DNA from: Alkalibacter rhizosphaerae
GTDB taxonomy: Bacteria > Bacillota > Clostridia > Eubacteriales > Alkalibacteraceae
Assembly: GCF_017352215.1 (NCBI RefSeq)
Contig: NZ_CP071444.1
Location: 1,674,001-1,738,000 of the forward strand
Length of the DNA stretch: 64,000 bases
Reading direction: 5' to 3'
Shown: positions 1 to 64,000 of the stretch, piece after piece
Numbering within the stretch: position 1 is the stretch's first letter
Layout of the letters: each line of letters opens with the position of its first letter
The notes under the pieces: generated by a model
Database searches by the model: none
What the model was told of the DNA's origin: nothing
The model's input: the letters and a program-made list of their open reading frames with translations, nothing else
Made by a program: the position numbers and the translations under genes

Positions 1-1
1 C

Positions 2-754
2 AGTTATCTGAATTTTCCAGGCATGGGAGATGACGTAAACTACGCCGAAGGGATCTTCGTGGGATACCGGTACTACGACATGAAAGAAATGGACGTCCAA
101 TTTCCCTTTGGGTTTGGCTTGTCCTATAGCACCTTCTCCATTGGAAACCTTCGGATGAACAAGGAAGAGTTGGGAGCGGAGGATCTGCTGAAGGTGGAAG
201 TGGATGTGACCAACACCGGAGATCGTGCCGGAGCAGAAGTGGTCCAGCTGTATGTTTCCGACAAGACAGGTTCTGCCATCCGACCGCCAAGAGAGCTGAA
301 AGGATTTGAAAAAGTGTTTTTAGAGCCAGGAGAGACCGAAACCATTTCTTTTGTCCTGGACCGAAGAAGCTTCTCCTGGTACCATGAAAAAATCCAGGAC
401 TGGTATGGAGCAGATGGAGCCTACGACATTTCCATCGGTTCTTCCTCCAGGGACATTTCCCTGTCTCAGGAAGTCCGGTTGACCGGAGCCGTGTCCATTC
501 CTCTGGAGATCCATCGAAACACCCGCATGGGTGACCTCCTGGCGGATCCCGAAACGGCAGCCTTTTTGAAGGTATACATGGAACCCTTGTTTTCCATGTT
601 TGACAAGCCGGATGGCGGGGATGCAGAGGCCAACGAAGTCCAGGATGCATTTTTCCAGACCATCATCATGGAATCTCCCCTGCGCTCCATAGCCGGATTT
701 GCCGGTCTCTCCCGAGAGGCGCTGGATCAGCTGATCCAGGAACTAAAGAAATAG
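2..754 (+). CDS. GH3 family beta-glucosidase, C-terminal part (5' end outside window)
   Basis: The reading frame is open from base 2, so the gene starts upstream and only about 250 C-terminal residues are visible. The first residues (NFPG, then EGIFVGYRYYD) are the conserved GH3 segment that follows the second catalytic domain, and about 100 residues later comes a fibronectin type III-like domain (roughly 60-130) typical of beta-glucosidases and beta-xylosidases. The last 80 residues form an extra tail outside that domain. The family hydrolyses terminal non-reducing beta-linked sugars; the actual substrate cannot be read because the N-terminal catalytic domain is missing. A methyltransferase follows 14 bases later. 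Confidence 0.88.
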   Translation, partial: SYLNFPGMGDDVNYAEGIFVGYRYYDMKEMDVQFPFGFGLSYSTFSIGNLRMNKEELGAEDLLKVEVDVTNTGDRAGAEVVQLYVSDKTGSAIRPPRELKGFEKVFLEPGETETISFVLDRRSFSWYHEKIQDWYGADGAYDISIGSSSRDISLSQEVRLTGAVSIPLEIHRNTRMGDLLADPETAAFLKVYMEPLFSMFDKPDGGDAEANEVQDAFFQTIIMESPLRSIAGFAGLSREALDQLIQELKK

Positions 755-768
755 AAGCAGGTGATAAA

Positions 769-1356
769 TTGACGTCCATTGATTACTACAATGAAAATGC
801 CAAAGAATTCATCCGATCCACCTTTCAGGCAGACATGAGGGAGTTGCTGGAGCAGTTTGCCGCCTATCTGCCTCCCGGCGCAAGGGTGTTGGATGTGGGG
901 TGCGGATCCGGACGGGACTGCCTTTGGTTTCAGTCCCAAGGTTTCGATGTTTATGCCCATGATGCCTCCGATGTACTGGTGGATCATTGCCAGGAATTTC
1001 TGGGAGAACGGGTGATCTGTGCAACCTTTGAAGAATACCAGACGGATCTTTCCTTTGACGGGATCTGGGCCTGTTCCAGCCTGCTCCATGTCCAGAGGAA
1101 GGATCTTCCCGGAATCCTGACGAAATATGCAGGTTTTTTAAAGCCGGGCGGCGCATTTTTCATGTCTTTCAAACGACGGGAAGAGGACCACAAAAAGGAT
1201 GGCAGGCATTTCACCAACATGACGGAAGATGGCCTTGCAAAACTGATTTCGGACATCCCGGGTCTGATCCTGGAGAAGATCATCATAACCAGTGATGTGC
1301 GAAAAGGACGGGAAGAGGAAGGCTGGGTCAGTGCCATTGCAAAAAGAACAAAATGA
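769..1356 (+). CDS. class I SAM-dependent methyltransferase
   Basis: A 195-residue Rossmann-fold methyltransferase. Motif I (VLDVGCGSG, residues 40-48) binds the SAM methionine side, an acidic residue follows at the end of strand 2, and the motif near FLKPGGAFFMSF is the post-motif strand seen in small-molecule methyltransferases. The start is TTG, preceded by AGCAGGTGA. It follows the glycosidase by 14 bases and may be cotranscribed with it. The substrate is not predictable; the compact single-domain form resembles UbiE/tellurite-resistance-type enzymes, but I see nothing that fixes the role. Confidence 0.85.
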   Translation: MTSIDYYNENAKEFIRSTFQADMRELLEQFAAYLPPGARVLDVGCGSGRDCLWFQSQGFDVYAHDASDVLVDHCQEFLGERVICATFEEYQTDLSFDGIWACSSLLHVQRKDLPGILTKYAGFLKPGGAFFMSFKRREEDHKKDGRHFTNMTEDGLAKLISDIPGLILEKIIITSDVRKGREEEGWVSAIAKRTK

Positions 1357-1372
1357 ATCCAGCTTAACGTTA

Positions 1373-1401
1373 TTGAATTAAATACATAACGATGTTATAC
1401 T
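1373..1401 (+). promoter_or_regulatory. sigma-A promoter for the transporter operon
   Basis: TTGAAT (1373-1378) and TATACT (1396-1401) are separated by exactly 17 bases, 60 bases ahead of the first gene of the ABC transporter operon. The promoter sits in an imperfect dyad (TAACGTTAT ... ATAACGATGTTA, about 1366-1397), which could be an operator for a metal-responsive repressor; that part is only inference. Confidence 0.65.
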
Positions 1402-1460
1402 AAATCTAGCGCAACTAAATTTTGGAAGCAGCTACATACTATCTGGAGGAGGTATAACAC

Positions 1461-2048
1461 GTGAAAAAAAGCATGAAAGTAATGGCATTATTGTTGATCG
1501 TACTCATGTTGGTAGGAGGTGCCGTCATGGCAAGTGGATCCGGCGACGGCAGCGGGGGAGGTCAGGACGACCCATTGATGCTGGTGTCATCCAGTATTGC
1601 CGACGGAGCAAAAGATGTGGCACTAAATGTAAAGATCCGAATGGAATTCAACAAGAATGTCACTTTTGATACGGTTCGGGCAGGAAATGCCAGCGCCATT
1701 ACCGTCAAGGATGATGGCGGCAAGGCAGTGAATGCCAAAGTGGTATTGGCGGATGCCGTCAACACGGAAGAACGTAATTTTGCCAACGTGGAATTCCCGG
1801 ACGGATTGAAGGCGGATACCACCTATACATTGACCATTGCTCAAAGCATGGAAAGCAAGTCCGGCGACAACATGGCGGCACCGGTAAACATCGAGTTTAC
1901 GACGGCGGCTGCGGCGGCTGGCGGATCGAGCACCACATCAAATCCGACGACCGGGGATGATGGTTATGCAACTATGGCAACGACAGCAGCCTTGTTGTAT
2001 GTCCTGGGATATGCTGTTTTGAAAATTCGAAAAAGACGATCGGCATGA
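1461..2048 (+). CDS. wall-anchored Ig-like surface protein with NPTTG sorting signal
   Basis: A secreted 195-residue protein. Residues 1-25 form a signal peptide; a Gly/Ser linker follows; residues about 35-145 form one bacterial Ig-like domain of the SbsA/Big_5 type (SSSIADGAKDVALN at its start, IEFTT at its end). The C-terminus has NPTTGDD, then about 18 hydrophobic residues, then KIRKRR, the classic order of a sortase signal, here of the NPxTG variety. GGAGG precedes ATG with good spacing. It heads the FecCD-type ABC operon, so an exterior capture or spacer role for the imported ligand is plausible but unproven. No sortase gene is in the window. Confidence 0.75.
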   Translation: MKKSMKVMALLLIVLMLVGGAVMASGSGDGSGGGQDDPLMLVSSSIADGAKDVALNVKIRMEFNKNVTFDTVRAGNASAITVKDDGGKAVNAKVVLADAVNTEERNFANVEFPDGLKADTTYTLTIAQSMESKSGDNMAAPVNIEFTTAAAAAGGSSTTSNPTTGDDGYATMATTAALLYVLGYAVLKIRKRRSA

Positions 2049-2054
2049 CATCAG

Positions 2055-2084
2055 ATCCATGCAGGTGCTTGCACCTGCATGGAT
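2055..2084 (+). terminator. perfect 14-bp hairpin between surface protein and permease
   Basis: Arms 2055-2068 and 2071-2084 are perfectly complementary around TT. Only a weak TTTCTT follows, so this is more likely an attenuator or RNA-processing/stabilising hairpin than a full terminator. It would let the surface protein be made in excess of the transporter. The permease ribosome binding site lies just behind it. Confidence 0.6.
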
Positions 2085-2100
2085 TTCTTGGAGGTGGATG

Positions 2101-3117
2101 ATGAATCGAATTCTACAGCATAAATGGATATCCAGGATCTTGCTATTCTTGTTGCCGGGTGGAGCCATTTTTTTCACCCTTTTCATGGGCCGATATCAAA
2201 TCGGTTTTTTTGACGTCCTGCAGGTATTGTTGCCCTGGAGCAAGGAGACATCGACCTTGCCTTCGGAATTCTGGACCATCGTCTATCAGCTTCGTCTGCC
2301 CAGAGCACTGGCGGGAGCCATGATCGGAGGAGTGCTAGCCGTCAGTGGAGCGGCGTATCAAGGGGTTTTTCGAAATCCTCTTGTCAATTCCGGCATACTG
2401 GGTGTGGCCAGTGGAGCCAGTTTCGGAGCTTCGCTGGCCATCGTGGTTTTTGGCGGCGGGTATCTGAATTATTTTCTTTCCTTTACTTTCGGCATGGTGG
2501 CGGTGATGCTGGCCTATTTTGCCGGCAGGATCTACGGGACTACACCCACTGTCACGCTTATTTTGGGTGGAGTGGTGGTATCCAGCTTTTTTGGTGCGTT
2601 TACGTCCATGTTGAAATATGTGGCAGATCCCTATTCGGAACTTCCCGCTCTGACCTTCTGGGCCATGGGGAGTTTGTCCTCCATCGGATTCAAGCACTTT
2701 GTCGCTTTCATTCCCATGTTGATGGGGGTGGGGCTGATCTACATGTCCCGATGGAAGATCAATGTCCTGTCCATGGGGGACAAGGAAGCGGCCACCCTGG
2801 GTGTGGATACAAAATTATATAAAATGTTGATCATTGGAGGAGCGACTCTGGCCACCAGTTCTGCCGTCTGCATCAGCGGAACCATCGGATGGGTGGGTCT
2901 GATCATTCCCCACATCGGTCGGATGATCGTTGGAAACGACAATACAAAACTGATCCCATGGAGCATGTCTTTGGGAGCGACGTTTACCGTGTTGGTGGAT
3001 ACGGCATCCCGGACCGTCAGCACATCCGAGATCCCCATCGGGATCCTGACCGCTATCGTCGGTACGCCTTTCTTCGTTTACTTGTTGAAGAAAACAAAGG
3101 GAGGTGGATGGACATGA
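2101..3117 (+). CDS. FecCD-family ABC transporter permease
   Basis: A 338-residue polytopic membrane protein of the BtuC/FecCD/FhuB family, which moves iron-siderophores, haem, cobalamin or (in MolB-type members) molybdate into the cell. RLPRALAG near residue 60, GVFRNPLV near 90 and GWVGLIIPHIGR near 265 are family signatures; about 8-10 membrane segments are apparent. I chose ATG 2101 because GGAGGTGG lies six bases before it; an in-frame ATG at 2098 is too close and one at 2059 is buried in the upstream hairpin. Its stop overlaps the ATPase start (ATGA), indicating translational coupling. Confidence 0.92.
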   Translation: MNRILQHKWISRILLFLLPGGAIFFTLFMGRYQIGFFDVLQVLLPWSKETSTLPSEFWTIVYQLRLPRALAGAMIGGVLAVSGAAYQGVFRNPLVNSGILGVASGASFGASLAIVVFGGGYLNYFLSFTFGMVAVMLAYFAGRIYGTTPTVTLILGGVVVSSFFGAFTSMLKYVADPYSELPALTFWAMGSLSSIGFKHFVAFIPMLMGVGLIYMSRWKINVLSMGDKEAATLGVDTKLYKMLIIGGATLATSSAVCISGTIGWVGLIIPHIGRMIVGNDNTKLIPWSMSLGATFTVLVDTASRTVSTSEIPIGILTAIVGTPFFVYLLKKTKGGGWT

Positions 3118-3923
3118 GCCGTATTTTGGAAATCGCGGACCTTTCCTTTTCATATCCCGCCAAGGAGGTATTCAAGAAGGTATCCATCAATATGGATCAG
3201 GGGGAGATCCTTTGTCTGATGGGGCCCAACGGTTGTGGAAAAACGACCTTGTTGGATACGATCATGGGGATCCATAAAGCGGAACATGGAAGGATCAAAC
3301 TGATGAACCAGGATCTGTTGACCTATAGCCGCAAGGAACTTTCCAAACTGATCGCCTATGTACCTCAGGTCCATCAAGTGGTTTTTCCATATACAGTAAA
3401 ACAGATCGTGTTGATGGGCAGAACTTCTTACGTGGGAACTTTTAGTGAACCAGGCAAAACGGATCATAAAGCGGTGGAAGATGCCATGGATCTGGTAGGG
3501 ATCGCAGGCATGGCCGACAAGCCCTACTCCCAACTATCGGGAGGCGAAGTCAAGCTGGTGCTGCTGGCTCGGGCATTATGCCAACAGGCACCACTCTTGA
3601 TCATGGATGAACCCACGGCCAATCTGGATTTCAAAAACGAGTTGATCTTTCTGGAAACCATCGTGAGGCTCAACAAAAGGGATGATCGTTCCATATTGAT
3701 GGCCACCCACTCTCCGGAACATGCATTTTATCTTCAGGGAAAGGGATCTAAGGTCCGCGCATCCATGATGAGCGGCGGCCGAATCGTGGCCCAAGGTTCC
3801 CCGGAGAAAATCATCACGGAAGAAAATATCGAACAGGTCTATGGAGTGCGATCGGCGATCCTGCTGGATCATGACCAGGAGGGTACACCGATCCGAAGCA
3901 TCACCCTGAGAGGCATCCTTTGA
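3114..3923 (+). CDS. FecE-type ABC transporter ATP-binding protein
   Basis: A 269-residue cytoplasmic ATPase that powers the FecCD permease. Walker A is GPNGCGKT (37-44), the signature is LSGGE, Walker B ends LLIMDEP, and the switch histidine lies in ATHSPEH. The Q-loop is in YVPQVHQ. ATG 3114 overlaps the permease stop in an ATGA, and GGGAGGTGG is placed nine bases ahead; an upstream in-frame ATG at 3108 is also possible. The substrate-binding lipoprotein follows after 22 bases. Confidence 0.92.
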   Translation: MSRILEIADLSFSYPAKEVFKKVSINMDQGEILCLMGPNGCGKTTLLDTIMGIHKAEHGRIKLMNQDLLTYSRKELSKLIAYVPQVHQVVFPYTVKQIVLMGRTSYVGTFSEPGKTDHKAVEDAMDLVGIAGMADKPYSQLSGGEVKLVLLARALCQQAPLLIMDEPTANLDFKNELIFLETIVRLNKRDDRSILMATHSPEHAFYLQGKGSKVRASMMSGGRIVAQGSPEKIITEENIEQVYGVRSAILLDHDQEGTPIRSITLRGIL

Positions 3924-3945
3924 AAAAACGACAGGAGGCGAAAAA

Positions 3946-5037
3946 GTGATAAAAAAAGCGAAGGTCCATGTTTGGATATGGATCGTGATATTGATGCTGG
4001 CCGGATGCAGCAATACTGCCGGTGAAATAAAGAACAACGGGAATCAGACGGATCCCAAGGAGCCCATCGTGGTAACAGACAGCGTAAACAGGATCGTGGA
4101 GATCCCTTTGGAGTGGGATGCCATTGCTACCCTGGATCCCTTCGCCGGACAATGCGTGATCATGTACGGCCACGGAGACCACATGCCGGCCACCATCAAC
4201 GGAGTGAAGCGGGATCTGCTGCTTCGGGAAATGTCTCCGACTCTGGAGGATGCAGCGGTGGTGAAGGACAGCGGATCCATGAACGCAGAGGCGGTATTGT
4301 CCATGGGGATCGATTTTATGTTTGTTAAAAGCGACATGTATTTTAATGATGCAGAAAAGGACAAACTGGACAAAACGGGGATCCCATATATCGTCATCGA
4401 CTACCGAACCATCGAAGAGCAGATGGAGGCATTCATGCTGATCGGAAAGGCCTTGGGGGAAGAAAAAGAGGCGCAGGACATGATCGACTGGTATAATGAA
4501 TCCATAGATCTGGTAGAAGAAGTGGTATCCAAGGTACCCCAGGAAGAACGACCTAAATTGTATCATTCCGTCAACGAAGCATTGCGAACGGATGTTGACG
4601 GAAGCCTGGAGGCGGAATGGATCGGGATAACGGGAGTTTACAACGTATCCCTGGAAGATGACCTGTTCTTGAATGAAGGAAAGACCTATACCAACCTGGA
4701 ACAAATCTATACATGGGATCCGGATCTGATCATCTGCAATGAAAGCGGGATCGATGAATTCATATTGTCGGATCCAAAGTGGGGAGGATTGCGGGCCGTA
4801 CGGGAAAAGCAAGTATACCAGATCCCCATCGGTGTTTCCCGCTGGGGTCATCCCAGCAGCACGGAGACTTCACTTGGGATCTTGTGGCTGGCGGATCTTT
4901 TGTATGCCGATTATTTTGACGACTTTGACTTGAAGCAGGTCATGTACGACTATTATTTGCGATTCTACGAATATGACGCATCCGATGAAATGCTGGAGAA
5001 GATCTTGTCCGGTAAAGGCATTCGAGCACCCAACTAA
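3946..5037 (+). CDS. FecB/BtuF-type substrate-binding lipoprotein
   Basis: A 363-residue extracellular lipoprotein. A GTG start follows AGGAGG; the signal peptide ends in the lipobox LAGC with the lipidated cysteine at residue 21. The mature part begins with VTDSVNRIVEIP, the opening typical of class III binding proteins, with two lobes and no hinge. The stretch VSRWGHPSSTETS near residue 300 resembles members taken to bind iron complexes, corrinoids or, in the MolA branch, molybdate/tungstate. The ligand cannot be settled from sequence; presence of a tungsten-type maturase elsewhere in the window makes an oxyanion worth testing. Confidence 0.88.
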   Translation: MIKKAKVHVWIWIVILMLAGCSNTAGEIKNNGNQTDPKEPIVVTDSVNRIVEIPLEWDAIATLDPFAGQCVIMYGHGDHMPATINGVKRDLLLREMSPTLEDAAVVKDSGSMNAEAVLSMGIDFMFVKSDMYFNDAEKDKLDKTGIPYIVIDYRTIEEQMEAFMLIGKALGEEKEAQDMIDWYNESIDLVEEVVSKVPQEERPKLYHSVNEALRTDVDGSLEAEWIGITGVYNVSLEDDLFLNEGKTYTNLEQIYTWDPDLIICNESGIDEFILSDPKWGGLRAVREKQVYQIPIGVSRWGHPSSTETSLGILWLADLLYADYFDDFDLKQVMYDYYLRFYEYDASDEMLEKILSGKGIRAPN

Positions 5038-5066
5038 AAGAAAGTGAAATGGATAGGAGGAATTTT

Positions 5067-5828
5067 ATGAAACTGTTGCTGTGTATCGACGACACGGACA
5101 ATTTGGAAAGTATTGGAACCGGCGAATTGCTGGAGAACCTGTGCAAAGAACTGGAAGGACCGGGATGGGCCCGTACCGGATTTATTTCCCGTCACCAATT
5201 GTATGTCCACGAAGACATTCCTTACACATCCCACAACAGTTCCATGTGCACTTCTGTTGAACTGGAAGATGACCGGATGGAAGAACTTGTCCGGTTTGCC
5301 CGAGAGTATTTGATCAAACATGCTGCAGAAGGATCGGATCCGGGATTATGCATCCTTGTTCCGGAAAAGCTGACTTCTCTGGAAAAGGAAGGATTGATGG
5401 AGTTTGGACAGCGTGCCAAGATCGAGGTGTTGGATAAAAACCAAGCCTACGATTTTGCCAAAGCCCACGAGCATGCCCTTCTTCTCAGCGAGCATGGCGG
5501 CACGGGAGACGGGATCATCGGAGCCCTTGCGGGATGTGGATTGCGCATGTACGGAAGCGACGGCAGGTTGAAGGGGAAAATAAAACCCCAAGATCCTGGA
5601 GAGGTCCAAAGGGCAAAAGAGGTTTGCGAGCGGTATGGATTCGGCCAAGTCCTGACGGAAGAATTCGAGCCCATCCCACTGGATGATTTGGTCATGTCGG
5701 CAACTCAGATCAAACCGGTCCTGTGGAAACACGAACCCGTCGTCTTGGTGGAACCCTTTGACGGAGAAGAAGCCCAGTGGAGGATCATTGAGAAAAACGA
5801 TCTGAACAAAAAGAGGATCGGACGATGA
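5067..5828 (+). CDS. TiaS-like (tRNA-Ile2 agmatinylcytidine synthase-related) protein
   Basis: A 253-residue protein. The N-terminus (LLCIDDTDN, then GTGELL) and the later GGTGDGIIGALAG match conserved segments of TiaS, the archaeal enzyme that joins agmatine to C34 of tRNA-Ile2. Archaeal TiaS is about 420 residues and carries an OB fold and zinc ribbon, both absent here. Bacteria use TilS for that codon, so the true reaction is probably different. ATG 5067 follows GGAGG by six bases. It is the fifth gene of the transporter operon and overlaps the next gene in an ATGA. Family link is fairly sure; function is unknown. Confidence 0.7.
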   Translation: MKLLLCIDDTDNLESIGTGELLENLCKELEGPGWARTGFISRHQLYVHEDIPYTSHNSSMCTSVELEDDRMEELVRFAREYLIKHAAEGSDPGLCILVPEKLTSLEKEGLMEFGQRAKIEVLDKNQAYDFAKAHEHALLLSEHGGTGDGIIGALAGCGLRMYGSDGRLKGKIKPQDPGEVQRAKEVCERYGFGQVLTEEFEPIPLDDLVMSATQIKPVLWKHEPVVLVEPFDGEEAQWRIIEKNDLNKKRIGR

Positions 5829-6031
5829 ATTTTTGGTCTGAAAATGGCGAAAAGAAGATCTTTGCTGGAGGCAAGGACCACTATGAAGAAGCAGCGGCCC
5901 TTGCAGGAAAATGCATTTACTTCAAGGAAGATGATGAGGACGAGCAAATGGCCCCCGAAAAGATCAGTTGCTACAATTGCCGGTATCGACGATGGACGGC
6001 CGACAGTTTTCAATGCATGAAAAAGGATTGA
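5825..6031 (+). CDS. small four-cysteine protein, probable zinc- or Fe-S-binding
   Basis: A 68-residue acidic-centred protein with cysteines at 30, 49, 52 and 64 (C-x18-C-x2-C-x11-C), enough to hold one zinc or a small cluster. Its ATG overlaps the TiaS-like stop (ATGA), so the two are almost certainly coupled. Because the TiaS-like protein lacks the zinc ribbon of its archaeal relatives, this protein could supply such a module in trans; that is inference. It ends nine bases before the convergent XRE gene with no visible terminator. Confidence 0.75.
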   Translation: MNFWSENGEKKIFAGGKDHYEEAAALAGKCIYFKEDDEDEQMAPEKISCYNCRYRRWTADSFQCMKKD

Positions 6032-6040
6032 GACGGATCG

Positions 6041-7567
6041 TCAATTCACACCTACATATTTTTTCAGCGTGTTCAGCACGGTCTCTCTGCTTTTGGGATC
6101 CGTTCGGATGCGCTGAAATTTTGTCTGGAGATAGTCCCAGAAAGCGGCGGTGAGGTAGGGTTCGTTCAAGGCAAATACAACGGACGATGGTCCGGATTTG
6201 GCCACGATGGCGCCGGTATTTTCTTTTACATACAGGGAAAAATCCCCACCAATCTGCGTTTCCGTCAAGTGGACATGATAATTGGGGACCGTCTCCAAGA
6301 TATGAATGATATGGCGAAGGTGCTCCAGATATTCTTCTTTGGAGTAATAGATTTCCGGCAGATCAAAGATGTCTCCAAAAAGAATGGGGATCTTTTTTTC
6401 GTTCCATTCGTTTATATCCGGCAGATGTAGGATCTCTGTGAAAGTGTGATTGGATGTTGTATCGTGAAAGGATCGAATGCGTTGCTGATGGATCTCCAAA
6501 AGATCATCCCGTATGGAACCATGGTATCGACGCATCCAGGAAGCAACCATCTTTTCCGGCAGGGTCACCAGGGACAATCCGTTGTTCATCAGGATGGTAT
6601 TGCTTTCATGTTTGTCAAAATTCAAAAGAAGGCCTATGCAGGCAGGTTGGTCTTTTTTTGTCAAGATCGTCATCAAGGGACGGCATCGCGCCAGGTAGCT
6701 TTCATATTCCTTCTGGAAGGAAGCAACGGCATCCGGATCGTGCAAAAGCATGTTTGCTGCAGCGTTTTCCTGGCTGCCTACGGACGTGGAGACCAGTGCG
6801 CTGACAGAAGGAGCAACGAACAAGGTCCGTTTAAAGACACCGTCTTTTACTTTCGGGTAGTAGTAGGGTTCGATGGAGCCGGTCATGTACAAGGGCAGCC
6901 ATCGGCCGATGGCGGAAAGCAATTCGTCCAGATCCCGGTTGATGTTGTGGATGATCTTGATCTTGCATCCGAGGAGGATGACTTCCTGCAGCAGGCTTGC
7001 CCACTTGGCGGTAAAAGACAGGTCCTCCGTCAGCCAGCTCATGTTTTCATCGCTGTATAAAAGAAGAGGCACCGGTTTTTTGGTGTGGATCACTTGAGAT
7101 AGAAATTCTATGACGGCATCTCTTTTCCCCTGGATGCCATAGTGGAATTGGATCGGTTCAGCATCGGGAACAACAGAAGCGGAGGAAGGACGTTTTGGAT
7201 TTTGGTCGAAAGAAAAGGAAGAAAAGCGATGGAGAAAATGATCCATGTTTCCCGTTTTTCCAACCACATTTCCATCCAACCATTGAAGCAAGATCGATGA
7301 CAGATCGTCCAGAGCAGGTTCGATTCCCCAGTCGGATCGAAGCGCTTCCTTGAGCGCATTGATCTGATATTCTTCTTTCAGATTCTTTGCAAAACAACCG
7401 GCCATCCGTTGAAGGTAGCCGGCACCGGAAACAGGTTTCCTGCTTCCGTTTTTCAAGCGGCTGATGTGGGAGGCGTCCAAGGAAGTGTGCTTCGCCAGTG
7501 TGCTGTTGGTCATGTTTGTCAAGGTCATCAAATATTGCAGTTTATCATGAAATTCCATAATATACAT
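6041..7567 (-). CDS. large XRE-family HTH regulator
   Basis: A 508-residue protein. Residues about 8-65 form an XRE helix-turn-helix (NSTLAKHTSLDASHISRLKNG). The other 440 residues show no domain I can name; they look soluble and globular, which suggests a sensor or effector part rather than a simple repressor. ATG 7567 is preceded by GGGAAGGGATC on the minus strand; a second ATG at 7558 lacks its own site. It lies between the transporter operon (convergent) and the DUF2974 gene, whose end is 39 bases upstream of it. Target genes are unknown. Confidence 0.75.
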   Translation of the reverse strand: MYIMEFHDKLQYLMTLTNMTNSTLAKHTSLDASHISRLKNGSRKPVSGAGYLQRMAGCFAKNLKEEYQINALKEALRSDWGIEPALDDLSSILLQWLDGNVVGKTGNMDHFLHRFSSFSFDQNPKRPSSASVVPDAEPIQFHYGIQGKRDAVIEFLSQVIHTKKPVPLLLYSDENMSWLTEDLSFTAKWASLLQEVILLGCKIKIIHNINRDLDELLSAIGRWLPLYMTGSIEPYYYPKVKDGVFKRTLFVAPSVSALVSTSVGSQENAAANMLLHDPDAVASFQKEYESYLARCRPLMTILTKKDQPACIGLLLNFDKHESNTILMNNGLSLVTLPEKMVASWMRRYHGSIRDDLLEIHQQRIRSFHDTTSNHTFTEILHLPDINEWNEKKIPILFGDIFDLPEIYYSKEEYLEHLRHIIHILETVPNYHVHLTETQIGGDFSLYVKENTGAIVAKSGPSSVVFALNEPYLTAAFWDYLQTKFQRIRTDPKSRETVLNTLKKYVGVN

Positions 7568-7605
7568 CGATCCCTTCCCGTGAAGTTCTTGTTTACATTT
7601 AACAC

Positions 7606-8805
7606 TTAGTCACGGTTCGTGTCAAGAGAGTTTTCGGACTTCTCTTTGAGGTTTTTTTTCTTTCGCCATGGCAATTTGCTTTTTAAAGCTCTGCCGATGT
7701 ATTTCTTAACGATCCTTTTCAGGGAGTCGAATTTTTCTTCCAATACTTCCTGGGTCTGTGGATCCAACTCCGGTTTTTTGTTTTTCAATTCCTTCCAGAG
7801 TCCGAGGGTATCTTTGGTAGCGTCCGGTTTCAAGGTCCCGTTGGATGCACCAAGCATGTCGAACAGTCCATCCAGGAGGATCCGGCGTTCTTCCAGGTCC
7901 ATTTCTCCCACCCAGGATTGAATGATCTTTTCATTCATCTTGGAGAATTCACTCAGCTTGCCTTCCACAAATCCGTTTGGAGAGATCATCCAGCGAAAAG
8001 GATTGTGCTGGTCGAACATTTTTCCCTCCGAATCGACAACGATGGTTTTGCCGAGAAGGGGGAAGAACTTCCCGACGATGGTGTCTTCCGGCATGAAGTG
8101 AAGGATCCGGTCTTCCACTGGTTGAAAATCCTTTCGGTCCAATACGCTGAAGTTGAATCCCAAGCCGTCGAAACTGTAGATTTTTTGAAGTCGATCTTGA
8201 TCGCCGGCACCGATTTTCGTGGCAGAGTAGACGGACAAGTGACCGCCTTTGGAATGACCGGCTAGGGCAAAGGTGCTGGATTCCATGGATAAGACCTTTT
8301 TCAGATAGATCTCTGCAGAATCTTGGGCAGGGATCTTTTCCTTGTAAAAGGTTTGGAAGTCTTCCTTCCAGCCTACCCATTTGTTGTCGGTCCCACGGTA
8401 GGTGACCACGAATCGGGGCGTTCGATGGAAAATATCATGTTCCAGAAGAAAAAATGTCAAGGCGGCAAATTGCTGGCTGTTGTCATAATCGATTTTTTCT
8501 TCAAAATAAGCCAAACCAACGGATCCGAACCGCGGAGAATCGGCGATCATGGACAGAAGATTCAATACATTTTTGTCGTAGGAGGAATTTGGCTGGTAGT
8601 CATTTCCCAGTTGCTGTTTTCGTTTTTGAAACAGGTTTGCGGCGTGATGAAGTGTGATGTAGCGATGGCTGTCGCCCGTCGTTCCCACGATTCCGTTCCA
8701 GTTGACATAGCTGATCATGGTAAAGACGGCTGCATCCAGTTCATTCATGGGGTCGTACTCGAATTTGATATCCTTGCGCCATTGCACATAATCCAATAGG
8801 TTCAT
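7606..8805 (-). CDS. DUF2974 (Mbeg1-like) alpha/beta hydrolase
   Basis: A 399-residue lipase-like protein. TYRGTD (135-140) is the oxyanion segment and GHSKGG (183-188, nucleophile Ser185) the elbow found in DUF2974 proteins, which belong to the alpha/beta hydrolase superfamily. No signal peptide is apparent, so it is probably cytoplasmic. The last 40 residues are very Lys-rich. ATG is preceded by GAGGAG. Substrate is not known for the family. Confidence 0.85.
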   Translation of the reverse strand: MNLLDYVQWRKDIKFEYDPMNELDAAVFTMISYVNWNGIVGTTGDSHRYITLHHAANLFQKRKQQLGNDYQPNSSYDKNVLNLLSMIADSPRFGSVGLAYFEEKIDYDNSQQFAALTFFLLEHDIFHRTPRFVVTYRGTDNKWVGWKEDFQTFYKEKIPAQDSAEIYLKKVLSMESSTFALAGHSKGGHLSVYSATKIGAGDQDRLQKIYSFDGLGFNFSVLDRKDFQPVEDRILHFMPEDTIVGKFFPLLGKTIVVDSEGKMFDQHNPFRWMISPNGFVEGKLSEFSKMNEKIIQSWVGEMDLEERRILLDGLFDMLGASNGTLKPDATKDTLGLWKELKNKKPELDPQTQEVLEEKFDSLKRIVKKYIGRALKSKLPWRKKKNLKEKSENSLDTNRD

Positions 8806-8895
8806 TTGTTGTTCTCCTCACATTAGGAAGGTGTACCGTCCCATAGCCTCATTATCCCATGTCCTGAGGTTCTTGGCAATGGAGAACCGATCGGA

Positions 8896-9543
8896 TCACT
8901 TCAATGTGAAAGTAGTATATCGAATGTCGTCGGTGTACCGGATACGAAGTCCGACTTCTTCAGCAATGTATTCCATGGTTTTGGGAGTATAAAAGGAAAT
9001 GTGGGTGCGGTCTCGAATGTAGTGCCAACCGGCAAAGCTTTGGGGATCGTTTGGGTGAAAGTGGGTCATGACGGCCAGGATGCCGTCTCTATTCAACAAG
9101 CTTTTGAGGAGCCGAAAAGCGGTCAGTGGATCTTTCAAGTGTTCCACGACTTCCGTGCTGCTGACCAGATCGTATTTTTTATTTTCATAGGATCTCCAAG
9201 GGGAGTAATAGTAGTCATAGATATCCATCTTGTATCCGTAGTCACGCTCCAGCAATTGTGCCAGGACTGGTTCCGGGCCGCTGCCGAAATCAAATCCTCT
9301 TTTCTGGTCGGGTGCAAAGGGCAGGATTGCATTTTCAATGAAGGCTTTCAAAAAAGCAACATATCCAGGATCTTCCATGGAATTGTTGTGGCTGTTATAG
9401 ATTTCAAGCTCGTCTGCTTTGGTCAGCAAGTCTTTTTCATCTTTGAAAATAAAATCGCAAAAGGCACAGTGATGATACGCTCCAAATTTTGTTTCTTGAT
9501 ATTTTACCGTGTTCGAGTTACATATTCTGCATCGTTGATCCAT
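8896..9543 (-). CDS. SAM-dependent methyltransferase with N-terminal zinc ribbon
   Basis: A 215-residue protein. Cys5/Cys8 and Cys26/Cys29 form a treble-clef or zinc-ribbon-like head, followed by a Methyltransf_23-type Rossmann domain with motif I GFDFGSGPEP and a later acidic strand end. This arrangement (zinc head plus methyltransferase) is common among enzymes of sugar or small-metabolite modification. AAGGAG precedes ATG 9543. It is divergent from the glycosyltransferase gene at 9737, which could put it in an envelope context, but that is not evidence of substrate. Confidence 0.8.
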   Translation of the reverse strand: MDQRCRICNSNTVKYQETKFGAYHHCAFCDFIFKDEKDLLTKADELEIYNSHNNSMEDPGYVAFLKAFIENAILPFAPDQKRGFDFGSGPEPVLAQLLERDYGYKMDIYDYYYSPWRSYENKKYDLVSSTEVVEHLKDPLTAFRLLKSLLNRDGILAVMTHFHPNDPQSFAGWHYIRDRTHISFYTPKTMEYIAEEVGLRIRYTDDIRYTTFTLK

Positions 9544-9626
9544 AAATTCTCCTTATCACGTTTTTGTTCTTTCCGGCATGTACAAACCGGCAAGTGAATA
9601 GTAGGGTCCATTATAGCACAGATCAA

Positions 9627-9656
9627 TTGTTTGAATGATCAAAAAAAAGGTACAAT
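9627..9656 (+). promoter_or_regulatory. promoter for the glycosyltransferase-deacetylase pair
   Basis: TTGTTT (9627-9632) and TACAAT (9651-9656) are 18 bases apart. The longest open frame of the downstream gene would start inside this promoter at 9635, which argues for the later start at 9737. Confidence 0.45.
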
Positions 9657-9736
9657 TTAAGAAAGAACCGATTTTCTGTATTTTGGTGAAATCACCAATG
9701 GACAAGGTAAGCGACTATATGAATGGAGACCATGCT

Positions 9737-10843
9737 ATGAAGATTTTATTTCTACCGATTCTCCAAATCCCAACAGGTCATCATGCTGTGGCCGACTCCC
9801 TGATTAGTTCTATCAAAAAGCGGCGGGACAATATCGAATGTTCCAAAGTGGATGTTTTTTCCTATGCCAATCCGTCCCTTGAAAAATTTCTACGATCCAC
9901 CTATCTGCGCTGGATTCGACGTTTCCCCAACTCTTATGGTCGGATCTATTTGGACACCATGCATGCATCCCGCAGGGATAAAACCTTTGGGGTGCTGAAA
10001 ATATTTGCAAAACACATGAAGCGGTTGCTGGAGGAAGAAAAGCCGGATCTGATCGTCTGCACATCCTCCATTCCCTCTCATATTTTGGAGATCCTGTTGG
10101 ATACGGGTTACACAACAGCTCCCATCGTCAACGTGTATACTGATTTTTGGATGAACAACCTGTGGGGAATAACCTATGCAGACTATCATCTTGTAACGGA
10201 CCAAACTTTTAAAGAAACGGTGTTGAAGGTTGGTCCCAAAGAACCTTCCAGGGTATATGTTACAGGAATACCAGTGGATGAACGCTATATGGAACCAAAA
10301 CCTGTGGAGCAGAACAAGCTGCAGCCGGAGATCTTGGTTTCCGGAGGGAGCATGGGGCTGGTTGGCGCCAAAAAAGTGGTCCAGCAGATCGAATCCATGA
10401 GCGGTCATGGATATTCCGTTACGGCCCTTTGTGGAAGAAATAAAAAACTGTACGAAAACATCAGCCATTCCAATACGGATGTGAAACCCATACCCTACAT
10501 TCATTCCAGTGAAGCCATGAACCGGCTCTATGACCGATGCGGCGCCATCATCACCAAACCCGGCGGGGTGACCATGAGCGAATGCCTCCACAAACGGTTG
10601 CCTGCTTTTATTCACGGAGAACTGCCGGGACAGGAAGAGGTCAATAAAAACTATTTGATGGAACGTGGACTGGTCCATTCTTTAGACTGGAACCAGCCAC
10701 TGATTCAACAGCTGGACCGGTTTTTTCTGGATGACGAAGAGGTTCAGGCCTGGCGCAAACGAGTGGATGAGTATCTGGCAGAAATTGAAATGCCTTATTG
10801 GGAAGCCATGTTGAAGATCATCGATGAAGTGGAAAAAGGATAA
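9737..10843 (+). CDS. MGDG-synthase/UgtP-type glycosyltransferase
   Basis: A 368-residue GT-B glycosyltransferase. The opening KILFLPILQIPTGHHAVADS is the N-terminal motif of the MGDG synthase/UgtP family, and KPGGVTMSECLHKRLP near residue 275 is the nucleotide-sugar-binding end of the second Rossmann lobe. Members transfer glucose or galactose to diacylglycerol, making membrane glycolipids and lipoteichoic acid anchors; YkoN-like members are less well defined. ATG 9737 follows GGAG by nine bases; longer starts fall in or near the promoter. Its stop overlaps the deacetylase ATG (TAATG). Confidence 0.85.
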   Translation: MKILFLPILQIPTGHHAVADSLISSIKKRRDNIECSKVDVFSYANPSLEKFLRSTYLRWIRRFPNSYGRIYLDTMHASRRDKTFGVLKIFAKHMKRLLEEEKPDLIVCTSSIPSHILEILLDTGYTTAPIVNVYTDFWMNNLWGITYADYHLVTDQTFKETVLKVGPKEPSRVYVTGIPVDERYMEPKPVEQNKLQPEILVSGGSMGLVGAKKVVQQIESMSGHGYSVTALCGRNKKLYENISHSNTDVKPIPYIHSSEAMNRLYDRCGAIITKPGGVTMSECLHKRLPAFIHGELPGQEEVNKNYLMERGLVHSLDWNQPLIQQLDRFFLDDEEVQAWRKRVDEYLAEIEMPYWEAMLKIIDEVEKG

Positions 10844-12132
10844 TGGAGGACGTTGCCTTGAATTGGATCAAGTGGACTGTCGGATTGATTGCAGGTGCGT
10901 TTGTCATCTACGATTTACTCCCGGATCTCTTGGCTCATCGACTGGGGATCGGCGCCTGGAAACGGCACTATGGTGCAGGAGTCGTCTTGACCTTTGATGA
11001 TGGACCGGATCCCCGATACACGCCGGATTTTCTGGATTTTCTCCAAGAAAGATCCATCCCGGCTTGTTTTTTTGTGGTGGCGAAAGACGGACTGGAGCAT
11101 AAGAATATCCTGCTTCGAATGAAGGAAGAAGGGCATCAGATCGGTTGCCACGGATGGATGCACCGGCATGGATGGTCCCGGTCCCCCTGGAAAACCTGGA
11201 GAGAATGGACACGAGCTGTAGAGGCACTGGAAAAGATCCTGGACCAGGAGATCCTTTATGTGCGGGCGCCGTGGGGTGCAGTCAATCTGGCACTGATGGT
11301 ATGGTGCAAGGCAAAGGGAAAGCATCTCATTGGCTGGACCGCCAAGGGTTGGGACTGGAAAAACAAACGTCGCCCGGAAGAAATCGTTTCCGATCTTTTA
11401 AAAAAGGCAGATCATGGCACCATCCTCCTCCTTCACGATGGTGGAGGGGAAGCCGGTGCGCCGAAAAATACGTTGGAAGCTCTGCCCTTATTGGCAAAAG
11501 GAGTGCTGGAGGAAATAAAAGTTCCCTTCGTCCCCCTGGAATTGTCGGACTGGACCTGGAGAAAGAGGATCGGATTTCGACTGTGGGAGCAATGGGAAGC
11601 TTTTTATGCAAAACACAACCAGGTGGAACGGATCAGTTTTCAAAACGCCTTTCGCATCGCACAAGGAGTTTATGAAGGTCCCGATCTTATGGGAGAAGAC
11701 GGCAACCTGGTCGCTCGTCGTGGAGATCGTGCAGGAATGATCCATCTGGAAAACATCCACTTTCAAAAATTCGGAACAGATCCAAAGCGGATCGCATTGC
11801 GATCGATCCGGTTGGTTCGAAATTCCATGAAAGAGTTGGCAGTGTTTTCTGCAACGGATCCAAGATACAAGGATGTGGATGTATTTGTGGGTCTGACGCT
11901 TCTGAGCAGGGGGGTGAAAGGAGTGGGATTCCATGTAGAGGAAGATTCCGCTCCCCCTTCCAAAGTCATTGGATGGATCCAGCAGATGGTGTATCGGGTC
12001 TATAATCCGGCAAACTTGAAGCATACCGGCGAAAATGAATCCACACCAAAAGTGGTGTGGATCAGCAGACAGGAATTGATGGACAAATATTTGCCCTCTT
12101 CAGGAGACGTCCACGCCCAGGACCTCTCGTAG
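10843..12132 (+). CDS. polysaccharide deacetylase (NodB/CE4) with extra C-terminal domain
   Basis: A 429-residue protein. One membrane anchor near residues 10-28 precedes a NodB domain: motif 1 TFDDGPDP (50-57) and HGWMH for the metal-binding histidines. LLLHDGG is the late motif. Beyond about residue 215 there is a second soluble domain of about 200 residues resembling the YkoP-type extension of some Firmicutes deacetylases. The ATG at 10843 is coupled to the glycosyltransferase stop; a TTG at 10858 with GGAGG eight bases before it is an equal alternative. Probable role: N-deacetylation of an envelope glycan or glycolipid at the membrane. The 3' end overlaps the convergent MBL gene by 33 bases. 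Confidence 0.85.
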   Translation: MEDVALNWIKWTVGLIAGAFVIYDLLPDLLAHRLGIGAWKRHYGAGVVLTFDDGPDPRYTPDFLDFLQERSIPACFFVVAKDGLEHKNILLRMKEEGHQIGCHGWMHRHGWSRSPWKTWREWTRAVEALEKILDQEILYVRAPWGAVNLALMVWCKAKGKHLIGWTAKGWDWKNKRRPEEIVSDLLKKADHGTILLLHDGGGEAGAPKNTLEALPLLAKGVLEEIKVPFVPLELSDWTWRKRIGFRLWEQWEAFYAKHNQVERISFQNAFRIAQGVYEGPDLMGEDGNLVARRGDRAGMIHLENIHFQKFGTDPKRIALRSIRLVRNSMKELAVFSATDPRYKDVDVFVGLTLLSRGVKGVGFHVEEDSAPPSKVIGWIQQMVYRVYNPANLKHTGENESTPKVVWISRQELMDKYLPSSGDVHAQDLS

Positions 12133-12978
12133 GATCATAGGGATCATGTAGCCGGCATTTAGCAGAAATGCCGCTTCCGGCTGGTAGGATGCCAGGGTCT
12201 CGTTATAGTAGGTTTCTTTCAACAGCTGGATCAGGCCGTCCAGATCCAGACCTTCTTCATATCCTTCCACCAGCAGCTCCTTGGTTCGCTCCACGTTTCG
12301 GCTGGAAGCGTCAAAGTAGTCCTTTGCGTCTTTGCCATGGACAAGGCCGTAATGAGGGATCAAAACATGCTCCGCTTCTTTGGAAGCGGCTTTTTTTATG
12401 GAGTCCAGAGTAGCCTGGTGGCCTACCAGATGGCAGGGGATCACATCTTCCACCCCGTCACCCAGGGTGCCGAAGGTCTCGTTGGCAAGGAGAAGATCCG
12501 CTTCCTTGCTGTAAAAAGCGATGGCGCAGCGGGTATGCCCCGGTGTTTCCAGCACTTCCAGGGTCATGTTCCCAAAGTCCAGAAGATCGCCCTCTTTGAC
12601 CACCAGATCAATGGCCAGCTCCACCGGAGCTGGTGGGAACGAAGATACCCCAAAAGACTGGGCCACGTGCTCGTTCATTTCTTTCAAGACCCTTTTTGCA
12701 GTCGGCCGCTGCAAGGCCTTGGCGGCGTGGGCGGAAGAAACCACAAGTGCTTCCGGCCAGCGGGCTTTTACATAGGGAGTCCCGGATACGTGGTCGTAAT
12801 GGGAATGGGTGAGAAGGATATAATCGAGGGGACGCCCCTGTAAATGGTTCTCCAAATTTTTCACGACGGTTTCTGCACAAAAAGCAAAACCGGAATCGAT
12901 GAGGGCCGTCTTTTCATCGCCGATGAGCAGATAACACTCTCCGCCGGCTACAGCCCCTACATTTACGATGTCAAACAT
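12100..12978 (-). CDS. MBL-fold metallohydrolase
   Basis: A 292-residue metallo-beta-lactamase-fold enzyme. THSHYDH (57-63) supplies the H-x-H-x-D-H metal ligands, and TPGHTRCAIAFY supplies the next histidine. Glyoxalase II-like and lactonase-like members share this form, so the substrate is open. ATG 12978 has GGAG nine bases before it; a longer frame to 13089 lacks a binding site. It is convergent with, and overlaps, the deacetylase gene. Confidence 0.85.
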   Translation of the reverse strand: MFDIVNVGAVAGGECYLLIGDEKTALIDSGFAFCAETVVKNLENHLQGRPLDYILLTHSHYDHVSGTPYVKARWPEALVVSSAHAAKALQRPTAKRVLKEMNEHVAQSFGVSSFPPAPVELAIDLVVKEGDLLDFGNMTLEVLETPGHTRCAIAFYSKEADLLLANETFGTLGDGVEDVIPCHLVGHQATLDSIKKAASKEAEHVLIPHYGLVHGKDAKDYFDASSRNVERTKELLVEGYEEGLDLDGLIQLLKETYYNETLASYQPEAAFLLNAGYMIPMILREVLGVDVS

Positions 12979-13167
12979 GGCAAAATCTCCGTTTCTATAA
13001 GGATTGGTGAATATTTCCTCTATTTTAGCACAATTGTCAAAAGGTGGGGTGATTTTTATCCACGGGGGAGTTCTTTTGCAGGAAGGCATTGTTTTGCCGG
13101 TTCAATTGTGATACTTTTGATAATGTATATTTCAAATACTAAATCTAGTTTGCAAATGGAGGAAAGT

Positions 13168-16100
13168 ATGCACAAACGCAGTCGAGTTTTGGCAATGATA
13201 GTTCTCGCGATTTGGATGATATTGAATACAAAACCCGGAGTGTCGGCCCAGTCCGTGGAAATGGACTTTGACGCCATGTTCCATGGTCACGGTTCCGCCA
13301 TGTTGCTTATTGACCCCGACACGGGACAAATTTTGCATGCCAACGAAGCGGCATCTAAATTTTACGGATATGCCGTGGATGAACTTGCTATCATGAATAT
13401 CAACGACATCAATACCTTGTCCTCTGCAGAAACCGCAGAAGAAATGGAAAAAGCCTTGGAAGAAGAGCGAAACTTCTTTGTATTTCAACACCAGGTGGCC
13501 TCTGGAGACATAAAAACGGTGGAAGTGTACTCCTATCCCTTTGTTTACAAAGGACAACGGATTTTGTATTCCATCATTCATGACATCACCCCAAGAACCA
13601 TGCTGGAAGCAGAAAATCGTCGGATGGAATTCGCCATTATTGCCGGATTGGCGTTGGTTTTGGTCTTGAGCCTGTTTTATGCCTTTCGATGGCGGAAAAA
13701 TCACAAGGATTTGTTGATGAAGACGAAGGAGATCGAAAACTTCAACGAACTGCGAAAAGCGTTTATAGATGCCGACGATCGATTGATCTACCTGAAAGAT
13801 GAGAATCTGCGCTACCTGTTTGTCAATACCGCCATGGAACACTTTTACGGGATCCCGGAAGAAGACTTGATCGGGAAGGAAGACCAGGAGATCACCAGTA
13901 AGGAGTTTGCAGACCTGCGACGAAAAACGGATGAAATCGTGTTGACGGAAAAACGACGCCACGAGCAGGATGTCCAATGGAACGATCGAATCTATAAAAT
14001 CAATAAATTTCCCATACAGCTCATGAACGATAACACAGGTGTAGGTGCCTATGTGGAAGACGTGACAGAAGAGCGAAACCATCATACGGAGCGGGAGCGT
14101 ACATTGATGCGCAACGCCATCTTGGTGGACGTGTTCACAAAATCCTTTTCGGACACCCGGGAACAATTGAAATATGTTTTGGACCGAGCCATGGAACTGA
14201 CGGGGAGCCGATTTGGCTATATCTTTCAGTATGACGAAGAAAAAGAAATTTTTGAGATGAACACTTGGTCTGACGATGTGATGGAGGCCTGTAAGACTGC
14301 AGAGGTCCAGACCATATACGAACTGACTAAAACCGGGTTGTGGGGGGAAGCGGTCCGACAACAGCGGGCCATCATCGACAATGACTACCAAGCACCTGGT
14401 CTCATGAAAAAAGGCCTCCCTGAAGGACATGTGATCATGAAGAATTTCATGACCGTCCCCATTTATTTTAAGGGCAAGATCGTGGCGACCATTGGATTGG
14501 CCAACAAAGAAACGGACTATGATGCCTTGGATGTGGATCAGGTGACGGTTTTGATGAATGGCGTATGGAATGCCGTTCAACAAAAAAGCGGAGAAGAGCA
14601 GCTGCAGTTGCTGCTGGATTCAACAGCGGAAGGCATTTACGGCATGGATCTGGAAGGCCGATGTACTTTCATCAATCGCAGCGCTCTGGAATTTCTGGGT
14701 TATGAAGAGGAAGGGGCATTGCTGGGGACCAACATCCATGAGGCGATCCATTATCGTACCAGGCAAGGACACCTGATGCCCTTGGATGAATGTCGAATCC
14801 GCATCGCCGTAGAAGAAGGCCGGGGAGTCCACGTGACGGACGAAGTATTCTGGAGAAAGGACAATACATCTTTCGACGTGGAGTATTACTCGTATCCTCA
14901 GTATCGACACGGCGAACTGGTGGGAGCGGTCGTCACTTTTGTCGACAGCACACACCGCAGGAAGTTGGAAGAAAACCTGTATAAAGAAAAAGAACAGTTT
15001 CGCACCACCCTTCTGTCCGTTGGAGATGCGGTCATCTCTACAGACAATCACGGTCGCATTCAAGTCATGAACCCCATTGCGGAAGAACTGACTGGATGGA
15101 CCCAGCAGGAAGCGCAAGGGAAACGATTTGAAGAGGTATTCCATATCATCAACGAATACACGAGAGAAATATGCGAGAACCCGGTGGAGAGGGTATTGGA
15201 GATCGGAGAGATCATCGAACTGGCCAATCATACCATTTTGATCGCCAAAGATGGAAAAGAGATCCCTATTGAGGACAGCGCAGCCCCCATTACGGATATA
15301 AAGGGCAGAACCACCGGCGTGGTCATCGTTTTCCGGGATTTTTCCGACAAACGGGAAAAAATTCGAGAGATCGAATATTTGAGTTTTCACGACCACTTGA
15401 CAGGACTGTACAATCGGCGGTATATGGAAGATTCCATTCGACGACTGGACGCACAGCGGAATTTGCCCTTCACCGTCATGGCAGTAGACGTCAACGGCTT
15501 GAAACTGACCAACGATGCCTTTGGTCATCGGATGGGAGACCTACTGCTCCAGAAAGTGGGTGGGCTGCTCAAGGAGGTTTGCAGGGCGGACGACATCCTG
15601 GGAAGAATGGGTGGAGACGAGTTTGTCATACTCCTGCCGAGTACAACGGATGAACAGGCAAAAAGCATCAAACGAAGGATCATGGAAGCGTCCACTACCA
15701 TCAAACTGGATTCGGTGATCGTCTCCCTGGCGGTTGGTCATGCAACGAAAGAAAACATGGAGCAAAGCATGGGATCGGTGATGACCCTGGCAGACAACAA
15801 CATGTACAAGGACAAGCTCAAGTACGGAAAAACCATGAGAAGCCAAACCATCGAGGTGGTGTTGAAAAACATCAACTTGAAATACGATAAAGAGCAAGTC
15901 CATACAGAACGGGTTTCCCAGTATTGCGAAGCCATTGCAAGAAAAATGGATTTTTCGGAAAAGGAGATCCAGGACATCAAAACGGCAGGAGTGCTTCATG
16001 ACATCGGAAAGATCATGGTGCCGCCGGAACTGTTGAACAAACCGGGCCCATTGACGGAAGAAGAGTTTGAAATCGTGAAAAGACACCCGGAGATCAGCTA

Positions 16101-16386
16101 TCAGATCCTGAAATCCGTGGATGAATACGCTGTTTTAGCAGAAGACGTGTTATACCATCACGAACGGATGGACGGGCAAGGCTATCCGGAAGGTCTCAAG
16201 GGACAGGAAATTCCGAAAAACGCCAGGATCATTGCTGTGGCCGATGCTTATGAAGCCATGACTGCCAATCGATCCTATCATGTGCCAAAGACAAAGGAAG
16301 AGGCCATTGCCGAGTTGGTCCGATGCGCCGGCTCCCAATTTGATCCAACGATCGTAGATGTTTTTGTGAAAGACGTATTGTCATGA
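13168..16386 (+). CDS. PAS-PAS-GAF-PAS-PAS-GGDEF-HD-GYP cyclic-di-GMP sensor protein
   Basis: A 1072-residue membrane-bound signalling protein. Order: signal or first membrane segment (8-27), PAS (about 40-145), membrane segment (154-174), PAS, GAF, two further PAS domains, GGDEF (motif 815-819) and HD-GYP (HD at 944-945, HHE...DG.GYP from 997). Both catalytic motifs are intact, so it could both make cyclic-di-GMP and break it down to pGpG or GMP. ATG 13168 follows GGAGG by five bases. TTGATA (13117) and TAAATC (13140) may form the promoter. The ligand sensed is unknown. Confidence 0.93.
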   Translation: MHKRSRVLAMIVLAIWMILNTKPGVSAQSVEMDFDAMFHGHGSAMLLIDPDTGQILHANEAASKFYGYAVDELAIMNINDINTLSSAETAEEMEKALEEERNFFVFQHQVASGDIKTVEVYSYPFVYKGQRILYSIIHDITPRTMLEAENRRMEFAIIAGLALVLVLSLFYAFRWRKNHKDLLMKTKEIENFNELRKAFIDADDRLIYLKDENLRYLFVNTAMEHFYGIPEEDLIGKEDQEITSKEFADLRRKTDEIVLTEKRRHEQDVQWNDRIYKINKFPIQLMNDNTGVGAYVEDVTEERNHHTERERTLMRNAILVDVFTKSFSDTREQLKYVLDRAMELTGSRFGYIFQYDEEKEIFEMNTWSDDVMEACKTAEVQTIYELTKTGLWGEAVRQQRAIIDNDYQAPGLMKKGLPEGHVIMKNFMTVPIYFKGKIVATIGLANKETDYDALDVDQVTVLMNGVWNAVQQKSGEEQLQLLLDSTAEGIYGMDLEGRCTFINRSALEFLGYEEEGALLGTNIHEAIHYRTRQGHLMPLDECRIRIAVEEGRGVHVTDEVFWRKDNTSFDVEYYSYPQYRHGELVGAVVTFVDSTHRRKLEENLYKEKEQFRTTLLSVGDAVISTDNHGRIQVMNPIAEELTGWTQQEAQGKRFEEVFHIINEYTREICENPVERVLEIGEIIELANHTILIAKDGKEIPIEDSAAPITDIKGRTTGVVIVFRDFSDKREKIREIEYLSFHDHLTGLYNRRYMEDSIRRLDAQRNLPFTVMAVDVNGLKLTNDAFGHRMGDLLLQKVGGLLKEVCRADDILGRMGGDEFVILLPSTTDEQAKSIKRRIMEASTTIKLDSVIVSLAVGHATKENMEQSMGSVMTLADNNMYKDKLKYGKTMRSQTIEVVLKNINLKYDKEQVHTERVSQYCEAIARKMDFSEKEIQDIKTAGVLHDIGKIMVPPELLNKPGPLTEEEFEIVKRHPEISYQILKSVDEYAVLAEDVLYHHERMDGQGYPEGLKGQEIPKNARIIAVADAYEAMTANRSYHVPKTKEEAIAELVRCAGSQFDPTIVDVFVKDVLS

Positions 16387-16602
16387 TTCTTTTTTCGGCG
16401 GCGCTTTCGTAAAGAATGTCATGATGAAATAGCCTACTGCCAAAACGATGGTGATGGCTATTTTTTCTGTATGGCTTTCCACAGGACAGGCTCCCGGGGG
16501 AAGCCCTCTGCGAGATATGTAGATGCTGTATAAGGTAAAAAGCCCCATGATCAGACTTGCATAAAAGACGATGTTGGTCCATATCGGGTCGATTTTCTTC
16601 AT
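16381..16602 (-). CDS. small two-helix membrane protein
   Basis: A 73-residue protein with two hydrophobic helices (about 10-29 and 47-65) joined by a short loop containing PPGACPVE, and a charged tail PPKKES. AAAGGAGGTG precedes its ATG, which supports it as a real gene. Its stop overlaps the end of the sensor gene by six bases in convergent orientation. No function is known to me. Confidence 0.65.
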   Translation of the reverse strand: MKKIDPIWTNIVFYASLIMGLFTLYSIYISRRGLPPGACPVESHTEKIAITIVLAVGYFIMTFFTKAPPKKES

Positions 16603-16674
16603 TGGTATCCGGCACCTCCTTTGATATGGTATAGTGTAACATAGGACGTATCAGATGACTATAGGAGGATGAAA

Positions 16675-17360
16675 ATGGATCACAATCGACATGTATTGTT
16701 TCTCCACGGGTTTGGTGGAGGCCCTCAGGAAGCGGGTCCCTTGCGTCAACTGTTGGAAAACGAAGGCTATCAGGTTTCCTGCCCTGTTCTTGCAGGCCAT
16801 GAGGATATTCCGGATCACTTGGCCAGGGTCAAATATGACCAATGGATCGATTCTGCCAGGGTAGCATTGGAACAAACGGAGGTTCCTGCGGAAGAGGTTG
16901 TGGTCATCGGATTTTCCATGGGTGGACTGATCGCCACCAACCTGTCCGTTGACCGTCGATTCAAGGCCTTGATCACCATCAATACACCGGTGGATTTTTG
17001 GAATCTACCCCAAGTCGTCGAAAATTTGATGGAGGATGTAAAAAAACGTTCCGTAAGAAATACGAAGCGATATCTGGAGGCCAAGAAAAATTCCCCGGTC
17101 CATGCCATGCTGGAATTTCACCGCATGCTGCAAAAAACCAAAAAGCGTTTTGGTTCCATCCATTGTCCCCTGTTGGTGGTTCAAACCAAGGACGACGATA
17201 CGGTGGGGCTGAAAAGTCCGGAATACATCTATCGAAAAGTTTCCAGCCGTCAAAAATCCATCGCCTATTTTTCCAAAGGGGCCACGGAGTCTTGACCAGT
17301 CCCCATGGAGGACCGGTCATGGAAAAAGTGGTGGAGTGGATCAAAAATACAGCGGATTAA
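16675..17360 (+). CDS. carboxylesterase-like alpha/beta hydrolase, frameshifted near the 3' end
   Basis: An Est30/YvaK-type esterase of about 229 residues once repaired. HGFGG supplies the oxyanion hole, GFSMGG the nucleophile serine and TKDDD the aspartate. The frame as given stops at 17295, but the next frame continues with the catalytic-histidine segment GHGVLTSPHGG and the usual C-terminal helix, ending at 17360. Adding one G to the GGGG run at 17278-17281 restores KGGHGVLT. Without the repair the catalytic histidine is lost. ATG 16675 has AGGAGG six bases before it; ATG 16669 is too close. Confidence 0.85.
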
Positions 17361-17392
17361 AAGCGGATTAAAAACGGAGGAGGAATTTATAT

Positions 17393-17959
17393 ATGGTGAC
17401 AGAAGCATTTAAGCGTTTGTTTTGGGGTTTTTTACTTGTTTTGTTGGATTTTCGGATCAGCGGTTGGGATATTCTTCCGGATGTGATCGGATACCTGTTC
17501 TTTGTATCCGCCCTGAAAGTGTTGGCAGAGCAAAGCGATTTTTTTCGCCGTTCCATCAATCTCAACATGGCCATGATCTTCCTGTCCATCGTGTATTTAT
17601 ATGAACAGCCCAACAACCAGGGTGGTGTCAGCTATGCCCAGCATCCCCTGGGCGGATTCGGAGCCTTTCTTGGATTTATCGGTTTTTTCGTTTCCCTGTT
17701 GTTGATCTACCGCATCTTCATGGGGATCAAGGAGATGTCGGAACAAAATGGATATGTTGATCTGGCCCAGGAGGCCCAAAAGCGCTGGAAGCAGTATCTG
17801 TTTCTGCAGTTTGCCGTTATTTTGGCCTTGTTGCTGATCCTTGTACCGCCCCTGGCCCTTCTTTATATCCTTGCCATTATCGTATTTAATGTTGTGTATG
17901 TATTTGTGGTGCTTGGGTTTTTGCGCCGTTGTCGGGAAGCTTTTGCTTCCCTGGATTGA
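17393..17959 (+). CDS. polytopic membrane protein of unknown function
   Basis: A 188-residue protein with four or five hydrophobic segments (about 8-50, 62-72, 90-110 and 140-180). Its start GWDILPDVIGY resembles small uncharacterised Firmicutes membrane proteins. GGAGGAGG lies before ATG. It is followed eleven bases later by the cyclodeaminase, so the two are probably cotranscribed. I do not recognise a function. Confidence 0.7.
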   Translation: MVTEAFKRLFWGFLLVLLDFRISGWDILPDVIGYLFFVSALKVLAEQSDFFRRSINLNMAMIFLSIVYLYEQPNNQGGVSYAQHPLGGFGAFLGFIGFFVSLLLIYRIFMGIKEMSEQNGYVDLAQEAQKRWKQYLFLQFAVILALLLILVPPLALLYILAIIVFNVVYVFVVLGFLRRCREAFASLD

Positions 17960-17970
17960 AAGGAGTTCAC

Positions 17971-18588
17971 ATGTATCGCATTGAAGAGTTGCGGGTGAAG
18001 GAATTGATGGAAAAGATAGCCCAACCGGTTTTTCCGGGTCCGGCCAGCGGCAGTGCCGTTGCTGTAGGAGCAGCCATGGGAGCCTCTTTGTTGGAGATGT
18101 CCTGGAGGGCAACATTAAAGAAAGACCCCCAGACACCAAATGGAGATGCCAATCTGGAACGGATGAAGAGTGGAGGAGAAACGCTTCTGGAACTGGCCAC
18201 CAAAGACATGGAAGGCTACAACGTGTATGTGAAATCCGCATCTTTAAAGAAAACGGATCCAGCCGCCTACGACGAGGCCCTGCTGACCGGGACGACACCT
18301 TTGGTGGATATCGCCATGGAAAGCCTGGCACTACTGGAACTGTTGGATCAGGTCCAACCGGATTGCTTCGTCAAAGTGCAGGGGGATCTGGCTGGAAGCG
18401 GGACCCTGCTCCATGGAGCGGTCCAAGCTGCAGTGGTGGCCACAAGGATCAATCTGGGGCTGATGGTTTATGGTGATTATCCAGGCAAGGTGGGCAAACA
18501 GTTGGCGGAAGCCGAAGAGAAAGCATCCCGCTTCTATGAGAAGATTATGAACAGGGTCAAAGGGATGCTGCCCGACCGGCGAAAATAA
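17971..18588 (+). CDS. cyclodeaminase/cyclohydrolase family protein (FchA/FTCD-like)
   Basis: A 205-residue all-alpha protein. PGPASGSAVAVGAAMGASL (27-45) is the conserved folate-binding start of the FTCD_C family, which includes formiminotetrahydrofolate cyclodeaminase and methenyl-tetrahydrofolate cyclohydrolase FchA of acetogens and purine-fermenting clostridia. LQGDLAGSG-like text appears late in the chain as in the family. AGGAG precedes ATG. It may serve one-carbon metabolism, but no folate gene is adjacent, so the exact reaction is uncertain. Confidence 0.8.
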   Translation: MYRIEELRVKELMEKIAQPVFPGPASGSAVAVGAAMGASLLEMSWRATLKKDPQTPNGDANLERMKSGGETLLELATKDMEGYNVYVKSASLKKTDPAAYDEALLTGTTPLVDIAMESLALLELLDQVQPDCFVKVQGDLAGSGTLLHGAVQAAVVATRINLGLMVYGDYPGKVGKQLAEAEEKASRFYEKIMNRVKGMLPDRRK

Positions 18589-18612
18589 AGACAAAAAATT
18601 TACACCTTGTAG

Positions 18613-18658
18613 CTATGTAGGTATTCCACTAGGGGTATATACTTACATAGAAGTATAT
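18613..18658. promoter_or_regulatory. two overlapping dyads upstream of the DUF4153 gene
   Basis: CTATGTAGGTAT (18613-18624) and ATACTTACATAG (18639-18650) are inverted copies with one mismatch. A second, perfect dyad ATATACTT (18637-18644) and AAGTATAT (18651-18658) shares the right arm. The cluster ends 17 bases before the likely start codon, as expected for a repressor site over a promoter. No regulator gene is adjacent. Confidence 0.5.
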
Positions 18659-18675
18659 CGATGGGAGAGATCATC

Positions 18676-20463
18676 ATGAAATGGAGCGAACGTTTTACCA
18701 AAGCAGGCAGAGGCCTGGCAAAGGCCGTCGGCCGTTATCCCTTGACTCTTGCTTTTTTGCTGGCTGCGGCGATCGTCAATGCCATGGCCATCGAAGATGC
18801 CACCATCTTGGAAACGACCCACAACAAGTTGTTTGCCGCATTCATTGTCGGTGCTTTTTTGGCCACATTGGGTCAGGTCATTTATGAAAAAATTGATGGG
18901 TCGACTGCAAAACGGTGGATTTTAAGTGCTGTTTCTGCAGTGTTGACTGGCGGATATCTGTGGATCATCTGGGGTGCGCCCCAGTTTGGGATGGAGATCG
19001 TGGTGCGGACAGCGGCCTTGCTGTCTGCCATCATCATTGCCATCATCCTGGTTCCATCCTTAAAAGGCAAGGTTAATTTCAACCAGTCCTTCTTGGGTGC
19101 CTTCAAGGCGTTTTTCATCGCCGGGTTCTTTTCCGGCGTCATCTTTGCCGGGTTGGCCATCATCATTGGAGCGGTGGACCTGTTGCTGTTCTCCGTAGAC
19201 GAAATGCTGTATGCCCATACGGCCAACATCGTCTTCAGCTTGTTTGCCCCGATCTATTTTCTGTCGCTGATCCCCAATTACTGGACGGCGGAAGAGGAAA
19301 TCGTGGATCGGACGGTAGCTTGCCCCAGGTTTTTGGAGATCCTGATCTCCAACATCTTGATCCCGCTGGTATCCATCTTCACTGTGATCTTGGTCTTGTA
19401 TATCGGATTGAATCTTAGGGGAGAGTTCTGGTCGGAGAACTTGATCGAACCCATGCTGGTGTCCTATTCCATCGTGGTCATCGTCATCATGTTCCTGTCC
19501 GCCAATTTGACCAATCGATTTGCTACCTTGTTTCGCAAGGTCTTTCCAAAGGTCCTCATTCCTTTGGTTGTGCTTCAACTGGTGGCCTCCGTGCTGAAGA
19601 TCGGGGACGTGGGTTTGACCCATAGCCGATATTATGTGATCATGTACGGGGTCTTTGCAGCGGTGGCAGGAGTGGTCTTCAGTTTTTTAAAACCGACCAA
19701 GTCCAGCATCATCGCCATGGTTTTTATGGCATTCAGTCTCCTGTCCACGATCCCGCCGGTGGATGCATTCGGCGTCAGCAGGCGAAACCAGATCGGAACG
19801 CTGGAACAGGTCCTTGAAAGAAACGACATGCTGGTTGACGGAGAGATCGTCCCAAAAGCGGATCTTCCCAATGATGACAAGGACATGATCATCAATATCA
19901 CGGAGTACATCTGGCGCATGGGCTATACGGAAGATGTATCCTGGTTGGGGCCGAATTTCAACTACTACAACAATTTCGAACGGACCTTTGGTTTCAAGTG
20001 GGATGATTTCTACAACGACGGAAAGATGTATCGAACCTTTTATCGAAATCAGGAAACGGCCATCGACATCAGCGGATACGACGGGTTGGCCCATATGCGA
20101 TACTTTGGGGAAAATCCGAAAGAGAATTTAACAGATGCCGTACAAATCGTACATCAGGGGAACACCTACGAATTGGATTGGGCCATCGAGGGGGATGTCC
20201 ACAACCTGATCTTGAAGGACGAGGCAGGAAACATTTTGGCATCTTTCGACTTCAACCAGGTGTTTGTCCGATTTGACGCCATAGAGGATATGGAAGAGAT
20301 GCGAAAAGGTCTGACCAACGAGGAAGCGACTTTTGAAGCGGTTGGAAACGGTGCCGATTTAAAAGTGATCATAGAGTCTTATGAAATGTATCCTACCGGT
20401 CGGGATTCGGAGGAATGGTCCATCAACAGCGAGTTCAATGCATTGATCGATATCAAAGAGTAA
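18676..20463 (+). CDS. DUF4153 membrane protein
   Basis: A 595-residue protein. The first 360 residues contain about ten membrane segments in the DUF4153 arrangement; the remaining 230 form a soluble, probably extracytoplasmic part rich in Asp, Glu and Tyr. ATG 18676 follows GGGAGAG by six bases; ATG 18661 lies upstream of that site. The gene stands alone between a pair of dyads and a terminator, so it is probably its own transcription unit. Function of DUF4153 is unknown. Confidence 0.85.
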   Translation: MKWSERFTKAGRGLAKAVGRYPLTLAFLLAAAIVNAMAIEDATILETTHNKLFAAFIVGAFLATLGQVIYEKIDGSTAKRWILSAVSAVLTGGYLWIIWGAPQFGMEIVVRTAALLSAIIIAIILVPSLKGKVNFNQSFLGAFKAFFIAGFFSGVIFAGLAIIIGAVDLLLFSVDEMLYAHTANIVFSLFAPIYFLSLIPNYWTAEEEIVDRTVACPRFLEILISNILIPLVSIFTVILVLYIGLNLRGEFWSENLIEPMLVSYSIVVIVIMFLSANLTNRFATLFRKVFPKVLIPLVVLQLVASVLKIGDVGLTHSRYYVIMYGVFAAVAGVVFSFLKPTKSSIIAMVFMAFSLLSTIPPVDAFGVSRRNQIGTLEQVLERNDMLVDGEIVPKADLPNDDKDMIINITEYIWRMGYTEDVSWLGPNFNYYNNFERTFGFKWDDFYNDGKMYRTFYRNQETAIDISGYDGLAHMRYFGENPKENLTDAVQIVHQGNTYELDWAIEGDVHNLILKDEAGNILASFDFNQVFVRFDAIEDMEEMRKGLTNEEATFEAVGNGADLKVIIESYEMYPTGRDSEEWSINSEFNALIDIKE

Positions 20464-20505
20464 GAAAAGAGATCATGAAACAAGAAATTTAGATGCAGCG
20501 ATGAA

Positions 20506-20534
20506 GAAAATCCGGATCTCCGGATTTTCTTTCA
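20506..20534 (+). terminator. intrinsic terminator after DUF4153 gene
   Basis: Arms 20506-20516 and 20519-20529 (GAAAATCCGGA and its complement) form a stem whose 3' side runs into TTTTCTTTC. Confidence 0.75.
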
Positions 20535-20607
20535 GTTTAGGTAGGGAAAACCTGCCAAACATGATAAAATAAAATGCATTAAATATACAGCTGGGAGGTT
20601 GGCTGAT

Positions 20608-21828
20608 ATGAAATTGGGTTTTGATCCCGAATTGCTGCGGTATCGAAGAGAAGATCCCAAAGTGACAGAACAAATGAAGAAAAAGCGACCGCCGCAAAGG
20701 GAGGTGCTGGACGGACAACACATGCGCAAGCTCTACGTGGAGCCCACGGCCAGATGCAACCTCCATTGTGACATGTGTCCAAGGCATACCTGGATCGATG
20801 AACCCATGGGAGACATGACCATGGAAGTCTATACCAAACTCCTGAAAGATGTGGAAGAAAACCGAGATTTGGAATGCATCTTTTTCGGCGGGGTGGCGGA
20901 ACCTATGAGCCATCCCAGGATCATCGAAATGGTCCGGTTGGCGAAGGAGCTGCACCTTTCCGTGGAATTGATCAGCAACGGCAGCATGCTCCATGAAAAG
21001 AACATAACAGCCTTGCTGGATGCGGGCTTGGACAAGCTGTGGATCTCCTTGGATTCCCAGCACATGGACAGCGAAGAAAAAACCACCGGTGCCAACGGGT
21101 TTCAGCGAACGAAAAAAATGCTGCAGACCTTTCAGCAGAAGAAGACCCAAAGCAATCCTTATGCTCAGCTGGGGATCTCCTTTGTCGCCACCAAGTCCAA
21201 CATCCACATGTTGCCGGAGGTGGTGGAAATGGCAAGGGTCTCCAATGTGGAGGAGGTCAAGGTCTCCAATCTGATCCCCTATACGGCAGACATGGAGTCA
21301 GAAGTGCTTTACCAAAAATCTCTGGCCTGCGATCTCCACAAGGAAGACCCCAACAACATGCCCTTCATGTTGTTGAATCTTCCCATTATGGATTTTGAAG
21401 ACATTCCTGCTGAAACGTTGAAGGATTTGATGCGGCAGAAGGTGGATCTGCAGATGGGAAAAGACAGGATCTTGCGGAGAAACCGATTTTGTCCCTTTAT
21501 AGAGTCCGACAGCGTTTTTGTCCGATGGGACGGAGAAGTAAGCCCCTGTTTGGCCCTGCTCCATACCAACAAGACCTACCTGCAGGGCATGGAAAGGACC
21601 ATTTACCATTGTTCTTACGGCAATGTGAAGGAAAGATCTTTCATGGAAATATGGACGGATCCGGAATATGCTGCCTTTCGCAACAAAGTGAAGGAGTTTG
21701 CCTTTTCTCCGTGTCCCACCTGCGGCCATTGCACCTATGCAGAAGAAAATATGGAAGATTGCTATGGCAATGAATTTCCCACCTGCGGCGCCTGCATGTG
21801 GGCGGAAGGTTTCGCCCAGTGTCCTTAA
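20608..21828 (+). CDS. radical SAM/SPASM protein, tungsten-enzyme maturase (Cmo-like) type
   Basis: A 406-residue radical SAM enzyme. The SAM cluster cysteines are C50, C54 and C57 (CNLHCDMC). The C-terminal half has a SPASM-like set of cysteines and ends with PTCGACMWAEGFAQCP, a tail I associate with the maturases found beside tungsten-containing aldehyde:ferredoxin oxidoreductases. No such oxidoreductase is in this window, so the assignment rests on sequence only. ATG 20608 follows GGGAGG by nine bases; a TTG at 20599 is too close. A 46-residue membrane protein and Maf follow. Confidence 0.75.
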   Translation: MKLGFDPELLRYRREDPKVTEQMKKKRPPQREVLDGQHMRKLYVEPTARCNLHCDMCPRHTWIDEPMGDMTMEVYTKLLKDVEENRDLECIFFGGVAEPMSHPRIIEMVRLAKELHLSVELISNGSMLHEKNITALLDAGLDKLWISLDSQHMDSEEKTTGANGFQRTKKMLQTFQQKKTQSNPYAQLGISFVATKSNIHMLPEVVEMARVSNVEEVKVSNLIPYTADMESEVLYQKSLACDLHKEDPNNMPFMLLNLPIMDFEDIPAETLKDLMRQKVDLQMGKDRILRRNRFCPFIESDSVFVRWDGEVSPCLALLHTNKTYLQGMERTIYHCSYGNVKERSFMEIWTDPEYAAFRNKVKEFAFSPCPTCGHCTYAEENMEDCYGNEFPTCGACMWAEGFAQCP

Positions 21829-21867
21829 AAAATCGACTCACAAAAAAATAGAGAAAGGGTGTTGATC

Positions 21868-22008
21868 ATGTTTGGATTCGGAAGTTTGTTTGTCGTCGTA
21901 TTTTACTTGGTATTGTCTCTGATCCCTTTGGCGATCTTGTATTTCATCATCAAGCTGGCGGTAAAGAACGCCATTCGGGAAACAAGAGAAGAAGAACGGT
22001 TGCGGTAG
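21868..22008 (+). CDS. 46-residue single-helix membrane protein
   Basis: A short open frame with ATG after AAAGGGTG. Residues about 5-33 are strongly hydrophobic (FVVVFYLVLSLIPLAILYFI), followed by a charged cytoplasmic tail with EEER. Placement 40 bases after the maturase and 17 before Maf, same strand, suggests an operon. Comparable tiny membrane proteins are common and uncharacterised. Confidence 0.6.
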   Translation: MFGFGSLFVVVFYLVLSLIPLAILYFIIKLAVKNAIRETREEERLR

Positions 22009-22024
22009 GGATCGAGGGGATAAA

Positions 22025-22639
22025 ATGAACGAGAAGAAATTGATCCTGGCCAGCGGTTCTCCCCGAAGGCGGGAGCTGCTGGCTCTGATCCAAAAAAACT
22101 TTGAAGTGATCCCATCCCACGTGGATGAAAAAGCAATGGAAGAAAAGATCTTCAAAGACAGCCCAAATTCTTTTGAAGAAAAGGTTGAGATGCTGGTGAA
22201 GCAGCTGTCTTTGGAAAAAGCCAGGCAAGTGGCAAGGCGCTTTCCACAGGCCATGGTGATCGGTGCCGATACGGTGGTGGTCCACGAAGGCAAGGTCCTG
22301 GGAAAGCCGGAGAACAACGCAGAAGCATTTGAAATGATCCGCTCCCTGGCAGGTCAGATCCACCGGGTGATGACAGGCGTTGCCGTCTGCTGGAATGGTA
22401 ATGAAGATGTCTTTATTTCACAAACCAAGGTGTGCTTTCTTCCCTGGGACGAACAGATGGAAAGAGAAGTCGAAGGCTATGTGAAAGATGGACATCCCAT
22501 GGACAAGGCTGGAGGATATGGGATCCAGGAAACCGCCGGATTGTGGGTGGACTGGATCGACGGGGATTATTTCAATGTGGTGGGTTTGCCGGTAGCCAAA
22601 CTCAATAAAGTCATGGATCAGATGAAGAAGGGAAAGTGA
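22025..22639 (+). CDS. maf: Maf nucleoside-triphosphate pyrophosphatase
   Basis: A 204-residue Maf/YhdE-family enzyme, which hydrolyses modified or canonical nucleoside triphosphates (dTTP, UTP, m5UTP and similar) to monophosphates. LASGSPRRRELL near the start is the family fingerprint; GADTVV, GKP and KAGGYGIQ are the other conserved motifs. Length matches the family. ATG 22025 follows a GAGGGG. A strong terminator closes the unit. Confidence 0.93.
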   Translation: MNEKKLILASGSPRRRELLALIQKNFEVIPSHVDEKAMEEKIFKDSPNSFEEKVEMLVKQLSLEKARQVARRFPQAMVIGADTVVVHEGKVLGKPENNAEAFEMIRSLAGQIHRVMTGVAVCWNGNEDVFISQTKVCFLPWDEQMEREVEGYVKDGHPMDKAGGYGIQETAGLWVDWIDGDYFNVVGLPVAKLNKVMDQMKKGK

Positions 22640-22684
22640 AAGGACGTCTCCAGGGTTGGATAAACCGGAGAGACGTCCTTTTTC
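22640..22684 (+). terminator. intrinsic terminator after maf
   Basis: AAGGACGTCTC (22640-22650) pairs with GAGACGTCCTT (22670-22680), followed by a T-run. It separates maf from the convergent HELAH gene. Confidence 0.85.
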
Positions 22685-22691
22685 ATATAAT

Positions 22692-24845
22692 TCATATCCG
22701 AGTAAGGGTATACTCCTTGTCTCGATGATCGCCCAGGATGCATTCACTGAGGGTGCGGTTGGCTTTCCAAGTCAATTTTATGGTTTGTATACTGGGATAG
22801 TTGGGGTCATCCGGCTGAAATGGTCCTGCGTCCAAAACGGCAGTGAGGTCGTCTTCGTCTTTGTCGCTGTCGCGGATGACAAAATAATCGATTTCCAACT
22901 TCAACTGGTTTCCGCCGACCCACCGTCTGGAGGTTTCTGTAAAAGCATATCCTTTGACTTCCGGTATGAGTTTGTTTAAAAATCCCCGATTCCAGGAAAT
23001 TCTCCAAGTGGTGCCGTCAAACAACCCGCCATTTTCTCTCCAACGTCCCATGATATTGCCTGGAAAATAGTGCTTGGCAAATAACTGGGCGATTTTATCC
23101 TTCAAATCATCGGATATGTGGTTGGTGTTGCAAAAGGTGGGAAAGTTCAGGTATTTGTCAAAAATCTTGTGAGGAGTGGGGCATCGGGCACCGAACCAGC
23201 TGTTGATCTCCCCTGTATTTGCTTTTTCTTCTTCATTGGCCCAATTGAAATAGATCTCGTGATAGTTTTCGATAGCTTCTCCAATGGTTGCCTGGATGTC
23301 GGAAACGGCTCCACGTTCCAGCTTTGCCAAAAGAAAAGCTACATCGCTCATGTACTGCATGAAGTAGGAATGGCGCTCATCCCAGGCTTTGGATTTGCTC
23401 TCGTCCCCATTCATTTCTTCAATGACATGGGCAAGTTCGTGGTAGATGGTCTGGACCTTTTTGAAAGATTCCAGGCTCTCGGGGATCTCATAAAGGTACA
23501 TGATGTTTTTTCCGGGGTGATATTTGGGGTCGCCGCTTTTGATCATCTCTATATCGGACAGATAATCAAGGGCACCCATGTAGGTATCTACGTTTCCCAG
23601 GATCAAATGCTGACCGGCCAGAGTTCCCAGGGGGTATTGGATGAATTGTCGAATCAAGCCCTTTAAATCGATGCGGGGAAGAAGAATGCCGTCCAGCTGG
23701 ATCTCTTCGATATTTTCCCCATTGCTGATGATCCGGATGAAAATCTCCAGTTTGTCCAACTCAGCTTCTGCCAATGCATTGGCATAGATCCGATAACGGG
23801 CGTAAGGACGTTTGGCATCGGCAGCTCCATCATCAGGCAGCAGTTCTGCAGTCAACTGTGCTTTTTCCACCACTTGTTGTGCTGCTTCATTGGTCAAATG
23901 ACCTTGTTGAGACTTGGCATAAAATTCGAATTGCAGGCTGTTGGACAAGTCTGCATCCGTTTGGAGATTTTTCTTTTTTTCATCATATTTCAATACTTTG
24001 ATGGGTAAAACAAAGGACTTCTCCGTCCGCTTGTTGGCTTCTTCGTCCTTGTAGCATTTAATGACGATGGGCTCCTTCAGCTGTTTTGGAACCAGGATGC
24101 ACTCGTTGAGAAACAAGGCGGAGTATGGTTGTTGTGCCACATAGCCGTTCATGTTGGCTTCCAGAGTATAATTCTTTTTCACGCGACAGCTGAACTTGTT
24201 GAAAAGATCTTTGGGCTCTGTGATGTTTTCGATCAGTTTGAGCTCCAATTTTCTTTCGGATTCCAGGACCTTTTCCGTTTCCAGCAAATTTGGATCGAAG
24301 GCATAATTGAACTGGACGGGGACGCTGCACTGGATGATCAACGGTTCTTCGTTTTTCAGGTTGGTGACAAAAACACCTTCCTGAGGATCGATGGTAAAAA
24401 TCGCCAATGAAAAATCCACGTTGGCTTTCATGACTTGTCCTTCGTATAGTGCAGAAATTTCAAAACGGATCTGCCCGGAAGAGTTCTTCAACAAAGAATC
24501 ATTGGTAGTGATGTAGTGATCAGATCCTGACGATTCCACCAAATCACAGCCGGTGACGCAGTCAATGGACGCTTCGGCGACGATGGTCGGTTCTCCCAGA
24601 ATCACGCCGTCTTCAATGTCTACCTTTACCACGTGGGCTCTCAATGGAACCAGATCGCCTGGAAGCACAAAACGGGAGCTGGGTGCTTCCACGACCAAGC
24701 GGACGTAGGATTTCTTCTTGGCTTGAAAATCCGTATTCAATACGTTGAGGATGGATGCGATCCCAACAGAACCGAGTGATGATACCAGCATGGTACCGAA
24801 ATTTGTGGAGCTGGAGTTGGTTACAAACCCTTTTCTGATTTTCAC
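22692..24845 (-). CDS. 717-residue HELAH protein with N-terminal SSS-type motif
   Basis: Start is GTG with GGAGG seven bases before it; the GTGA overlaps the radical SAM stop. Residues 1-16 (KIRKGFVTNSSSTNFG) match an N-terminal motif (K-I-R-x-G-F-V-x-N-S-S-S) seen on many otherwise unrelated bacterial proteins and never explained to my knowledge. Residues about 35-400 look like several beta-rich domains. HELAH at about 469-473 is a zincin-type zinc motif (IYHELAHVIEE), so the last third may be a metallopeptidase. No signal peptide in the usual form. Third gene of a coupled operon; possible substrate of the radical SAM enzyme. Confidence 0.8.
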   Translation of the reverse strand: MKIRKGFVTNSSSTNFGTMLVSSLGSVGIASILNVLNTDFQAKKKSYVRLVVEAPSSRFVLPGDLVPLRAHVVKVDIEDGVILGEPTIVAEASIDCVTGCDLVESSGSDHYITTNDSLLKNSSGQIRFEISALYEGQVMKANVDFSLAIFTIDPQEGVFVTNLKNEEPLIIQCSVPVQFNYAFDPNLLETEKVLESERKLELKLIENITEPKDLFNKFSCRVKKNYTLEANMNGYVAQQPYSALFLNECILVPKQLKEPIVIKCYKDEEANKRTEKSFVLPIKVLKYDEKKKNLQTDADLSNSLQFEFYAKSQQGHLTNEAAQQVVEKAQLTAELLPDDGAADAKRPYARYRIYANALAEAELDKLEIFIRIISNGENIEEIQLDGILLPRIDLKGLIRQFIQYPLGTLAGQHLILGNVDTYMGALDYLSDIEMIKSGDPKYHPGKNIMYLYEIPESLESFKKVQTIYHELAHVIEEMNGDESKSKAWDERHSYFMQYMSDVAFLLAKLERGAVSDIQATIGEAIENYHEIYFNWANEEEKANTGEINSWFGARCPTPHKIFDKYLNFPTFCNTNHISDDLKDKIAQLFAKHYFPGNIMGRWRENGGLFDGTTWRISWNRGFLNKLIPEVKGYAFTETSRRWVGGNQLKLEIDYFVIRDSDKDEDDLTAVLDAGPFQPDDPNYPSIQTIKLTWKANRTLSECILGDHRDKEYTLTRI

Positions 24846-25933
24846 TGTGCGGACCTCCTTATATCAGGTTTTATGTTATGGCATAGATTGATTTCCGGGC
24901 ATATGGGACATCCACCCATGCACATGCTACGATCGGTGCAATCGGGGCAGGCAGTCATGGCATGTCGGCGGAAGGAATCAAAGGCCTGGCCGAACCATCC
25001 TTCTTGGATGCCATGTTGTTTCAAATCCACATCATAGGATCCTGTTTGATCGAAGCTGCAGGGACGCATGACAAGGTCCGGACCAATGTAGGCGGAAAAT
25101 CTTCCAGATTCACAGGAATCAAAAGTTTCCGGAGAAACATCCTTGGCAAAAGTAACGATCCCTGGAACACAGCAGGAATCAAAGCCGGTTTTGGAAGCAA
25201 TGTCAGGCTGGGTCAGCAAATGAAAGAATTGCGGGACCCTGGGATCATTCTTTTGCAAGACTCGTTCCAGGGTGCCATAGCCCACCGGTTTATGCAGCAA
25301 AAATACCACCCGGTCAATGCCTGGAGGGATGGTGTTTGTGGAGAGCATGCGGATGGCCTCGTCAATGCTGTTGTTGCCCAGGACAAAATGAAGATTGGTC
25401 GTTACCCCTCTAGAAGCCAGCATATCGATTGCTCTTTCCATGTAGGTTGTTTTATAGTAGCTGACGGCAGCTGCGCCGCAATAGGCGGCAATGGCATCAG
25501 CGTTGTCGGATGTCAGTCCATAGCCGGATGTAGTAAGGTTGGGGACGATATCCGCTTCCCGGGTCAGGGACAAGATCTCATGAAACGATTCATGCATGTC
25601 CGGATCCCCCCGTCCTCCAAGCGCAACTTGGTAGACTTTGCCCCGACATTGTTGGATGATCTTGCTGTAGTCTTCCAGGGTCATGTTCGGTTGTTTTACG
25701 CTGGCACCCATTTGATAGCATTGGGTTCCGGCTTGCTGACAGCGGCCTTCCAGTCCATGGGTGCAATGACCCATGATCCCGATGTCCAGTAAATGGGGAA
25801 AGGAAGCCATAAAGGGATCAACGCCAGTGTCTTCTCCATGAGCATTCAATATTCCACTTCGAAAATAATCGCCGTTGGTTGTTTCAAATGAAGAAACAAA
25901 CCCATTTTGATCAAAAATCCTAAGAAGACTCAT
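24842..25933 (-). CDS. radical SAM/SPASM-type enzyme with unusual cysteine spacing
   Basis: A 363-residue protein. The probable SAM-cluster cysteines are C57, C65 and C72 (C-x7-C-x6-C, within GHCTHGLEGRCQQAG) rather than C-x3-C-x2-C. ALGGRGDPD near 128 matches the GGE-like SAM-binding strand, and VPNLTTSG the next. The C-terminus has CPDC, CMGGC and further cysteines that would bind auxiliary Fe-S clusters as in SPASM proteins, which modify peptides. AAAGGAG precedes ATG. It overlaps the membrane gene by 14 bases and the HELAH gene by four. Confidence 0.75.
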   Translation of the reverse strand: MSLLRIFDQNGFVSSFETTNGDYFRSGILNAHGEDTGVDPFMASFPHLLDIGIMGHCTHGLEGRCQQAGTQCYQMGASVKQPNMTLEDYSKIIQQCRGKVYQVALGGRGDPDMHESFHEILSLTREADIVPNLTTSGYGLTSDNADAIAAYCGAAAVSYYKTTYMERAIDMLASRGVTTNLHFVLGNNSIDEAIRMLSTNTIPPGIDRVVFLLHKPVGYGTLERVLQKNDPRVPQFFHLLTQPDIASKTGFDSCCVPGIVTFAKDVSPETFDSCESGRFSAYIGPDLVMRPCSFDQTGSYDVDLKQHGIQEGWFGQAFDSFRRHAMTACPDCTDRSMCMGGCPICPEINLCHNIKPDIRRSAQ

Positions 25934-26936
25934 GATGCTTCTCCTTTTTTGAAAATAAGGAAAGAACTGCTCCAGCGATCAACAATACCGATCCGATCCC
26001 GTAATTTGCCTGTTCGGCGATGTTGCCTGTGGCCACACTGAGCAATAACCCTGCTAGCAAACCCGTTTTTAGCAATGCCATCTTCTGAAAGGAATCATCC
26101 AGACCAGTTGGGATCAACTTAAGGAACAAGCTCAAGAATTTTCGAACCAGATAATCGATCAAGGCTGGCAATGGACCGCTCAATCCTGCAAAAACCACAA
26201 AAGCCAGAAGAATAGGCAGAAAGCTCTTGTCAAATTTACCGTTTCTTGTGATCAAGTTGCTGAAAATGAAAGCAAATCCGGATCCAAGCAAAACTAGACC
26301 CAAATGATGCAGTTTTCCCGGAATTTGGTGAAGACTGTCCTTGAATACCATCCAGTTATTGGAGTAGGGGATGGAAAACTTTCTGTTTTTCTTCATTATG
26401 CCGGCAAATATGGGAAGGATGATGCCGGACAAAGAAAGGATATACAAGGGTTTTCCAACAAAAGCGGCGATATAACCAGCCAAAGTAGGAGGCATGAAAT
26501 CTCCGAAACTCATGGGACCGTTTCGAGTTGCCGTAATGTATCGAAGGACCGAGCCCAAGGGTTCCCGATTGAAAAAGGATAAGATGGAACCGATGACAGG
26601 AATTCGATATGTGGAAAAGGAATAATCCACTCCCAAAATCAACCAAAGAAAAAACAGGATGGACAACAAGATTCCGTTGCGTTTGAAATAAGAAAGGAAT
26701 GCATCCTTGATGCCGTTTGGATACCTGGTTTTTATGTTTTGGGTGTCCAAGTCAGGAGCACTTTCAAAATCGTAGGTTTCCTGTTCCATACTGCGAGAAG
26801 ACTCAGTAATCTCGCTTTGGTGCATTTGGGAAATGTCCACTTCTTCGCCAAAATCGCCGATTGTGATGGGAATGTTTTCATAATAGATCACATCTTCGAT
26901 GGGATCGTTCCGATTGGTTCTTCCGTTTTTGCCCAT
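25920..26936 (-). CDS. polytopic membrane protein, first gene of the radical SAM operon
   Basis: A 338-residue protein. About 90 N-terminal residues are hydrophilic and acidic, then come roughly seven hydrophobic segments (from LLSILFFLWLILG onward) and a short basic/His tail. No transporter signature is visible to me. AAGGCGGTGG precedes ATG 26936. It is translationally coupled with the radical SAM gene, so a role in anchoring or exporting the modified product is possible. Name withheld because no family is recognised. Confidence 0.7.
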   Translation of the reverse strand: MGKNGRTNRNDPIEDVIYYENIPITIGDFGEEVDISQMHQSEITESSRSMEQETYDFESAPDLDTQNIKTRYPNGIKDAFLSYFKRNGILLSILFFLWLILGVDYSFSTYRIPVIGSILSFFNREPLGSVLRYITATRNGPMSFGDFMPPTLAGYIAAFVGKPLYILSLSGIILPIFAGIMKKNRKFSIPYSNNWMVFKDSLHQIPGKLHHLGLVLLGSGFAFIFSNLITRNGKFDKSFLPILLAFVVFAGLSGPLPALIDYLVRKFLSLFLKLIPTGLDDSFQKMALLKTGLLAGLLLSVATGNIAEQANYGIGSVLLIAGAVLSLFSKKEKHHESS

Positions 26937-27019
26937 TGGTCCACCGCCTTTTGTTAAATAGTTGACTTATATTTGTCCTAAATATACCCCAAAAGTTAAC
27001 AGGAATGCCACATAAAAAT

Positions 27020-27060
27020 CAAAAAATAAAAAAATCCAGCTCGCAAATGCGAAACTGGAT
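27020..27060 (-). terminator. terminator closing the CobW operon
   Basis: On the minus strand, ATCCAG...CTGGAT (27055-27060 with 27034-27039), with an inner CGCA/TGCG pairing, is followed by seven T. It insulates the membrane/radical SAM operon from the CobW operon upstream of it. Confidence 0.75.
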
Positions 27061-27066
27061 CTATTT

Positions 27067-27483
27067 TTATGCGATAGGCAGTGATTCCAGCAGGATATCT
27101 TCCAACTCCTCGGTGGTGATGCCAAAGACGATGGCCACTCCTTCCACGTTGCACACATTGTGGTACGTTGGCCGCAGATCCGATTCTTCATCGGTGACAG
27201 AGATGACGCAACCTTTTTCCACACTGGTCATGTGGGCTTTTATGTGTCCAATGATCCCGCCGGCTGCAGTAACTTTTTCACCCGCATCCTTCAGTAATCC
27301 GGACAGAAGTGTGCTGCCTTCCTCGTAGGATCTCAGGAGTTCAAAACGGTAGGTCCCCACTATGCTTTGATCGTGGGTGGAAACGGAAACGAATGAGCCT
27401 TTGTGTTCCTCGTGATCATGAGTATGCTGGTGATCGTGGTCATGACCCTCCAAACCGCATGTGCATTGCTGAGAATGGGCCAT
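27067..27483 (-). CDS. His-rich metal-binding protein next to CobW GTPase
   Basis: A 138-residue protein. Residues 13-27 are a His/Asp cluster (GHDHDHQHTHDHEEH), a typical nickel, zinc or cobalt storage or delivery tail. The remainder is a compact domain with GGIIGHIKAH and VCNVEGVAIVFG and no recognised family. It is coupled to the CobW gene by a TAATG overlap. CobW-family chaperones often carry such a histidine run themselves, so here the run may have been moved to a partner. Confidence 0.7.
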   Translation of the reverse strand: MAHSQQCTCGLEGHDHDHQHTHDHEEHKGSFVSVSTHDQSIVGTYRFELLRSYEEGSTLLSGLLKDAGEKVTAAGGIIGHIKAHMTSVEKGCVISVTDEESDLRPTYHNVCNVEGVAIVFGITTEELEDILLESLPIA

Positions 27484-28097
27484 TATTCCACCTCCCTGGT
27501 GATACCGGTGATCTCTTCTAAAACACTTGCAGGAATGGTCTGGTTGGCACTGACGGCATAAAAGGTCGCCCTATCGTTGAAGGTCCGTACGGAGGTTTCC
27601 ACCTCGTTTAATACATCGGCTTCAATGGCATCGGTTTTGTTCAAGAGGATGACATCTGCGTTGGTCAGCTGGTCTTTCAACAGCATTTCCATGGGACGGA
27701 CCAGTCTCATCCATCGTTTGGAATCTACAACACATGTTACCTGGATGGGCATGTCCGGCATGGACTCCAAGATGGTGGTTCGGATGTTATCCGGATAGGC
27801 GACGCCGGTCCCTTCCAACAAGATGAATTGGGGATGGAAATCTCGTATGACGTTATAAAGCCCGACTACCAGTTCTCCGGACATGGTGCAGCACACACAT
27901 CCTGAGAACATGTTGGCTACTTCGTATCCGCCGGATGCAAACATCTTTCCGTCCACGCTGATCTCTCCGATCTCGTTTTCAATAATGACCACTTGAGAGG
28001 AATCAACAGGATCGTCTCCAATGATGTGTTTTGCTATTTGCAGCATGACGCTGGTTTTTCCGGAACCCAGGAAACCTCCCAGGATAATGATTTTCAT
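27483..28097 (-). CDS. short CobW/HypB/UreG-family GTPase
   Basis: A 204-residue P-loop GTPase that would deliver a metal or cofactor to a target protein. Walker A is GGFLGSGKT (7-15), the metal-binding CxCC motif is GCVCC (66-70), and LLNKTD gives guanine specificity. It ends where the C-terminal CobW_C domain would begin in the usual 320-residue proteins. Nine bases separate it from the UroD-family gene upstream, so the likely client is that enzyme or its corrinoid partner. Confidence 0.85.
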   Translation of the reverse strand: MKIIILGGFLGSGKTSVMLQIAKHIIGDDPVDSSQVVIIENEIGEISVDGKMFASGGYEVANMFSGCVCCTMSGELVVGLYNVIRDFHPQFILLEGTGVAYPDNIRTTILESMPDMPIQVTCVVDSKRWMRLVRPMEMLLKDQLTNADVILLNKTDAIEADVLNEVETSVRTFNDRATFYAVSANQTIPASVLEEITGITREVE

Positions 28098-28106
28098 GAT
28101 CTCACC

Positions 28107-29126
28107 TTATTTGTATACGACTTTGCTCAATTTCTTAGCTTCATCGCGGATCCAACCGCCGACCCGTTGAACGTCCGGATCAAAATAATCCAGGGAAGTA
28201 ACGCCGCCGCTGAAAATGAATCCGCCGTCTCCAGCCAGTCTATCAAAGGTGTCTCTTACTTGTTGACGGACTTCTTCCTCGTCCACGTTGGGCCATGTAA
28301 TCGGCATGCGGTACTCGAATCCGCCGTTGATGGCCAATTTTTTCCCATACTTATTCTTTATGGCAACCAAATCGTTTTCGATCTGAGCCGGATCCCAGAC
28401 ATTGACGCCGATATCCACCATGGAAGGGATCAAATCTTCGCAACGGCCGCAGTTGTGGTAGAAAATGGGCACATTTTCTTCCCGCACCAGATCCAAACAC
28501 TGCTTGTAGCGCGGAACAAAGATCTCCTCAAAGAGTCTTGGAGAGATGAAAGGCTGCAGTTTGGATGCGGTATCATCCAGCAGATAATAGCCTTCCGGTT
28601 TGTAGTATTGCAACACATTTTTTGTAATATATAAGGAGTGCTCCAGCATATAATCCAGCAGTTCTTCCACTTCTTCCGTTTCTTCATAGATGGCGCACAG
28701 GCCTTCCGTAAAGCCCATGAAACCGATAAACTGTTGGAACAAGTCGGCATAACCGGCAATAACGAATGCGGTTTGATCCGGATCTTTCACGTATTTTGCC
28801 CGGTCTTCCCTTGCAGCGGCTTCCCAATCAAAACCGGTGTAGTCCGGTGCCTTTATGACATCTCTCCACTTGGTTACATCTGTAAGAATAAAATCATTGG
28901 GTTTCGGCAATGCTGCAAAATCGATGTCGTCGCCGGTAACAAATGTGACACCCCATGGATCTACACCGCCGCCCGGCCCTCGGAAACTTCCAAGGATCTT
29001 TGGGTCTGCCATAGACATCAAAGGTTCCATACCAGGTCCGCCAAAAGGGGATACGGGGACCCATTCCGGGGTTTCTCCTTTGGCTACTCTCAAAAAGTTC
29101 TCTTTAGGTGTTAAGTGTGCTGACAT
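28107..29126 (-). CDS. uroporphyrinogen decarboxylase-family (MtaA/O-demethylase-type) protein
   Basis: A 339-residue TIM-barrel protein of the UroD/MtaA family. Such proteins in anaerobes commonly transfer methyl groups between substrates, corrinoid proteins and coenzymes using zinc. YHNCGRCEDLI (about 236-246) fits the late H-x-C zinc site of the methyltransferase branch, and the protein lacks the Arg-rich start of true HemE. AAGGAGGTC precedes ATG 29126. First gene of an operon with CobW and the His-rich protein. Exact substrate unknown; no corrinoid-binding partner is present here. Confidence 0.78.
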   Translation of the reverse strand: MSAHLTPKENFLRVAKGETPEWVPVSPFGGPGMEPLMSMADPKILGSFRGPGGGVDPWGVTFVTGDDIDFAALPKPNDFILTDVTKWRDVIKAPDYTGFDWEAAAREDRAKYVKDPDQTAFVIAGYADLFQQFIGFMGFTEGLCAIYEETEEVEELLDYMLEHSLYITKNVLQYYKPEGYYLLDDTASKLQPFISPRLFEEIFVPRYKQCLDLVREENVPIFYHNCGRCEDLIPSMVDIGVNVWDPAQIENDLVAIKNKYGKKLAINGGFEYRMPITWPNVDEEEVRQQVRDTFDRLAGDGGFIFSGGVTSLDYFDPDVQRVGGWIRDEAKKLSKVVYK

Positions 29127-29330
29127 TGTTGACCTCCTTGTGATCGAGTTTTTTCTAATGCTAAAAATTACTTTGAAATTAGTATATCATATATTATAAT
29201 TAAAAAAAACAGAAAATAATATAAAATTAAATAAGATTGATAATTTGAAATATGGAGCAATCGTTGTTTTTCCGTGACGTTAAAAAAGTTTTGACATATA
29301 ATAAAAGATATTCAGAAAAGGGGGAGCCAG

Positions 29331-31010
29331 ATGACTCGTCGACAAGAAAAACCACAGCACAAAACAAACTGGGTGCTCTTTGCCATTTTGGGATTTATGA
29401 TCGTTTTGCTTTTTTTGGATCGTTGCTGTTCGGAAACAAACCTGCGGCTGGGCCAAAGCTCCTATTTTGAACAAAACGAAGGATGGAAGGTGGCGACGGA
29501 AGACTCCCAGTGGGAGGAAGTAACACTGCCTCACCAATTGGAAGCTTCTGTTGGAGAGAGATATTACTCCAGCTTTACTTTCTCGGAAGAAAACACTGCT
29601 GGGTCCATGATGCGGATACGGGCCTCCATGCAGGACGTTTTTGTATATCTGGACGGTCAGTTGATTTTTAAGAGCATCAAGCCGGAAAATGATCTCTATG
29701 AGATCCCCAATGCCAGCTTGTGGCATTTCGTCAACTTGCCGGAAGATCTGGACGGAAAAACCTTGACCATGGAGTGGGTGGCAAGGGAAGAAGCCTTTGC
29801 AGGTTGGATCAACGAGGTGGCCTTTGGAGAAGGGGACAGCCTTCTTTATAATTTGTTGGAAACACAGATATCCGGGATCTTTCTAACGTTACTGTTGTTG
29901 ATCTTTGGGATCATTGCCATCTTTGCTGCATTTTTCATGAAAAACTATCGGGAGAACCAGTTTCTATACCTGGGATTGTTTGCACTGAGTACCAGTGTTT
30001 GGGTTTTCTCTGAAGCCAAGCTGATGCAGTTGATCACGGGAAACTGGTTCTTTGTCGGTGGGATCAGCTATATCATGCTGGCTTTGATGCCCGGATTTTT
30101 TCTCATGTTTTTAAAAAATGGAGTCTTGCGGCGTTATCAAAAATATGCCCTGGCCATGGCCCTCTTCTTCTTTGCAGAATGCGGAGTAAATTTGCTTCTC
30201 CAGGTGACGGGTGTAGCCAGTTTGTTTACGACCATCAAGGTAAACAACGCCCTGATGGCAGCAGGGGCCCTGGCGGTGGCGGGAATGCTGATTTGGGAAG
30301 GCTTCAAATATAAGAACGCCGATGCCAAAAAGATCTTGTCCTATTTCTCCGTGTTCATGATCGTTGTTTTGCTGGAAGTCGTCCAATTTTTCATTGGTCG
30401 CTATGAATACATATCGGCCTACAGTCGATTGGCGGTGGTGATGTTTTTCGTCATGTTGGGAAGGGACTCCCTCTTGAACTTCAACGAACTGGTGAGCAAG
30501 GAAAAAGAGCGGATCGTATTGCAGAAGATCGCCTATATGGATATCCTTACCGGCGGTAAAAATAGAACCGCATTTGAAAGAGACGCAGAACAAATGGTGG
30601 CGGAAAATCCGGACCAGAATTTCCGGCTGGTGTTTTTGGACATCAATAATTTGAAGGCCATCAACGATACTTTTGGTCATGCCCAGGGAGACCGATTGAT
30701 CAAAACCTGCCATCAATTGCTGGAAAGTTCATTTGGCAGTTATGGGGAGATCTATCGGCTTGGTGGGGATGAGTTTGCCTGCTTGATGCAGCAAACAGAG
30801 GAAGAATTGTACCAGGAGCATCTGACAGCATTACAGGAGCAATTGAAGGGATTGAAGGACTGGCAACCCTACTCGGTGGAAGTGGCCATAGGCAGCGATA
30901 TCTACTGGGCTGACAAGAACGAAGGATTTCGGGATTTCTATCATCGGGTGGATCAGCTGATGTATAAAGACAAAAGAAAATTAAAAGGTTCATTAGGAGG
31001 AGGAAAATGA
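29331..31010 (+). CDS. membrane diguanylate cyclase with extracellular beta domain
   Basis: A 559-residue protein. A membrane helix (14-30) leads to an extracytoplasmic beta-sandwich (about 40-175) like 7TMR-DISM extracellular domains; about seven membrane helices follow (185-385) and then a GGDEF domain with intact RLGGDEF near residue 480. It should make cyclic-di-GMP in response to an external ligand. GGGGGAG is placed before the ATG. The upstream 200 bases are very AT-rich. The next gene overlaps it in an ATGA. Confidence 0.9.
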   Translation: MTRRQEKPQHKTNWVLFAILGFMIVLLFLDRCCSETNLRLGQSSYFEQNEGWKVATEDSQWEEVTLPHQLEASVGERYYSSFTFSEENTAGSMMRIRASMQDVFVYLDGQLIFKSIKPENDLYEIPNASLWHFVNLPEDLDGKTLTMEWVAREEAFAGWINEVAFGEGDSLLYNLLETQISGIFLTLLLLIFGIIAIFAAFFMKNYRENQFLYLGLFALSTSVWVFSEAKLMQLITGNWFFVGGISYIMLALMPGFFLMFLKNGVLRRYQKYALAMALFFFAECGVNLLLQVTGVASLFTTIKVNNALMAAGALAVAGMLIWEGFKYKNADAKKILSYFSVFMIVVLLEVVQFFIGRYEYISAYSRLAVVMFFVMLGRDSLLNFNELVSKEKERIVLQKIAYMDILTGGKNRTAFERDAEQMVAENPDQNFRLVFLDINNLKAINDTFGHAQGDRLIKTCHQLLESSFGSYGEIYRLGGDEFACLMQQTEEELYQEHLTALQEQLKGLKDWQPYSVEVAIGSDIYWADKNEGFRDFYHRVDQLMYKDKRKLKGSLGGGK

Positions 31011-31501
31011 CGGAAAGCAGACAGAAAGTTTTTGATGTACTGGAACGTTTGGGGATCCAGGTGGAATGGGAAGAACACCCCCCGGTATTTACCATAGATG
31101 AAATGGACGATCTTGGGATCAGTGGCCGGGGCTGTGTCGTTAAGAATCTTTTCTTGAGGGATGCTAAAGGGAAACGACATTTCCTCGTTGTTCTGGCCAA
31201 GGACAAGCAGGCGGATCTGAAAGGCTTGCAGGAAAGAATCGGATGCAGCAAGTTGAGTTTTGCTTCAGAAGACCGGTTGAAAAAGCACTTGGATTTGACC
31301 AAGGGAGCTGTGACGCCCCTTGGTGTCATAAATAATGAGGATCGGACCGTGGAAGTGATCCTGGATGGAGATCTGGTGGGGCAAAACAGATTGGGAGTCC
31401 ATCCCAACGACAACATGGCCACTTTGTGGATCGCCTATGAGGATCTATTGAAACTCATCAAGGATCATGGCAATCCGGTGACCATATTGGATGAACTTTA
31501 A
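31007..31501 (+). CDS. prolyl-tRNA editing protein ProX/YbaK family
   Basis: A 164-residue single-domain deacylase of the YbaK/ProX family, which clears misacylated (usually alanyl- or cysteinyl-) tRNA-Pro in trans. EEHPPVFTIDEM, KNLFLRD and TPLGVINN are family segments; the conserved lysine lies in VVKNLF. Length fits free-standing ProX, called PrdX when beside proline reductase genes, which are not seen here. ATG overlaps the diguanylate cyclase stop. A terminator follows directly. Confidence 0.9.
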   Translation: MTESRQKVFDVLERLGIQVEWEEHPPVFTIDEMDDLGISGRGCVVKNLFLRDAKGKRHFLVVLAKDKQADLKGLQERIGCSKLSFASEDRLKKHLDLTKGAVTPLGVINNEDRTVEVILDGDLVGQNRLGVHPNDNMATLWIAYEDLLKLIKDHGNPVTILDEL

Positions 31502-31506
31502 GATCA

Positions 31507-31536
31507 AACTCTCTGTCCTTATGCAGGGAGTTTTTT
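31507..31536 (+). terminator. intrinsic terminator after ProX gene
   Basis: AACTCTCTG (31507-31515) pairs with CAGGGAGTT (31524-31532), with T-run 31531-31536. Confidence 0.85.
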
Positions 31537-31593
31537 CTTTGGGAACCGCATTGTTTGATATAATGAAAGAAAATGGGATCAGGAGGATTTGCT

Positions 31594-32001
31594 ATGGACG
31601 TGGAAGTGGTTGCAGCTATCTTGATGGAAGGCGGAGAAGTTCTGTGCATGCAGCGAAAAGAGGGACGCTACGATTACCTGTCCTACAAATACGAGTTTCC
31701 CGGTGGGAAGCTGGAACCGGGCGAAAGCCGGGAAGAAGCCTTGGAACGAGAGCTGATGGAGGAGATGGAACTGGACGTGACAATAACTCCGGGCGAATTT
31801 TTGACCACCGTGGAACATCAGTATCCAGACTTCCGTTTGGTGATGCACTGCTATGTTCATAACATGACGGATCGGACTTTCCATCGGAAGGAACACCATT
31901 CCCACCAATGGGTGGGTGTTGATCGGTTGGAGACCTTGGACTGGGCCCAGGCAGACTGGCCGGTGGTGGAACGATTGAGTCGCTTACTATCGGGTAAATA
32001 A
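31594..32001 (+). CDS. Nudix hydrolase (MutT-like)
   Basis: A 135-residue Nudix protein. The Nudix box runs from GGKLEPGES to RELMEEMEL, about residues 38-60, with the usual final Gly replaced by Glu. Members hydrolyse nucleoside diphosphates linked to another moiety; CTP-pyrophosphohydrolase or 8-oxo-dGTP sanitation are likely by resemblance. ATG 31594 follows AGGAGG with seven bases between; ATG 31573 has no site. TATAAT at 31559-31564 may be its -10 element. Confidence 0.9.
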   Translation: MDVEVVAAILMEGGEVLCMQRKEGRYDYLSYKYEFPGGKLEPGESREEALERELMEEMELDVTITPGEFLTTVEHQYPDFRLVMHCYVHNMTDRTFHRKEHHSHQWVGVDRLETLDWAQADWPVVERLSRLLSGK

Positions 32002-32034
32002 CATCCATAGAAAAGACAAGGTGGTGGAACATCC

Positions 32035-32382
32035 ATGAAATCAGCAAAAATCATATCAGGTATCGGCATAGTGGCCATGACAGCTGCCCTTATTCAAGGG
32101 TTTGCCATGGGAGATTTTTTTGTAGACGGTGGAGAGATCCTATCCAATCCATGGGGCATTGTTTCCATGGTGGATCTATATGTGGGGTTTGTTCTCTTTT
32201 CCTGCTGGATCGCATTTCGGGAAAAAAGTGTATTCGTCTCCATCGTATGGATCGCAGCCATGATGATCTTGGGATTCTTTGCCGGTAGTCTCTACGTCTT
32301 CATTCATTTGTATGCCAGCAAGGGAGACTGGTTACGGTTTTTCCTGGGTCATCGAAAAGAGGGTCTGGTTCCTACGAAGTGA
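32035..32382 (+). CDS. DUF1475 membrane protein
   Basis: A 115-residue protein with three hydrophobic helices (about 5-22, 45-60, 68-90). MVDLYVGFVLFSCWIAFRE is the conserved core of DUF1475. A purine-rich AAGGTGG precedes ATG. Its role is unknown. It ends close to a strong bidirectional terminator shared with the convergent UroD-type gene. Confidence 0.75.
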   Translation: MKSAKIISGIGIVAMTAALIQGFAMGDFFVDGGEILSNPWGIVSMVDLYVGFVLFSCWIAFREKSVFVSIVWIAAMMILGFFAGSLYVFIHLYASKGDWLRFFLGHRKEGLVPTK

Positions 32383-32405
32383 ATAAAAACACAGATCCAA
32401 TAAAG

Positions 32406-32442
32406 AACGAAAGCATATCACCCTGGGTGATATGCTTTCGTT
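32406..32442. terminator. 18-bp perfect bidirectional terminator
   Basis: Arms 32406-32423 and 32425-32442 are perfectly complementary around a single T. The stem begins AACGAAAGC, giving U-rich ends in both directions between convergent genes. Confidence 0.85.
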
Positions 32443-32444
32443 TG

Positions 32445-33830
32445 TCATATAAGCAGATTCATATAGGAGACAAAGATGTCGTGGCTGATGCTTTCGTATC
32501 TCGCCTTTGCGTGATCTGTCGCATGTGGATAGCGGGCTATGTGGCTTTCCCAGTCAAAGAGGTATTTTGATTTCACATCTGGTACGACAGCCAAGTCGCG
32601 TTGGAACCCTTCCGAATTCAATGGAGTCCCGAAGGATTCGCCGGGGTTGTCATAAACCATGTAGTCTTTGAGGAAGTTGTTGAGGGCAGCCCAGGTTTCA
32701 ATGTTGGCGTCTTTTGGTCCCAAAGGAGATTTGTCAAATCCAAAGAGATATCCGCCTCCAGGCATCATGATGTCCAAAAACTCTTTGGCCCGGTCCACGA
32801 TTTGCGCCGGTGTATCCATTTTCAGGGAGCTTACCGGGAATAAGCCCGTCAAAATGAATTTTTTACCCAACTTTTCTTTGATGATTTTTGGGTCGCCGTA
32901 CTCAAACTGGATCTTGGTTCCGGCAGGCAGTTCTTCCAGGAGGATATCCAAATAGCGCATCCAATTGTCTTCGCAGAAAATAGAGGGACGTATCCCAAGA
33001 GCCGCATATTGCTGCAGTTGTTTTTTGAACGTCGGCATGTAAAGTTCCACAAAATCTTTTTCACGCATGAACGTCGGCATGTGCAGAGGCAGGAAGCAGC
33101 CGCCTTCCGGATGAGCTAGTGCCGGAAGCCCCCATTTGAAAACCAGGGGAAGAACAGCTTCGCAGGCTTCTTGCACCAGAGTGGGATTCCGGCGAATGTC
33201 CTTGCTGATGCCGGAGAAACTTCGCAGCTGGTCTGCAACAAAGTCCATTGGAGCTTCGGAAATCGCAAAGGACCCTCTTGGTGATCCAGGATAATAACCG
33301 TACTTTTCCACCAATCCGCCATAGATGGGAAGGAAGTTTACCGTATCCTGGGTCAAGGACGTTTTGGCCATTTCCAAGTAGGTAGAGCGTTGGATGGGAT
33401 CGTCCAGGGAGAGCATGGGATGTTGGTTGGGAACGACTTCCTCCACCAGATAATCGAAACCTCTTTCGATGAGTTCCGGATAACCGGAAGCATCCATGCC
33501 CATCACTTCCGGGTGCTGCATTTGTCCTGTCTGGCTCATGACGAAGTTGTTGGAGTGGAGCAGTTCATAAAAGGATGGCGGTCTGGTCAATACCAGATTG
33601 GGTGGCGCTACGGGGCAGGAATCCGAATAGATTTTTTGGCATAACGTATCTGCTGAATCGGCCAGCATATTAAAATCATACTGGTAGGAAACAGGATCCA
33701 GTCCACCCTGATCTGCAAGGATGGAATAGGGTATGGATGCAGATACGGGCAAACGTTTTGGCAGCTTGTTGTTGTAAAAATCACGGTAAATTTGCTTGCG
33801 TTCTTCGACGGTACTTTCAGGATTGGTCAT
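32445..33830 (-). CDS. uroporphyrinogen decarboxylase-family protein (long form)
   Basis: A 461-residue UroD-fold protein about 120 residues longer than HemE. It lacks the HemE N-terminal motif, so it should belong with the anaerobe methyltransferase-like branch. PEGGCFLPLHMPTF and the late PGGGYLFGFD are recognisable family strands. ATG 33830 follows GGAGGT by six bases; a longer frame to 33863 has no binding site. It has its own transcription unit, separated from the other UroD-type gene (28107) by several unrelated genes. Substrate unknown. Confidence 0.72.
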   Translation of the reverse strand: MTNPESTVEERKQIYRDFYNNKLPKRLPVSASIPYSILADQGGLDPVSYQYDFNMLADSADTLCQKIYSDSCPVAPPNLVLTRPPSFYELLHSNNFVMSQTGQMQHPEVMGMDASGYPELIERGFDYLVEEVVPNQHPMLSLDDPIQRSTYLEMAKTSLTQDTVNFLPIYGGLVEKYGYYPGSPRGSFAISEAPMDFVADQLRSFSGISKDIRRNPTLVQEACEAVLPLVFKWGLPALAHPEGGCFLPLHMPTFMREKDFVELYMPTFKKQLQQYAALGIRPSIFCEDNWMRYLDILLEELPAGTKIQFEYGDPKIIKEKLGKKFILTGLFPVSSLKMDTPAQIVDRAKEFLDIMMPGGGYLFGFDKSPLGPKDANIETWAALNNFLKDYMVYDNPGESFGTPLNSEGFQRDLAVVPDVKSKYLFDWESHIARYPHATDHAKARYESISHDIFVSYMNLLI

Positions 33831-33950
33831 GAGATACCTCCAAATTTTATAAGATGGATTCATTATATCATATCTAAGTTATCTTATTGAACCTGGATGA
33901 TTATGTTCCAAGAACTGCTTTTTCGATGCCATTTTTTCATAAAACTGAAC

Positions 33951-33966
33951 CTTATGAACTCATAAG
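33951..33966. repeat. small perfect dyad before FabK-like gene
   Basis: CTTATG (33951-33956) and CATAAG (33961-33966) around AACT, just upstream of the promoter at 33977; a possible operator half of MarR or HxlR type, but short. Confidence 0.3.
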
Positions 33967-33976
33967 TGAATCCTAT

Positions 33977-34005
33977 TAGACTGCGTTTTTACCGAATGAT
34001 AAAAT
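33977..34005 (+). promoter_or_regulatory. promoter for FabK-like gene
   Basis: TAGACT (33977-33982) and TAAAAT (34000-34005) with a 17-base spacer; the start codon lies 35 bases further on. Confidence 0.4.
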
Positions 34006-34040
34006 TAAGTCAAACTAACGTTGAAAAGGGGAAATGAAAA

Positions 34041-35015
34041 ATGAGTAATCGAGTTTGTGACATTCTCGGAATTGAGTATCCCGTAATACAAGGAGCAATG
34101 GCATGGACGTCAATGTCTCCATTAGTAGTTGCCGTTTCGGAAGCTGGAGGACTTGGAGTTTTAGGTAGTGGTTTTATGCCGGCGCATATTATAGCAGCAC
34201 AGGTAGAAGAAGTGAGGAAGGCAACCGATAAACCATTTGCAGCCAATTTATTCTTGGATCCTGGTCCTCAGCTGGAAATAGGATGTCAGGCGATCATTGA
34301 TAACAAGGTTCCCGTAGCATATGTGGATACACTTAATCTATTGGAATATGATATGGCTAAAAAATATTATGACCGCCTGCACGCAGCAGGATGCAAAATA
34401 GTTGCTAAAATCAATTGCCTTTCCGATGCTTTGGTTGCAGAAAAAGCAGGAGCAGATGTCATTATTGCAAAGGGTGTTGAAGGTGGCGGACATTGCGCAA
34501 AAATCAGTGGAAGCGTTCTTCTGGCGGAAGTGACCCAAAATATTTCTTCGGTTCCCATCGTCGCTTCGGGAGGCATCGCGATCCCAATTCAAGCCGCAGC
34601 TTGCACGGTCGTTGGAGCGGAAGGTGTGGAAATGGGGACAGCGTTTGTCGCTACCTTTGAATGTCCTGTTCATGAAAATGTAAAGAATGCCATCGTTAAA
34701 GCGCAAGATATTGATATCATATCGTGTGGAAGTTGTACAGGCGAACCCAGCTGGCAGATCAATAACAATTTAGCAAAACGTCTGGTAGAAATTGAAGAAA
34801 CCAATACAAAGGTTGCAGCAGCTCCATTATTTATGGAAGCATCGGAAGGATCTTTGAGAATAGCTTCTTTAGAAGGAGAGGTAGAAGAAGCCGGGGCGGT
34901 CTTGAGTGGACAGGTTGCCGGTCTCATCCATTCGATCCGCCCGGTAAAAGAACTGGTGGCAGATTTCTGTGTTGAATGGGAAGCATGCCTCAAACAAACA
35001 TACACATTAATGTAA
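34041..35015 (+). CDS. FabK / nitronate monooxygenase-family flavoprotein
   Basis: A 324-residue FMN-binding TIM barrel. NRVCDILGIEYPVIQGAMAW is the family opening, EGGGHCAK the segment around the catalytic histidine, and VASGGIA plus GVEMGTAF bind the FMN phosphate. FabK (enoyl-ACP reductase II) and nitronate monooxygenase cannot be told apart safely by eye; no fatty-acid genes are adjacent. By eye the gene is richer in A/T third bases than its neighbours and stands alone with its own promoter and terminator, which hints at acquisition. GGGGAAATG precedes ATG. Confidence 0.85.
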   Translation: MSNRVCDILGIEYPVIQGAMAWTSMSPLVVAVSEAGGLGVLGSGFMPAHIIAAQVEEVRKATDKPFAANLFLDPGPQLEIGCQAIIDNKVPVAYVDTLNLLEYDMAKKYYDRLHAAGCKIVAKINCLSDALVAEKAGADVIIAKGVEGGGHCAKISGSVLLAEVTQNISSVPIVASGGIAIPIQAAACTVVGAEGVEMGTAFVATFECPVHENVKNAIVKAQDIDIISCGSCTGEPSWQINNNLAKRLVEIEETNTKVAAAPLFMEASEGSLRIASLEGEVEEAGAVLSGQVAGLIHSIRPVKELVADFCVEWEACLKQTYTLM

Positions 35016-35039
35016 GGCTTTGTACTCCATGAGCCAACG

Positions 35040-35073
35040 AAAAAGCGTCCCTGGGTGAAAGGGGACGCTTTTT
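35040..35073. terminator. bidirectional terminator
   Basis: AAAAAGCGTCCC (35040-35051) pairs with GGGACGCTTTTT (35062-35073) between the convergent FabK-like and glycyl radical genes. Confidence 0.9.
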
Positions 35074-35105
35074 CTATGCTATTAAAAAGGGTGAGATTGG
35101 TATGG

Positions 35106-37546
35106 TTACATGGCCAGTTCGGTTCGTCGGATCAAGTCGTTCTGGCCGGATTCATGAAGTTCCACAAAGTAGGCACTGAAGCCGGCGACACGGACCACCA
35201 GGTCTTTGTGTTTGTCCGGATTCTTCTGGGCATCTTTCAAAGTGTCCGTGCTGATGACGTTGATCTGCAATTCCATGCCTCCCATGTTGAAGTAGGTCTC
35301 CATCAATTGGGAAAGTTTTTTCCACCCGTCTTCTCCTGCCAGGGCGGAGGGGTGGAACTTCAAGTTCATCAAAGTTCCGTTGGGGAAATTCTCCTGATCG
35401 ATGGCGGCAACGGAAGAGATGACGCCTGTGGGGCCGTTTTTATCCATTTGCTGCGGTGCGGCGATGCCGTCGGCCAAAGGTTCCCCTTTGTGTCTACCAT
35501 CTGGAGTTGCGTTGGTGATCATGCCGAACATGACATTGGTGGTTACGGGATAAAGGCCGGCGCTACATCGTCCACGGGGACCTGTCAAGGAATTGACGGC
35601 GTCTCCAAAGACTTTTGCTGCAAAGGTGGCGAATCGATCCGATTCTGGAAGGCCGTTGCCATAATGTGGTGCTTCATTCAGGATGTATCGGTGCAGGTCC
35701 TCGTATCCTTCCCAGTTGTTCAAAATGGCGTCGTACATTTCTTGGGCAGTACAGATCTTCTTTTCGAAAACGCAGTGGTTTATGATGTTCAAGCTGTCTG
35801 CCACGTTGCCGATGCCCACGCCGGAATCACCGGTGGAGTTGTACTTTGCACCGCCGTGCATGACGTCCATGCCGCTTTCCATGCAGCCTTCCATGGTGGC
35901 GGAGACCAATGGATTGGGAAGTACTTCTCTAGCCACATATTCAAAGGAGCTGATGTTCATGATGTGCCACTTCACAAAGTATTCGATCTGCTTTTTAAAG
36001 GCTTCCTTCACTTCTTCCATGGATTCCATCTCGTAGAGGTATCCGGTGGCCGGACCGACCCGTTTGTTGGGGTTCCCGGAGGTGCGGGGAAGAAAGCGTT
36101 GATCATGGGAACAAAGGTAAAGCCGTCGTTGATGGCCAGTAGCAGTGCATTGGCCATGTTCATGTAGCTTTCCGTACCGGTCCCTCCACAGGCCGGCCAC
36201 TCCGTACCGCATCCTGCCGGTTCCACACAGCCGATGAGGGTGTAGTTGCGGGCGTCTTCCAAGGAGAGGCCCCGCTTCATCAGTGCAGGAATGATGACTT
36301 CGTCGTTTTCAAACGAGGGGACCCCGCCTGCCAGTTTGGTGGTTTCGATGGCAGCTTCCCACAGTTCAAGCGGCGTATTCTTATGGATCCGCAACGCCTG
36401 GGGTGGATCGTGAAGAAGAAGACGTCCCACGGATTGAAGCATCATGAAGGTCACATCATTGCTGGCGTCGGTGCCGTCTTTCTTGATCCCGCCCATGGTC
36501 ATCAACTGACCGCTGGTATAACCCGGGTTGGCCTGGGTGGCGCCGTAGCTCCAGGGCTTGTTCATTTCTGCTACTTTCAGGTAGAAAAGATCCAGGATCT
36601 CCTGGGCATATTCCGGTGTGATGCGTCCCGCCTGGATGTCTGCTTCGTAAAAATCGCCCAAGTATTGGTCGACCCGGCCGAAGCTCATGCCGTGCATGTT
36701 GGCGTCCAGACAAAGAGCGGTCTGGTACATGAAAAGGCATTGGACCGCATCCACAAAGTTACGGGCCGGTTTTTCCACGGTCCAGTTCAGGGTATCCACC
36801 ATCATCTCCAGCTCTTTGCGGCGCTTCGGATCCGTTTCCGCAGCCAATTTTTCTTCCGCCAAGGCGGCATAGCGCTTGGTCAGGGTGATGATCCCGTCGC
36901 AAACGATGGAAACGGACCGGTAAAAATTGTACTGGTCGATGGTTTTGCCGGGCAGGGCTTGATCGATCAGTTCTTTCATTTTCTCTTCTGCTTCTTCCTT
37001 GATGGCGCCAAATCCCTTGCGAATGGCGGTGTTGTAGCCGGTGCAGAAGTGGCCCACCGGGGATTGGCATTGATCGGAAGGTCCGAATTGGGTAACGCCG
37101 TTGCCGGCGATGTCTTTGTATTCGTCCAGGATCATGGCATCCGTTTTAGCGCTCATGCATTCCTTCATCCAAAAATCGATGGTGGAAAGTATGTAATCTC
37201 GGTCGTCTTCCGCCAGAATATATGGATCGATGGGGCGGGTGCTGATGAAGCGGTTTTCCACTTCTTCCTTGAGCCACTTGACGGAGTTTTCCGGATACAG
37301 GGCTGCCGCTCGATAGGTTCCGGATTGGGCGCCCACAATGACTTCGTTGTCATCGATGCGAACGGGGATGTTTTCCAGGATGTTGCGCAAATTCTTTGCC
37401 CGTTTCAATATGCCCGTCAGATCCGGATTTTCCATGTAGAATTCTGTGATGAGTCGATATCGGGCAGTGCAGATCTCCGGATTGGTTTCCCGATACTTCT
37501 CCCGCATGTCGGAGACTCGTTTGGTGATGGGTTTGAGGGTGTACAT
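35106..37546 (-). CDS. glycyl radical enzyme, function unassigned (frameshifted)
   Basis: Two overlapping frames (36008-37546 and 35106-36212) join into one protein of about 813 residues, the usual glycyl radical enzyme length. Cys440 lies in GCVEPAG, the thiyl site; the glycyl radical Gly (about residue 789) is in RVAGFSAYF near the C-terminus, where most members have GY. Adding one base to the GGGG run at 36086-36089 restores the frame. The motif after Cys440 (GCGTEWPACGGTG) differs from the text I know for choline, glycerol and hydroxyphenylacetate enzymes. TAAGGAGG precedes ATG. LysR and activase genes are divergent beside it. Confidence 0.85.
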
Positions 37547-37618
37547 GTTTGTCCTCCTTATTTTTCAATATTGTAACTATTGTCCTATTGATTATTTTCA
37601 GTATATCACAACCATTGG

Positions 37619-37635
37619 AAGATCCATTGGATCTT
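37619..37635. promoter_or_regulatory. candidate LysR operator (AAGATCC-ATT-GGATCTT)
   Basis: A perfect 7-bp dyad with a three-base centre. It lies just upstream of TATACT on the minus strand (about 37600-37605), where no good -35 box exists, as expected for an activator-dependent promoter of the glycyl radical enzyme. Confidence 0.5.
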
Positions 37636-37657
37636 GGATCAGTTTTAGCATGCAACA

Positions 37658-37673
37658 AATTCATGAATTCATG
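37658..37673. promoter_or_regulatory. overlapping palindromes in the LysR-enzyme spacer
   Basis: AATTCATGAATT (37658-37669) and CATGAATTCATG (37662-37673) are both perfect palindromes. They sit on the LysR side of the intergenic region and may be the autoregulatory site. Confidence 0.4.
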
Positions 37674-37748
37674 CGGGAAATGATGGTTTCTTGTGATACA
37701 CTGTTAATGAAAGCACAGCATGAAATGGACAAGGAACGGAGGGATCTT

Positions 37749-38627
37749 TTGAATTTTTCGCAGATCAAATGTTTTTTGGCGGCGGCCGAATATCTGAGTT
37801 TCACCAAGGCGGCCAAACGACTGTATTTGTCCCAACCTGTGGTGAGTCGTCAAATCGCCGCCATGGAAGAAGCATTGGGTATGGAGTTGTTTTATCGGGA
37901 AAAGAAAAGCCTGCGTTTGACGCCGGCTGGAACCGTGATGGCGGAAGGTCTGGAACAATTGGCGGGAGATTACCAGGTCCTTGTTGAAAAAGCCAATGCC
38001 GCCCATCAGGGATTTGCAGGCCAGTTGAACATCGGCATGATCGAAGGCCAGCAGGTATGTCCGCCCTATTCCGATGCCCTGACCAAATTCAGTCGATTTC
38101 ACCCGGATATTCGGGTATTTTTGTCTGGGCACACCATGGCAGAATTGAGTCGAGCCCTTGCCGGAGGAGAGATCGATGTGGCTTTTGGTGCATCTTTCAA
38201 TCTGGAGGATGAAGAGGGACTGGAACACCTGGTGGTGGGTAAGGCATCCACCAGATTGGTGATCCCCAAAGACCATCCCTTGGCAAACAAGCAGAATGTT
38301 CGCTTGTCGGATTTTAAGGAAGATACCTTTCTTACCTTGCCGGAGAAGGAATCGCCCTATATTTCCCGATTCGCACAATACGTGGGGGAATTGGGGAATT
38401 TCAAACCAAAGACCCTGGAAGCCCCAAATATTCGGGAGTTGGCCTTGTGGCTGGAAGCCGGCTATGGTATTTTTCCGCTGAATGAAAATCATTCTCTGCG
38501 AAACAGTCCCAAGCTGGTTTTCAAAGAGATCCCGGAATTTGCGGACAGCGTGGAGATCGTCATGTGGAAAAAAGATGATCCGAATCCGGCCATTGCACCT
38601 TTTCTGGAGCAATTTGAAGACATGTAA
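37749..38627 (+). CDS. LysR-family transcriptional regulator
   Basis: A 292-residue regulator. Residues 1-60 are the LysR HTH (FSQIKCFLAAAEYLSFTKAA, then QPVVSRQIAAMEE); the rest is the two-lobed effector-binding domain. TTG 37749 follows GGAGG by six bases and gives the standard LysR start and length; a 100-residue upstream extension has no counterpart in the family. Divergent from the glycyl radical enzyme and next to its activase, so it probably controls both in response to the substrate. Confidence 0.9.
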   Translation: MNFSQIKCFLAAAEYLSFTKAAKRLYLSQPVVSRQIAAMEEALGMELFYREKKSLRLTPAGTVMAEGLEQLAGDYQVLVEKANAAHQGFAGQLNIGMIEGQQVCPPYSDALTKFSRFHPDIRVFLSGHTMAELSRALAGGEIDVAFGASFNLEDEEGLEHLVVGKASTRLVIPKDHPLANKQNVRLSDFKEDTFLTLPEKESPYISRFAQYVGELGNFKPKTLEAPNIRELALWLEAGYGIFPLNENHSLRNSPKLVFKEIPEFADSVEIVMWKKDDPNPAIAPFLEQFEDM

Positions 38628-38735
38628 AAGTGTTATCACCTCATGCGAAAAACGCACTTTCTTCCATGGAGGGGATTGGGTACAATGAAAGCAGCAACTA
38701 GTTACGCAGTAAATCACGGAATGGAGAGCGAATAA

Positions 38736-39695
38736 ATGGAATTGGTCAAAACTACAGGCAAGTTTTATGACATACAGGGTTTTTCGGTCCACGACGGACC
38801 GGGGATCCGTTTGACATTGTTTATGAAAGGGTGTCCCCTTCGCTGTCCCTGGTGTCATAGTCCTGAGTCCCAGGCTTTCGAGACGGAACTGAACTGGATG
38901 GAGATCAAATGCATGGGGGTGGAAGCCTGCGGAAATTGCATCGAGGCATGTCCTCAGGGGGCCATCACATATGGGAAGAAGAAAGTAAGGGCAGCTACCC
39001 AGGAAGAGATCACCTTGATCCATGTAGACCGGGACAAATGCAACAATTGCGGCGTATGCGAAACCGTTTGTACGCCGAAAGCCCTTTATCTTTGCGGGAA
39101 AGATCATACGGTGGAGGAGATCATGGACAGGGTCCGTCGGGATGTTCCTTTCTTCAAGACATCAGGTGGTGGAGTCACTCTCTCCGGTGGAGAGTGTTTG
39201 AGTCAACCGGCTTTTTTAACGGAAGTCTTGAAGCGATGCAAGGAAGAGGGGATCCATACGGCAGTAGATACCACGGGTTTTGCCCGATGGGAATCCTTTG
39301 AAAAGATTTTGCCCTACACGGACCTGTTTCTCTACGACCTGAAAAATATGGACAGCGAAAAACACCGCAAAGTAGTGGGAGTGCCCAACGAGGTCATCCT
39401 GGAAAATGCCCGAAAGATCGCAAAAGCCGGTGGGAAGTTTCAGATCCGCATCCCGGTGATCCCCCGATTCAACGATACGACCGAGGATTTTCAGGCATAT
39501 GGAGAATTCATCAAGAGCCTGGGTTCCGCTGTGGAAGTGGTCCAGCTATTGCCTTATCACAGCATGGGGACCGTGAAGTGGGAGCGGCTGCAGCGGGATG
39601 CACCGGTCCTGGAAGCCCTGCCTCCATCGGAAGAGAAGATGGAAAGATTGAAAGATCAACTGGTGGAAATGGGGCTGCCTGTCATCATTCATTAA
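38736..39695 (+). CDS. glycyl radical enzyme activating enzyme
   Basis: A 319-residue radical SAM activase. SAM-cluster cysteines are C33, C37 and C40 (CPLRCPWC); a ferredoxin-like insert holds two more 4Fe-4S sites (CGNCIEAC and CNNCGVC), as in the activases of choline and glycerol enzymes but not of pyruvate formate-lyase. SGGGVTLSGGE is the SAM-binding motif. GGAGAG precedes ATG. It should install the radical on the adjacent enzyme. Confidence 0.93.
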   Translation: MELVKTTGKFYDIQGFSVHDGPGIRLTLFMKGCPLRCPWCHSPESQAFETELNWMEIKCMGVEACGNCIEACPQGAITYGKKKVRAATQEEITLIHVDRDKCNNCGVCETVCTPKALYLCGKDHTVEEIMDRVRRDVPFFKTSGGGVTLSGGECLSQPAFLTEVLKRCKEEGIHTAVDTTGFARWESFEKILPYTDLFLYDLKNMDSEKHRKVVGVPNEVILENARKIAKAGGKFQIRIPVIPRFNDTTEDFQAYGEFIKSLGSAVEVVQLLPYHSMGTVKWERLQRDAPVLEALPPSEEKMERLKDQLVEMGLPVIIH

Positions 39696-39700
39696 AAAAG

Positions 39701-39737
39701 AAAAACTGTGGACCTTGAATGGGGCCACAGTTTTTTT
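39701..39737. terminator. bidirectional terminator
   Basis: AAAAACTGTGG (39701-39711) pairs with CCACAGTTTTT (39725-39735), T-run to 39737; between convergent activase and DUF1846 genes. Confidence 0.9.
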
Positions 39738-39764
39738 ATCATAAAGTTTTTGGAACCGGAGCCA

Positions 39765-41249
39765 TCAATGGCTTTGGTACATCCGGTCCGTTTCATATTT
39801 GGGTTCGCAGGTGACATGGATCCCCAATTTTTTGAAGATCTTTTCATCCACACTGGACAAGATCACCGAAGAGTGGAGCTGACAGTGACGGAGCTTGGAA
39901 AGTTGCTCCAAGGCACATTTGGCATGCTCATTGTGGGCGGCGCTGACGGACAGGGCGATGAGGATCTCATCGCTGTGGAGTCTGGGGTTCTTTCCTTTCA
40001 GATATTTTGTCTTCAAGGTTTGAATGGGTTCGATGGCTTCCGGCGATACCAGGTGCATGTCGTGGTCGATGCCGCCCAATTCCTTGATGGCATTAAGGAT
40101 CACGGCGGCGGAACAACCCAGCAGATCCGAGGTTTTTCCGGTGATGATCCGACCGTCGTGAAGTTCGATTGCGGCGGCGGGATGGCCCGTCTCCAATTCC
40201 CGGTCGAGAGCAGGTTTGATCACTTTGCGATGTTCTACCGTGACTCCTGCCTGTTTCATCAGCAGTTCCAGTTTATAGACGATCTCTTTGGTTCCCCGTC
40301 CTCTTTTAAAATCCAGCAAGGCGGTGTAGTATCTTCGGATGATCTCCTGTCTGGCTGCTTCCTGGCAGACGGCATCGTCGATGATGCAGTTGCCTGCCAT
40401 GTTGACCCCCATGTCTGTAGGCGATTTATAGGGATTTTTACCCACGATCAATTCGAAAATGGCATTGAGGACTGGAAAGATTTCAATATCCCGGTTGTAG
40501 TTCACCGTTGGCTTTCCATAGGCTTCCAAGTGGAAAGGGTCAATCATGTTCACATCGTCCAGGTCCGCCGTTGCAGCTTCGTAGGCGATGTTGACCGGAT
40601 GGCGCAATGGAAGGTTCCAGATGGGAAAGGTTTCGAATTTGGCGTAGCCGGCTTCGATCCCCCGTTGGTGATCGTGATAGAGCTGGGACAGGCAGGTGGA
40701 CATTTTTCCGCTGCCGGGGCCTGGCGCCGTGACAACTACCAGGGGCCGGGTCGTTTCTACGTATTCGTTTTTTCCATAGCCTTCGTCACTGACGATGTGG
40801 GATACGTTGTGGGGGTAGCCGTCAATGGTGTAGTGAAGGTAAGTTTTGATGTGAAGGGACTCCAGCTTCTGTCGGAAGCGGGTGGCTGCATTTTCTCCCG
40901 TATACTGGGTGATGACCACGCTGCCCACCATGAATCCCCGGCCTTGAAAAGCGTCGATGAGTCTCAAGACGTCGTTGTCGTAGGTGATGCCATGGTCTCC
41001 CCGGATCTTGTTGTTTTCGATGTCATCGGCGCTGATCACGATGACGATCTCCAGCTGGTCCTTGAGCTGATCCAGCATTTTTAACTTGCTGTCCGGTTCG
41101 AAGCCCGGCAGGACCCTGGAAGAGTGGTAATCGTCAAAGAGCTTTCCGCCAAATTCCAGGTACAGCTTGTTGCCGAACAGGCCGATCCTCTCTTTGATGT
41201 GCTCTGATTGGGTTTTCTTGTATTGTTCGTTGTCAAATCCGATTCTCAT
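39765..41249 (-). CDS. DUF1846 family protein
   Basis: A 494-residue protein that matches DUF1846 from end to end: the start [17 protein letters not shown], the [17 protein letters not shown] segment (an apparent nucleotide-binding loop) and [16 protein letters not shown] structure is known for the family but no secure activity. AAAGGAGAG precedes ATG. YaiI follows upstream on the same strand 48 bases away. Confidence 0.92.
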
Positions 41250-41297
41250 GGCGTCTCTCCTTTAAATCTGCTTCCAATATTCTTCAAAAGTATACCA

Positions 41298-41753
41298 TCA
41301 TCCCTCTGTGTTTTCAAAGGAATTCCGTTCCAAAATATTTCTCAAGGATGTTTCAAAATACCGGTCCTGGTCCTTGGAGCGTTTCTTTGGTCCCTTCACC
41401 CGAAGGCCTGCCTGACGAGCTTTTTTGGAGGCGTGCCTCGAAAAGAGCAGACCGTCGATGTTCTCGGACGTGTAGGGCCTTCCGTCTTGGTGCAGGACCT
41501 GGGCACCTCTTGCAATGCACATGGCGGCCAGTCCGTAATCCTGGGTGATGACCAGATCACCCTTTTCCACCATGTTGACCAATGCAAAATCCACGCTGTC
41601 CGAACCTTTGGACAGGATACGGGTCGTTGCACCGGGTCGCTGGATCTGGTGGGCCGTATCGCACAGGATGATGCAGGGGATGTTGTACTCTCTTGCCATG
41701 CGGACTGTAGTGTCCACGACAGGGCAACCATCGGCGTCGATCAGTATCTTCAT
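41298..41753 (-). CDS. YaiI/YqxD (DUF188) family protein
   Basis: A 151-residue PIN-like protein. KILIDADGCPVV, TQDYGLAAM and the Lys/Arg-rich tail are family signatures, and the Asp residues could bind metal for nuclease activity, though activity has not been settled for the family. AAGGAGGTG precedes ATG. Confidence 0.9.
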   Translation of the reverse strand: MKILIDADGCPVVDTTVRMAREYNIPCIILCDTAHQIQRPGATTRILSKGSDSVDFALVNMVEKGDLVITQDYGLAAMCIARGAQVLHQDGRPYTSENIDGLLFSRHASKKARQAGLRVKGPKKRSKDQDRYFETSLRNILERNSFENTEG

Positions 41754-41857
41754 GATTCACCTCCTTCATCATTATAGAACAAAATCATTGCCATGTGTCA
41801 TCGGATACAGTAAAATGGACAAAATTGTGAAATTTGATCGTAATGGAGGGATATGAC

Positions 41858-42481
41858 GTGGAAAAACTGTTGGATGGGATCACCAGATTTCGACGGGAAG
41901 ATTTTGAAGCACACAAGGAATTGTTCACTGCATTGGGAGGCAGTCAAAAACCCCACACCTTATTCATCTCTTGTTCTGATTCCCGGATCGATCCCAATAT
42001 GATCACCGGCACGAAACCGGGGGAACTGTTCATCATTCGAAACATCGCCAACCTGGTGCCACCCTACCGGGAAAGCGACGAATACCTGGCCACCACATCG
42101 GCCATCGAGTATGCGGTGTTGACCCTGGAGGTAGAAAACATCGTTGTCTGCGGGCATTCCAACTGTGGAGGGTGTGCCGCCAGCATGAAATCCGAGGAAG
42201 AAATGGCAGGACTGCCCCACACCAAAAAATGGCTGGAGTTGATGAAACCGGTCCGGGACAAGGTATTGGAACGATTCGGAGAAGACGAACCGGAGGCCAG
42301 GGAATGGTACATGGAGCAGGGAAACGTGGTGGAACAGCTGCGTCACTTGATGACCTTCCCATACATCAAGGAGCGGGTGGAAGCAGGCAGTTTGATTTTA
42401 AGCGGATGGTACTATATCATTGAAACAGGAGAGATTTTTATTTACGACGACGAGTGCGGTTTGTTCAACTGCAAAAACTGA
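41858..42481 (+). CDS. beta-class carbonic anhydrase
   Basis: A 207-residue zinc enzyme that interconverts CO2 and bicarbonate. Zinc ligands and the catalytic dyad are in SCSDSR (Cys and Asp-Arg) and GHSNCGGC (His and Cys). GTG 41858 follows GGAGGG by seven bases; the longer TTG/ATG starts (41834, 41843) overlap that site. Anaerobic acetogens use such enzymes to supply CO2 or bicarbonate to fixation and carboxylation. Confidence 0.93.
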   Translation: MEKLLDGITRFRREDFEAHKELFTALGGSQKPHTLFISCSDSRIDPNMITGTKPGELFIIRNIANLVPPYRESDEYLATTSAIEYAVLTLEVENIVVCGHSNCGGCAASMKSEEEMAGLPHTKKWLELMKPVRDKVLERFGEDEPEAREWYMEQGNVVEQLRHLMTFPYIKERVEAGSLILSGWYYIIETGEIFIYDDECGLFNCKN

Positions 42482-42498
42482 GGAAAGAAGGATGATCC

Positions 42499-43674
42499 AT
42501 GGCCTATGACTTTATAAAGGTACCGAATCGAAGGAATGTGGGGTCCGCCAAATATCAGCAAATGATGGATTGGAATCCGAAAGTAGAGGAAGACATTGTT
42601 CCCTTTTCCGTGGCGGACATGGAACTGGCCAATCCGCCGGAGATCATCAAGGGGCTCCAGGATTATTTGGAGGATGCGGTGTTGGGTTATACCATGCCCA
42701 CCAAGGCATACAAGCAGGCAGTCGCCGGTTGGATGAAACGGCGTCACCAATGGGAGATCCAGGAAGAATGGATGTTGACGGCACCGGGGGTGGTCCATGC
42801 TTTCTTTACAGGGGTGCAGGCCTATTCCGATCCGGGAGACGGCGTCATCGTCATGCCGCCGGTATACTATCCTTTCTACCGGGCCATTGAAGCCAATGGG
42901 AGAAAAGTGGTTTCCAATCCGTTGGCATTGGAAGAAGGTCGCTATGTCATCGACTATGAAGACCTGGAGAAAAAGGCGAAAGACCCGAGCAACAAGGTCC
43001 TTTTGTTTTGCAGTCCCCACAATCCTGTAGGTCGGGTTTGGACGAAAGAGGAATTGGTGCAGGTTGCAAAAATCTGTTTGGAAAACCAGGTGGTGATGTT
43101 GTCCGACGAGATCCACTTTGACTTGATCCTCCCCGGACACGTCCACACGGTGATGGCCAGCCTGTCGGAAGAGGCGGCAAAACAAACCGTGGTGTTCACG
43201 GCGCCCAGCAAGACCTTCAACCTGGCGGGGATGCAAACCTCCAACATCATCATACCCGATGAAAAATTGCGGAAAAAATACGAGGATGAAGCGGCAAAAA
43301 CCGGTATTTTCGGGTTGAATATTTTAGGCTACAAAGCCTGTGAGATCGCCTATACCCAGTGTGAAGGCTGGCTGGAAGAGTTTTTGGTCCTTTTGGAAAA
43401 AAATCATCAGATCGTCAAGGAATTTTTTAAAGTCCAGTTGCCGGACGTGACGGTTTTTGACCTGGAAGGAACCTATTTGCAGTGGATGGATTTTCGAAAG
43501 TTTGGTCTGTCCAAGGAAGAACTGGAACATGTCATGCAGCAGAAGGCCCAGGTTTTCTTTGACGAAGGATATGTTTTTGGAGAAGAAGGGGCGGGATTTG
43601 AACGAATGAACCTTGCCTGTCCCACATGGGTATTGGAAGAAGGGCTAATGAGGATCAAAGAAGCGTTGCAGTGA
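42499..43674 (+). CDS. PatB/MalY-type PLP aminotransferase (cystathionine beta-lyase)
   Basis: A 391-residue fold-type I PLP enzyme. SVADMELANPP is the MalY/PatB start, SPHNPVGRVW and SDEIHFDL bind PLP, and the Schiff-base lysine is in APSKTFNLAG. Members cleave cystathionine or other C-S bonds. It lies 17 bases after the carbonic anhydrase and is probably in its operon. Its stop codon lies inside the loop of the terminator hairpin. Confidence 0.92.
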   Translation: MAYDFIKVPNRRNVGSAKYQQMMDWNPKVEEDIVPFSVADMELANPPEIIKGLQDYLEDAVLGYTMPTKAYKQAVAGWMKRRHQWEIQEEWMLTAPGVVHAFFTGVQAYSDPGDGVIVMPPVYYPFYRAIEANGRKVVSNPLALEEGRYVIDYEDLEKKAKDPSNKVLLFCSPHNPVGRVWTKEELVQVAKICLENQVVMLSDEIHFDLILPGHVHTVMASLSEEAAKQTVVFTAPSKTFNLAGMQTSNIIIPDEKLRKKYEDEAAKTGIFGLNILGYKACEIAYTQCEGWLEEFLVLLEKNHQIVKEFFKVQLPDVTVFDLEGTYLQWMDFRKFGLSKEELEHVMQQKAQVFFDEGYVFGEEGAGFERMNLACPTWVLEEGLMRIKEALQ

Positions 43675-43688
43675 TCGCTGCAACGCTT
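43661..43688. terminator. terminator built from coding sequence
   Basis: AAGCGTTGCAG (43661-43671) pairs with CTGCAACGCTT (43678-43688). The left arm is the last PatB codons, the loop holds its stop and the right arm abuts the stop of the convergent UbiB-like gene. Confidence 0.7.
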
Positions 43689-45286
43689 TAAATATTTCCG
43701 GATTTTAAAATGGAAAACATCAACCACAAGCTCAACAGCCCTGCCAGACCAAACCCAAACAGACCCACGATGGAGATGCCGTTGATGGACGGACCCTGCC
43801 CGGAACGAACGATGAGAGCAGAAGCCACGATGAGGGCGGAAACCAACAGGGCAAAGACCATCCGATTGACCATTTTATTGAACTCCACCCATTTTTCGTC
43901 CAGGTTGGTGATGTTGATCTTCACCTTGCCCCGACCGCTGATGAAATTGTCCAGGATCGTCTGGACGGATGAGGGGATCAGCGCCAGGTCCCGAACGAAA
44001 TGGTGGCCTCCCAGCAGGAGAGTCTCCAATTGAAGATCCTTCAGCGGGTTTTCAATGTCGCCTTTGGTATAGTGGCGGGCCAGTTCGATGATGTTCAGAT
44101 CCGGAGAGAGCTCGCTGACCACACCCTCCAGAATCACCAAGGATTTTAATAGCATGGTGTATTCTCGTGGGACCCGCAAATTGTTTTTTCGGGCGGCATC
44201 AAAAACATCCATGAGGAGACGGGACACCTGGATGTTGCGAAAACTGGACAGGAAATAGGAGTTCAGAAGAGTTTCCACATCTTCATACAGCTGGTTTCGA
44301 TCGATGGGCCCCTTGTAGATCCCGATGCGCAGCATAAGGTTGACCAGGGCATTGACATCTTTAACGGCCAGTGATTTGACGATCTCGTTGGTGCTTCCTT
44401 TCGCCACAGTGGACAGGGAACCCATGATGCCAAAATCGATATAGTAGATCTTGCCGTCTCGGATCAACAGGTTGCCCGGGTGGGGGTCGCCGTGGAAGAA
44501 TCCGGTCTCCAGCACCTGGTATAGAAAAGACAAGACCAGTTTTTTTCCGATGTCCTCCAAATCATATCCTTCTTCTTTCAGTGCGGGCATGTTGTTGATC
44601 TTGATCCCGTCGATCTTTTCCTGCACCACCAAACGGCTGGAGCAGTAAGCCGGGAACACCTTGGGAAGGGAGATGCAGGCGATGCTTTGATTTTCTTCCT
44701 GAAAACGCTCCATGTAAGCCAGTTCATTGGCAAAGTCCAGTTCCAAAATGCTGGTTTCCTTGATCTCTCGAAGAGCATCTACCGGATCCAACAAAACATC
44801 TTTGAAGGAGTTGGGCATTTTCTGTGCGATGTAGATCAATATATCCAGATCTTCCAAAAAAGTCTCTTCGATATCCGGACGCCGCACCTTGACAATGACC
44901 GCTTCGCCGGTGGATAAAAGGGCTTCGTGGACCTGGGCGACGGAGGCGCAGGCGATGGGGATCTTTTCGAAATGAGAAAAATAGGCGCTATAAGAAGGAC
45001 CCAGATCTTCTGCAAGGATCTTTTCAACGCTCTCCCATGGGAATGGAGAGGCGTTGTCTTGCAGTTTTGTCAATTCCATCCGGTATTCCGGAGGGACCAG
45101 ATCGGGTCTGGTGGACAAGATTTGCCCCAACTTCATGAAAGTGGGACCCAGTTCTTCAAAAAGGTGTTTCAGATTTTCCGGGTCCCGCTTTGTTTTTTCA
45201 CTGCGAAGGGTGGTGTGGATAAAATGTCCGAAACCGTATTTGCTGAAGGCTCGAACGATCTGGCGAAAGCGTTTGCTTTTGAGCAT
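43688..45286 (-). CDS. ABC1/AarF/UbiB-family atypical kinase
   Basis: A 532-residue protein. The KxGQ motif (FMKLGQILSTRPDLVP, about 50-65) and later HGDPHPGNLLIRDGKIYYIDFG are diagnostic of UbiB-type kinase-like proteins. Two hydrophobic helices at the C-terminus (about 478-525) anchor it in the membrane. It is presumed to use ATP in lipid or quinone handling; in an anaerobe ubiquinone is unlikely, so isoprenoid or other lipid processing is a guess. The PHA-regulator-like gene precedes it by 17 bases. Confidence 0.92.
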   Translation of the reverse strand: MLKSKRFRQIVRAFSKYGFGHFIHTTLRSEKTKRDPENLKHLFEELGPTFMKLGQILSTRPDLVPPEYRMELTKLQDNASPFPWESVEKILAEDLGPSYSAYFSHFEKIPIACASVAQVHEALLSTGEAVIVKVRRPDIEETFLEDLDILIYIAQKMPNSFKDVLLDPVDALREIKETSILELDFANELAYMERFQEENQSIACISLPKVFPAYCSSRLVVQEKIDGIKINNMPALKEEGYDLEDIGKKLVLSFLYQVLETGFFHGDPHPGNLLIRDGKIYYIDFGIMGSLSTVAKGSTNEIVKSLAVKDVNALVNLMLRIGIYKGPIDRNQLYEDVETLLNSYFLSSFRNIQVSRLLMDVFDAARKNNLRVPREYTMLLKSLVILEGVVSELSPDLNIIELARHYTKGDIENPLKDLQLETLLLGGHHFVRDLALIPSSVQTILDNFISGRGKVKINITNLDEKWVEFNKMVNRMVFALLVSALIVASALIVRSGQGPSINGISIVGLFGFGLAGLLSLWLMFSILKSGNI

Positions 45287-45303
45287 GTGATCACAACCTT
45301 GTA

Positions 45304-45579
45304 TTATTCAGACAGTTTTGCTTCCAATTCCGCCACGCGGGCTTCCAGCTTTTCCAGGTCCTCCTTGGTGGCCAAACGCAAAGAAGCAAGAAAACTTTTT
45401 AATTCTTCTTTGTGTTTCCCGGATTCCTTGTCTCGAAGAAGTTCTTCCCGCAGTTCCTTGCCTTCTTTAACGGTCATTTTCCCTTTTTCGATCAGTTCCT
45501 GGACTACGCCATCCACTTTCTCCATGGAGGCGGATGCGGCACCCAGGGTCAGCAGCATGAGTTTTTTCAGTTCATCCAT
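45304..45579 (-). CDS. phasin-like coiled-coil protein
   Basis: A 91-residue helical protein, hydrophobic at its start (LMLLTLGAASASMEKV) and then a long charged coiled coil ending in a heptad LEKLEARVAELEAKL. It resembles the small phasin/PhaF-like proteins that accompany UbiB-type kinases in Firmicutes. ATG 45579 follows AAAGGAAG by about ten bases; ATG 45600 overlaps that site. Operon partner of the kinase. Confidence 0.75.
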   Translation of the reverse strand: MDELKKLMLLTLGAASASMEKVDGVVQELIEKGKMTVKEGKELREELLRDKESGKHKEELKSFLASLRLATKEDLEKLEARVAELEAKLSE

Positions 45580-45712
45580 GTTTTCAACACTTCCTTTCAT
45601 TCATAATCTATTCATACACGTTTTTGGAGAGGAATAAACAAGATCCCATTTTACATATTTTGTTTATTAAAGGAAGATAAAGGGTAAAAAAAACATACGT
45701 CATCGTCTCTAC

Positions 45713-46678
45713 ATGAATCACACAGATACGACTATCAATGAAAGTGGCGAAGAACCCAGAAAGTGGGCGGGTGTATTGAACAACAAAAAGTTTATTGAGC
45801 AGGAGTTCTACCGTTTTATTTTTGAGAACAGCATGGATGCCATTTTTTTGACCAGTCCGGACGGAGCCATCCACCGGGCCAATCCGGCGGCGTGCCGGAT
45901 GTTTGAGATGACCGAAGAAGAACTCGTCAAAGCCGGCCGTGCCGGCATCGTCGATCTCGAAGACCCCAGGCTGGAAGCCGGATTAAAGGAACGGGAAGAA
46001 AAAGGATTTGTTTTTGCGGAGTTGACTTATATTAAAAAAGACGGGACCCGTTTTCCAGGTCAGGTCACTTCCACCATATTCCATGATGAAAACGGGTCGC
46101 CATGGACGGCCATGATCGTTCGGGATGTGACCCATGTCAAGCAAACGAAAGATGCACTGTTGGAATTGCAAAAGGTCACGGAAGACATGGCTTCAAGAGA
46201 TTACTTGACGGGAGTTCTCAATCGCAGGGGGTTTGTGGAAAAATTGAAGAAGGAAGTAAGCCGGCTGCAGCGGGAAAAAGGGCAGCTGACGTTGATGATG
46301 ATCGACATCGACTATTTCAAGGCCATCAACGACCAGTATGGTCACTTGCAGGGAGATGCCCTCCTTATAGAATTTGCTGATCGTTTGAAAAAACTGATTC
46401 GACCCTACGACGAGATCGGCCGGTATGGTGGGGACGAATTTATCCTCATGATGCCCAATACGGGGGAAGCTGATGCTCTGTTGGCTGCAGAAAGGATCCG
46501 GTTGGTATTTAAAAATGACCCCATCAAGACCACGAAGAAGAAGATCCCCATCACCTTGAGCATCGGGGTGTCCGTATATACCCATGAAGACGGACGGGAC
46601 TTGACCAGCATGCTCTCCAAGGTGGACGACAACATGTACCGGGCCAAGGAAAAAAGAGACTTTGTTTATGCACATTGA
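45713..46678 (+). CDS. PAS-GGDEF diguanylate cyclase
   Basis: A 321-residue soluble signalling protein. A PAS domain (about 30-145) with FENSMDAIFLTSPDG is followed by a GGDEF domain; the active motif RYGGDEF is intact near residue 240. There is no membrane segment, so it senses an internal ligand. No good ribosome binding site sits next to ATG 45713 (AAAGGAAG lies 35 bases upstream), so the true start or a leaderless-like mode is uncertain. Divergent from the phasin-like gene. Confidence 0.88.
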   Translation: MNHTDTTINESGEEPRKWAGVLNNKKFIEQEFYRFIFENSMDAIFLTSPDGAIHRANPAACRMFEMTEEELVKAGRAGIVDLEDPRLEAGLKEREEKGFVFAELTYIKKDGTRFPGQVTSTIFHDENGSPWTAMIVRDVTHVKQTKDALLELQKVTEDMASRDYLTGVLNRRGFVEKLKKEVSRLQREKGQLTLMMIDIDYFKAINDQYGHLQGDALLIEFADRLKKLIRPYDEIGRYGGDEFILMMPNTGEADALLAAERIRLVFKNDPIKTTKKKIPITLSIGVSVYTHEDGRDLTSMLSKVDDNMYRAKEKRDFVYAH

Positions 46679-46780
46679 AACCTAACGATAGGGGCGGTTT
46701 TCCGGAAGGGAAATCGCCTTTTCAATGCTCAAAAAATGTAATATACTATATCAGGATCACATCATGGGAGGAGGGGCGTT

Positions 46781-47989
46781 TTGAAAGCCTGGAAAAAAGA
46801 TACGGCGTTTTTTTTATTGAGTCAAAGCGTGTCCCTGTTCGGTTCCATGCTGGTCCAGTATGCCATCATGTGGTATATCACCCTGGAGACCCGGTCTGGA
46901 GCCATGATGACCATATCCATCTTGTGCGGATTGGTCCCCATATTTTTCATATCACCTTTTGCCGGCGTGTGGGCGGATCAGTTTCCAAGAAAACAGCTGA
47001 TCATCTGGGCGGATCTTCTTATTGCCGGAACCACCTTGATCCTGTTCTTTTTGTTCTTGTCCGGAAGGGATTCCATCTGGATGCTTTTTGTGGCCCTGGC
47101 CATTCGGGCCCTTGGAACGGGGATCCAGACTCCGGCGGTGACCGCCATGATTCCACAATTGGTTCCGGAAGATCAACTGACAAAGGTCAACGGCATCAAC
47201 GGCAGCCTCCAATCCATGGTTTCCCTCATATCCCCCATGGTCAGCGGAGCCTTGTTGACCTTTGCCGCCGTGGAGACCATCTTTCTCATCGACGTGGTCA
47301 CGGCTATCAGTGCCGTCTTTATCCTGGCTTTTCTTCTGAGAGTAAAGCCTCATGAGAAGGCCCTTCGCAAAGAGAAGGTGGATTATTTTAAGGATATGAA
47401 GGAAGGCTTGTCTTTCATAGCAAACCATGGTTACATACGAACCATTTTCATATATTGCGCCATCTATTATGTTCTAGTATCTCCTTTGGCGTTTTTGACG
47501 CCCTTGCAGGTGACTAGAAGTTTTGGCGGAGATGTCTGGAGGCTGAGCGCCATTGAAGTTGCCTTTTCCACCGGCATGATGCTTGGTGGGATCCTTATCG
47601 CTACCTGGGGTGGATTTAAAAACAAGGCCCACACCATGGTGACGGCGATCTTGATCATCGCCTTGAACACCGTGGCCTTGGGCCTTGTTGGAAATTTTTG
47701 GATATACCTTGCGTTCCTTGCTTTCGTGGGTATTGTCATGCCCGTATTTTATACGCCTTTCATGGTCTTGCTTCAACAAAAGGTGGAGACCGATTTTCAA
47801 GGCCGGGTCTTTGGTGTCTTCAGCATGATCTCCAGCTCCATGATGCCTATGGCCATGCTCCTTTTTGGCCCCTTGTCGGATGTGGTTTCCATAGAGAGCA
47901 TGCTGCTGGTCACTGGAATTTTGCTGCTGGTGGAAGGGATGTTCATGGCCAGAAGCAAGGTCTTGTTGGAAGCAGGAAAACCTCGATGA
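46781..47989 (+). CDS. MFS transporter, macrolide-efflux (DHA3) type
   Basis: A 402-residue twelve-helix permease. Start is TTG with GGGAGGAGGGG before it. GVWADQFPRKQLIIWADL is the loop 2-3 motif of the DHA3/MefA-like group, and PAVTAMIPQLVPEDQL is typical for it. Such proteins export drugs or metabolites; substrate here is unknown. TATACT (46742-46747) may be its -10 element. Converges on DUF169 with one base between stop codons. Confidence 0.88.
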   Translation: MKAWKKDTAFFLLSQSVSLFGSMLVQYAIMWYITLETRSGAMMTISILCGLVPIFFISPFAGVWADQFPRKQLIIWADLLIAGTTLILFFLFLSGRDSIWMLFVALAIRALGTGIQTPAVTAMIPQLVPEDQLTKVNGINGSLQSMVSLISPMVSGALLTFAAVETIFLIDVVTAISAVFILAFLLRVKPHEKALRKEKVDYFKDMKEGLSFIANHGYIRTIFIYCAIYYVLVSPLAFLTPLQVTRSFGGDVWRLSAIEVAFSTGMMLGGILIATWGGFKNKAHTMVTAILIIALNTVALGLVGNFWIYLAFLAFVGIVMPVFYTPFMVLLQQKVETDFQGRVFGVFSMISSSMMPMAMLLFGPLSDVVSIESMLLVTGILLLVEGMFMARSKVLLEAGKPR

Positions 47990-47990
47990 A

Positions 47991-48803
47991 TCAGCGTTTC
48001 CAGACTTCTCCCGTATCCAACCCCCAGATTTCGAAAAGGTTGTTGTAGAACTGGGGTCTTGGGTAATCCGGCCGGATCTCCGGCGTCAGGGCGCCATAGC
48101 CCATCTTTCGTTCGTCGAATACTTGCAAACCTTGGATCAGCAGGGGCAGTTCCTCTTTGGATATGGAGAAGATCATTTCATCCTCCGTGGCGTTGGCCCG
48201 CTCGTATTCGCCAGGATCGGGAACAGTCACCCTGGCTTTGCCGCCTTTTAAAATGGGGATGGCGGAGAAGACGCAGGAATCGATGCCGTCCATTTCCGTC
48301 TTCAAAATATCGCCTGTCTGGTTCTTGTAGGCCCACAGCATGGTCCGAAGCTGCCCCGGGTTGGAGTAGATCAACACCACATCCGGTTCATAAGTTGCCG
48401 AGGACAGGGGACCCATGAGGATGCCGGTATATTTCTCGTATTCTAATTTCGGGAATTTTTTGGCAAAGGCTTTTGCCTGTTCCATGTCGGCGATGCCCAA
48501 ATTTTTTACGACTTCTCCGAAGCTGGGGGCGTCTTCATGAAATTCCACCATGCCGTAGGCGATCAGCGGCGCCCAGCACCAATGGTCTTCCTTTTCCATG
48601 TAGAGGGTCCATCCTTGTTTTCTGGCCATAAAAAAACCCTGGCACAGTGCAATATGGCCCAGGCCGTCCTCTTTCGGCCGGATCACTTTTTCCGGAAGGG
48701 CATCGTCCTTGGTGACCATTTTAAGAGCGATGGGGTGGGTTCGAAGCTTCAGCATTCTTTCCAATTCTTTTCCCATTTCAGTAAAATCAGTAACCTTGTT
48801 CAT
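47991..48803 (-). CDS. DUF169 family protein
   Basis: A 270-residue protein that fits DUF169: LRTHPIALKM at the start, a cysteine in IALCQGF, and PDVVLIYSNPGQLRTML in the middle. Archaeal and clostridial DUF169 genes often stand near metal or C1 genes, but the activity is unknown. AAGGAGG-like GGAGGAAA precedes ATG. It converges on the MFS gene and sits 28 bases from DUF456 on the same strand. Confidence 0.88.
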   Translation of the reverse strand: MNKVTDFTEMGKELERMLKLRTHPIALKMVTKDDALPEKVIRPKEDGLGHIALCQGFFMARKQGWTLYMEKEDHWCWAPLIAYGMVEFHEDAPSFGEVVKNLGIADMEQAKAFAKKFPKLEYEKYTGILMGPLSSATYEPDVVLIYSNPGQLRTMLWAYKNQTGDILKTEMDGIDSCVFSAIPILKGGKARVTVPDPGEYERANATEDEMIFSISKEELPLLIQGLQVFDERKMGYGALTPEIRPDYPRPQFYNNLFEIWGLDTGEVWKR

Positions 48804-48831
48804 CTATTTTCCTCCTTCAAATTGAAATCAT

Positions 48832-49314
48832 TCAAAATAGAATTTTCATAAAAAAAGCACCGATCATGATGAGCTCAATGACGATTTTTAGCAGAGTGCC
48901 ACCCAACAGGCCGATCAAGGCACCAAAGCCGATGCGGATGGCCCGGTCCGTGGTATTGCCGTTGATGAGTTCCGTTAAAACAGAGCCCAAAAAAGGTCCG
49001 ATGGCCAAACCGATGGGTCCAAAAACCACCAACCCAACGACGGTGCCGATGGCAGCTGCCACGGCAGTCCGTTTTGTGCCTCCAAAAAACTTGGTACCCA
49101 CGGCGGAGGAAACATAGTCCACCAAAAACAGAATGACAAGGGCCACGGCTTGAAGCAGAAAAAAATTGGAATCCAGGGAGATAAAATCGGTGACGATGCC
49201 GTAAAAGAGCATGCCGCCGAAAATGAAGACCGGTCCCGGCAGCATGGGCAGAACCGTTCCTGCGATTCCGGTAATAAAGAGTAAAATGGCTGCTATAAGT
49301 GCCCAGATATTCAA
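48832..49314 (-). CDS. DUF456 membrane protein
   Basis: A 160-residue, Gly-rich membrane protein with four or five helices. TVLPMLPGPVFIFGGML and GPIGLAIGPFLGSVLTEL are DUF456 hallmarks. The start appears to be TTG at 49314 with only a modest GGGG site. Upstream of DUF169 and likely cotranscribed. Function unknown. Confidence 0.85.
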   Translation of the reverse strand: MNIWALIAAILLFITGIAGTVLPMLPGPVFIFGGMLFYGIVTDFISLDSNFFLLQAVALVILFLVDYVSSAVGTKFFGGTKRTAVAAAIGTVVGLVVFGPIGLAIGPFLGSVLTELINGNTTDRAIRIGFGALIGLLGGTLLKIVIELIMIGAFFMKILF

Positions 49315-49396
49315 GATCGATCCCCGCTTTCTGTATCATTTGTGTCATATATACCACATATGGATCATATCAAGCGGAATTCGGGATATTTGTGGA

Positions 49397-50290
49397 TCAA
49401 AGAATTTTTTTTACTTTTTTTCGGTATTCCGTGGTGGTGATCCCTTCCACTTCCTTGAACAGGCGAAGGAGGGTCCGGGAAGAGGAAAAACCCACCAGAT
49501 GGGCGATCTTCTCGATGGAGTAATCGGTTTTGTACAGGTAATCCTTGGCGTAGTTCAACCGATAGGTGCTCAAGGTTTTGCTGAAGGTGGTGCCGAAATA
49601 GGCTTCAAAGATCCTGCTGATGTGCCTGGGAGAGATGTGCATGGCATCGGCCACATCCTGGAGGGTGATGTTCTTGTTGTAATTTTTGTGCATGTATTTG
49701 GTGATCTCCGTCGGAACATTGAGTTGACGGTGATTTTCGTCAATGGATATTTGGGCGTCCTTGTCCACCAGATTGCGGAACATGGACACCAAAAAAGACA
49801 TATACAGGCTTTTGACCATGGATTCCCATCCAAAATTCAACGCCAGCAACTCCTGACCGATGTATTGGATCAGTCGATGGCCATGGTGATTGTCCTGTAC
49901 CACGTGATGGGATGACTTTCGCAGTTTATGAAGGATGTTTTCCAGCTGTTTTGGTGTAGAGCAGGATTTTTTATCCAGTTTTTCCAAGGGGTCTTCTTCC
50001 TGAAAATCGAAGATCATAATAAAATAGCGGCGTTCCACGTTGGGTTCATAGATCGTGCCGTGCCAGGTTCCCGGGCTGAGAAACAGTACATGGCCAGGAG
50101 GAATGTCTAAAATGTCTTCATCAACGAGGATCTTTAAATTTCCATCCAAGGGGAAATAGACTTCAAAGGAATTGTGATAGTGTCGAAACTCCGACGTTTC
50201 GTTGCCAAGGATCTCCACGTGCTGGATCCAAACCTGAGAATCGAACAATGGTAATTTGATTTTATAGGGTTGATAAATCTTTTCCTTCAT
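49397..50290 (-). CDS. AraC-family regulator with cupin sensor
   Basis: A 297-residue regulator. Residues 1-150 form a cupin-like domain (HYHNSFEVYFPLDG, then PPGHVLFLSPGTWH), and the last 100 residues hold the two AraC helix-turn-helix motifs (LQDVADAMHISPRHISRIF and IEKIAHLVGFSSSRTLLRLF). ATG 50290 follows GGAGG; the longer frame to 50338 has no site. Divergent from the dehydrogenase/transketolase operon, whose promoter carries a dyad, so it is the obvious local regulator and probably senses a sugar or polyol. Confidence 0.9.
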   Translation of the reverse strand: MKEKIYQPYKIKLPLFDSQVWIQHVEILGNETSEFRHYHNSFEVYFPLDGNLKILVDEDILDIPPGHVLFLSPGTWHGTIYEPNVERRYFIMIFDFQEEDPLEKLDKKSCSTPKQLENILHKLRKSSHHVVQDNHHGHRLIQYIGQELLALNFGWESMVKSLYMSFLVSMFRNLVDKDAQISIDENHRQLNVPTEITKYMHKNYNKNITLQDVADAMHISPRHISRIFEAYFGTTFSKTLSTYRLNYAKDYLYKTDYSIEKIAHLVGFSSSRTLLRLFKEVEGITTTEYRKKVKKIL

Positions 50291-50397
50291 TATATGCCCC
50301 GCCTCCATAAATTTATAGTACCACTGTATCGGCCACAATTCAATGCTTGTTGCAGCAAAAGCGACAAGATAGGACGAAGGGGTCCCTCAGATGTCCT

Positions 50398-50419
50398 TTT
50401 CATGCATTGCAACATGAAA
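50398..50419. promoter_or_regulatory. dyad over the -35 box, candidate AraC operator
   Basis: TTTCATG (50398-50404) and CATGAAA (50413-50419) are perfect inverted copies with an eight-base spacer that contains most of the -35 hexamer. Confidence 0.45.
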
Positions 50420-50435
50420 GGAAAAAAATTATAAT
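50407..50435 (+). promoter_or_regulatory. sigma-A promoter for the dehydrogenase/transketolase operon
   Basis: TTGCAA (50407-50412), 17-base spacer, TATAAT (50430-50435). A long leader of about 75 bases precedes the first gene. Confidence 0.7.
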
Positions 50436-50512
50436 AAGAAGTGTGAATACAAGAAGGCTTGGAAGCATGTAAACGTTTTATTTAAAGTTTTCATATTGAA
50501 AGGAGTGCAGGA

Positions 50513-51568
50513 ATGAAAGTTGTATCAGCAATCAAAATCGGGAGTTTGAAGGATCCGGACGAATCCAAACGGGGAAAAGTCGGTATCCTGGACATGCCCA
50601 TGCAGGAAATGGGACCGGAAGATGTTCGCATCAAGGTTGCCTACTGTGCCATTTGTGGTTCGGATCCCCACTTGGTGGAAGGGATCTTCGGATGGGAAGC
50701 ACCTTTTGGCATGGGACACGAGTTGTCCGGCGTCATCATGGAAGTGGGAGAAAAAGCGACGAAAAAAGGGTTGAAAGTAGGAGACCGGGTCGCCGGAAAC
50801 TTCCTTCGCTTTTGCGGAACCTGTTATTATTGCCAAAATGGACAACAGCAGTTTTGCCTTCATGCGGACGAATCCAACAATCCGGGAATGGCAGAAACCG
50901 TCGTATGGCATGAATCTCAGGTGTATAAACTGCCGGATGAAGTCAGCTTGCGGCAAGGATGTATGATGGAACCTGTTTCTGTAGCGGTTCGCATGATGGA
51001 CAAGGTACGCCCCCGCTTTGGAGACCGGATCCTGATCTCCGGAGGAGGACCCATCGGATTGCTGGGACTTCAGGCCCTGAAAATGTTTGGTGCTACGTCC
51101 CTGACTCTGGTGGAGCCCATTGCGGAGCGAAGAGAGCTGGCGCTGAAGTATGGAGCCGATCACGTCATCGATCCCATGAGTCAGGATGTATACGAAGAGG
51201 CCATGAAAATATCCGAAGGTTTGGGTTTTGACGCCGTGGTGGATTGCAGCGGATCCGTTCATGCCGTAGAAGTGTTGCCCAAGATCACAGCAAAGGGTGG
51301 TACCCTGTTGTATGGAGCTATGTATCCCAATGACTATGAAATGCCCCTCAACTTGTACCAGTACTGTTATGCCAACGAACTGACCATATCGGGTTATTAC
51401 GTGTCGCCTTATACGTTCCCCAGAGCCAAGCAGATGCTTACCAGATTCGACCTGGATGCGTTGACGGCAAAGGTGTTCTTCATTGATGATGCGGAAGCGG
51501 CTTTTGAAGCCCAAGTATCTGGAAAATATCCAAAGATCTTGATCCAGTGCAATCCAGATCTGGAATAG
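50513..51568 (+). CDS. zinc-dependent medium-chain alcohol/polyol dehydrogenase
   Basis: A 351-residue MDR-family enzyme. The catalytic zinc site is in YCAICGSD and GHE, the structural zinc loop in FCGTCYYCQNGQQQFC (four cysteines), and the NAD-binding fold starts at ISGGGPIGLLG. Length and motifs fit the sorbitol/threonine dehydrogenase branch, which oxidises sugars, polyols or amino alcohols. AAAGGAG precedes ATG. First gene of a four-gene operon with a split transketolase and an SDR. Confidence 0.9.
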   Translation: MKVVSAIKIGSLKDPDESKRGKVGILDMPMQEMGPEDVRIKVAYCAICGSDPHLVEGIFGWEAPFGMGHELSGVIMEVGEKATKKGLKVGDRVAGNFLRFCGTCYYCQNGQQQFCLHADESNNPGMAETVVWHESQVYKLPDEVSLRQGCMMEPVSVAVRMMDKVRPRFGDRILISGGGPIGLLGLQALKMFGATSLTLVEPIAERRELALKYGADHVIDPMSQDVYEEAMKISEGLGFDAVVDCSGSVHAVEVLPKITAKGGTLLYGAMYPNDYEMPLNLYQYCYANELTISGYYVSPYTFPRAKQMLTRFDLDALTAKVFFIDDAEAAFEAQVSGKYPKILIQCNPDLE

Positions 51569-51584
51569 AAAAGGGGAGGAAAAC

Positions 51585-52451
51585 ATGAGTAAAGTAAGTA
51601 TGGAAAGAATTTTGGAACTGGACGACAAATGTCTGAAGATCAGAAAAGATCTGTTGAATTTTATTTATCGCATCGGAATGGGCCACTTGGGAGGAGAATT
51701 GTCCTTGGTGGAGATCGCAGTAGCCTTGTACTACGAATACATGAAGTTCGATCCCAGCAACCATGATATGGAAGACCGGGACCGTCTGGTACTCAGCAAG
51801 GCACATTGCAGCGAAACACTGTACACCATTTATTCGGACCTGGGGATCTACACCATGGACTACATGGTGGAGCACTTTGAAAGTCTGGAAACCGCGAAAT
51901 TCGGCATGCACTGCAATCGAAAATACTGCGGCCCCATCGAAGTATCTACCGGTTCACTGGGACATGGTTTGCCTGTAGCCGTTGGTCTTGCTTTAGCGGC
52001 AAGAAAGCAAAACGCCAGCTGGAGGACTTACGTCATCGTTGGAGACGGCGAATTGAACGAAGGAACCAACTGGGAAGCCATGATGGCGGCAGGACACTAT
52101 CAATTGGGCAACCTGGTTGCTATCGTTGACAAAAATCAAGTTCAGATGACGGGCCCCACGGAGCAAGTCATGAACATCGATCCCTTGGCAGACAAGGTCC
52201 GTGCTTTCGGATGGGAAGCCATCGAAGTGGAAGACGGCAACGACATGCTGCAGATCTGCGAAGCATTTGACCAAATTCCGCCAAGTGACCCTCAAGAAAG
52301 AAGAAAACCCATATTCATCATCGCCAACACCGTAAAGGGAAAAGGCGTAGACTTCATGGAAGGCAATCCGAAATGGCATGGCGGCGGGATCGCCAAGGAA
52401 CAGTTGGACGAGGCTCTGGCCCAAGTCGAAAAGAATAGGATGGTGAGATAA
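51585..52451 (+). CDS. transketolase, N-terminal subunit
   Basis: A 288-residue protein equal to the first (TPP pyrophosphate-binding) domain of transketolase. MGHLGGELS is the substrate loop and GDGELNEGTNWEA...N is the TPP/Mg motif. Split transketolases serve alternative sugar pathways in many anaerobes (for example apulose-phosphate and sulfosugar routes). GGGGAGG precedes ATG. The C-terminal subunit starts one base after its stop. Confidence 0.92.
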   Translation: MSKVSMERILELDDKCLKIRKDLLNFIYRIGMGHLGGELSLVEIAVALYYEYMKFDPSNHDMEDRDRLVLSKAHCSETLYTIYSDLGIYTMDYMVEHFESLETAKFGMHCNRKYCGPIEVSTGSLGHGLPVAVGLALAARKQNASWRTYVIVGDGELNEGTNWEAMMAAGHYQLGNLVAIVDKNQVQMTGPTEQVMNIDPLADKVRAFGWEAIEVEDGNDMLQICEAFDQIPPSDPQERRKPIFIIANTVKGKGVDFMEGNPKWHGGGIAKEQLDEALAQVEKNRMVR

Positions 52452-52452
52452 G

Positions 52453-53421
52453 ATGGCAGTAAAAACAACCTTTGATTTTGACCAAATGCTTTCCAATGCA
52501 AGGGAAGCCTATGGAGAAGAATTGTTCAACATGGCCAACGAAGGCTATGACTTCATGTTTACCTACAGCGACAACGTGGCACCGTCGTCTTCCGCAGGGA
52601 AACTGCTGAAAGATTATCCGGAACGATGCGTCAACTTCGGGATCGCTGAACCAAACCAGGTGGGAGCGTCCGCGGGGATGGCTTTGGCTGGCGAAGTGGT
52701 ATTTGCCCAAGTGTTCGGACCCTTTCTGCCCCTTCGTGCGGCAGATCAGATCCATACGGATGTGGCTTACAACGACGTCAACGTTCGATTGATCGGAACC
52801 CACTCCGGGGTTACCGCCGGTGGCGGACCGACCCACAACGACGTGGTGGACCTGGCCCTTTATCGCGCCATCCCCAACTTGACCATTGTGGTACCGGCAG
52901 ATGCCAATCAATGTAGAAAAGTCGTTCGCGCTTCTTTCGATTATGAAGGACCCATGGTCATCCGGATCGACCGCGCGGGATCTCCCAATATCTATGCCGA
53001 TGACGATTACGAATTTGAATTCGGAAAAGCCATCGAAGCCCTGGAAGGAACCGATGTGACGATTTTCTCCTGTGGCTCCATGCTCTATGAGTGTCTGATG
53101 GCCGCCAAGGAAATGAAGAAAGACGGTGTCAGCGTTGGAGTCATCGATATGCACACCATCAAACCTTTGGACGAAGAAGCCATTATCAAGTATTCGAAAA
53201 AAACTGGTGTCGTCGTCACGGTGGAAGACCATTCCATCAACGGAGGTTTGGGCGGCGCAGTGGCAGAAGTGCTCATGGAAGAGGGCTACCAGGGGAAATT
53301 CAAGCGGATCGGAATGCCCGACGAATTTGCCGTGTTGGGAACTCCCGACGAAGTATACAAATACTATGGCGTGGAGCGTACCGGCATCGTGAAGACCATC
53401 AATGCTTTGATGGAGAAATAG
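52453..53421 (+). CDS. transketolase, C-terminal subunit
   Basis: A 322-residue protein with the pyrimidine-binding domain (RCVNFGIAEPNQVGASAGMA, with the catalytic Glu) and the C-terminal transketolase domain (VEDHSINGGLGGAVAEVL). THSGVTAGGGPTHN is the substrate-binding turn. It must pair with the gene before it to make active enzyme, in the 2+2 arrangement known for split transketolases. Confidence 0.92.
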   Translation: MAVKTTFDFDQMLSNAREAYGEELFNMANEGYDFMFTYSDNVAPSSSAGKLLKDYPERCVNFGIAEPNQVGASAGMALAGEVVFAQVFGPFLPLRAADQIHTDVAYNDVNVRLIGTHSGVTAGGGPTHNDVVDLALYRAIPNLTIVVPADANQCRKVVRASFDYEGPMVIRIDRAGSPNIYADDDYEFEFGKAIEALEGTDVTIFSCGSMLYECLMAAKEMKKDGVSVGVIDMHTIKPLDEEAIIKYSKKTGVVVTVEDHSINGGLGGAVAEVLMEEGYQGKFKRIGMPDEFAVLGTPDEVYKYYGVERTGIVKTINALMEK

Positions 53422-53430
53422 GAGGAGATC

Positions 53431-54216
53431 ATGACCAGCGGAATCGAAAAATTCAACATGGATTATTTTAGCTTAAAAGGGAAAGTAGCCATCATCACCG
53501 GAGCCAATCAAGGATTGGGAATGGGATATGCCACAGCTTTTGCCAAAGCAGGAGCAGACCTGCTGATCCCCCACTTGACCGATGACATAGCGGAAGTCAA
53601 GGAACTGGTGGAAAAGGAAGGCCGAAAGGTCGTCTTTATCCAGGGAGATGTGACGAAAGAGGAGCATCGAAAAGACATCGTCGACACCTGCATGAAGGAA
53701 TTCGGCAGGATCGATATTCTGGTAAACAATGCCGGCATCGGCCGTTTCCACGATTTCTTGGACTATCCTGATTCTTTTTACCAGTCCGTCATGGAAGTCA
53801 ACCTGAATGCCGTATATTACCTGTCTCATGCGGTGGCGCAGGTGATGAAGGAACAGCGTAGCGGAAAGATCATCAACATCGGTTCCGCCCTGTCCTACAC
53901 GGCAGACAAGAAGTGTCCGCCGTATGTCGTTGCCAAGCACGGCATCATCGGATTGACCAGAACTTTCGCCAATGAGTTGGGCGAGTTCAACATCCAGACC
54001 AATGCCATCTCTCCAGGATTTTTGGTGACGGAAGTCAATGCCGCCATCAGCAATGACCAGGTGTTTTACGACAAGATCAACAGCCGGATCCCTGCCGGTC
54101 GCTGGGGAGACCCGGAAGACCTGATGGGTACGGTGGTTTTCCTGGCCAGCAAGGCATCGGATTACATCAATGGCTGGAGCATCAGCGTAGACGGTGGATT
54201 CACCACTACCTTATAA
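53431..54216 (+). CDS. SDR-family dehydrogenase (gluconate 5-dehydrogenase-like)
   Basis: A 261-residue short-chain dehydrogenase. The NAD(P) motif is GANQGLGMG (TGxxxGxG form), NNAG follows, and the catalytic Tyr-Lys pair is YVVAK with Ser in IGSALSY. It resembles gluconate 5-dehydrogenase and 2-deoxygluconate 3-dehydrogenase. With the MDR enzyme it gives two oxidation steps flanking a transketolase cleavage. No sugar kinase is in the operon, so the carbon source is unclear. Confidence 0.88.
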   Translation: MTSGIEKFNMDYFSLKGKVAIITGANQGLGMGYATAFAKAGADLLIPHLTDDIAEVKELVEKEGRKVVFIQGDVTKEEHRKDIVDTCMKEFGRIDILVNNAGIGRFHDFLDYPDSFYQSVMEVNLNAVYYLSHAVAQVMKEQRSGKIINIGSALSYTADKKCPPYVVAKHGIIGLTRTFANELGEFNIQTNAISPGFLVTEVNAAISNDQVFYDKINSRIPAGRWGDPEDLMGTVVFLASKASDYINGWSISVDGGFTTTL

Positions 54217-54221
54217 AAATC

Positions 54222-54242
54222 GCCTCCTTCGGGAGGCTTTTT
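54222..54242 (+). terminator. intrinsic terminator after SDR gene
   Basis: GCCTCC-TTCG-GGAGGC followed by TTTTT. Confidence 0.9.
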
Positions 54243-54258
54243 CTTTGTCACTATGTGT

Positions 54259-54286
54259 TTGGAATCTGAAAAAAATGTGATATAAT
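54259..54286 (+). promoter_or_regulatory. promoter for the DUF2569-like gene
   Basis: TTGGAA (54259-54264), 16-base spacer, TATAAT (54281-54286). Confidence 0.6.
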
Positions 54287-54330
54287 GGCATGAGCAATTA
54301 TCTTACATATACAGAAGGGTGGTTTTTTAC

Positions 54331-55020
54331 ATGAATCCGTATGCGGATGATCTATTTGAAGTAAAGGGCATTGGCGGCTGGTTGGTTGCCATGCTGTTGG
54401 CTTTCTTCGGTGTCTTGGCTGTCTTGACACATATGATGTTGGGCTGGACCGAGCTTAACAGTTTGAGTATTTATGTTACCGTTTCCATTTATCTGGTGTT
54501 GGCGTTGGGAGTCTTGTTCTTTGTATTGTTCCTGACTTCTTATGCAGCAAAATCCAGGTTGACCCAAGGTTATGCCGTCGCAGCAGGCATCTACATGTTC
54601 TGTTTTGCACTGATCGATCTGTTTTATTTCGAGCAGTTGACCCTTCTTGGTTTCGGCCGATTTGTCGTCCTGGGCGTCTTTTCCCTGGCCTGGATGCTGT
54701 ATTTCAGCTTGTCGGAGCGGGTGGCCAATACCTTCACAAAGAATTACGGAAGCTCCATGCGGTCTTTTCTGGGCAAGCTGTTGATCTCCATTTTTGCCTT
54801 GTTGGCAGTGATCCACATTGCACTGGTCATCATGGTGGAGGGGATCTGGCAGACCATCGTGACGCTGATCCTGCCGGTACTTTCCGAGATCTACTGGTTT
54901 ATCCGAATGTGGATGGATCAAGGTTTTCTCAATCCCTTCACGTCCATGTTGATCTTGTACGTTCTTGGGATCGCACTGCCCTTCTTCCTGGTGGCCCTGT
55001 ACGCACCGGAAAGAGACTGA
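54331..55020 (+). CDS. DUF2569-like membrane protein
   Basis: A 229-residue protein with about six hydrophobic segments. The N-terminal GIGGWLVAML is the DUF2569 signature. The protein is longer than the usual 150 residues because of additional helices at the end. ATG 54331 follows AAGGGTGG; the frame also opens at a GTG (54319) upstream of that site. Single-gene unit between a promoter and a terminator. Function unknown. Confidence 0.72.
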   Translation: MNPYADDLFEVKGIGGWLVAMLLAFFGVLAVLTHMMLGWTELNSLSIYVTVSIYLVLALGVLFFVLFLTSYAAKSRLTQGYAVAAGIYMFCFALIDLFYFEQLTLLGFGRFVVLGVFSLAWMLYFSLSERVANTFTKNYGSSMRSFLGKLLISIFALLAVIHIALVIMVEGIWQTIVTLILPVLSEIYWFIRMWMDQGFLNPFTSMLILYVLGIALPFFLVALYAPERD

Positions 55021-55030
55021 TCGACAAAAC

Positions 55031-55062
55031 AAAAAGGCATTCGCGGTCGAATGTCTTTTTTT
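55031..55062 (+). terminator. intrinsic terminator
   Basis: AGGCATTCG pairs with CGAATGTCT around CGGT, followed by a run of T. Confidence 0.75.
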
Positions 55063-55150
55063 TATGCAGTATCGTGTGATAGGGGTTGAAATGGGTATAA
55101 AATCAGCGACGTTTGAAAATGAAATAATTTTTCCATGAAGGGGGAGAAAC

Positions 55151-55531
55151 ATGGATCAGGAATTGTGGATGAAAAGCATCGAATTTCACGGACACGAATG
55201 TCCGGGTCTGGCCATCGGATTTCGGGCCTGCCAAATCGCAAAGGAAGCCTTGGAAATTGAAACACTGGAAGAGGCGGACATCGCTTGCATCAGCGAAACG
55301 GAAAAATGCCCCGTGGATGCGGTGCGGTTTTTGTTTGGATGTACGGAAGAGAGGAATCTGACAATCAAAAGAAATGGGGTCCCGGCATTTTCATTCATGA
55401 ACCATGAAAACGGCATGGGGATCCGGGTAATGTTCAAAGGGATCAAAGAGGAATTGGACCGAGAAGAAATGAAACGGAAGATCCTGCAGGATCCATGGGA
55501 GGAGTTTTTCTGGTTGATGGACCTGATTTGA
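55151..55531 (+). CDS. FmdE-family protein (short form)
   Basis: A 126-residue protein. FHGHECPGLAIGFRAC and KCPVDAVRFLFGCT are the FmdE core; the C-terminal zinc finger of longer members is missing. FmdE proteins accompany molybdenum/tungsten formylmethanofuran dehydrogenases and other metal enzymes, and their direct role is unknown. GGGGGAG precedes ATG. It is a single-gene unit. Confidence 0.88.
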   Translation: MDQELWMKSIEFHGHECPGLAIGFRACQIAKEALEIETLEEADIACISETEKCPVDAVRFLFGCTEERNLTIKRNGVPAFSFMNHENGMGIRVMFKGIKEELDREEMKRKILQDPWEEFFWLMDLI

Positions 55532-55546
55532 TGCAAAATAGAAATC

Positions 55547-55574
55547 AAGACACCGGGAAAAGCCGGTGTCTTTT
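55547..55574. terminator. terminator between FmdE and SRAP genes
   Basis: AAGACACCGG (55547-55556) pairs with CCGGTGTCTT (55563-55572), then TTTTG; the A-rich side gives a weaker reverse signal. Confidence 0.85.
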
Positions 55575-55579
55575 GCATG

Positions 55580-56161
55580 TCAAGAGGAAACTTTCCACTG
55601 TAATTCCTTTGTGGAAATATCCATCAGATCCCCTACAGGCGGTGCTTGATCCAGCCAGGCTTCCCGGTGTTCTTTCGGCACGATGACGGGCATCCGGTCG
55701 TGGATAAAGGAAATCGACGGAGAGGCCGGCATGGTCAAAATAACAAAGACGGGGAGCTCCAAATCTTTTTCCATCCGGTACAAGCCGGCCATATAGATGG
55801 GTTCTTTTTTTCCGATGGCATATTTTTCTTTTTTCTTGTCTACGGTCCGCCACTCAAAAAACCAGCTGGCAGGGATCAGACAGCGGTTTTGGCTGTAGGG
55901 GGTTCGAAAAGTAGGCTTCTGGTTTGCCGTTTCCACCCGGGCATTGATCAGATGACCTTTGCCCTGGAATCCTTTAAAACCCCAGGCCATGGCTTGGGGT
56001 ACGTCCTTGGTAAGGACGGGAACCACGTTGGTGGGAAAGATCTCTCCCGTTTTCAGATCGATGGGGTTGCCCACCGCCTTGGATCGATCTTCAATGTCCT
56101 TGATGATTTTTTTGATCTCCCGTTCTTCCTGGTCATCGGCGATAAAGTATCTTCCGCACAT
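55580..56161 (-). CDS. yedK: SRAP/YedK-type DNA abasic-site shield protein
   Basis: A 193-residue protein. Starting at ATG 56161 puts the catalytic cysteine at residue 2 (MCGRY), as required; it bonds covalently to abasic sites in single-stranded DNA. N in PTNVVPV, the Glu in WFFEWR and the His in FIHDRMPVIV complete the HMCES/YedK active site. AGGATGGA precedes ATG. Last gene of the XRE-ImmA operon, two bases after the small protein, which puts it in a DNA-damage response with DinB. Confidence 0.93.
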   Translation of the reverse strand: MCGRYFIADDQEEREIKKIIKDIEDRSKAVGNPIDLKTGEIFPTNVVPVLTKDVPQAMAWGFKGFQGKGHLINARVETANQKPTFRTPYSQNRCLIPASWFFEWRTVDKKKEKYAIGKKEPIYMAGLYRMEKDLELPVFVILTMPASPSISFIHDRMPVIVPKEHREAWLDQAPPVGDLMDISTKELQWKVSS

Positions 56162-56163
56162 GG

Positions 56164-56436
56164 TCATCCATCCTTTCTTTCCAGAAACCACTTGCCGGGG
56201 GACGGCTGGCTGATTTCCGTATTTCGTTCAAAAAACAGGTATCGCTTTCGGTTGCTGATCTGTACCGTATACCGATCTCCCTGGCCGCCGGCCTTTTGGG
56301 CAGGGGCGGGCCGAACTTCCAGCACCTTGTCGATGACGTATTCCCGGCCGTCTTCCCAGACCAGGGAACGGGGCAGAAGAGAGCCTTCCTGGTCAAAGGT
56401 GACGGTAACAGGTACGTATACTTTGGAAGGATGCAT
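56164..56436 (-). CDS. small conserved protein of the DinB locus
   Basis: A 90-residue basic protein, beta-rich by composition (VYVPVTVTFDQEG, EYVIDKVLEVRP, RYTVQISNRKRYLFFE). Similar small proteins sit beside Y-family polymerase genes in other clostridia, to my recollection. No known domain is visible. It lies between the ImmA/IrrE gene (six bases) and SRAP, all on one transcript. Confidence 0.7.
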   Translation of the reverse strand: MHPSKVYVPVTVTFDQEGSLLPRSLVWEDGREYVIDKVLEVRPAPAQKAGGQGDRYTVQISNRKRYLFFERNTEISQPSPGKWFLERKDG

Positions 56437-56442
56437 AAAACA

Positions 56443-56988
56443 TCACTCCTTCTCGGAATAATTTTTTAAAAAGTTGGAGGAGGAAACAAAGGGAGGGTCC
56501 ACCACTTTGTATCCTTTTCGTTTCAATACCCGAAACTTGAAGTCCAAAAGCTCCGCCGGAACCTTCAACTTGGCGGCCGCCTGGAAAAAGGACAGGTCGT
56601 CGTTCAGCAAAGAAAGAACCTTGCTGTCTTCCAGCAACAGATCTGCGGCAAAGATATTCGCCTCGTATTCATAAACGGAGGTCTCGTCAAAAAGAACAAA
56701 ATCATGAAAGGAATGAAGACCGGAGGCTTTTCGGTGGAGGATGCCATGGCCCAGTTCGTGGGCCAGAATGATCCGCTGCAAGGCTTCCGGCAGGTCCTCG
56801 TTCAAGACGATGGCCTGCTTCCTGGACTGGTAGAGATAAAAGCCCTTGCAGTCTTCCGGATGGGAACCCATGGGGGAAAAGAGCAAAGATATGCCTAGAA
56901 GGCGACACAGCCGGAAGGGGTCCGATTCCCTGTATTTATTTTGGATCCGTTTCACTTCTTTTGAGATGAGGGAGATGGACAGGCTCAT
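56443..56988 (-). CDS. ImmA/IrrE-family metallopeptidase
   Basis: A 181-residue protein. HELGH (77-81) is the zinc motif, and EYEANIFAADLLL provides the downstream Glu ligand seen in ImmA and IrrE. Such peptidases cut a cognate XRE repressor (ImmR, DdrO) and thereby derepress mobile-element or DNA-damage genes. It is coupled to the XRE gene by an ATGA overlap (56985-56988), a near-universal arrangement for these pairs. No prophage or ICE genes are near. Confidence 0.92.
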   Translation of the reverse strand: MSLSISLISKEVKRIQNKYRESDPFRLCRLLGISLLFSPMGSHPEDCKGFYLYQSRKQAIVLNEDLPEALQRIILAHELGHGILHRKASGLHSFHDFVLFDETSVYEYEANIFAADLLLEDSKVLSLLNDDLSFFQAAAKLKVPAELLDFKFRVLKRKGYKVVDPPFVSSSNFLKNYSEKE

Positions 56989-57422
56989 GGTTTCTGCTTT
57001 CCGGGAGCATAGGTTTTTCTGGATTCTTCCTTGCAGGTGACATAAGCGGTCATCACTGCTTCAAAAAAAGCGTCCTTGGCTTCCTGGGACAGGCTTCCAC
57101 CGGCAAACAGGGCCATGTTTTTTTCCAAAAGTTCCCGTGCTTCCTTTTCTCCCGTCGCTCCATAGGTTTGGTATACATTTTCCAGATGGATGTCTTTCGT
57201 CAGGCCCTCTTGAGGATCTTCCGCCGTTTCGCTTAGAAGGTAGTCCGTGGATACACCCAGGACTTTTGCCAAACGTCTGGCAGTGGATCCCCGGGGTTTG
57301 GACTGGTTGGTTTCGTAGGAAGTGATGGAACGCTGGGACAAGCCGGCTTCCTTTGCCAGTGTATCCTGGCTCAGCCCCAGGATCTCTCTTGCCTGTCTTA
57401 CTTTTTCTCCAAAGGTTTTCAT
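56985..57422 (-). CDS. XRE-family repressor, probable ImmA substrate
   Basis: A 145-residue protein. Residues 1-65 hold an HTH_3 domain (LSQDTLAKEAGLSQRSITSYE), and the C-terminal 75 residues form a helical tail that could be the dimerisation and cleavage region. ATG 57422 follows AAAGGTGG by five bases; a longer frame to 57431 lacks spacing. Its gene starts just beside the operator array, so autoregulation is likely. Divergent from dinB. Confidence 0.9.
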   Translation of the reverse strand: MKTFGEKVRQAREILGLSQDTLAKEAGLSQRSITSYETNQSKPRGSTARRLAKVLGVSTDYLLSETAEDPQEGLTKDIHLENVYQTYGATGEKEARELLEKNMALFAGGSLSQEAKDAFFEAVMTAYVTCKEESRKTYAPGKQKP

Positions 57423-57448
57423 AAAAACCACCTTTCACAATACATTGT

Positions 57449-57544
57449 AACTTCATAAAACTTCATAAAAAATGCTTGACGGTTCTTTCAAGACGGTGCT
57501 ATGATCGAGATAGAAGTTGCAAGAAGTTAAATTCATCATACTTC
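57449..57544. promoter_or_regulatory. operator array: five GAAGTT-type half-sites around the dinB promoter
   Basis: AACTTC at 57449-57454 and 57459-57464 (ten bases apart), GAAGTT at 57513-57518 and 57523-57528 (again ten apart), and ACTTC at 57540-57544. Three copies of ACTTCATAAAA (57450, 57460, 57540) are exact. One pair lies before the -35 box and the opposite-orientation pair at the start of transcription. This fits cooperative binding or looping by the adjacent XRE protein. Confidence 0.75.
57476..57505 (+). promoter_or_regulatory. dinB promoter
   Basis: TTGACG (57476-57481), 18-base spacer, TATGAT (57500-57505). It is bracketed by the operator half-sites. A weak opposing promoter for the XRE gene may use TACAAT (minus strand, 57444-57449). 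Confidence 0.7.
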
Positions 57545-57586
57545 ATAAAAGGAAAAAAGTCAAGAAGGGTTGGAGGTGAAAACAGG

Positions 57587-58828
57587 GTGGGATTGAGGAC
57601 GATTTTACACAGCGATTTGAATGGGTTTTATGCATCCGTGGAGATCATGCTGAACCCAAGCCTGCGGGGAAAAGCGGTGGCTGTTTGCGGCAGCACCCAG
57701 GAGCGGCACGGGATCGTACTGGCTAAATCGGAGCTGGCGAAAAAAGCGGGGATCAAAACCGGAATGGTGAACTGGGAAGCCCGGCAAAAATGCCCGGACT
57801 TGATCGTGGTGCCTCCCCAGTACGACCAATATTTAAAATACTCCAAACTCACCCAGGAGATCTACCGCCGGTTTACGGACAAGGTGGAACCTTTCGGCAT
57901 GGACGAATGCTGGCTGGATGTGACGGAAAGCGTGGGGATCTTCGGATCGGGAATGGACATTGCCCGGGAAATAAAAGAGACGGTGAAAAAGGAGTTGGGG
58001 CTTACCGTAAGCATTGGCCTTTCCTTCAACAAGATTTTTGCCAAACTGGGATCCGACATGAAAAAGCCGGATGCCATCACCGTCGTGGACGAAGGGACTT
58101 TTCGGGAAAAGGTGTGGCCCCTGCCTGTGGATGAACTGATCTATGTGGGAAGGTCCACCCGAAACAAGTTGGCAAAATACGGCATATGCACCATTGGACA
58201 GCTGGCCCGGGCGGATGCGGAACTGCTTCAGCGGGTTCTGGGAAAAAATGGAATCCGTATTTGGATCTACGCCAATGGAAGGGACATTTCCAGAGTCATG
58301 GAGACGGGATGGGAATCCCCCGTCAAATCCATCGGACACGGCATCACCTGCACGGCAGACCTGAAAAACGACCTGGAAGTGTGGAAGGTGCTGTTGGAAC
58401 TGTCCCAGGATGTGGGACACCGTTTGAGGACCCACGAACTGTGTGCAGGAGGGGTGGAGTTGACGGTAAAAGACAGCGGACTTCATGCTCGACAGTTTCA
58501 AACCCGGCTGGCGGTCCCCACCCAAAGCCCCATGGAGATCGGAAAAACGGCCAAGATCCTTTTTGAAAAAAACCATCACTGGGAGATGACGGTGCGGGCC
58601 GTAACGGTACGGGCAATAAATCTGATGGACTGGAACGATCCCCGGCAGATTCACTTGCTGGATGACATGGCAAAACGGCAAAAACAGGAGCGGTTGGAAG
58701 ATGCGGTGGAGGAGATCCGAAGGCGGTTTGGAAAACGGGCGGTCCACTCTGCCCTTTTAATGGGGGACATCAAAATACCGGACAGCAAAATCCATCAAGT
58801 GGTGTTGCCCGGCATGATGCACGAGTAG
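57587..58828 (+). CDS. dinB: Y-family DNA polymerase (DinB/Pol IV type)
   Basis: A 413-residue translesion polymerase. Asp10 in HSDLNGFYASVE, and Asp106-Glu107 in GMDECWLDV, are the metal-binding residues. The little finger occupies roughly 245-350, and a long tail (about 60 residues) follows. GTG 57587 follows GGAGGTG by eight bases; TTG 57593 is too far. The gene shares its regulatory region with the XRE-ImmA operon, so expression on damage is likely. GTGGGATTGAGGACG differs from the usual start, as do other members of the Clostridia group. Confidence 0.93.
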   Translation: MGLRTILHSDLNGFYASVEIMLNPSLRGKAVAVCGSTQERHGIVLAKSELAKKAGIKTGMVNWEARQKCPDLIVVPPQYDQYLKYSKLTQEIYRRFTDKVEPFGMDECWLDVTESVGIFGSGMDIAREIKETVKKELGLTVSIGLSFNKIFAKLGSDMKKPDAITVVDEGTFREKVWPLPVDELIYVGRSTRNKLAKYGICTIGQLARADAELLQRVLGKNGIRIWIYANGRDISRVMETGWESPVKSIGHGITCTADLKNDLEVWKVLLELSQDVGHRLRTHELCAGGVELTVKDSGLHARQFQTRLAVPTQSPMEIGKTAKILFEKNHHWEMTVRAVTVRAINLMDWNDPRQIHLLDDMAKRQKQERLEDAVEEIRRRFGKRAVHSALLMGDIKIPDSKIHQVVLPGMMHE

Positions 58829-58906
58829 AAGAAGGGGGCCGTCCGTTGACGGCACGGCCATTGTATGATTAAATCGAAGAAGAGAAACAATGGAAGGAGC
58901 GATGGA

Positions 58907-59869
58907 ATGGACATGCTGAAAAACATGGATCCCCAATTGAAGCGGGTTTTCGAAAACATGGCGAAAGGTCCGGAAGAAATGGATCTTCTGGCGTCGAGAA
59001 ATCGAATGCATGAAGTATTTCAGGGAATGGGAGACCTGGCGCCGAAAAACGAAAACGTTCGAGAGTGGGAGGAGAAGATCCCCGGTTTGGGAGAAGCGCC
59101 AAAAGTACGGGTGAAAGTGTATGAACCGGAAGAGGCGGAAGAAGACCTTCTGCCTGCACTACTTTTTTTGCATGCCGGAGGGTTCTTTTTAGGCATGCCG
59201 GAAATGAGCGACGAGCTCTGCCGAAATTTAGCAGAATTTGTGGAATGCAAAGTGGTCAGCGTGGATTATCGGTTGGCACCCGAACATCCCTATCCGGCGG
59301 CGGTGGAAGACAGCTATGCCGCCCTGGAGTGGATCTTTCAAAACAGCAGCTCCCTGGATGTGGATCCGGAGCGGATCGCCATTTGCGGCGTCAGTGCGGG
59401 AGGATGTCTGGCCGCCGGTGTTGCCTTGATGGCACGGGACAAGGGTACCATTGATCCCTGCCTCCAGATGCTTCTTTATCCGGTATTGGATCATCGTCAC
59501 GTCACCGCCAGTTCCAGGGCCATCGATGACAGCCGGACTTGGACCACCGGGAAATCCAAAATGGCCTGGGAAGCTTACTTGGGTGATTTGAATGGGGATG
59601 TGCCTGCCTATGCATCGCCGGCCACATCGGAAGATCTAAAGGGATTGCCCAGGACATATATCGCCGCCTGTGAATTGGATATTCTTCGGGATGAAGCGGT
59701 GGAATACGCCCGCCGGCTCTACGAAGCGGAAGTGGCGACGGAACTCCATGTACTTCCCGGAACTTTTCATGCATTCGATGCCATCGTACCCAAGGCGGAC
59801 ATCTCCATTCGTTTTGAAGGAGAGATCATCCATGTACTCCAGGAGGTTTTTGAAAATGGAAAAGCGTAA
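58907..59869 (+). CDS. HSL-family esterase (alpha/beta hydrolase)
   Basis: A 320-residue esterase. HAGGFFLG is the oxyanion HGGG-type motif with the second Gly as Ala, GVSAGG holds the nucleophile serine, ELDILRDEA the aspartate and GTFHAFD the histidine. The N-terminal 60 residues form a lid. ATG 58907 follows AAGGAG by seven bases. It overlaps the next gene by 14 bases. Probably hydrolyses short esters. Confidence 0.9.
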   Translation: MDMLKNMDPQLKRVFENMAKGPEEMDLLASRNRMHEVFQGMGDLAPKNENVREWEEKIPGLGEAPKVRVKVYEPEEAEEDLLPALLFLHAGGFFLGMPEMSDELCRNLAEFVECKVVSVDYRLAPEHPYPAAVEDSYAALEWIFQNSSSLDVDPERIAICGVSAGGCLAAGVALMARDKGTIDPCLQMLLYPVLDHRHVTASSRAIDDSRTWTTGKSKMAWEAYLGDLNGDVPAYASPATSEDLKGLPRTYIAACELDILRDEAVEYARRLYEAEVATELHVLPGTFHAFDAIVPKADISIRFEGEIIHVLQEVFENGKA

Positions 59870-60209
59870 TGTTGCCACTTGCCCGGGGATCTGCAATCTG
59901 GCCCGATTGACCCAGGATTCGGCGGAAGTTTTTGCACAGGAAACAGAAGGTCATTTTGTCAAAACGGCGGGAAGAGCGGCCCAGGTGCGAAAAAAAGTGG
60001 CCGAAGCAAAAGGAGAAGATCGGGAATGGGTGTTGATCCAAGGCTGCGAAAATCACTGTGGAGAGAAGTTTTTGGCAAAAGAGGATATTGAAGCGAAAGC
60101 CATATTCACGGTTGCGGATACGGGCATCCATCGGGGAATCCATGTCGTTTATAGCGACGAGGACATCCAGTTTGTTGCCGGGGAGATCCACAAAAACATG
60201 CAAAAATGA
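59856..60209 (+). CDS. putative zinc-binding protein (DGC-like)
   Basis: A 117-residue protein with paired cysteines: CPGIC near residue 9 and CENHC near residue 64. These fit the small zinc-binding family (DGC) whose members accompany redox or metal genes. No catalytic motif is visible. ATG lies inside the esterase gene, and its end overlaps the DUF429 gene by four bases, so the three genes form a coupled set. Confidence 0.7.
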   Translation: MEKRNVATCPGICNLARLTQDSAEVFAQETEGHFVKTAGRAAQVRKKVAEAKGEDREWVLIQGCENHCGEKFLAKEDIEAKAIFTVADTGIHRGIHVVYSDEDIQFVAGEIHKNMQK

Positions 60210-60943
60210 GTGTTCACCTGGGGATCGATGTATCCAAAGGCAAGTGGCTGGTAGTGGCGTTGGAAGAAAAAAAGGCATGGTGGAGACTTTGCCATACGTT
60301 GGAGGAATGTCTCCAGTCCTGGCCGGAAGCGACGACGGTACTGGTGGACATCCCTTTGGGTCTGCCGGAGAGCATCATGGACCAAAGACCGGAAAGTCAG
60401 GCCCGAAAGCAGTTGAAAGGAAAAGGATCCAGCGTTTTTCCCGTTCCCTGCAGGCAGGCTGTCTACACGAAGGAGAAGGAGCAAGCCAAACAGGTGAATC
60501 GGCAGATCCTGGGAAAGAGCATTTCCGAGCAGACCTGGAACATCATGGGAAAGATCCGTCACGCCGATGAATTTTTGCAGGAACATCCTACCTGGAAAAA
60601 CCGGATTTTGGAAAGCCATCCGGAGCTCTGTTTCGCCAAGTTTCGCGGAGGTGTCCCCGTATTGGAAAAGAAGACCACGGAAGAAGGAAGGCGGATCCGG
60701 GTCGAATTGCTGGAGAAAGTACTGCCAGGTATGAAAGCATTTTTGGAGGAAACGCTGGAAACCATGGAGAAGGGCCGCAGGGACGATCTGTTGGACGCAG
60801 CGTGTCTGGCGGTGGCGGGGAAGATCATGGGAAATAGCGGTGTTGGTCGGATCCCGGAAGGACCCCAAGACGATTCTCAAGGCATTCTCATGCAGATGGT
60901 ATATCCGAAATCAAAAATAGAAAAAAACAGATCAAAAAAATAA
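60206..60943 (+). CDS. DUF429 (RNase H-like) protein
   Basis: A 245-residue protein of the DUF429 family. LGIDVSKGKWLVV at the start and VDIPLGLPE (with acidic residues) are the RNase H-like core; ESHPELCFA and RRDDLLDAACLA follow in the family order. Nuclease activity is suspected but unproven. A four-base overlap (ATGA) links it to the zinc-binding gene. Confidence 0.88.
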   Translation: MSVHLGIDVSKGKWLVVALEEKKAWWRLCHTLEECLQSWPEATTVLVDIPLGLPESIMDQRPESQARKQLKGKGSSVFPVPCRQAVYTKEKEQAKQVNRQILGKSISEQTWNIMGKIRHADEFLQEHPTWKNRILESHPELCFAKFRGGVPVLEKKTTEEGRRIRVELLEKVLPGMKAFLEETLETMEKGRRDDLLDAACLAVAGKIMGNSGVGRIPEGPQDDSQGILMQMVYPKSKIEKNRSKK

Positions 60944-60971
60944 CAGCAGTTTTTTCCGCTGTTATTTTTTC
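60941..60971. terminator. bidirectional terminator
   Basis: TAACAGC (60941-60947) pairs with GCTGTTA (60958-60964), followed by TTTTTT; between DUF429 and the convergent sulfur cluster. Confidence 0.75.
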
Positions 60972-60982
60972 TATGTTTTTTT

Positions 60983-61536
60983 CTATAATCCGGATACTTC
61001 CAACACGACCATGAGCATGGCCAACACTCCTGCAAAGGGAATGGTGTAGTGAAGGGGATTGCCCTTCATGGAATCGAACAGGGTTTGGTTGCTGCATCGG
61101 TCTTCCACCAGGATCTTTTTTTCTTCAAGGTGGAGTACATGGAGGCAAAGAGTCCTGAACCGAGGACGATGCCGGCCAGTCCCCCCAGCAACCCATCCAT
61201 GGATCCGTTTCCTACAGCACCGGCGATGGTGCCGGGACAATATCCCAACGTCCCGAATCCGATGCCAAAGATCAATCCGCCGATGACGGCGTTGCGGATG
61301 GATCCGCCCTTTGGGGAGAGCTTGATCTTGCCCTTGGGATAAAGGATGCTGATCCCCAGCATGGTAACGATGACGGCAGACAACATGATCTTCAACACGG
61401 TGAAATCCGTCAGTCGAAGCTGGGCCATGATGATGTCGTATTTTGTGACTCCTCCCTTTTGCAAAAAGAAACCGAATAGAACACCCATGGCCAAACCGAG
61501 AAACAATTGTTTTTGGTTGTTTTTTATATTATCCAT
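60983..61536 (-). CDS. YeeE/YedE-family transporter half (frameshifted)
   Basis: A membrane protein of about 184 residues once repaired, with four or five helices. GYCPGTIAGAVGNG is the conserved cysteine loop of YeeE/YedE sulfur-compound transporters. The annotated frame stops at 61066, but the other frame continues with ILVEDRCSNQTLF and a final helix to 60983. Adding one T to the T7 run at 61116-61122 joins them. GGAGACC precedes ATG. The second half-transporter is nine bases upstream. Confidence 0.82.
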
Positions 61537-61545
61537 GGCGGTCTC

Positions 61546-62058
61546 CTAAAATCCGTAGATCAGATAGGCGGAAAGGATACCGCCTACAAAGAAGGAAACG
61601 GCGGCAGCCCAGCTGATCAGCGATAATTGGCTGGTTCCGCTGATGCCGTGTCCACTGGTACAGCCACCGGCCCACCGGGAGCCGATACCCAAGACGATGC
61701 CCCCGAAAAGAGCCACTAAAAATCGTATAAAGAAACTTCCGGAAATCTCTCCGGCCCACATGGCAGGAACGAATTCAAGGCGAAAATCCTTGGAAAGGAG
61801 GGAACTGAGCAAGGATCCCAAGACGATTCCCACCACCAGCATGAAGCCCCAGTCCACGGTCGGCGTTGTCTTTTGATAATATTCATTGTTGTCTACTTTA
61901 TCCCGGTTGAAGACCCTTTGGATCATGCCGCTTGCCTTTGCAAAACTGGTGGATGCGCCAAGGGTTTTCCCAGAGAGAAGCATGGCTGCCAGGTTCAACA
62001 GGCCGATAAGGGCTCCCACCACGTAGGGAGACCACCGTGTCATGGTTAAAAAATTCAT
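61546..62058 (-). CDS. YeeE/YedE-family transporter half
   Basis: A 170-residue membrane protein. GCTSGHGISG holds the conserved cysteine that handles sulfur compounds (thiosulfate or persulfide) in this family. Together with the other half it makes a full YeeE-like transporter. Next to it lies the MBL-rhodanese gene, which supports sulfur import and trafficking. Confidence 0.9.
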   Translation of the reverse strand: MNFLTMTRWSPYVVGALIGLLNLAAMLLSGKTLGASTSFAKASGMIQRVFNRDKVDNNEYYQKTTPTVDWGFMLVVGIVLGSLLSSLLSKDFRLEFVPAMWAGEISGSFFIRFLVALFGGIVLGIGSRWAGGCTSGHGISGTSQLSLISWAAAVSFFVGGILSAYLIYGF

Positions 62059-62078
62059 AGGATTCTCCTTCAGTGTCT

Positions 62079-63443
62079 TTATTTGCCGTGATATGCCTGG
62101 TATCCTTTCATGCTTCCTGCAAAATTGAGGACCTTGTCAAATCCGTTTTGCTTCAGGATGCTGATGCCCAAACTGGAACGGACGCCGCTGTTGCAGATGA
62201 CCAGGGTAGCTTTGTCTTTGGACAATTCTTGGTGGCGGGTCCGCAGGTCCGGTGCGGGAATGTTGATGGCGCCGTCGATGTGTTTTTCTTCGTAGGCTAA
62301 CCGGTCTCGCGCATCTACCAAAACCAGGTTTGGATCGTCTTTGAATGTTTCATACTCTTTCGGGCTGATCTGCTCCACTTTAGATACGGGGGACCCGGAA
62401 GCGGCCCAGGCGTGCATGCCGCCTTCCAAAAATCCCATGACGTTGTCCAGGCCGACCCGGTATAGCCACAAGGCTGCCTCTTTTGCAATGTCTGGAGTTT
62501 CGGCGACCAGAAGGATGTTTTTATCCGGCGGAAGCACCCAGCCGGCAAAAGTGGGAAGGTTTCCCGTGTGATCCAGGCAGTAAGAATCGGGGATATGAAG
62601 ACCGCCGAAAGCGAAATAGCCTCGTACATCCACTACGATGGTATCCTCCCGGGCCATGGCCTCGGAAAACTCTTTTGGATCCATTCTTTGAAGAGGTGCC
62701 AATTCGGACAAGGATTTTGGCCCCATGGCATTCAACTTGCTGCCTCGGGAGAAGTGGTCCGGAGCTCCCGGCATGTCTTCCGTCAGCATTTTGATGAATT
62801 TATCCACGTCTTTTTCCTGAAGGACCGGATTGTATTTTCGTTCGTAGCCGATGGTGGTGGTATATTTTGCACCCATTGCCTTTCCGCACAGGGAACCGGC
62901 CCCGTGGGCAGGATATACTTCGCAGAAATCCGGCAATTTCATCAATTTCTCAAACAGGCTGTTGTACAGTTTTCTGGCCAGTTCATCGGCACGGTTCGGA
63001 AAAAGGTCCGGTCGCCCGGCATCGCCAACAAACAGGGTGTCTCCCACAAAAGCGGCTACCGGTTCGTCGGAAGTTGCGGTATCAGTGACGACGTAGCTGA
63101 TGTGTTCCGGGGTATGACCCGGTGTCTCCAGCACCTGAAATTTCATGTCTTCCAGGTAAAATTCCGTTCCTTCTGCAATCCCCACATGGTCAAATTCCGC
63201 CTTGGCGGAAGCGGGCATGTAGATGTCTGCACCTGTTCTTTTGGCCAACTCCAAATGGCCGGAGATGAAGTCGGCATGAAGGTGGGTCTCCAGAATATGG
63301 GTGATCTTCAAACCCAGCGATTCTGATTCCCGAATGTAGAGGTCCACATCCCTGCTAGGATCCACGACGGCACAGGACTTGTCTCCTGCAACGATGTAGG
63401 AACTGTGTGCGATTTTTTCGATGTAATAGTGTTTTACTCTCAT
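62079..63443 (-). CDS. MBL-fold/rhodanese fusion, persulfide dioxygenase-like
   Basis: A 454-residue protein. The N-terminal MBL domain has HLHADFISGH and TPGHTPEH metal ligands; two rhodanese domains follow. The first (about 265-350) lacks an active cysteine, whereas the second keeps CNSGVRS near residue 430. In such fusions the MBL part oxidises glutathione or other persulfide and the rhodanese supplies sulfane sulfur; anaerobes may use it differently. AAGGACG precedes ATG. Confidence 0.9.
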   Translation of the reverse strand: MRVKHYYIEKIAHSSYIVAGDKSCAVVDPSRDVDLYIRESESLGLKITHILETHLHADFISGHLELAKRTGADIYMPASAKAEFDHVGIAEGTEFYLEDMKFQVLETPGHTPEHISYVVTDTATSDEPVAAFVGDTLFVGDAGRPDLFPNRADELARKLYNSLFEKLMKLPDFCEVYPAHGAGSLCGKAMGAKYTTTIGYERKYNPVLQEKDVDKFIKMLTEDMPGAPDHFSRGSKLNAMGPKSLSELAPLQRMDPKEFSEAMAREDTIVVDVRGYFAFGGLHIPDSYCLDHTGNLPTFAGWVLPPDKNILLVAETPDIAKEAALWLYRVGLDNVMGFLEGGMHAWAASGSPVSKVEQISPKEYETFKDDPNLVLVDARDRLAYEEKHIDGAINIPAPDLRTRHQELSKDKATLVICNSGVRSSLGISILKQNGFDKVLNFAGSMKGYQAYHGK

Positions 63444-63483
63444 GGTATCGTCCTTTCTTTGTTGGAGTGGGATGGTGATCGTG

Positions 63484-64000
63484 TCAAATGTAGAAAAGAT
63501 AGGTCATGAAAACGGCGACGACGAGAAAGAGCAAGGTCATGCCGCTTCCGGCTTTTATGTAATCCTTATTTTTATACCCGCCCGGGGTCAACAGAAACGC
63601 GTTGACTTGATGGGTGGGGAGTATAAAAGAATTGGAGGTGCTGACGGCTACCAGGAGTGCCAGGCCTCTTGGATCCATTTGGAAGGAATCGGCCATGAGG
63701 ACCACCAGGGGTACCAGCAAGACGGCGGCGGCCACGTTGGACATGAAAAGGCTGAAAAGGGTAGCCAACAAGCCGATAACGAACAATACGGGGATGGGGC
63801 CCCATCCGGAAATAGCTCCCATAAGCAGGTCGGCCGTCCATTTTGCAGCTCCGCTTTGATCGAAGGCGGTGCCAAGGGGATCAGGCCGGCAAGGAGAAAG
63901 ACCGTTTTCCAGTCGATGGCCTTGTAGATCTCTTCTTTTGGAATGGCGCCAGTGAGGATCATCAGCATGGAGCCGGTGAAAAAGGCCAGGGAAAGTTGTA
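63484..64000 (-). CDS. SLC13/DASS-type permease, C-terminal part (frameshifted, incomplete)
   Basis: A membrane transporter whose N-terminus lies outside the window. The downstream frame (STSNSFILPTHQVNAFL, GGYKNKDYIKAG) is the C-terminal half of the SLC13-like family. The upstream frame (WKTVFLLAGLIPL) is the preceding helix, and adding one base to the GGGG run at 63876-63879 joins them as IPLGTAFDQSG. Family members carry dicarboxylates, sulfate or similar anions; the sulfur neighbours favour an inorganic sulfur anion. Confidence 0.75.
   Translation of the reverse strand, partial: TTFPGLFHRLHADDPHWRHSKRRDLQGHRLENGLSPCRPDPLGTAFDQSGAAKWTADLLMGAISGWGPIPVLFVIGLLATLFSLFMSNVAAAVLLVPLVVLMADSFQMDPRGLALLVAVSTSNSFILPTHQVNAFLLTPGGYKNKDYIKAGSGMTLLFLVVAVFMTYLFYI

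Follow-up and report, generated by a model that had tools for sequence, protein, structure and literature searches.

The closest described systems are the radical SAM/SPASM maturases of ribosomally synthesized and post-translationally modified peptides (RiPPs), among them SuiB, SkfB, CteB, PqqE and ChlB. The enzyme analyzed here resembles them in its fold over nearly the whole length, in its auxiliary-cluster cysteines and in the position of its gene beside a presumed substrate. RiPP precursors are short and consist of a leader and a variable core, whereas substrates of the type encoded in the window (the whole stretch of 64,000 nucleotides of Alkalibacter rhizosphaerae DNA that was analyzed) are full-size proteins whose conserved part is N-terminal, and a single enzyme may stand beside as many as 8 unrelated substrates. 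The short leader-core precursor of RiPP systems is not found, the tagged proteins having unrelated bodies of folded size. The anaerobic sulfatase-maturating enzyme anSME, also a radical SAM/SPASM enzyme (Z 20.7 to the model of the window enzyme), acts on a short Ser or Cys motif in a full-size protein. It serves one protein family through an internal motif, whereas the motif described here is N-terminal and is carried by about 95 groups of protein bodies. Prokaryotic viperin (pVip) gives a weak profile match to the enzyme (E 6.6e-4) and shares the radical SAM core (Z 18.6), but the window enzyme differs from it in having an auxiliary cluster region, a linkage to a protein tag and better matches to peptide maturases.

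A fourth comparison is with the AVAST/STAND NTPase defence loci, since one cellular context of the enzyme pairs an Avs2-like NTPase with a tagged protein; the window operon, in contrast, is not of the NTPase type. No described AVAST type with a radical SAM enzyme or such a tag was found in the open-access full text searched, and in the same literature both the tag and the enzyme family are undescribed. One paper on conflict systems (PMC7159879) mentions a radical SAM effector, with a peptide as its likely target, in another setting, that of vWA-MoxR. Because the resemblance of the enzyme family is clear, we place the system within radical SAM maturation of ribosomal products. It is set apart from known maturation by a portable tag on full-size, unrelated proteins.

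We propose, with considerable confidence, that the enzyme is a radical SAM enzyme of the SPASM/Twitch type dedicated to protein modification, and that the N-terminal segment M-K-[IVF]-[RK]-x-D-[FY]-[VI]-T-N-S-S-S-[ST]-[SN]-[FY] is a portable tag which it recognizes and chemically alters; no modification has been observed, and linkage is not proof of catalysis. Probably this is a general and undescribed modification system, in which one enzyme family makes the same change on a portable N-terminal tag shared by full-size proteins of many unrelated kinds. It would operate in bacteria, in archaea and in large phages, and its users would include envelope operons of the host, conflict cassettes with a STAND NTPase, loci for metal uptake and accessory proteins of phages. 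A testable explanation would thereby be gained for an N-terminal sequence that is strongly conserved on many proteins without annotation. If the proposal is true, this would be the first described radical SAM enzyme acting on a tag shared by about 100 unrelated protein groups, as far as open-access full text and four profile libraries can tell. Confirmation would establish a protein modification that is new and is common among bacteria of the gut and the large phages that infect them. It would also offer a candidate connection between a set of phage genes and host conflict cassettes of the STAND type, as well as a peptide tag that can be transferred genetically for the enzymatic labelling of proteins.

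The window operon comprises three genes, all on the minus strand between 26936 and 22692, with the overlaps of 14 and 4 bases that the initial annotation had reported. Its features are as follows.

25920..26936, minus strand: membrane protein of 338 amino acids with about 6 hydrophobic segments; first gene of the operon
24842..25933, minus strand: radical SAM/SPASM-type enzyme of 363 amino acids, the proposed modifying enzyme (homology and AF2 model)
25718..25765, minus strand: radical SAM cluster loop C57-X7-C65-X6-C72, an extended form of CX3CX2C
24881..25114, minus strand: SPASM-like auxiliary cluster region with C274, C292, CX2CX5CX3C (329/332/338/342), C345 and C351
24854..24860, minus strand: AAGGAGG ribosome-binding site of the tagged gene
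22692..24845, minus strand: tagged protein of 717 amino acids, with N-terminal tag, hydrophobic stretch, beta-rich body and zincin-like helical part
24798..24845, minus strand: the tag, residues 1-16 of the 717-residue protein, MKIRKGFVTNSSSTNF
24738..24794, minus strand: hydrophobic segment right behind the tag, residues 18-36, KD 1.7
23427..23441, minus strand: HELAH, residues 469-473 of the 717-residue protein

The last protein does open with the SSS-type motif noted previously, its N-terminus reading MKIRKGFVTNSSSTNF, and the AAGGAGG site upstream supports the GTG start of the gene at the tag. Also borne out were the atypical character of the radical SAM enzyme, whose cluster loop is CX7CX6C instead of the canonical CX3CX2C, its SPASM-like cysteines (274, 292 and CX2CX5CX3C at 329-342) and the zincin motif of the last protein (HELAH at residues 469-473). 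A profile search found no curated family covering any of the three genes. The A. rhizosphaerae genome (2.45 Mb, one contig) has a single copy of the enzyme and, by DNA pattern search, one tag gene. The enzyme is absent from the two congeners searched, so the operon is accessory. In other Bacillota loci (L243, L079, L290, L341 and L342) a homologue of the membrane protein is encoded immediately upstream of the same enzyme. About 1 kb beyond the operon lies a second SPASM-type radical SAM gene (20599-21825, plus strand), closest to the tungsten cofactor oxidoreductase maturase family TIGR04317 (298.5 bits, below the cut-off of 380).

The window enzyme matches SPASM and several families of radical SAM maturases only below their thresholds, scoring 16.2 bits against a cut-off of 21.5 for PF13186 and 19.7 against 27 for TIGR04085; its homologues L079 (28.6 bits) and L263 (32.4 bits) exceed the latter cut-off. 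Full-length alignment of 44 representatives identified invariant residues that include G21, D50, C57, C72, Y73, D252, C254, C274, C292 and C332, with C254 situated just before the SPASM-like region. Among 216 full-length homologues the cluster loop is CX3CX2C in 114 and CX7CX6C, the window form, in 85; as homologues are split between both, the longer loop is a lineage variant within one family. The second half of the SPASM region, CX2CX5CX3C, is present in the window enzyme (C329-x2-C332-x5-C338-x3-C342) and in most cellular homologues, and is reduced in the phage clade with the canonical loop, which would leave that clade a single auxiliary-cluster site. An AF2 model (pLDDT 94, pTM 0.91) predicts the radical SAM TIM-barrel fold, preceded by about 45 residues. 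Its best structural match is SuiB (Z 25.6, rmsd 3.5, 318 residues aligned), followed by SkfB (Z 23.1), anSME (20.7), PqqE (20.6), and CteB and ChlB (about 20); viperin (18.6) and MoaA (17.1) rank behind these peptide- and protein-modifying enzymes. A profile search of the PDB agrees with this ranking, peptide maturases being the best matches.

Tag and enzyme were searched for independently in 398 genomes sampled evenly across the phylum, with an enzyme threshold of E <= 1e-20. The enzyme was found in 10 genomes. The tag was sought by a DNA pattern that took no account of the enzyme. This gave 13 hits, three of them chance strings, and the 10 genomes with true tags are the same 10 that encode the enzyme, with the tag gene adjoining it (Fisher p 4e-20). 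The reversed pattern, used as a control, gave one match in the 398 genomes. A wider scan of cellular genomes for the motif, limited to one genome per species, found at least 118 loci, of which 116 encode the true motif. Among the matches listed, the enzyme lies on the same fragment (within 8 kb) in 95 of the 116, at a median distance of 376 bp from the tag, and 128 of 131 tags share its strand. In 16 of the remaining 21 listed loci the enzyme is encoded elsewhere in the genome, bringing the total to 111 of 116; the initial annotation had proposed to ask whether the motif always adjoins this type of enzyme, and these counts uphold the association. The outcome named there as refuting, a motif that mostly lacks such a neighbour, did not occur among the loci listed. 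For 5 of the 116 listed loci no enzyme was detected in the genome, and those with titles shown are metagenome bins. At L221 (7637-7674), in a genome without a detected enzyme, the tag gene reads MKIRTDFVTNSSSSSFIIA and then stops shortly after the tag, and is probably a decaying copy.

Searches that start from the enzyme likewise lead to the motif, whether in bacteria, on plasmids or in phages. In viral contigs such a search found at least 69 loci; 56 of the 69 listed carry 1-8 tag genes on the fragment and 13 carry none, one of which had a tag elsewhere on the record. The converse scan of viral sequences, for the motif, gave at least 117 tag loci, with the enzyme on the fragment in 67 of the 117 listed. 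A further 44 tag-bearing viral records were searched whole: the enzyme was found in 24 and not in 20, mostly fragments. On rhizobial and Rhodobacter (alphaproteobacterial) plasmids, a gene starting MKIK-x-DFVSNSSSTSFVYI directly precedes the enzyme. The pair is distributed over Bacillota, Actinomycetota, Bacteroidota, Pseudomonadota, Myxococcota, Campylobacterota, Acidobacteriota, Chloroflexota, candidate phyla, archaea and large phages; Fusibacter tunisiensis and Lacrimispora amygdalina are among the carriers. Many of the loci are metagenome bins or viral fragments, for which absence on the fragment is not absence, and prophages may be present among the loci counted as cellular: L270 clusters with the enzymes of phages, and L275 and L297 share phage tagged families.

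The 472 distinct tagged proteins among the matches listed share, at the N-terminus, the consensus M-K-[IVF]-[RK]-x-D-[FY]-[VI]-T-N-S-S-S-[STA]-[SNA]-[FY]-[IVL]-[IVL]. Since motif-first scans fix part of this consensus and bias it towards the search pattern, it was derived again from enzyme-first loci only, with a loose expression; these tags read TNSSS in 176 cases, SNSSS in 4, and nothing else. With the tag removed, the bodies of the 472 listed proteins form 95 BLAST clusters (49 singletons), in keeping with the earlier remark that the motif recurs on otherwise unrelated proteins. They range from 61 to 717 amino acids, with a median of 138 (among the matches listed). For the invariant serines, AGY and TCN codons are used with similar frequency (262 AGY and 210 TCN at S11), and constraint therefore acts on the protein; on this codon use, a DNA or RNA element as the nature of the tag was rejected. 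Recognized domains among the tagged bodies include BspA-type leucine-rich repeats and BRCT, but most bodies have none. BspA-type repeats and BRCT were seen in tagged or neighbouring proteins of gut and rumen bacteria at L311, L326 and L305. No tag family exists in Pfam, NCBIfam, PHROGs or PADLOC except phrog_7397, of unknown function, which was matched by 16 of 108 tagged proteins.

The linkage thus supports the suggestion of the initial annotation that the SSS segment of a large protein serves the adjacent enzyme as a leader or as a site of modification; the modification itself is inferred. In the mechanism we envisage, the enzyme would bind the basic K2/[RK]4 end of the tag, and its 5'-deoxyadenosyl radical would abstract hydrogen from one of the carbons of the invariant T-N-S-S-S core, which is flanked by F7 and F/Y16. 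The outcome might be oxidation of one residue, or a cross-link inside the segment 6-16; both residue and chemistry are undetermined. The mature N-terminus probably still carries the tag, since neither a protease nor an exporter is conserved alongside it.

An unlikely but not negligible alternative is that the tag serves for docking or assembly, binding the enzyme or other tagged proteins, while the enzyme modifies a small molecule, a tRNA or a separate peptide. Small-molecule enzymes of the same fold (BtrN and viperin) do appear in the structural ranking, and some tag loci lack an adjacent enzyme. The best structural and sequence matches are nevertheless peptide maturases, and docking alone would not need T-N-S-S-S to be kept at nearly 100% on more than 90 unrelated proteins. 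Nor was any other substrate gene common to the tag-enzyme loci examined.

The body of the window protein bears on a second alternative, that the tag is a leader which is cleaved off, through processing by the enzyme or by the window zincin, as in classical RiPP or export pathways. The protein does carry HELAH and a hydrophobic stretch behind the tag, and an EspG-like gene occurs in a related operon. Three homologous bodies were found, and HExxH (as HELxH) is invariant in the 4 homologues together with the downstream E490-x-H492-x-Y494-F495. No Pfam peptidase scored above its cut-off for the 717-residue protein, and the structure model (pLDDT 55) is too poor for the fold to be judged. At L341 a protein of 963 amino acids with a signal peptide and no tag makes up the zincin-like body on its own, and the tag is found on its 477-residue neighbour; because this locus splits the two, body and tag are separate modules, with the zincin outside the tag chemistry. 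Outside the window family HExxH occurs in only 4 of the 472 listed tagged proteins, at the C-terminal end. A hydrophobic stretch is present in 5 of the 472 listed, small tagged proteins having none. As no protease is common to the loci either, cleavage of the tag as a leader seems very unlikely. The zincin as the point of the whole system was also considered and rejected, since most tagged proteins lack HExxH and the zincin body of L340 and L341 has a signal peptide and no tag.

A hydrophobic segment like that of the window is found in tagged proteins of 466-491 amino acids from related operons. From this stretch and from HELxH we infer that the tagged protein of the window is a membrane-associated, zincin-like envelope protein made together with its membrane partner. 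The gene following the 477-503 residue tagged gene at L342 (7608-8546) and L343 (5366-6337) gives a borderline match to EspG (E 9e-6 and 0.018, respectively), a chaperone of type VII secretion.

Among phages, tag and enzyme vary together. Tags beside long-loop enzymes have Arg4 in 99% of 162 cases and Ser directly after SSS in 98%; tags beside canonical-loop enzymes have Lys4 in 98% of 128, and the position after SSS is relaxed. One body family is present in both phage clades, with Arg4 in 12 of 12 tags in the former versus Lys4 in 27 of 29 in the latter. Cellular canonical-loop enzymes pair with either residue, and in the enzyme tree the loop types largely form separate clades; the co-variation must therefore reflect common descent in part. 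It still fits enzyme-substrate pairing better than independent inheritance. The notion that tag and enzyme are mere passengers co-spreading in mobile cassettes, linked by common transfer and not by chemistry, can draw on the accessory nature of the operon (two congeners without the enzyme) and on relatives on plasmids and phages, but it can be dismissed almost outright, since as many as 8 unrelated bodies beside a single enzyme carry the tag, and since the tag sits at the exact N-terminus under protein-level selection and co-varies with the enzyme clade inside one body family.

The genomic contexts fall into four types. The first is that of the window: membrane protein, enzyme and large tagged protein. 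The second comprises a NACHT/STAND-like NTPase, a protein of 120-134 amino acids, a tagged protein of about 132 amino acids and the enzyme, in the following loci.

L346, 1797-7716; L345, 6910-10970; L075-L078; L227, L232 and L291: four-gene NTPase cassettes

The tagged family of about 132 amino acids was listed at 50 cellular loci, with the small protein on the fragment in 31 and the NTPase in 22. The N-terminal part of the NTPase is exchangeable, being SMEK, trypsin-like or membrane in type, and the Avs2 match reaches 1e-20. The four-gene arrangement looks like an undescribed defence cassette. At L346 the cassette is preceded by a metallo-beta-lactamase gene. In the third context, FecCD-type ABC transporter genes lie beside another tagged family at 7 loci (L085-L087, L286, L308, L313 and L314), hinting at metal or cofactor uptake. 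The fourth is that of large phages, in which a tail sheath gene on the opposite strand is common to 52 phage loci, and baseplate and tube-like genes lie in many, also on the opposite strand. Taken together, the contexts suggest that tagged proteins belong to complexes, envelope structures or conflict systems.

Two further phage observations were made. Upstream of the enzyme in L005 (3723-4916) and L006 (3708-4907) is a phage gene whose L005 copy matches phrog_1211, of the adenylosuccinate synthetase type; these phages may use modified purines. Cronobacter phage GAP161 (L074, 5917-7086) encodes a distant relative of the enzyme with 27% identity and a CX7CX2C loop. No such tag was found near this relative in pseudotevenvirus-like phages, of which at least 166 records encode it, nearly all of them enterobacterial.

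Follow-up and report, generated by a model that had tools for sequence, protein, structure and literature searches.

The locus at positions 55580-58828 of the window, the 64,000-nt stretch of an Alkalibacter genome analysed here, is probably a self-regulated translesion-synthesis cassette that is repressed by an XRE protein and released by an ImmA-type peptidase after damage. The genes and their linkage, the design of operators and promoters, the covariation of recognition helices with half-sites and the absence of a LexA box can all be read directly from the DNA, and repression by XRE at both promoters is a strong inference from the sequence. The cleavage of XRE by ImmA and its damage trigger are suggested by analogy with the ImmR/ImmA, DdrO/IrrE and CapH/CapP pairs.

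Genes and proteins of the cassette

Every gene named in the earlier note, which had described an XRE/ImmA pair, SRAP on the same strand and a divergent DinB, was recovered by Pfam matches, and a fifth, which that note had left unnamed, is an open reading frame of 90 aa, here called ORF90. The minus strand carries the genes for the XRE repressor (56985..57422; PF01381, HTH_3, 1e-15), the ImmA/IrrE-type M78 zinc peptidase (56443..56988; PF06114, 9e-17), ORF90 (56164..56436) and an SRAP/YedK-type abasic-site protein (55580..56161; PF02586, 2e-36). Because these four genes overlap or almost abut and a terminator-like hairpin (55547..55572, minus strand; a stem of 10 pairs, 6 of them G-C) follows SRAP, they likely form one operon with a single transcript, whose 3′ end would coincide with this hairpin, common to the cassette and the facing FmdE-family gene. 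On the plus strand and divergent from the XRE operon, dinB (57587..58828) starts with GTG and encodes a Y-family polymerase of the YqjH/DinB type (IMS 3.5e-43, IMS_C 1.7e-18). No RNA element was found at the cassette.

XRE consists of a helix-turn-helix domain (residues 1-68) and a two-helix C-terminal domain, with helices at 74-107 and 113-138 in the AlphaFold model. Its N-domain superimposes on the ImmR structure (Z 12.4, rmsd 1.5, 65 residues), and, as in ImmR, the modelled C-terminus has a putative cleavage linker between its two helices; the LFAGG loop (residues 105-109), invariant in the family alignment, is located there. The structural alignment with DdrO spans the N-domain only (residues 1-72) and not the C-terminal domain, so the loop is equivalent to that of DdrO by topology and not by superposition. 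ImmA, a protein of 181 aa with an intact HELGH at residues 77-81, is encoded by an overlapping neighbour of the XRE gene, the arrangement of an XRE protein with an HEXXH-bearing M78 peptidase that defines ImmR/ImmA pairs, and is present in 79/81 loci of the XRE family. It matches the IrrE structure 3dte over residues 30-128 only (E 0.0016) and lacks the C-terminal GAF-like domain of IrrE.

The polymerase combines the IMS catalytic domain with a C-terminal RecA-NT-like motif, LEDAVEEIRRRFGKRAV, which is kept in relatives and is typical of YqjH/UvrX-type enzymes; it is presumably a RecA-binding Y-family polymerase. ORF90 exceeded the threshold of no Pfam, NCBIfam or PHROG family, its best Pfam match being DUF6504 (E 0.069; 13.8 bits against a cut-off of 24.2, hence below it). 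Profile comparison by hhalign with the DUF6504 set gave a probability of 75 (E 2.5e-5, 70 columns). The predicted model is all-beta with eight strands (pLDDT 87), and fold searches with Foldseek and VIA-align returned no convincing solved relative, so that the assignment of ORF90 as a DUF6504/ImuB-C-like partner of DinB, which is probable, draws on the profile similarity and on linkage. With the RecA-NT-like tail of DinB and the ImuB-C-like ORF90, the cargo looks like a mutasome, and we infer that the two would form a complex. The SRAP protein begins with Met-Cys (MCGRY), possesses the conserved NAR, FFEW and HDRMP motifs and matches YedK structures at 1e-14 to 4e-13, which, with the Pfam match, places it in the SRAP/YedK family.

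Facing promoters and tandem operators

The dinB promoter (TTGACG-18-TATGAT; 57476..57505, plus strand) and the XRE operon promoter (TTGACT-17-TATGAT; 57535..57563, minus strand), both of the consensus sigma-70 type, are arranged face to face, and this partnership is conserved. Between the two -10 boxes lies a central operator of two AACTTC half-sites 10 bp apart (57513..57528, minus strand; GAAGTTGCAAGAAGTT), which covers the start sites predicted for the two promoters. A flanking operator of the same composition and spacing (57448..57470, plus strand; repeat TAACTTCATAAAACTTCATAAAA) immediately precedes the -35 box of dinB, a position that is the same in relatives, and a second, imperfect copy of this 23-nt repeat (57528..57550, plus strand; TAAATTCATCATACTTCATAAAA; 87% to the first copy) overlaps the -10/spacer part of the XRE promoter.

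The face-to-face sigma-70 pair occurred in 41/44 non-redundant control regions versus 0 in 30 dinucleotide-shuffled sets, and 6-mer repeats at lag 10 numbered 83 versus a mean of 3.2 and a maximum of 12 in shuffles. Control XRE-ImmA loci without divergent DinB had the promoter pair in 12/28 cases; the design is thus not unique to DinB, but nearly universal with it. In the 19 AACTTC-type regions, most half-sites keep to preferred positions: counted from the -10 box of the XRE promoter, +6..8 and +16..18 (exactly +6 and +16 in the window and most relatives of this type), and, on the dinB side, 9-11 and 18-21 bp ahead of the -35 box. Recognition helices of the SQR/SKR kind go with AACTTC, IGxRT with AGTTGC and SPRSV with AAGTTC half-sites. 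This covariation and the conserved operator design support the earlier proposal that XRE controls both promoters. The XRE-clade loci L111-L123 are without the tandem design and seemingly use inverted repeats instead.

Operators placed ahead of the -35 box of dinB might also serve an activator. It is improbable, in our view, that XRE activates or dually regulates dinB from the half-sites next to its -35 box and autorepresses the XRE operon at the central site; this reading would accommodate the upstream half-sites, which in most AACTTC-type loci lie 9-21 bp from the dinB -35 box, and has a parallel in the XRE protein DdiA of Myxococcus, a direct or indirect activator of dnaE2 (PMC12288472). However, dinB promoters come close to consensus and ought to work without an activator, the central operator covers both predicted start sites, and in 15/41 regions similar sites also precede the XRE -35 box.

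A wider XRE regulon was considered and rejected, the operator pair being unique to the cassette locus in the whole genome and other matches with 3 mismatches being at control level; the many-gene regulon with a common palindromic motif that characterizes DdrO/IrrE is therefore not found here.

The LexA box GAACN4GTTC, which the earlier note had suggested looking for, is absent from the control region of the window, even at one mismatch, and from all related regions (0/44), in which single-mismatch occurrences stay at chance frequency (4 against 2.4 expected); the cassette promoters thus lack the hallmark of the LexA/SOS regulon. Since LexA is present in the genome, where exact boxes precede lexA (two) and recA (one, 30 bp upstream), control of the whole set via an atypical LexA site was weighed, but against the counts in the related regions we give it almost no chance. 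The description of the regulon as LexA-independent therefore holds for the missing box, but the cell has both LexA and RecA, and RecA may yet influence ImmA, for which ICEBs1 offers a reported precedent.

Linkage and distribution across Clostridia

Related loci are the 80 clostridial ones that best fitted an XRE alignment whose seed sequences were linked to DinB (three), UvrX (two) and TraX (one); percentages hold for this XRE subfamily and not for all ImmA pairs. Usable flanks were available for 70 loci, the window locus included, and in 59 of the 70 a Y-family polymerase is encoded no more than about 6 kb away, an arrangement far beyond chance that upholds the proposed XRE-ImmA-DinB coupling; about one in six has no polymerase nearby. 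The linkage comes in three layouts with two polymerase types, with divergent DinB in 49 of the 59. The five-gene set of the earlier note was conserved in its XRE-ImmA-DinB part, but SRAP accompanies only 11/50 DinB loci and is an optional, occasional passenger, whereas ORF90 (43/50) is the real, near-constant core partner of DinB. Protein distances correlate within XRE-ImmA (0.80) and within DinB-ORF90 (0.77) and only weakly across modules (0.09-0.29), which indicates that module partners have been exchanged.

COG2856-Xre pairs have been proposed as toxin-antitoxin systems (PMC2701414), and such a pair might merely lie near dinB through clustering in defence islands. We regard this as very unlikely, because the orientation is fixed and divergent and the promoter/operator region is shared in 41/44 regions across diverse Clostridia, an order that a random neighbour would lose.

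The claim that mobile-element genes are missing stood for the window copy, which has no adjoining integrase, tRNA or transposon gene, no tRNA attachment site at the cassette, metabolic neighbours and downstream synteny in common with A. mobilis. It failed for the relatives: the same XRE-ImmA family is carried by phage NatCom_991 and IMG/VR contigs, and related loci adjoin integrases and a BREX operon. As the cassette is also missing from another Alkalibacter species, it appears to be an accessory, transferable module.

These surroundings, together with several XRE-ImmA loci without a polymerase and the absence from another Alkalibacter species, would also fit a real switch with a trigger other than DNA damage, such as zinc or redox stress, phage infection or mobile-element excision; IrrE has been linked to zinc/redox signalling (PMC7907104). 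Under such a trigger, the polymerase would be cargo of a mobile-element immunity module. We consider this unlikely, yet worth keeping in mind: the cargo is consistently of the damage-tolerance type (a polymerase with a RecA-NT-like tail, an ImuB-C-like partner and SRAP), and the window copy stands among metabolic genes in synteny with A. mobilis.

Proposed switch and known systems

In the damage-responsive switch that we favour, XRE would bind the tandem AACTTC half-sites between and upstream of the facing promoters and repress dinB and its own operon. A signal of the DNA-damage type, ssDNA and/or the RecA filament, would activate ImmA, which would cut XRE; the likeliest place for the cut is the LFAGG loop between the two C-terminal helices, or its immediate vicinity. 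The cut repressor would fall apart and both strong promoters fire, yielding the RecA-binding polymerase, its ORF90 barrel partner and, in this lineage, SRAP, until new XRE and ImmA from the same operon reset the switch. The probable cleavage position is drawn from analogy: ImmR is cut at F95-M96, in a linker between two predicted C-terminal helices (PMC8960796), and DdrO at L106-R107 (PMC8072749). For the trigger, ssDNA activates PprI/IrrE and CapP, PprI requiring its GAF domain for this (PMC10904395), and the ImmA of ICEBs1 is activated by RecA-dependent DNA damage (PMC10233336). Because the cassette ImmA is without GAF, the sensor step of IrrE is not transferable to it.

More broadly, but only tentatively, the cassette may represent a second, transferable clostridial DNA-damage response beside LexA/SOS, in which an interchangeable XRE-ImmA switch has been placed on RecA-binding mutasome modules and spread by phages and conjugative elements. 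The modules would be DinB-ORF90 or UvrX-YolD, with or without SRAP, connected via the stereotyped face-to-face region. Bacterial inducible mutagenesis is usually explained via LexA; under this reading, hosts would gain inducible mutagenesis independent of it. If the cassette works as proposed, many gut and environmental Clostridia, with some of their phages and integrative elements, have a damage switch of their own for an error-prone polymerase, with a bearing on mutation rates, SOS-inhibitor strategies and the shaping of host repair by mobile elements. For experiments, the cassette offers a compact operator, whose tandem 10-bp half-sites lie between start sites that face each other, and a loop where cleavage is predicted.

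In the literature on ImmA/XRE with DinB, UvrX or SRAP the cassette is undescribed, which, given the thin coverage of subscription journals, is weak evidence of absence. ImmR/ImmA modules (ICEBs1, TnSmu1, phage phi105-type) likewise pair an adjacent XRE repressor with a small M78 peptidase, but that of ICEBs1 governs mobile-element excision, whereas the cassette pair would govern a Y-family polymerase, ORF90 and SRAP from a conserved face-to-face promoter/operator region. In Deinococcus, too, DNA-repair genes are held down by an XRE repressor, DdrO, which an M78 peptidase, IrrE (PprI), inactivates with no part for LexA; IrrE, however, possesses a GAF domain and is itself not damage-induced, while the cassette ImmA lacks that domain and is encoded within the operon, and DdrO binds about 20 genes at a palindromic RDRM, whereas the cassette operator occurs at one locus. 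CapH/CapP of CBASS, an XRE repressor with an ssDNA-activated M78 peptidase (PMC10904395), governs an abortive-infection operon and not translesion synthesis. The cargo resembles YqjW-YqjX, UvrX-YolD and the clostridial YqjH/ImuB-C couples, each a RecA-NT-motif Y-family polymerase with a small beta-barrel partner, although YqjW and UvrX are predicted or shown to be LexA/SOS-controlled and the cassette is without a LexA box. Timinskas and Venclovas described ImuB-C coupling for two subgroups of YqjH that are largely clostridial (PMC6511836), and mention neither XRE nor a peptidase; nor does PMC12926913, which reports SRAP adjoining UmuC-like polymerases, mention XRE. That linkage concerns the UmuC-like group, whereas in the DinB cassettes SRAP is an occasional fifth gene.

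Organization of the locus and its linkage across relatives

The genome around the window is a single contig of 2.45 Mb, with Alkalibacter mobilis as its nearest named relative. Four tightly packed minus-strand genes are arranged head to tail: the XRE regulator (57422-56985), an ImmA-type M78 peptidase with an intact HELGH motif (56988-56443), a 90-aa protein that we named ORF90 (56436-56164) and SRAP (56161-55580), which shares its Met-Cys N-terminus with YedK; a terminator-like hairpin closes the run. The gene of the Y-family polymerase DinB (57587-58828, GTG start) is divergent from this operon. The domain calls were unambiguous for all cassette genes except ORF90, which received none. An alpha/beta-hydrolase gene (58904-59869) lies 75 bp past dinB and may be co-transcribed with it; such a gene also adjoins dinB in A. 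mobilis (locus L033, 6829-7785).

Within the same family or order, XRE-ImmA stands beside a polymerase in A. mobilis and in a Eubacteriaceae MAG (L034), and it does so in the more distant loci L037 and L038 as well; the cassette was not found in another Alkalibacter species or in two other family members. The search through 84,980 species genomes used an alignment that contained XRE proteins alone (A1); its 80 best-matching loci and the window were then annotated by iterated HMMs for the five cassette genes as well as UvrX, YolD, TraX and integrase. ImmA was present in 79 of these 81 loci and a Y-family polymerase in 59 of the 70 with enough flank (49 divergent DinB, 1 DinB otherwise placed, 8 downstream UvrX and 1 divergent UvrX). 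ORF90 accompanied DinB in 43/50 loci and UvrX in 0/9; YolD was detected with UvrX in 5/9. Conservation of the arrangement, which the earlier note asked to check, thus holds for the polymerase next to XRE-ImmA but not for SRAP, which occurs in only 11 of the 50 DinB loci. In L103 (3001-4687) and L104 (6001-7687), XRE-ImmA is directly followed by a TraX-like membrane protein, with no polymerase in its place.

Every single part of the cassette is already known, and protease-controlled XRE repressors are known to govern ICEs, phages, CBASS systems and the response of Deinococcus. In the open-access literature searched, we found no description of such a repressor governing a Y-family polymerase cassette, nor of the facing-promoter/tandem half-site operator design described below. 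Its wide distribution, its mobility and its direct testability make the cassette clearly interesting.

Facing promoters and tandem operators

From 52 extracted divergent intergenic regions, 44 were non-redundant, and 41 of these carry a facing pair of near-consensus sigma-70 promoters with the -10 boxes 24-42 bp apart; shuffled sets yielded none. The XRE promoter of the window reads TTGACT-17-TATGAT, that of dinB TTGACG-18-TATGAT. Identical 6-mers recurred 83 times at 10-bp distance in the 44 regions (shuffled mean 3.2, maximum 12) and 38 times at 9 bp, counts that include overlapping 6-mers and are therefore not independent events; more peaks near 22, 33, 43, 54 and 63 bp indicate a spacing of about one helical turn. 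At AACTTC-type loci, the half-sites are nearly fixed at +6..8 and +16..18 past the XRE -10 box and, ahead of the dinB -35 box, at distances of 9-11 and 18-21 bp, often with one within a promoter spacer. The window has a central pair at 57513-57528 (GAAGTTGCAAGAAGTT) and a flanking pair within a 23-nt repeat (57448-57470). With the usual -10-to-start distance of 7 nt, the central pair would occupy the interval between the two facing predicted start sites, so that a single repressor bound there would shut off both promoters; this position and the promoter strength suggest repression in both directions.

Half-sites covary with recognition helices: SQR/SKR helices pair with AACTTC, IGxRT with AGTTGC and SPRSV with AAGTTC. 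This covariation is the strongest argument for the cassette's own XRE as the operator-binding protein, which very probably sits between and around the facing promoters. A genome-wide search found the operator nowhere else in the window genome; the cassette therefore appears to be a local switch, whereas DdrO governs a regulon.

In a second XRE clade (L111, L112, L115, L120, L122 and L123), an inverted repeat between the -10 boxes, e.g., GTGAANTTNAANTTCAC, seems to replace the tandem repeats. The 1260 bp intergenic region of L096 has operator-like repeats at either end; a nitroreductase-like gene appears to have been inserted there, separating XRE from the polymerase on the other strand.

Proposed release of repression and the relation to LexA

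The window genome has lexA, which is preceded by two exact GAACN4GTTC boxes; recA is preceded by one. No such box occurs between genome positions 1,319,848 and 1,827,855, an interval that includes the cassette at 1.731 Mb, and a LexA box was found in 0/44 related control regions. The regulation had been described as LexA-independent, which we uphold only in the sense that the cassette is no direct LexA target: RecA, reported as the activator of ImmA in ICEBs1 (PMC10233336), could by analogy still activate ImmA here. The window genome has another dinB, of the canonical type, at 1.630 Mb (G000:C1:1629625-1630863), and it too lacks a LexA box.

In the AlphaFold model of XRE, an HTH domain of five helices is followed by two more helices (74-107 and 113-138), at whose junction lies a nearly invariant LFAGG (residues 105-109). 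Its AGG is strictly invariant in the XRE alignment A4, and the KDA...AY..CK stretch that follows is kept across the XRE family. In ImmR the cut falls at F95-M96, within the linker that joins two predicted C-terminal helices (PMC8960796); DdrO is cleaved at L106-R107, in the loop connecting its last two helices (PMC8072749). LFAGG is therefore the predicted cleavage region, where ImmA, judging from its family, would cut XRE. Family and cargo suggest DNA damage as the trigger. The weakest link of this mechanism is how the signal would be sensed: the window ImmA has no GAF domain, in contrast to PprI, which needs its GAF domain for activation by ssDNA (PMC10904395).

Putative mutasome, modules and mobility

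DinB of the window ends in LEDAVEEIRRRFGKRAV, a RecA-NT-like motif that is kept in most relatives; Timinskas and Venclovas interpreted the RecA-NT motif as a RecA-binding site and described a coupling of ImuB-C proteins with YqjH polymerases that come mostly from Clostridia (PMC6511836). ORF90 is predicted to be all-beta. Its best Pfam match, DUF6504, was below threshold, and its profile aligned to DUF6504 members of other Bacillota with an hhalign probability of 75 (E 2.5e-5), five of the aligned members adjoining a DinB homologue. ORF90 is thus probably an ImuB-C-like partner of DinB, as in the clostridial YqjH couples; the output would be a RecA-DinB-ORF90 complex, with SRAP presumably shielding abasic sites. 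ORF90 appears to belong with DinB and not with the switch, since it lies 3′ of dinB, on the strand opposite the switch, in L077, L080, L085, L090, L091, L093, L095 and L102.

Across the 45 loci in which the set of four core genes is complete, the distances of XRE and ImmA correlated at 0.80, those of DinB and ORF90 at 0.77 and those between the two pairs at only 0.09-0.29, values that ignore shared ancestry. This pattern argues for two modules, switch and mutasome, that have been re-paired, as exemplified by XREs of the UvrX-type clade (L111, L112, L115, L120 and L122) standing with DinB-ORF90.

The flanking genes of the window cassette (DUF2569, FmdE, esterase, DGC and DUF429) include no mobile-element genes, and no tRNA or Rfam element was found close to it. 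The absence of mobile-element genes stated in the earlier note is hence correct for the window flanks but does not extend to relatives, some of which stand beside integrases, and a copy (L206) with the same facing promoters is carried by the human gut phage NatCom_991 (complete genome). The gene order in L206 (3068-5844) is polymerase, XRE, metalloprotease and small ORF, as in the cassette. In L034 (genome G003, 3102-13444), divergent DinB and XRE-ImmA-ORF90 lie between a Tn916-like integrase/excisionase set and a BREX-like operon, whose genes resemble brxA, brxB and brxC, as named by eye from the sequence and not by HMM.
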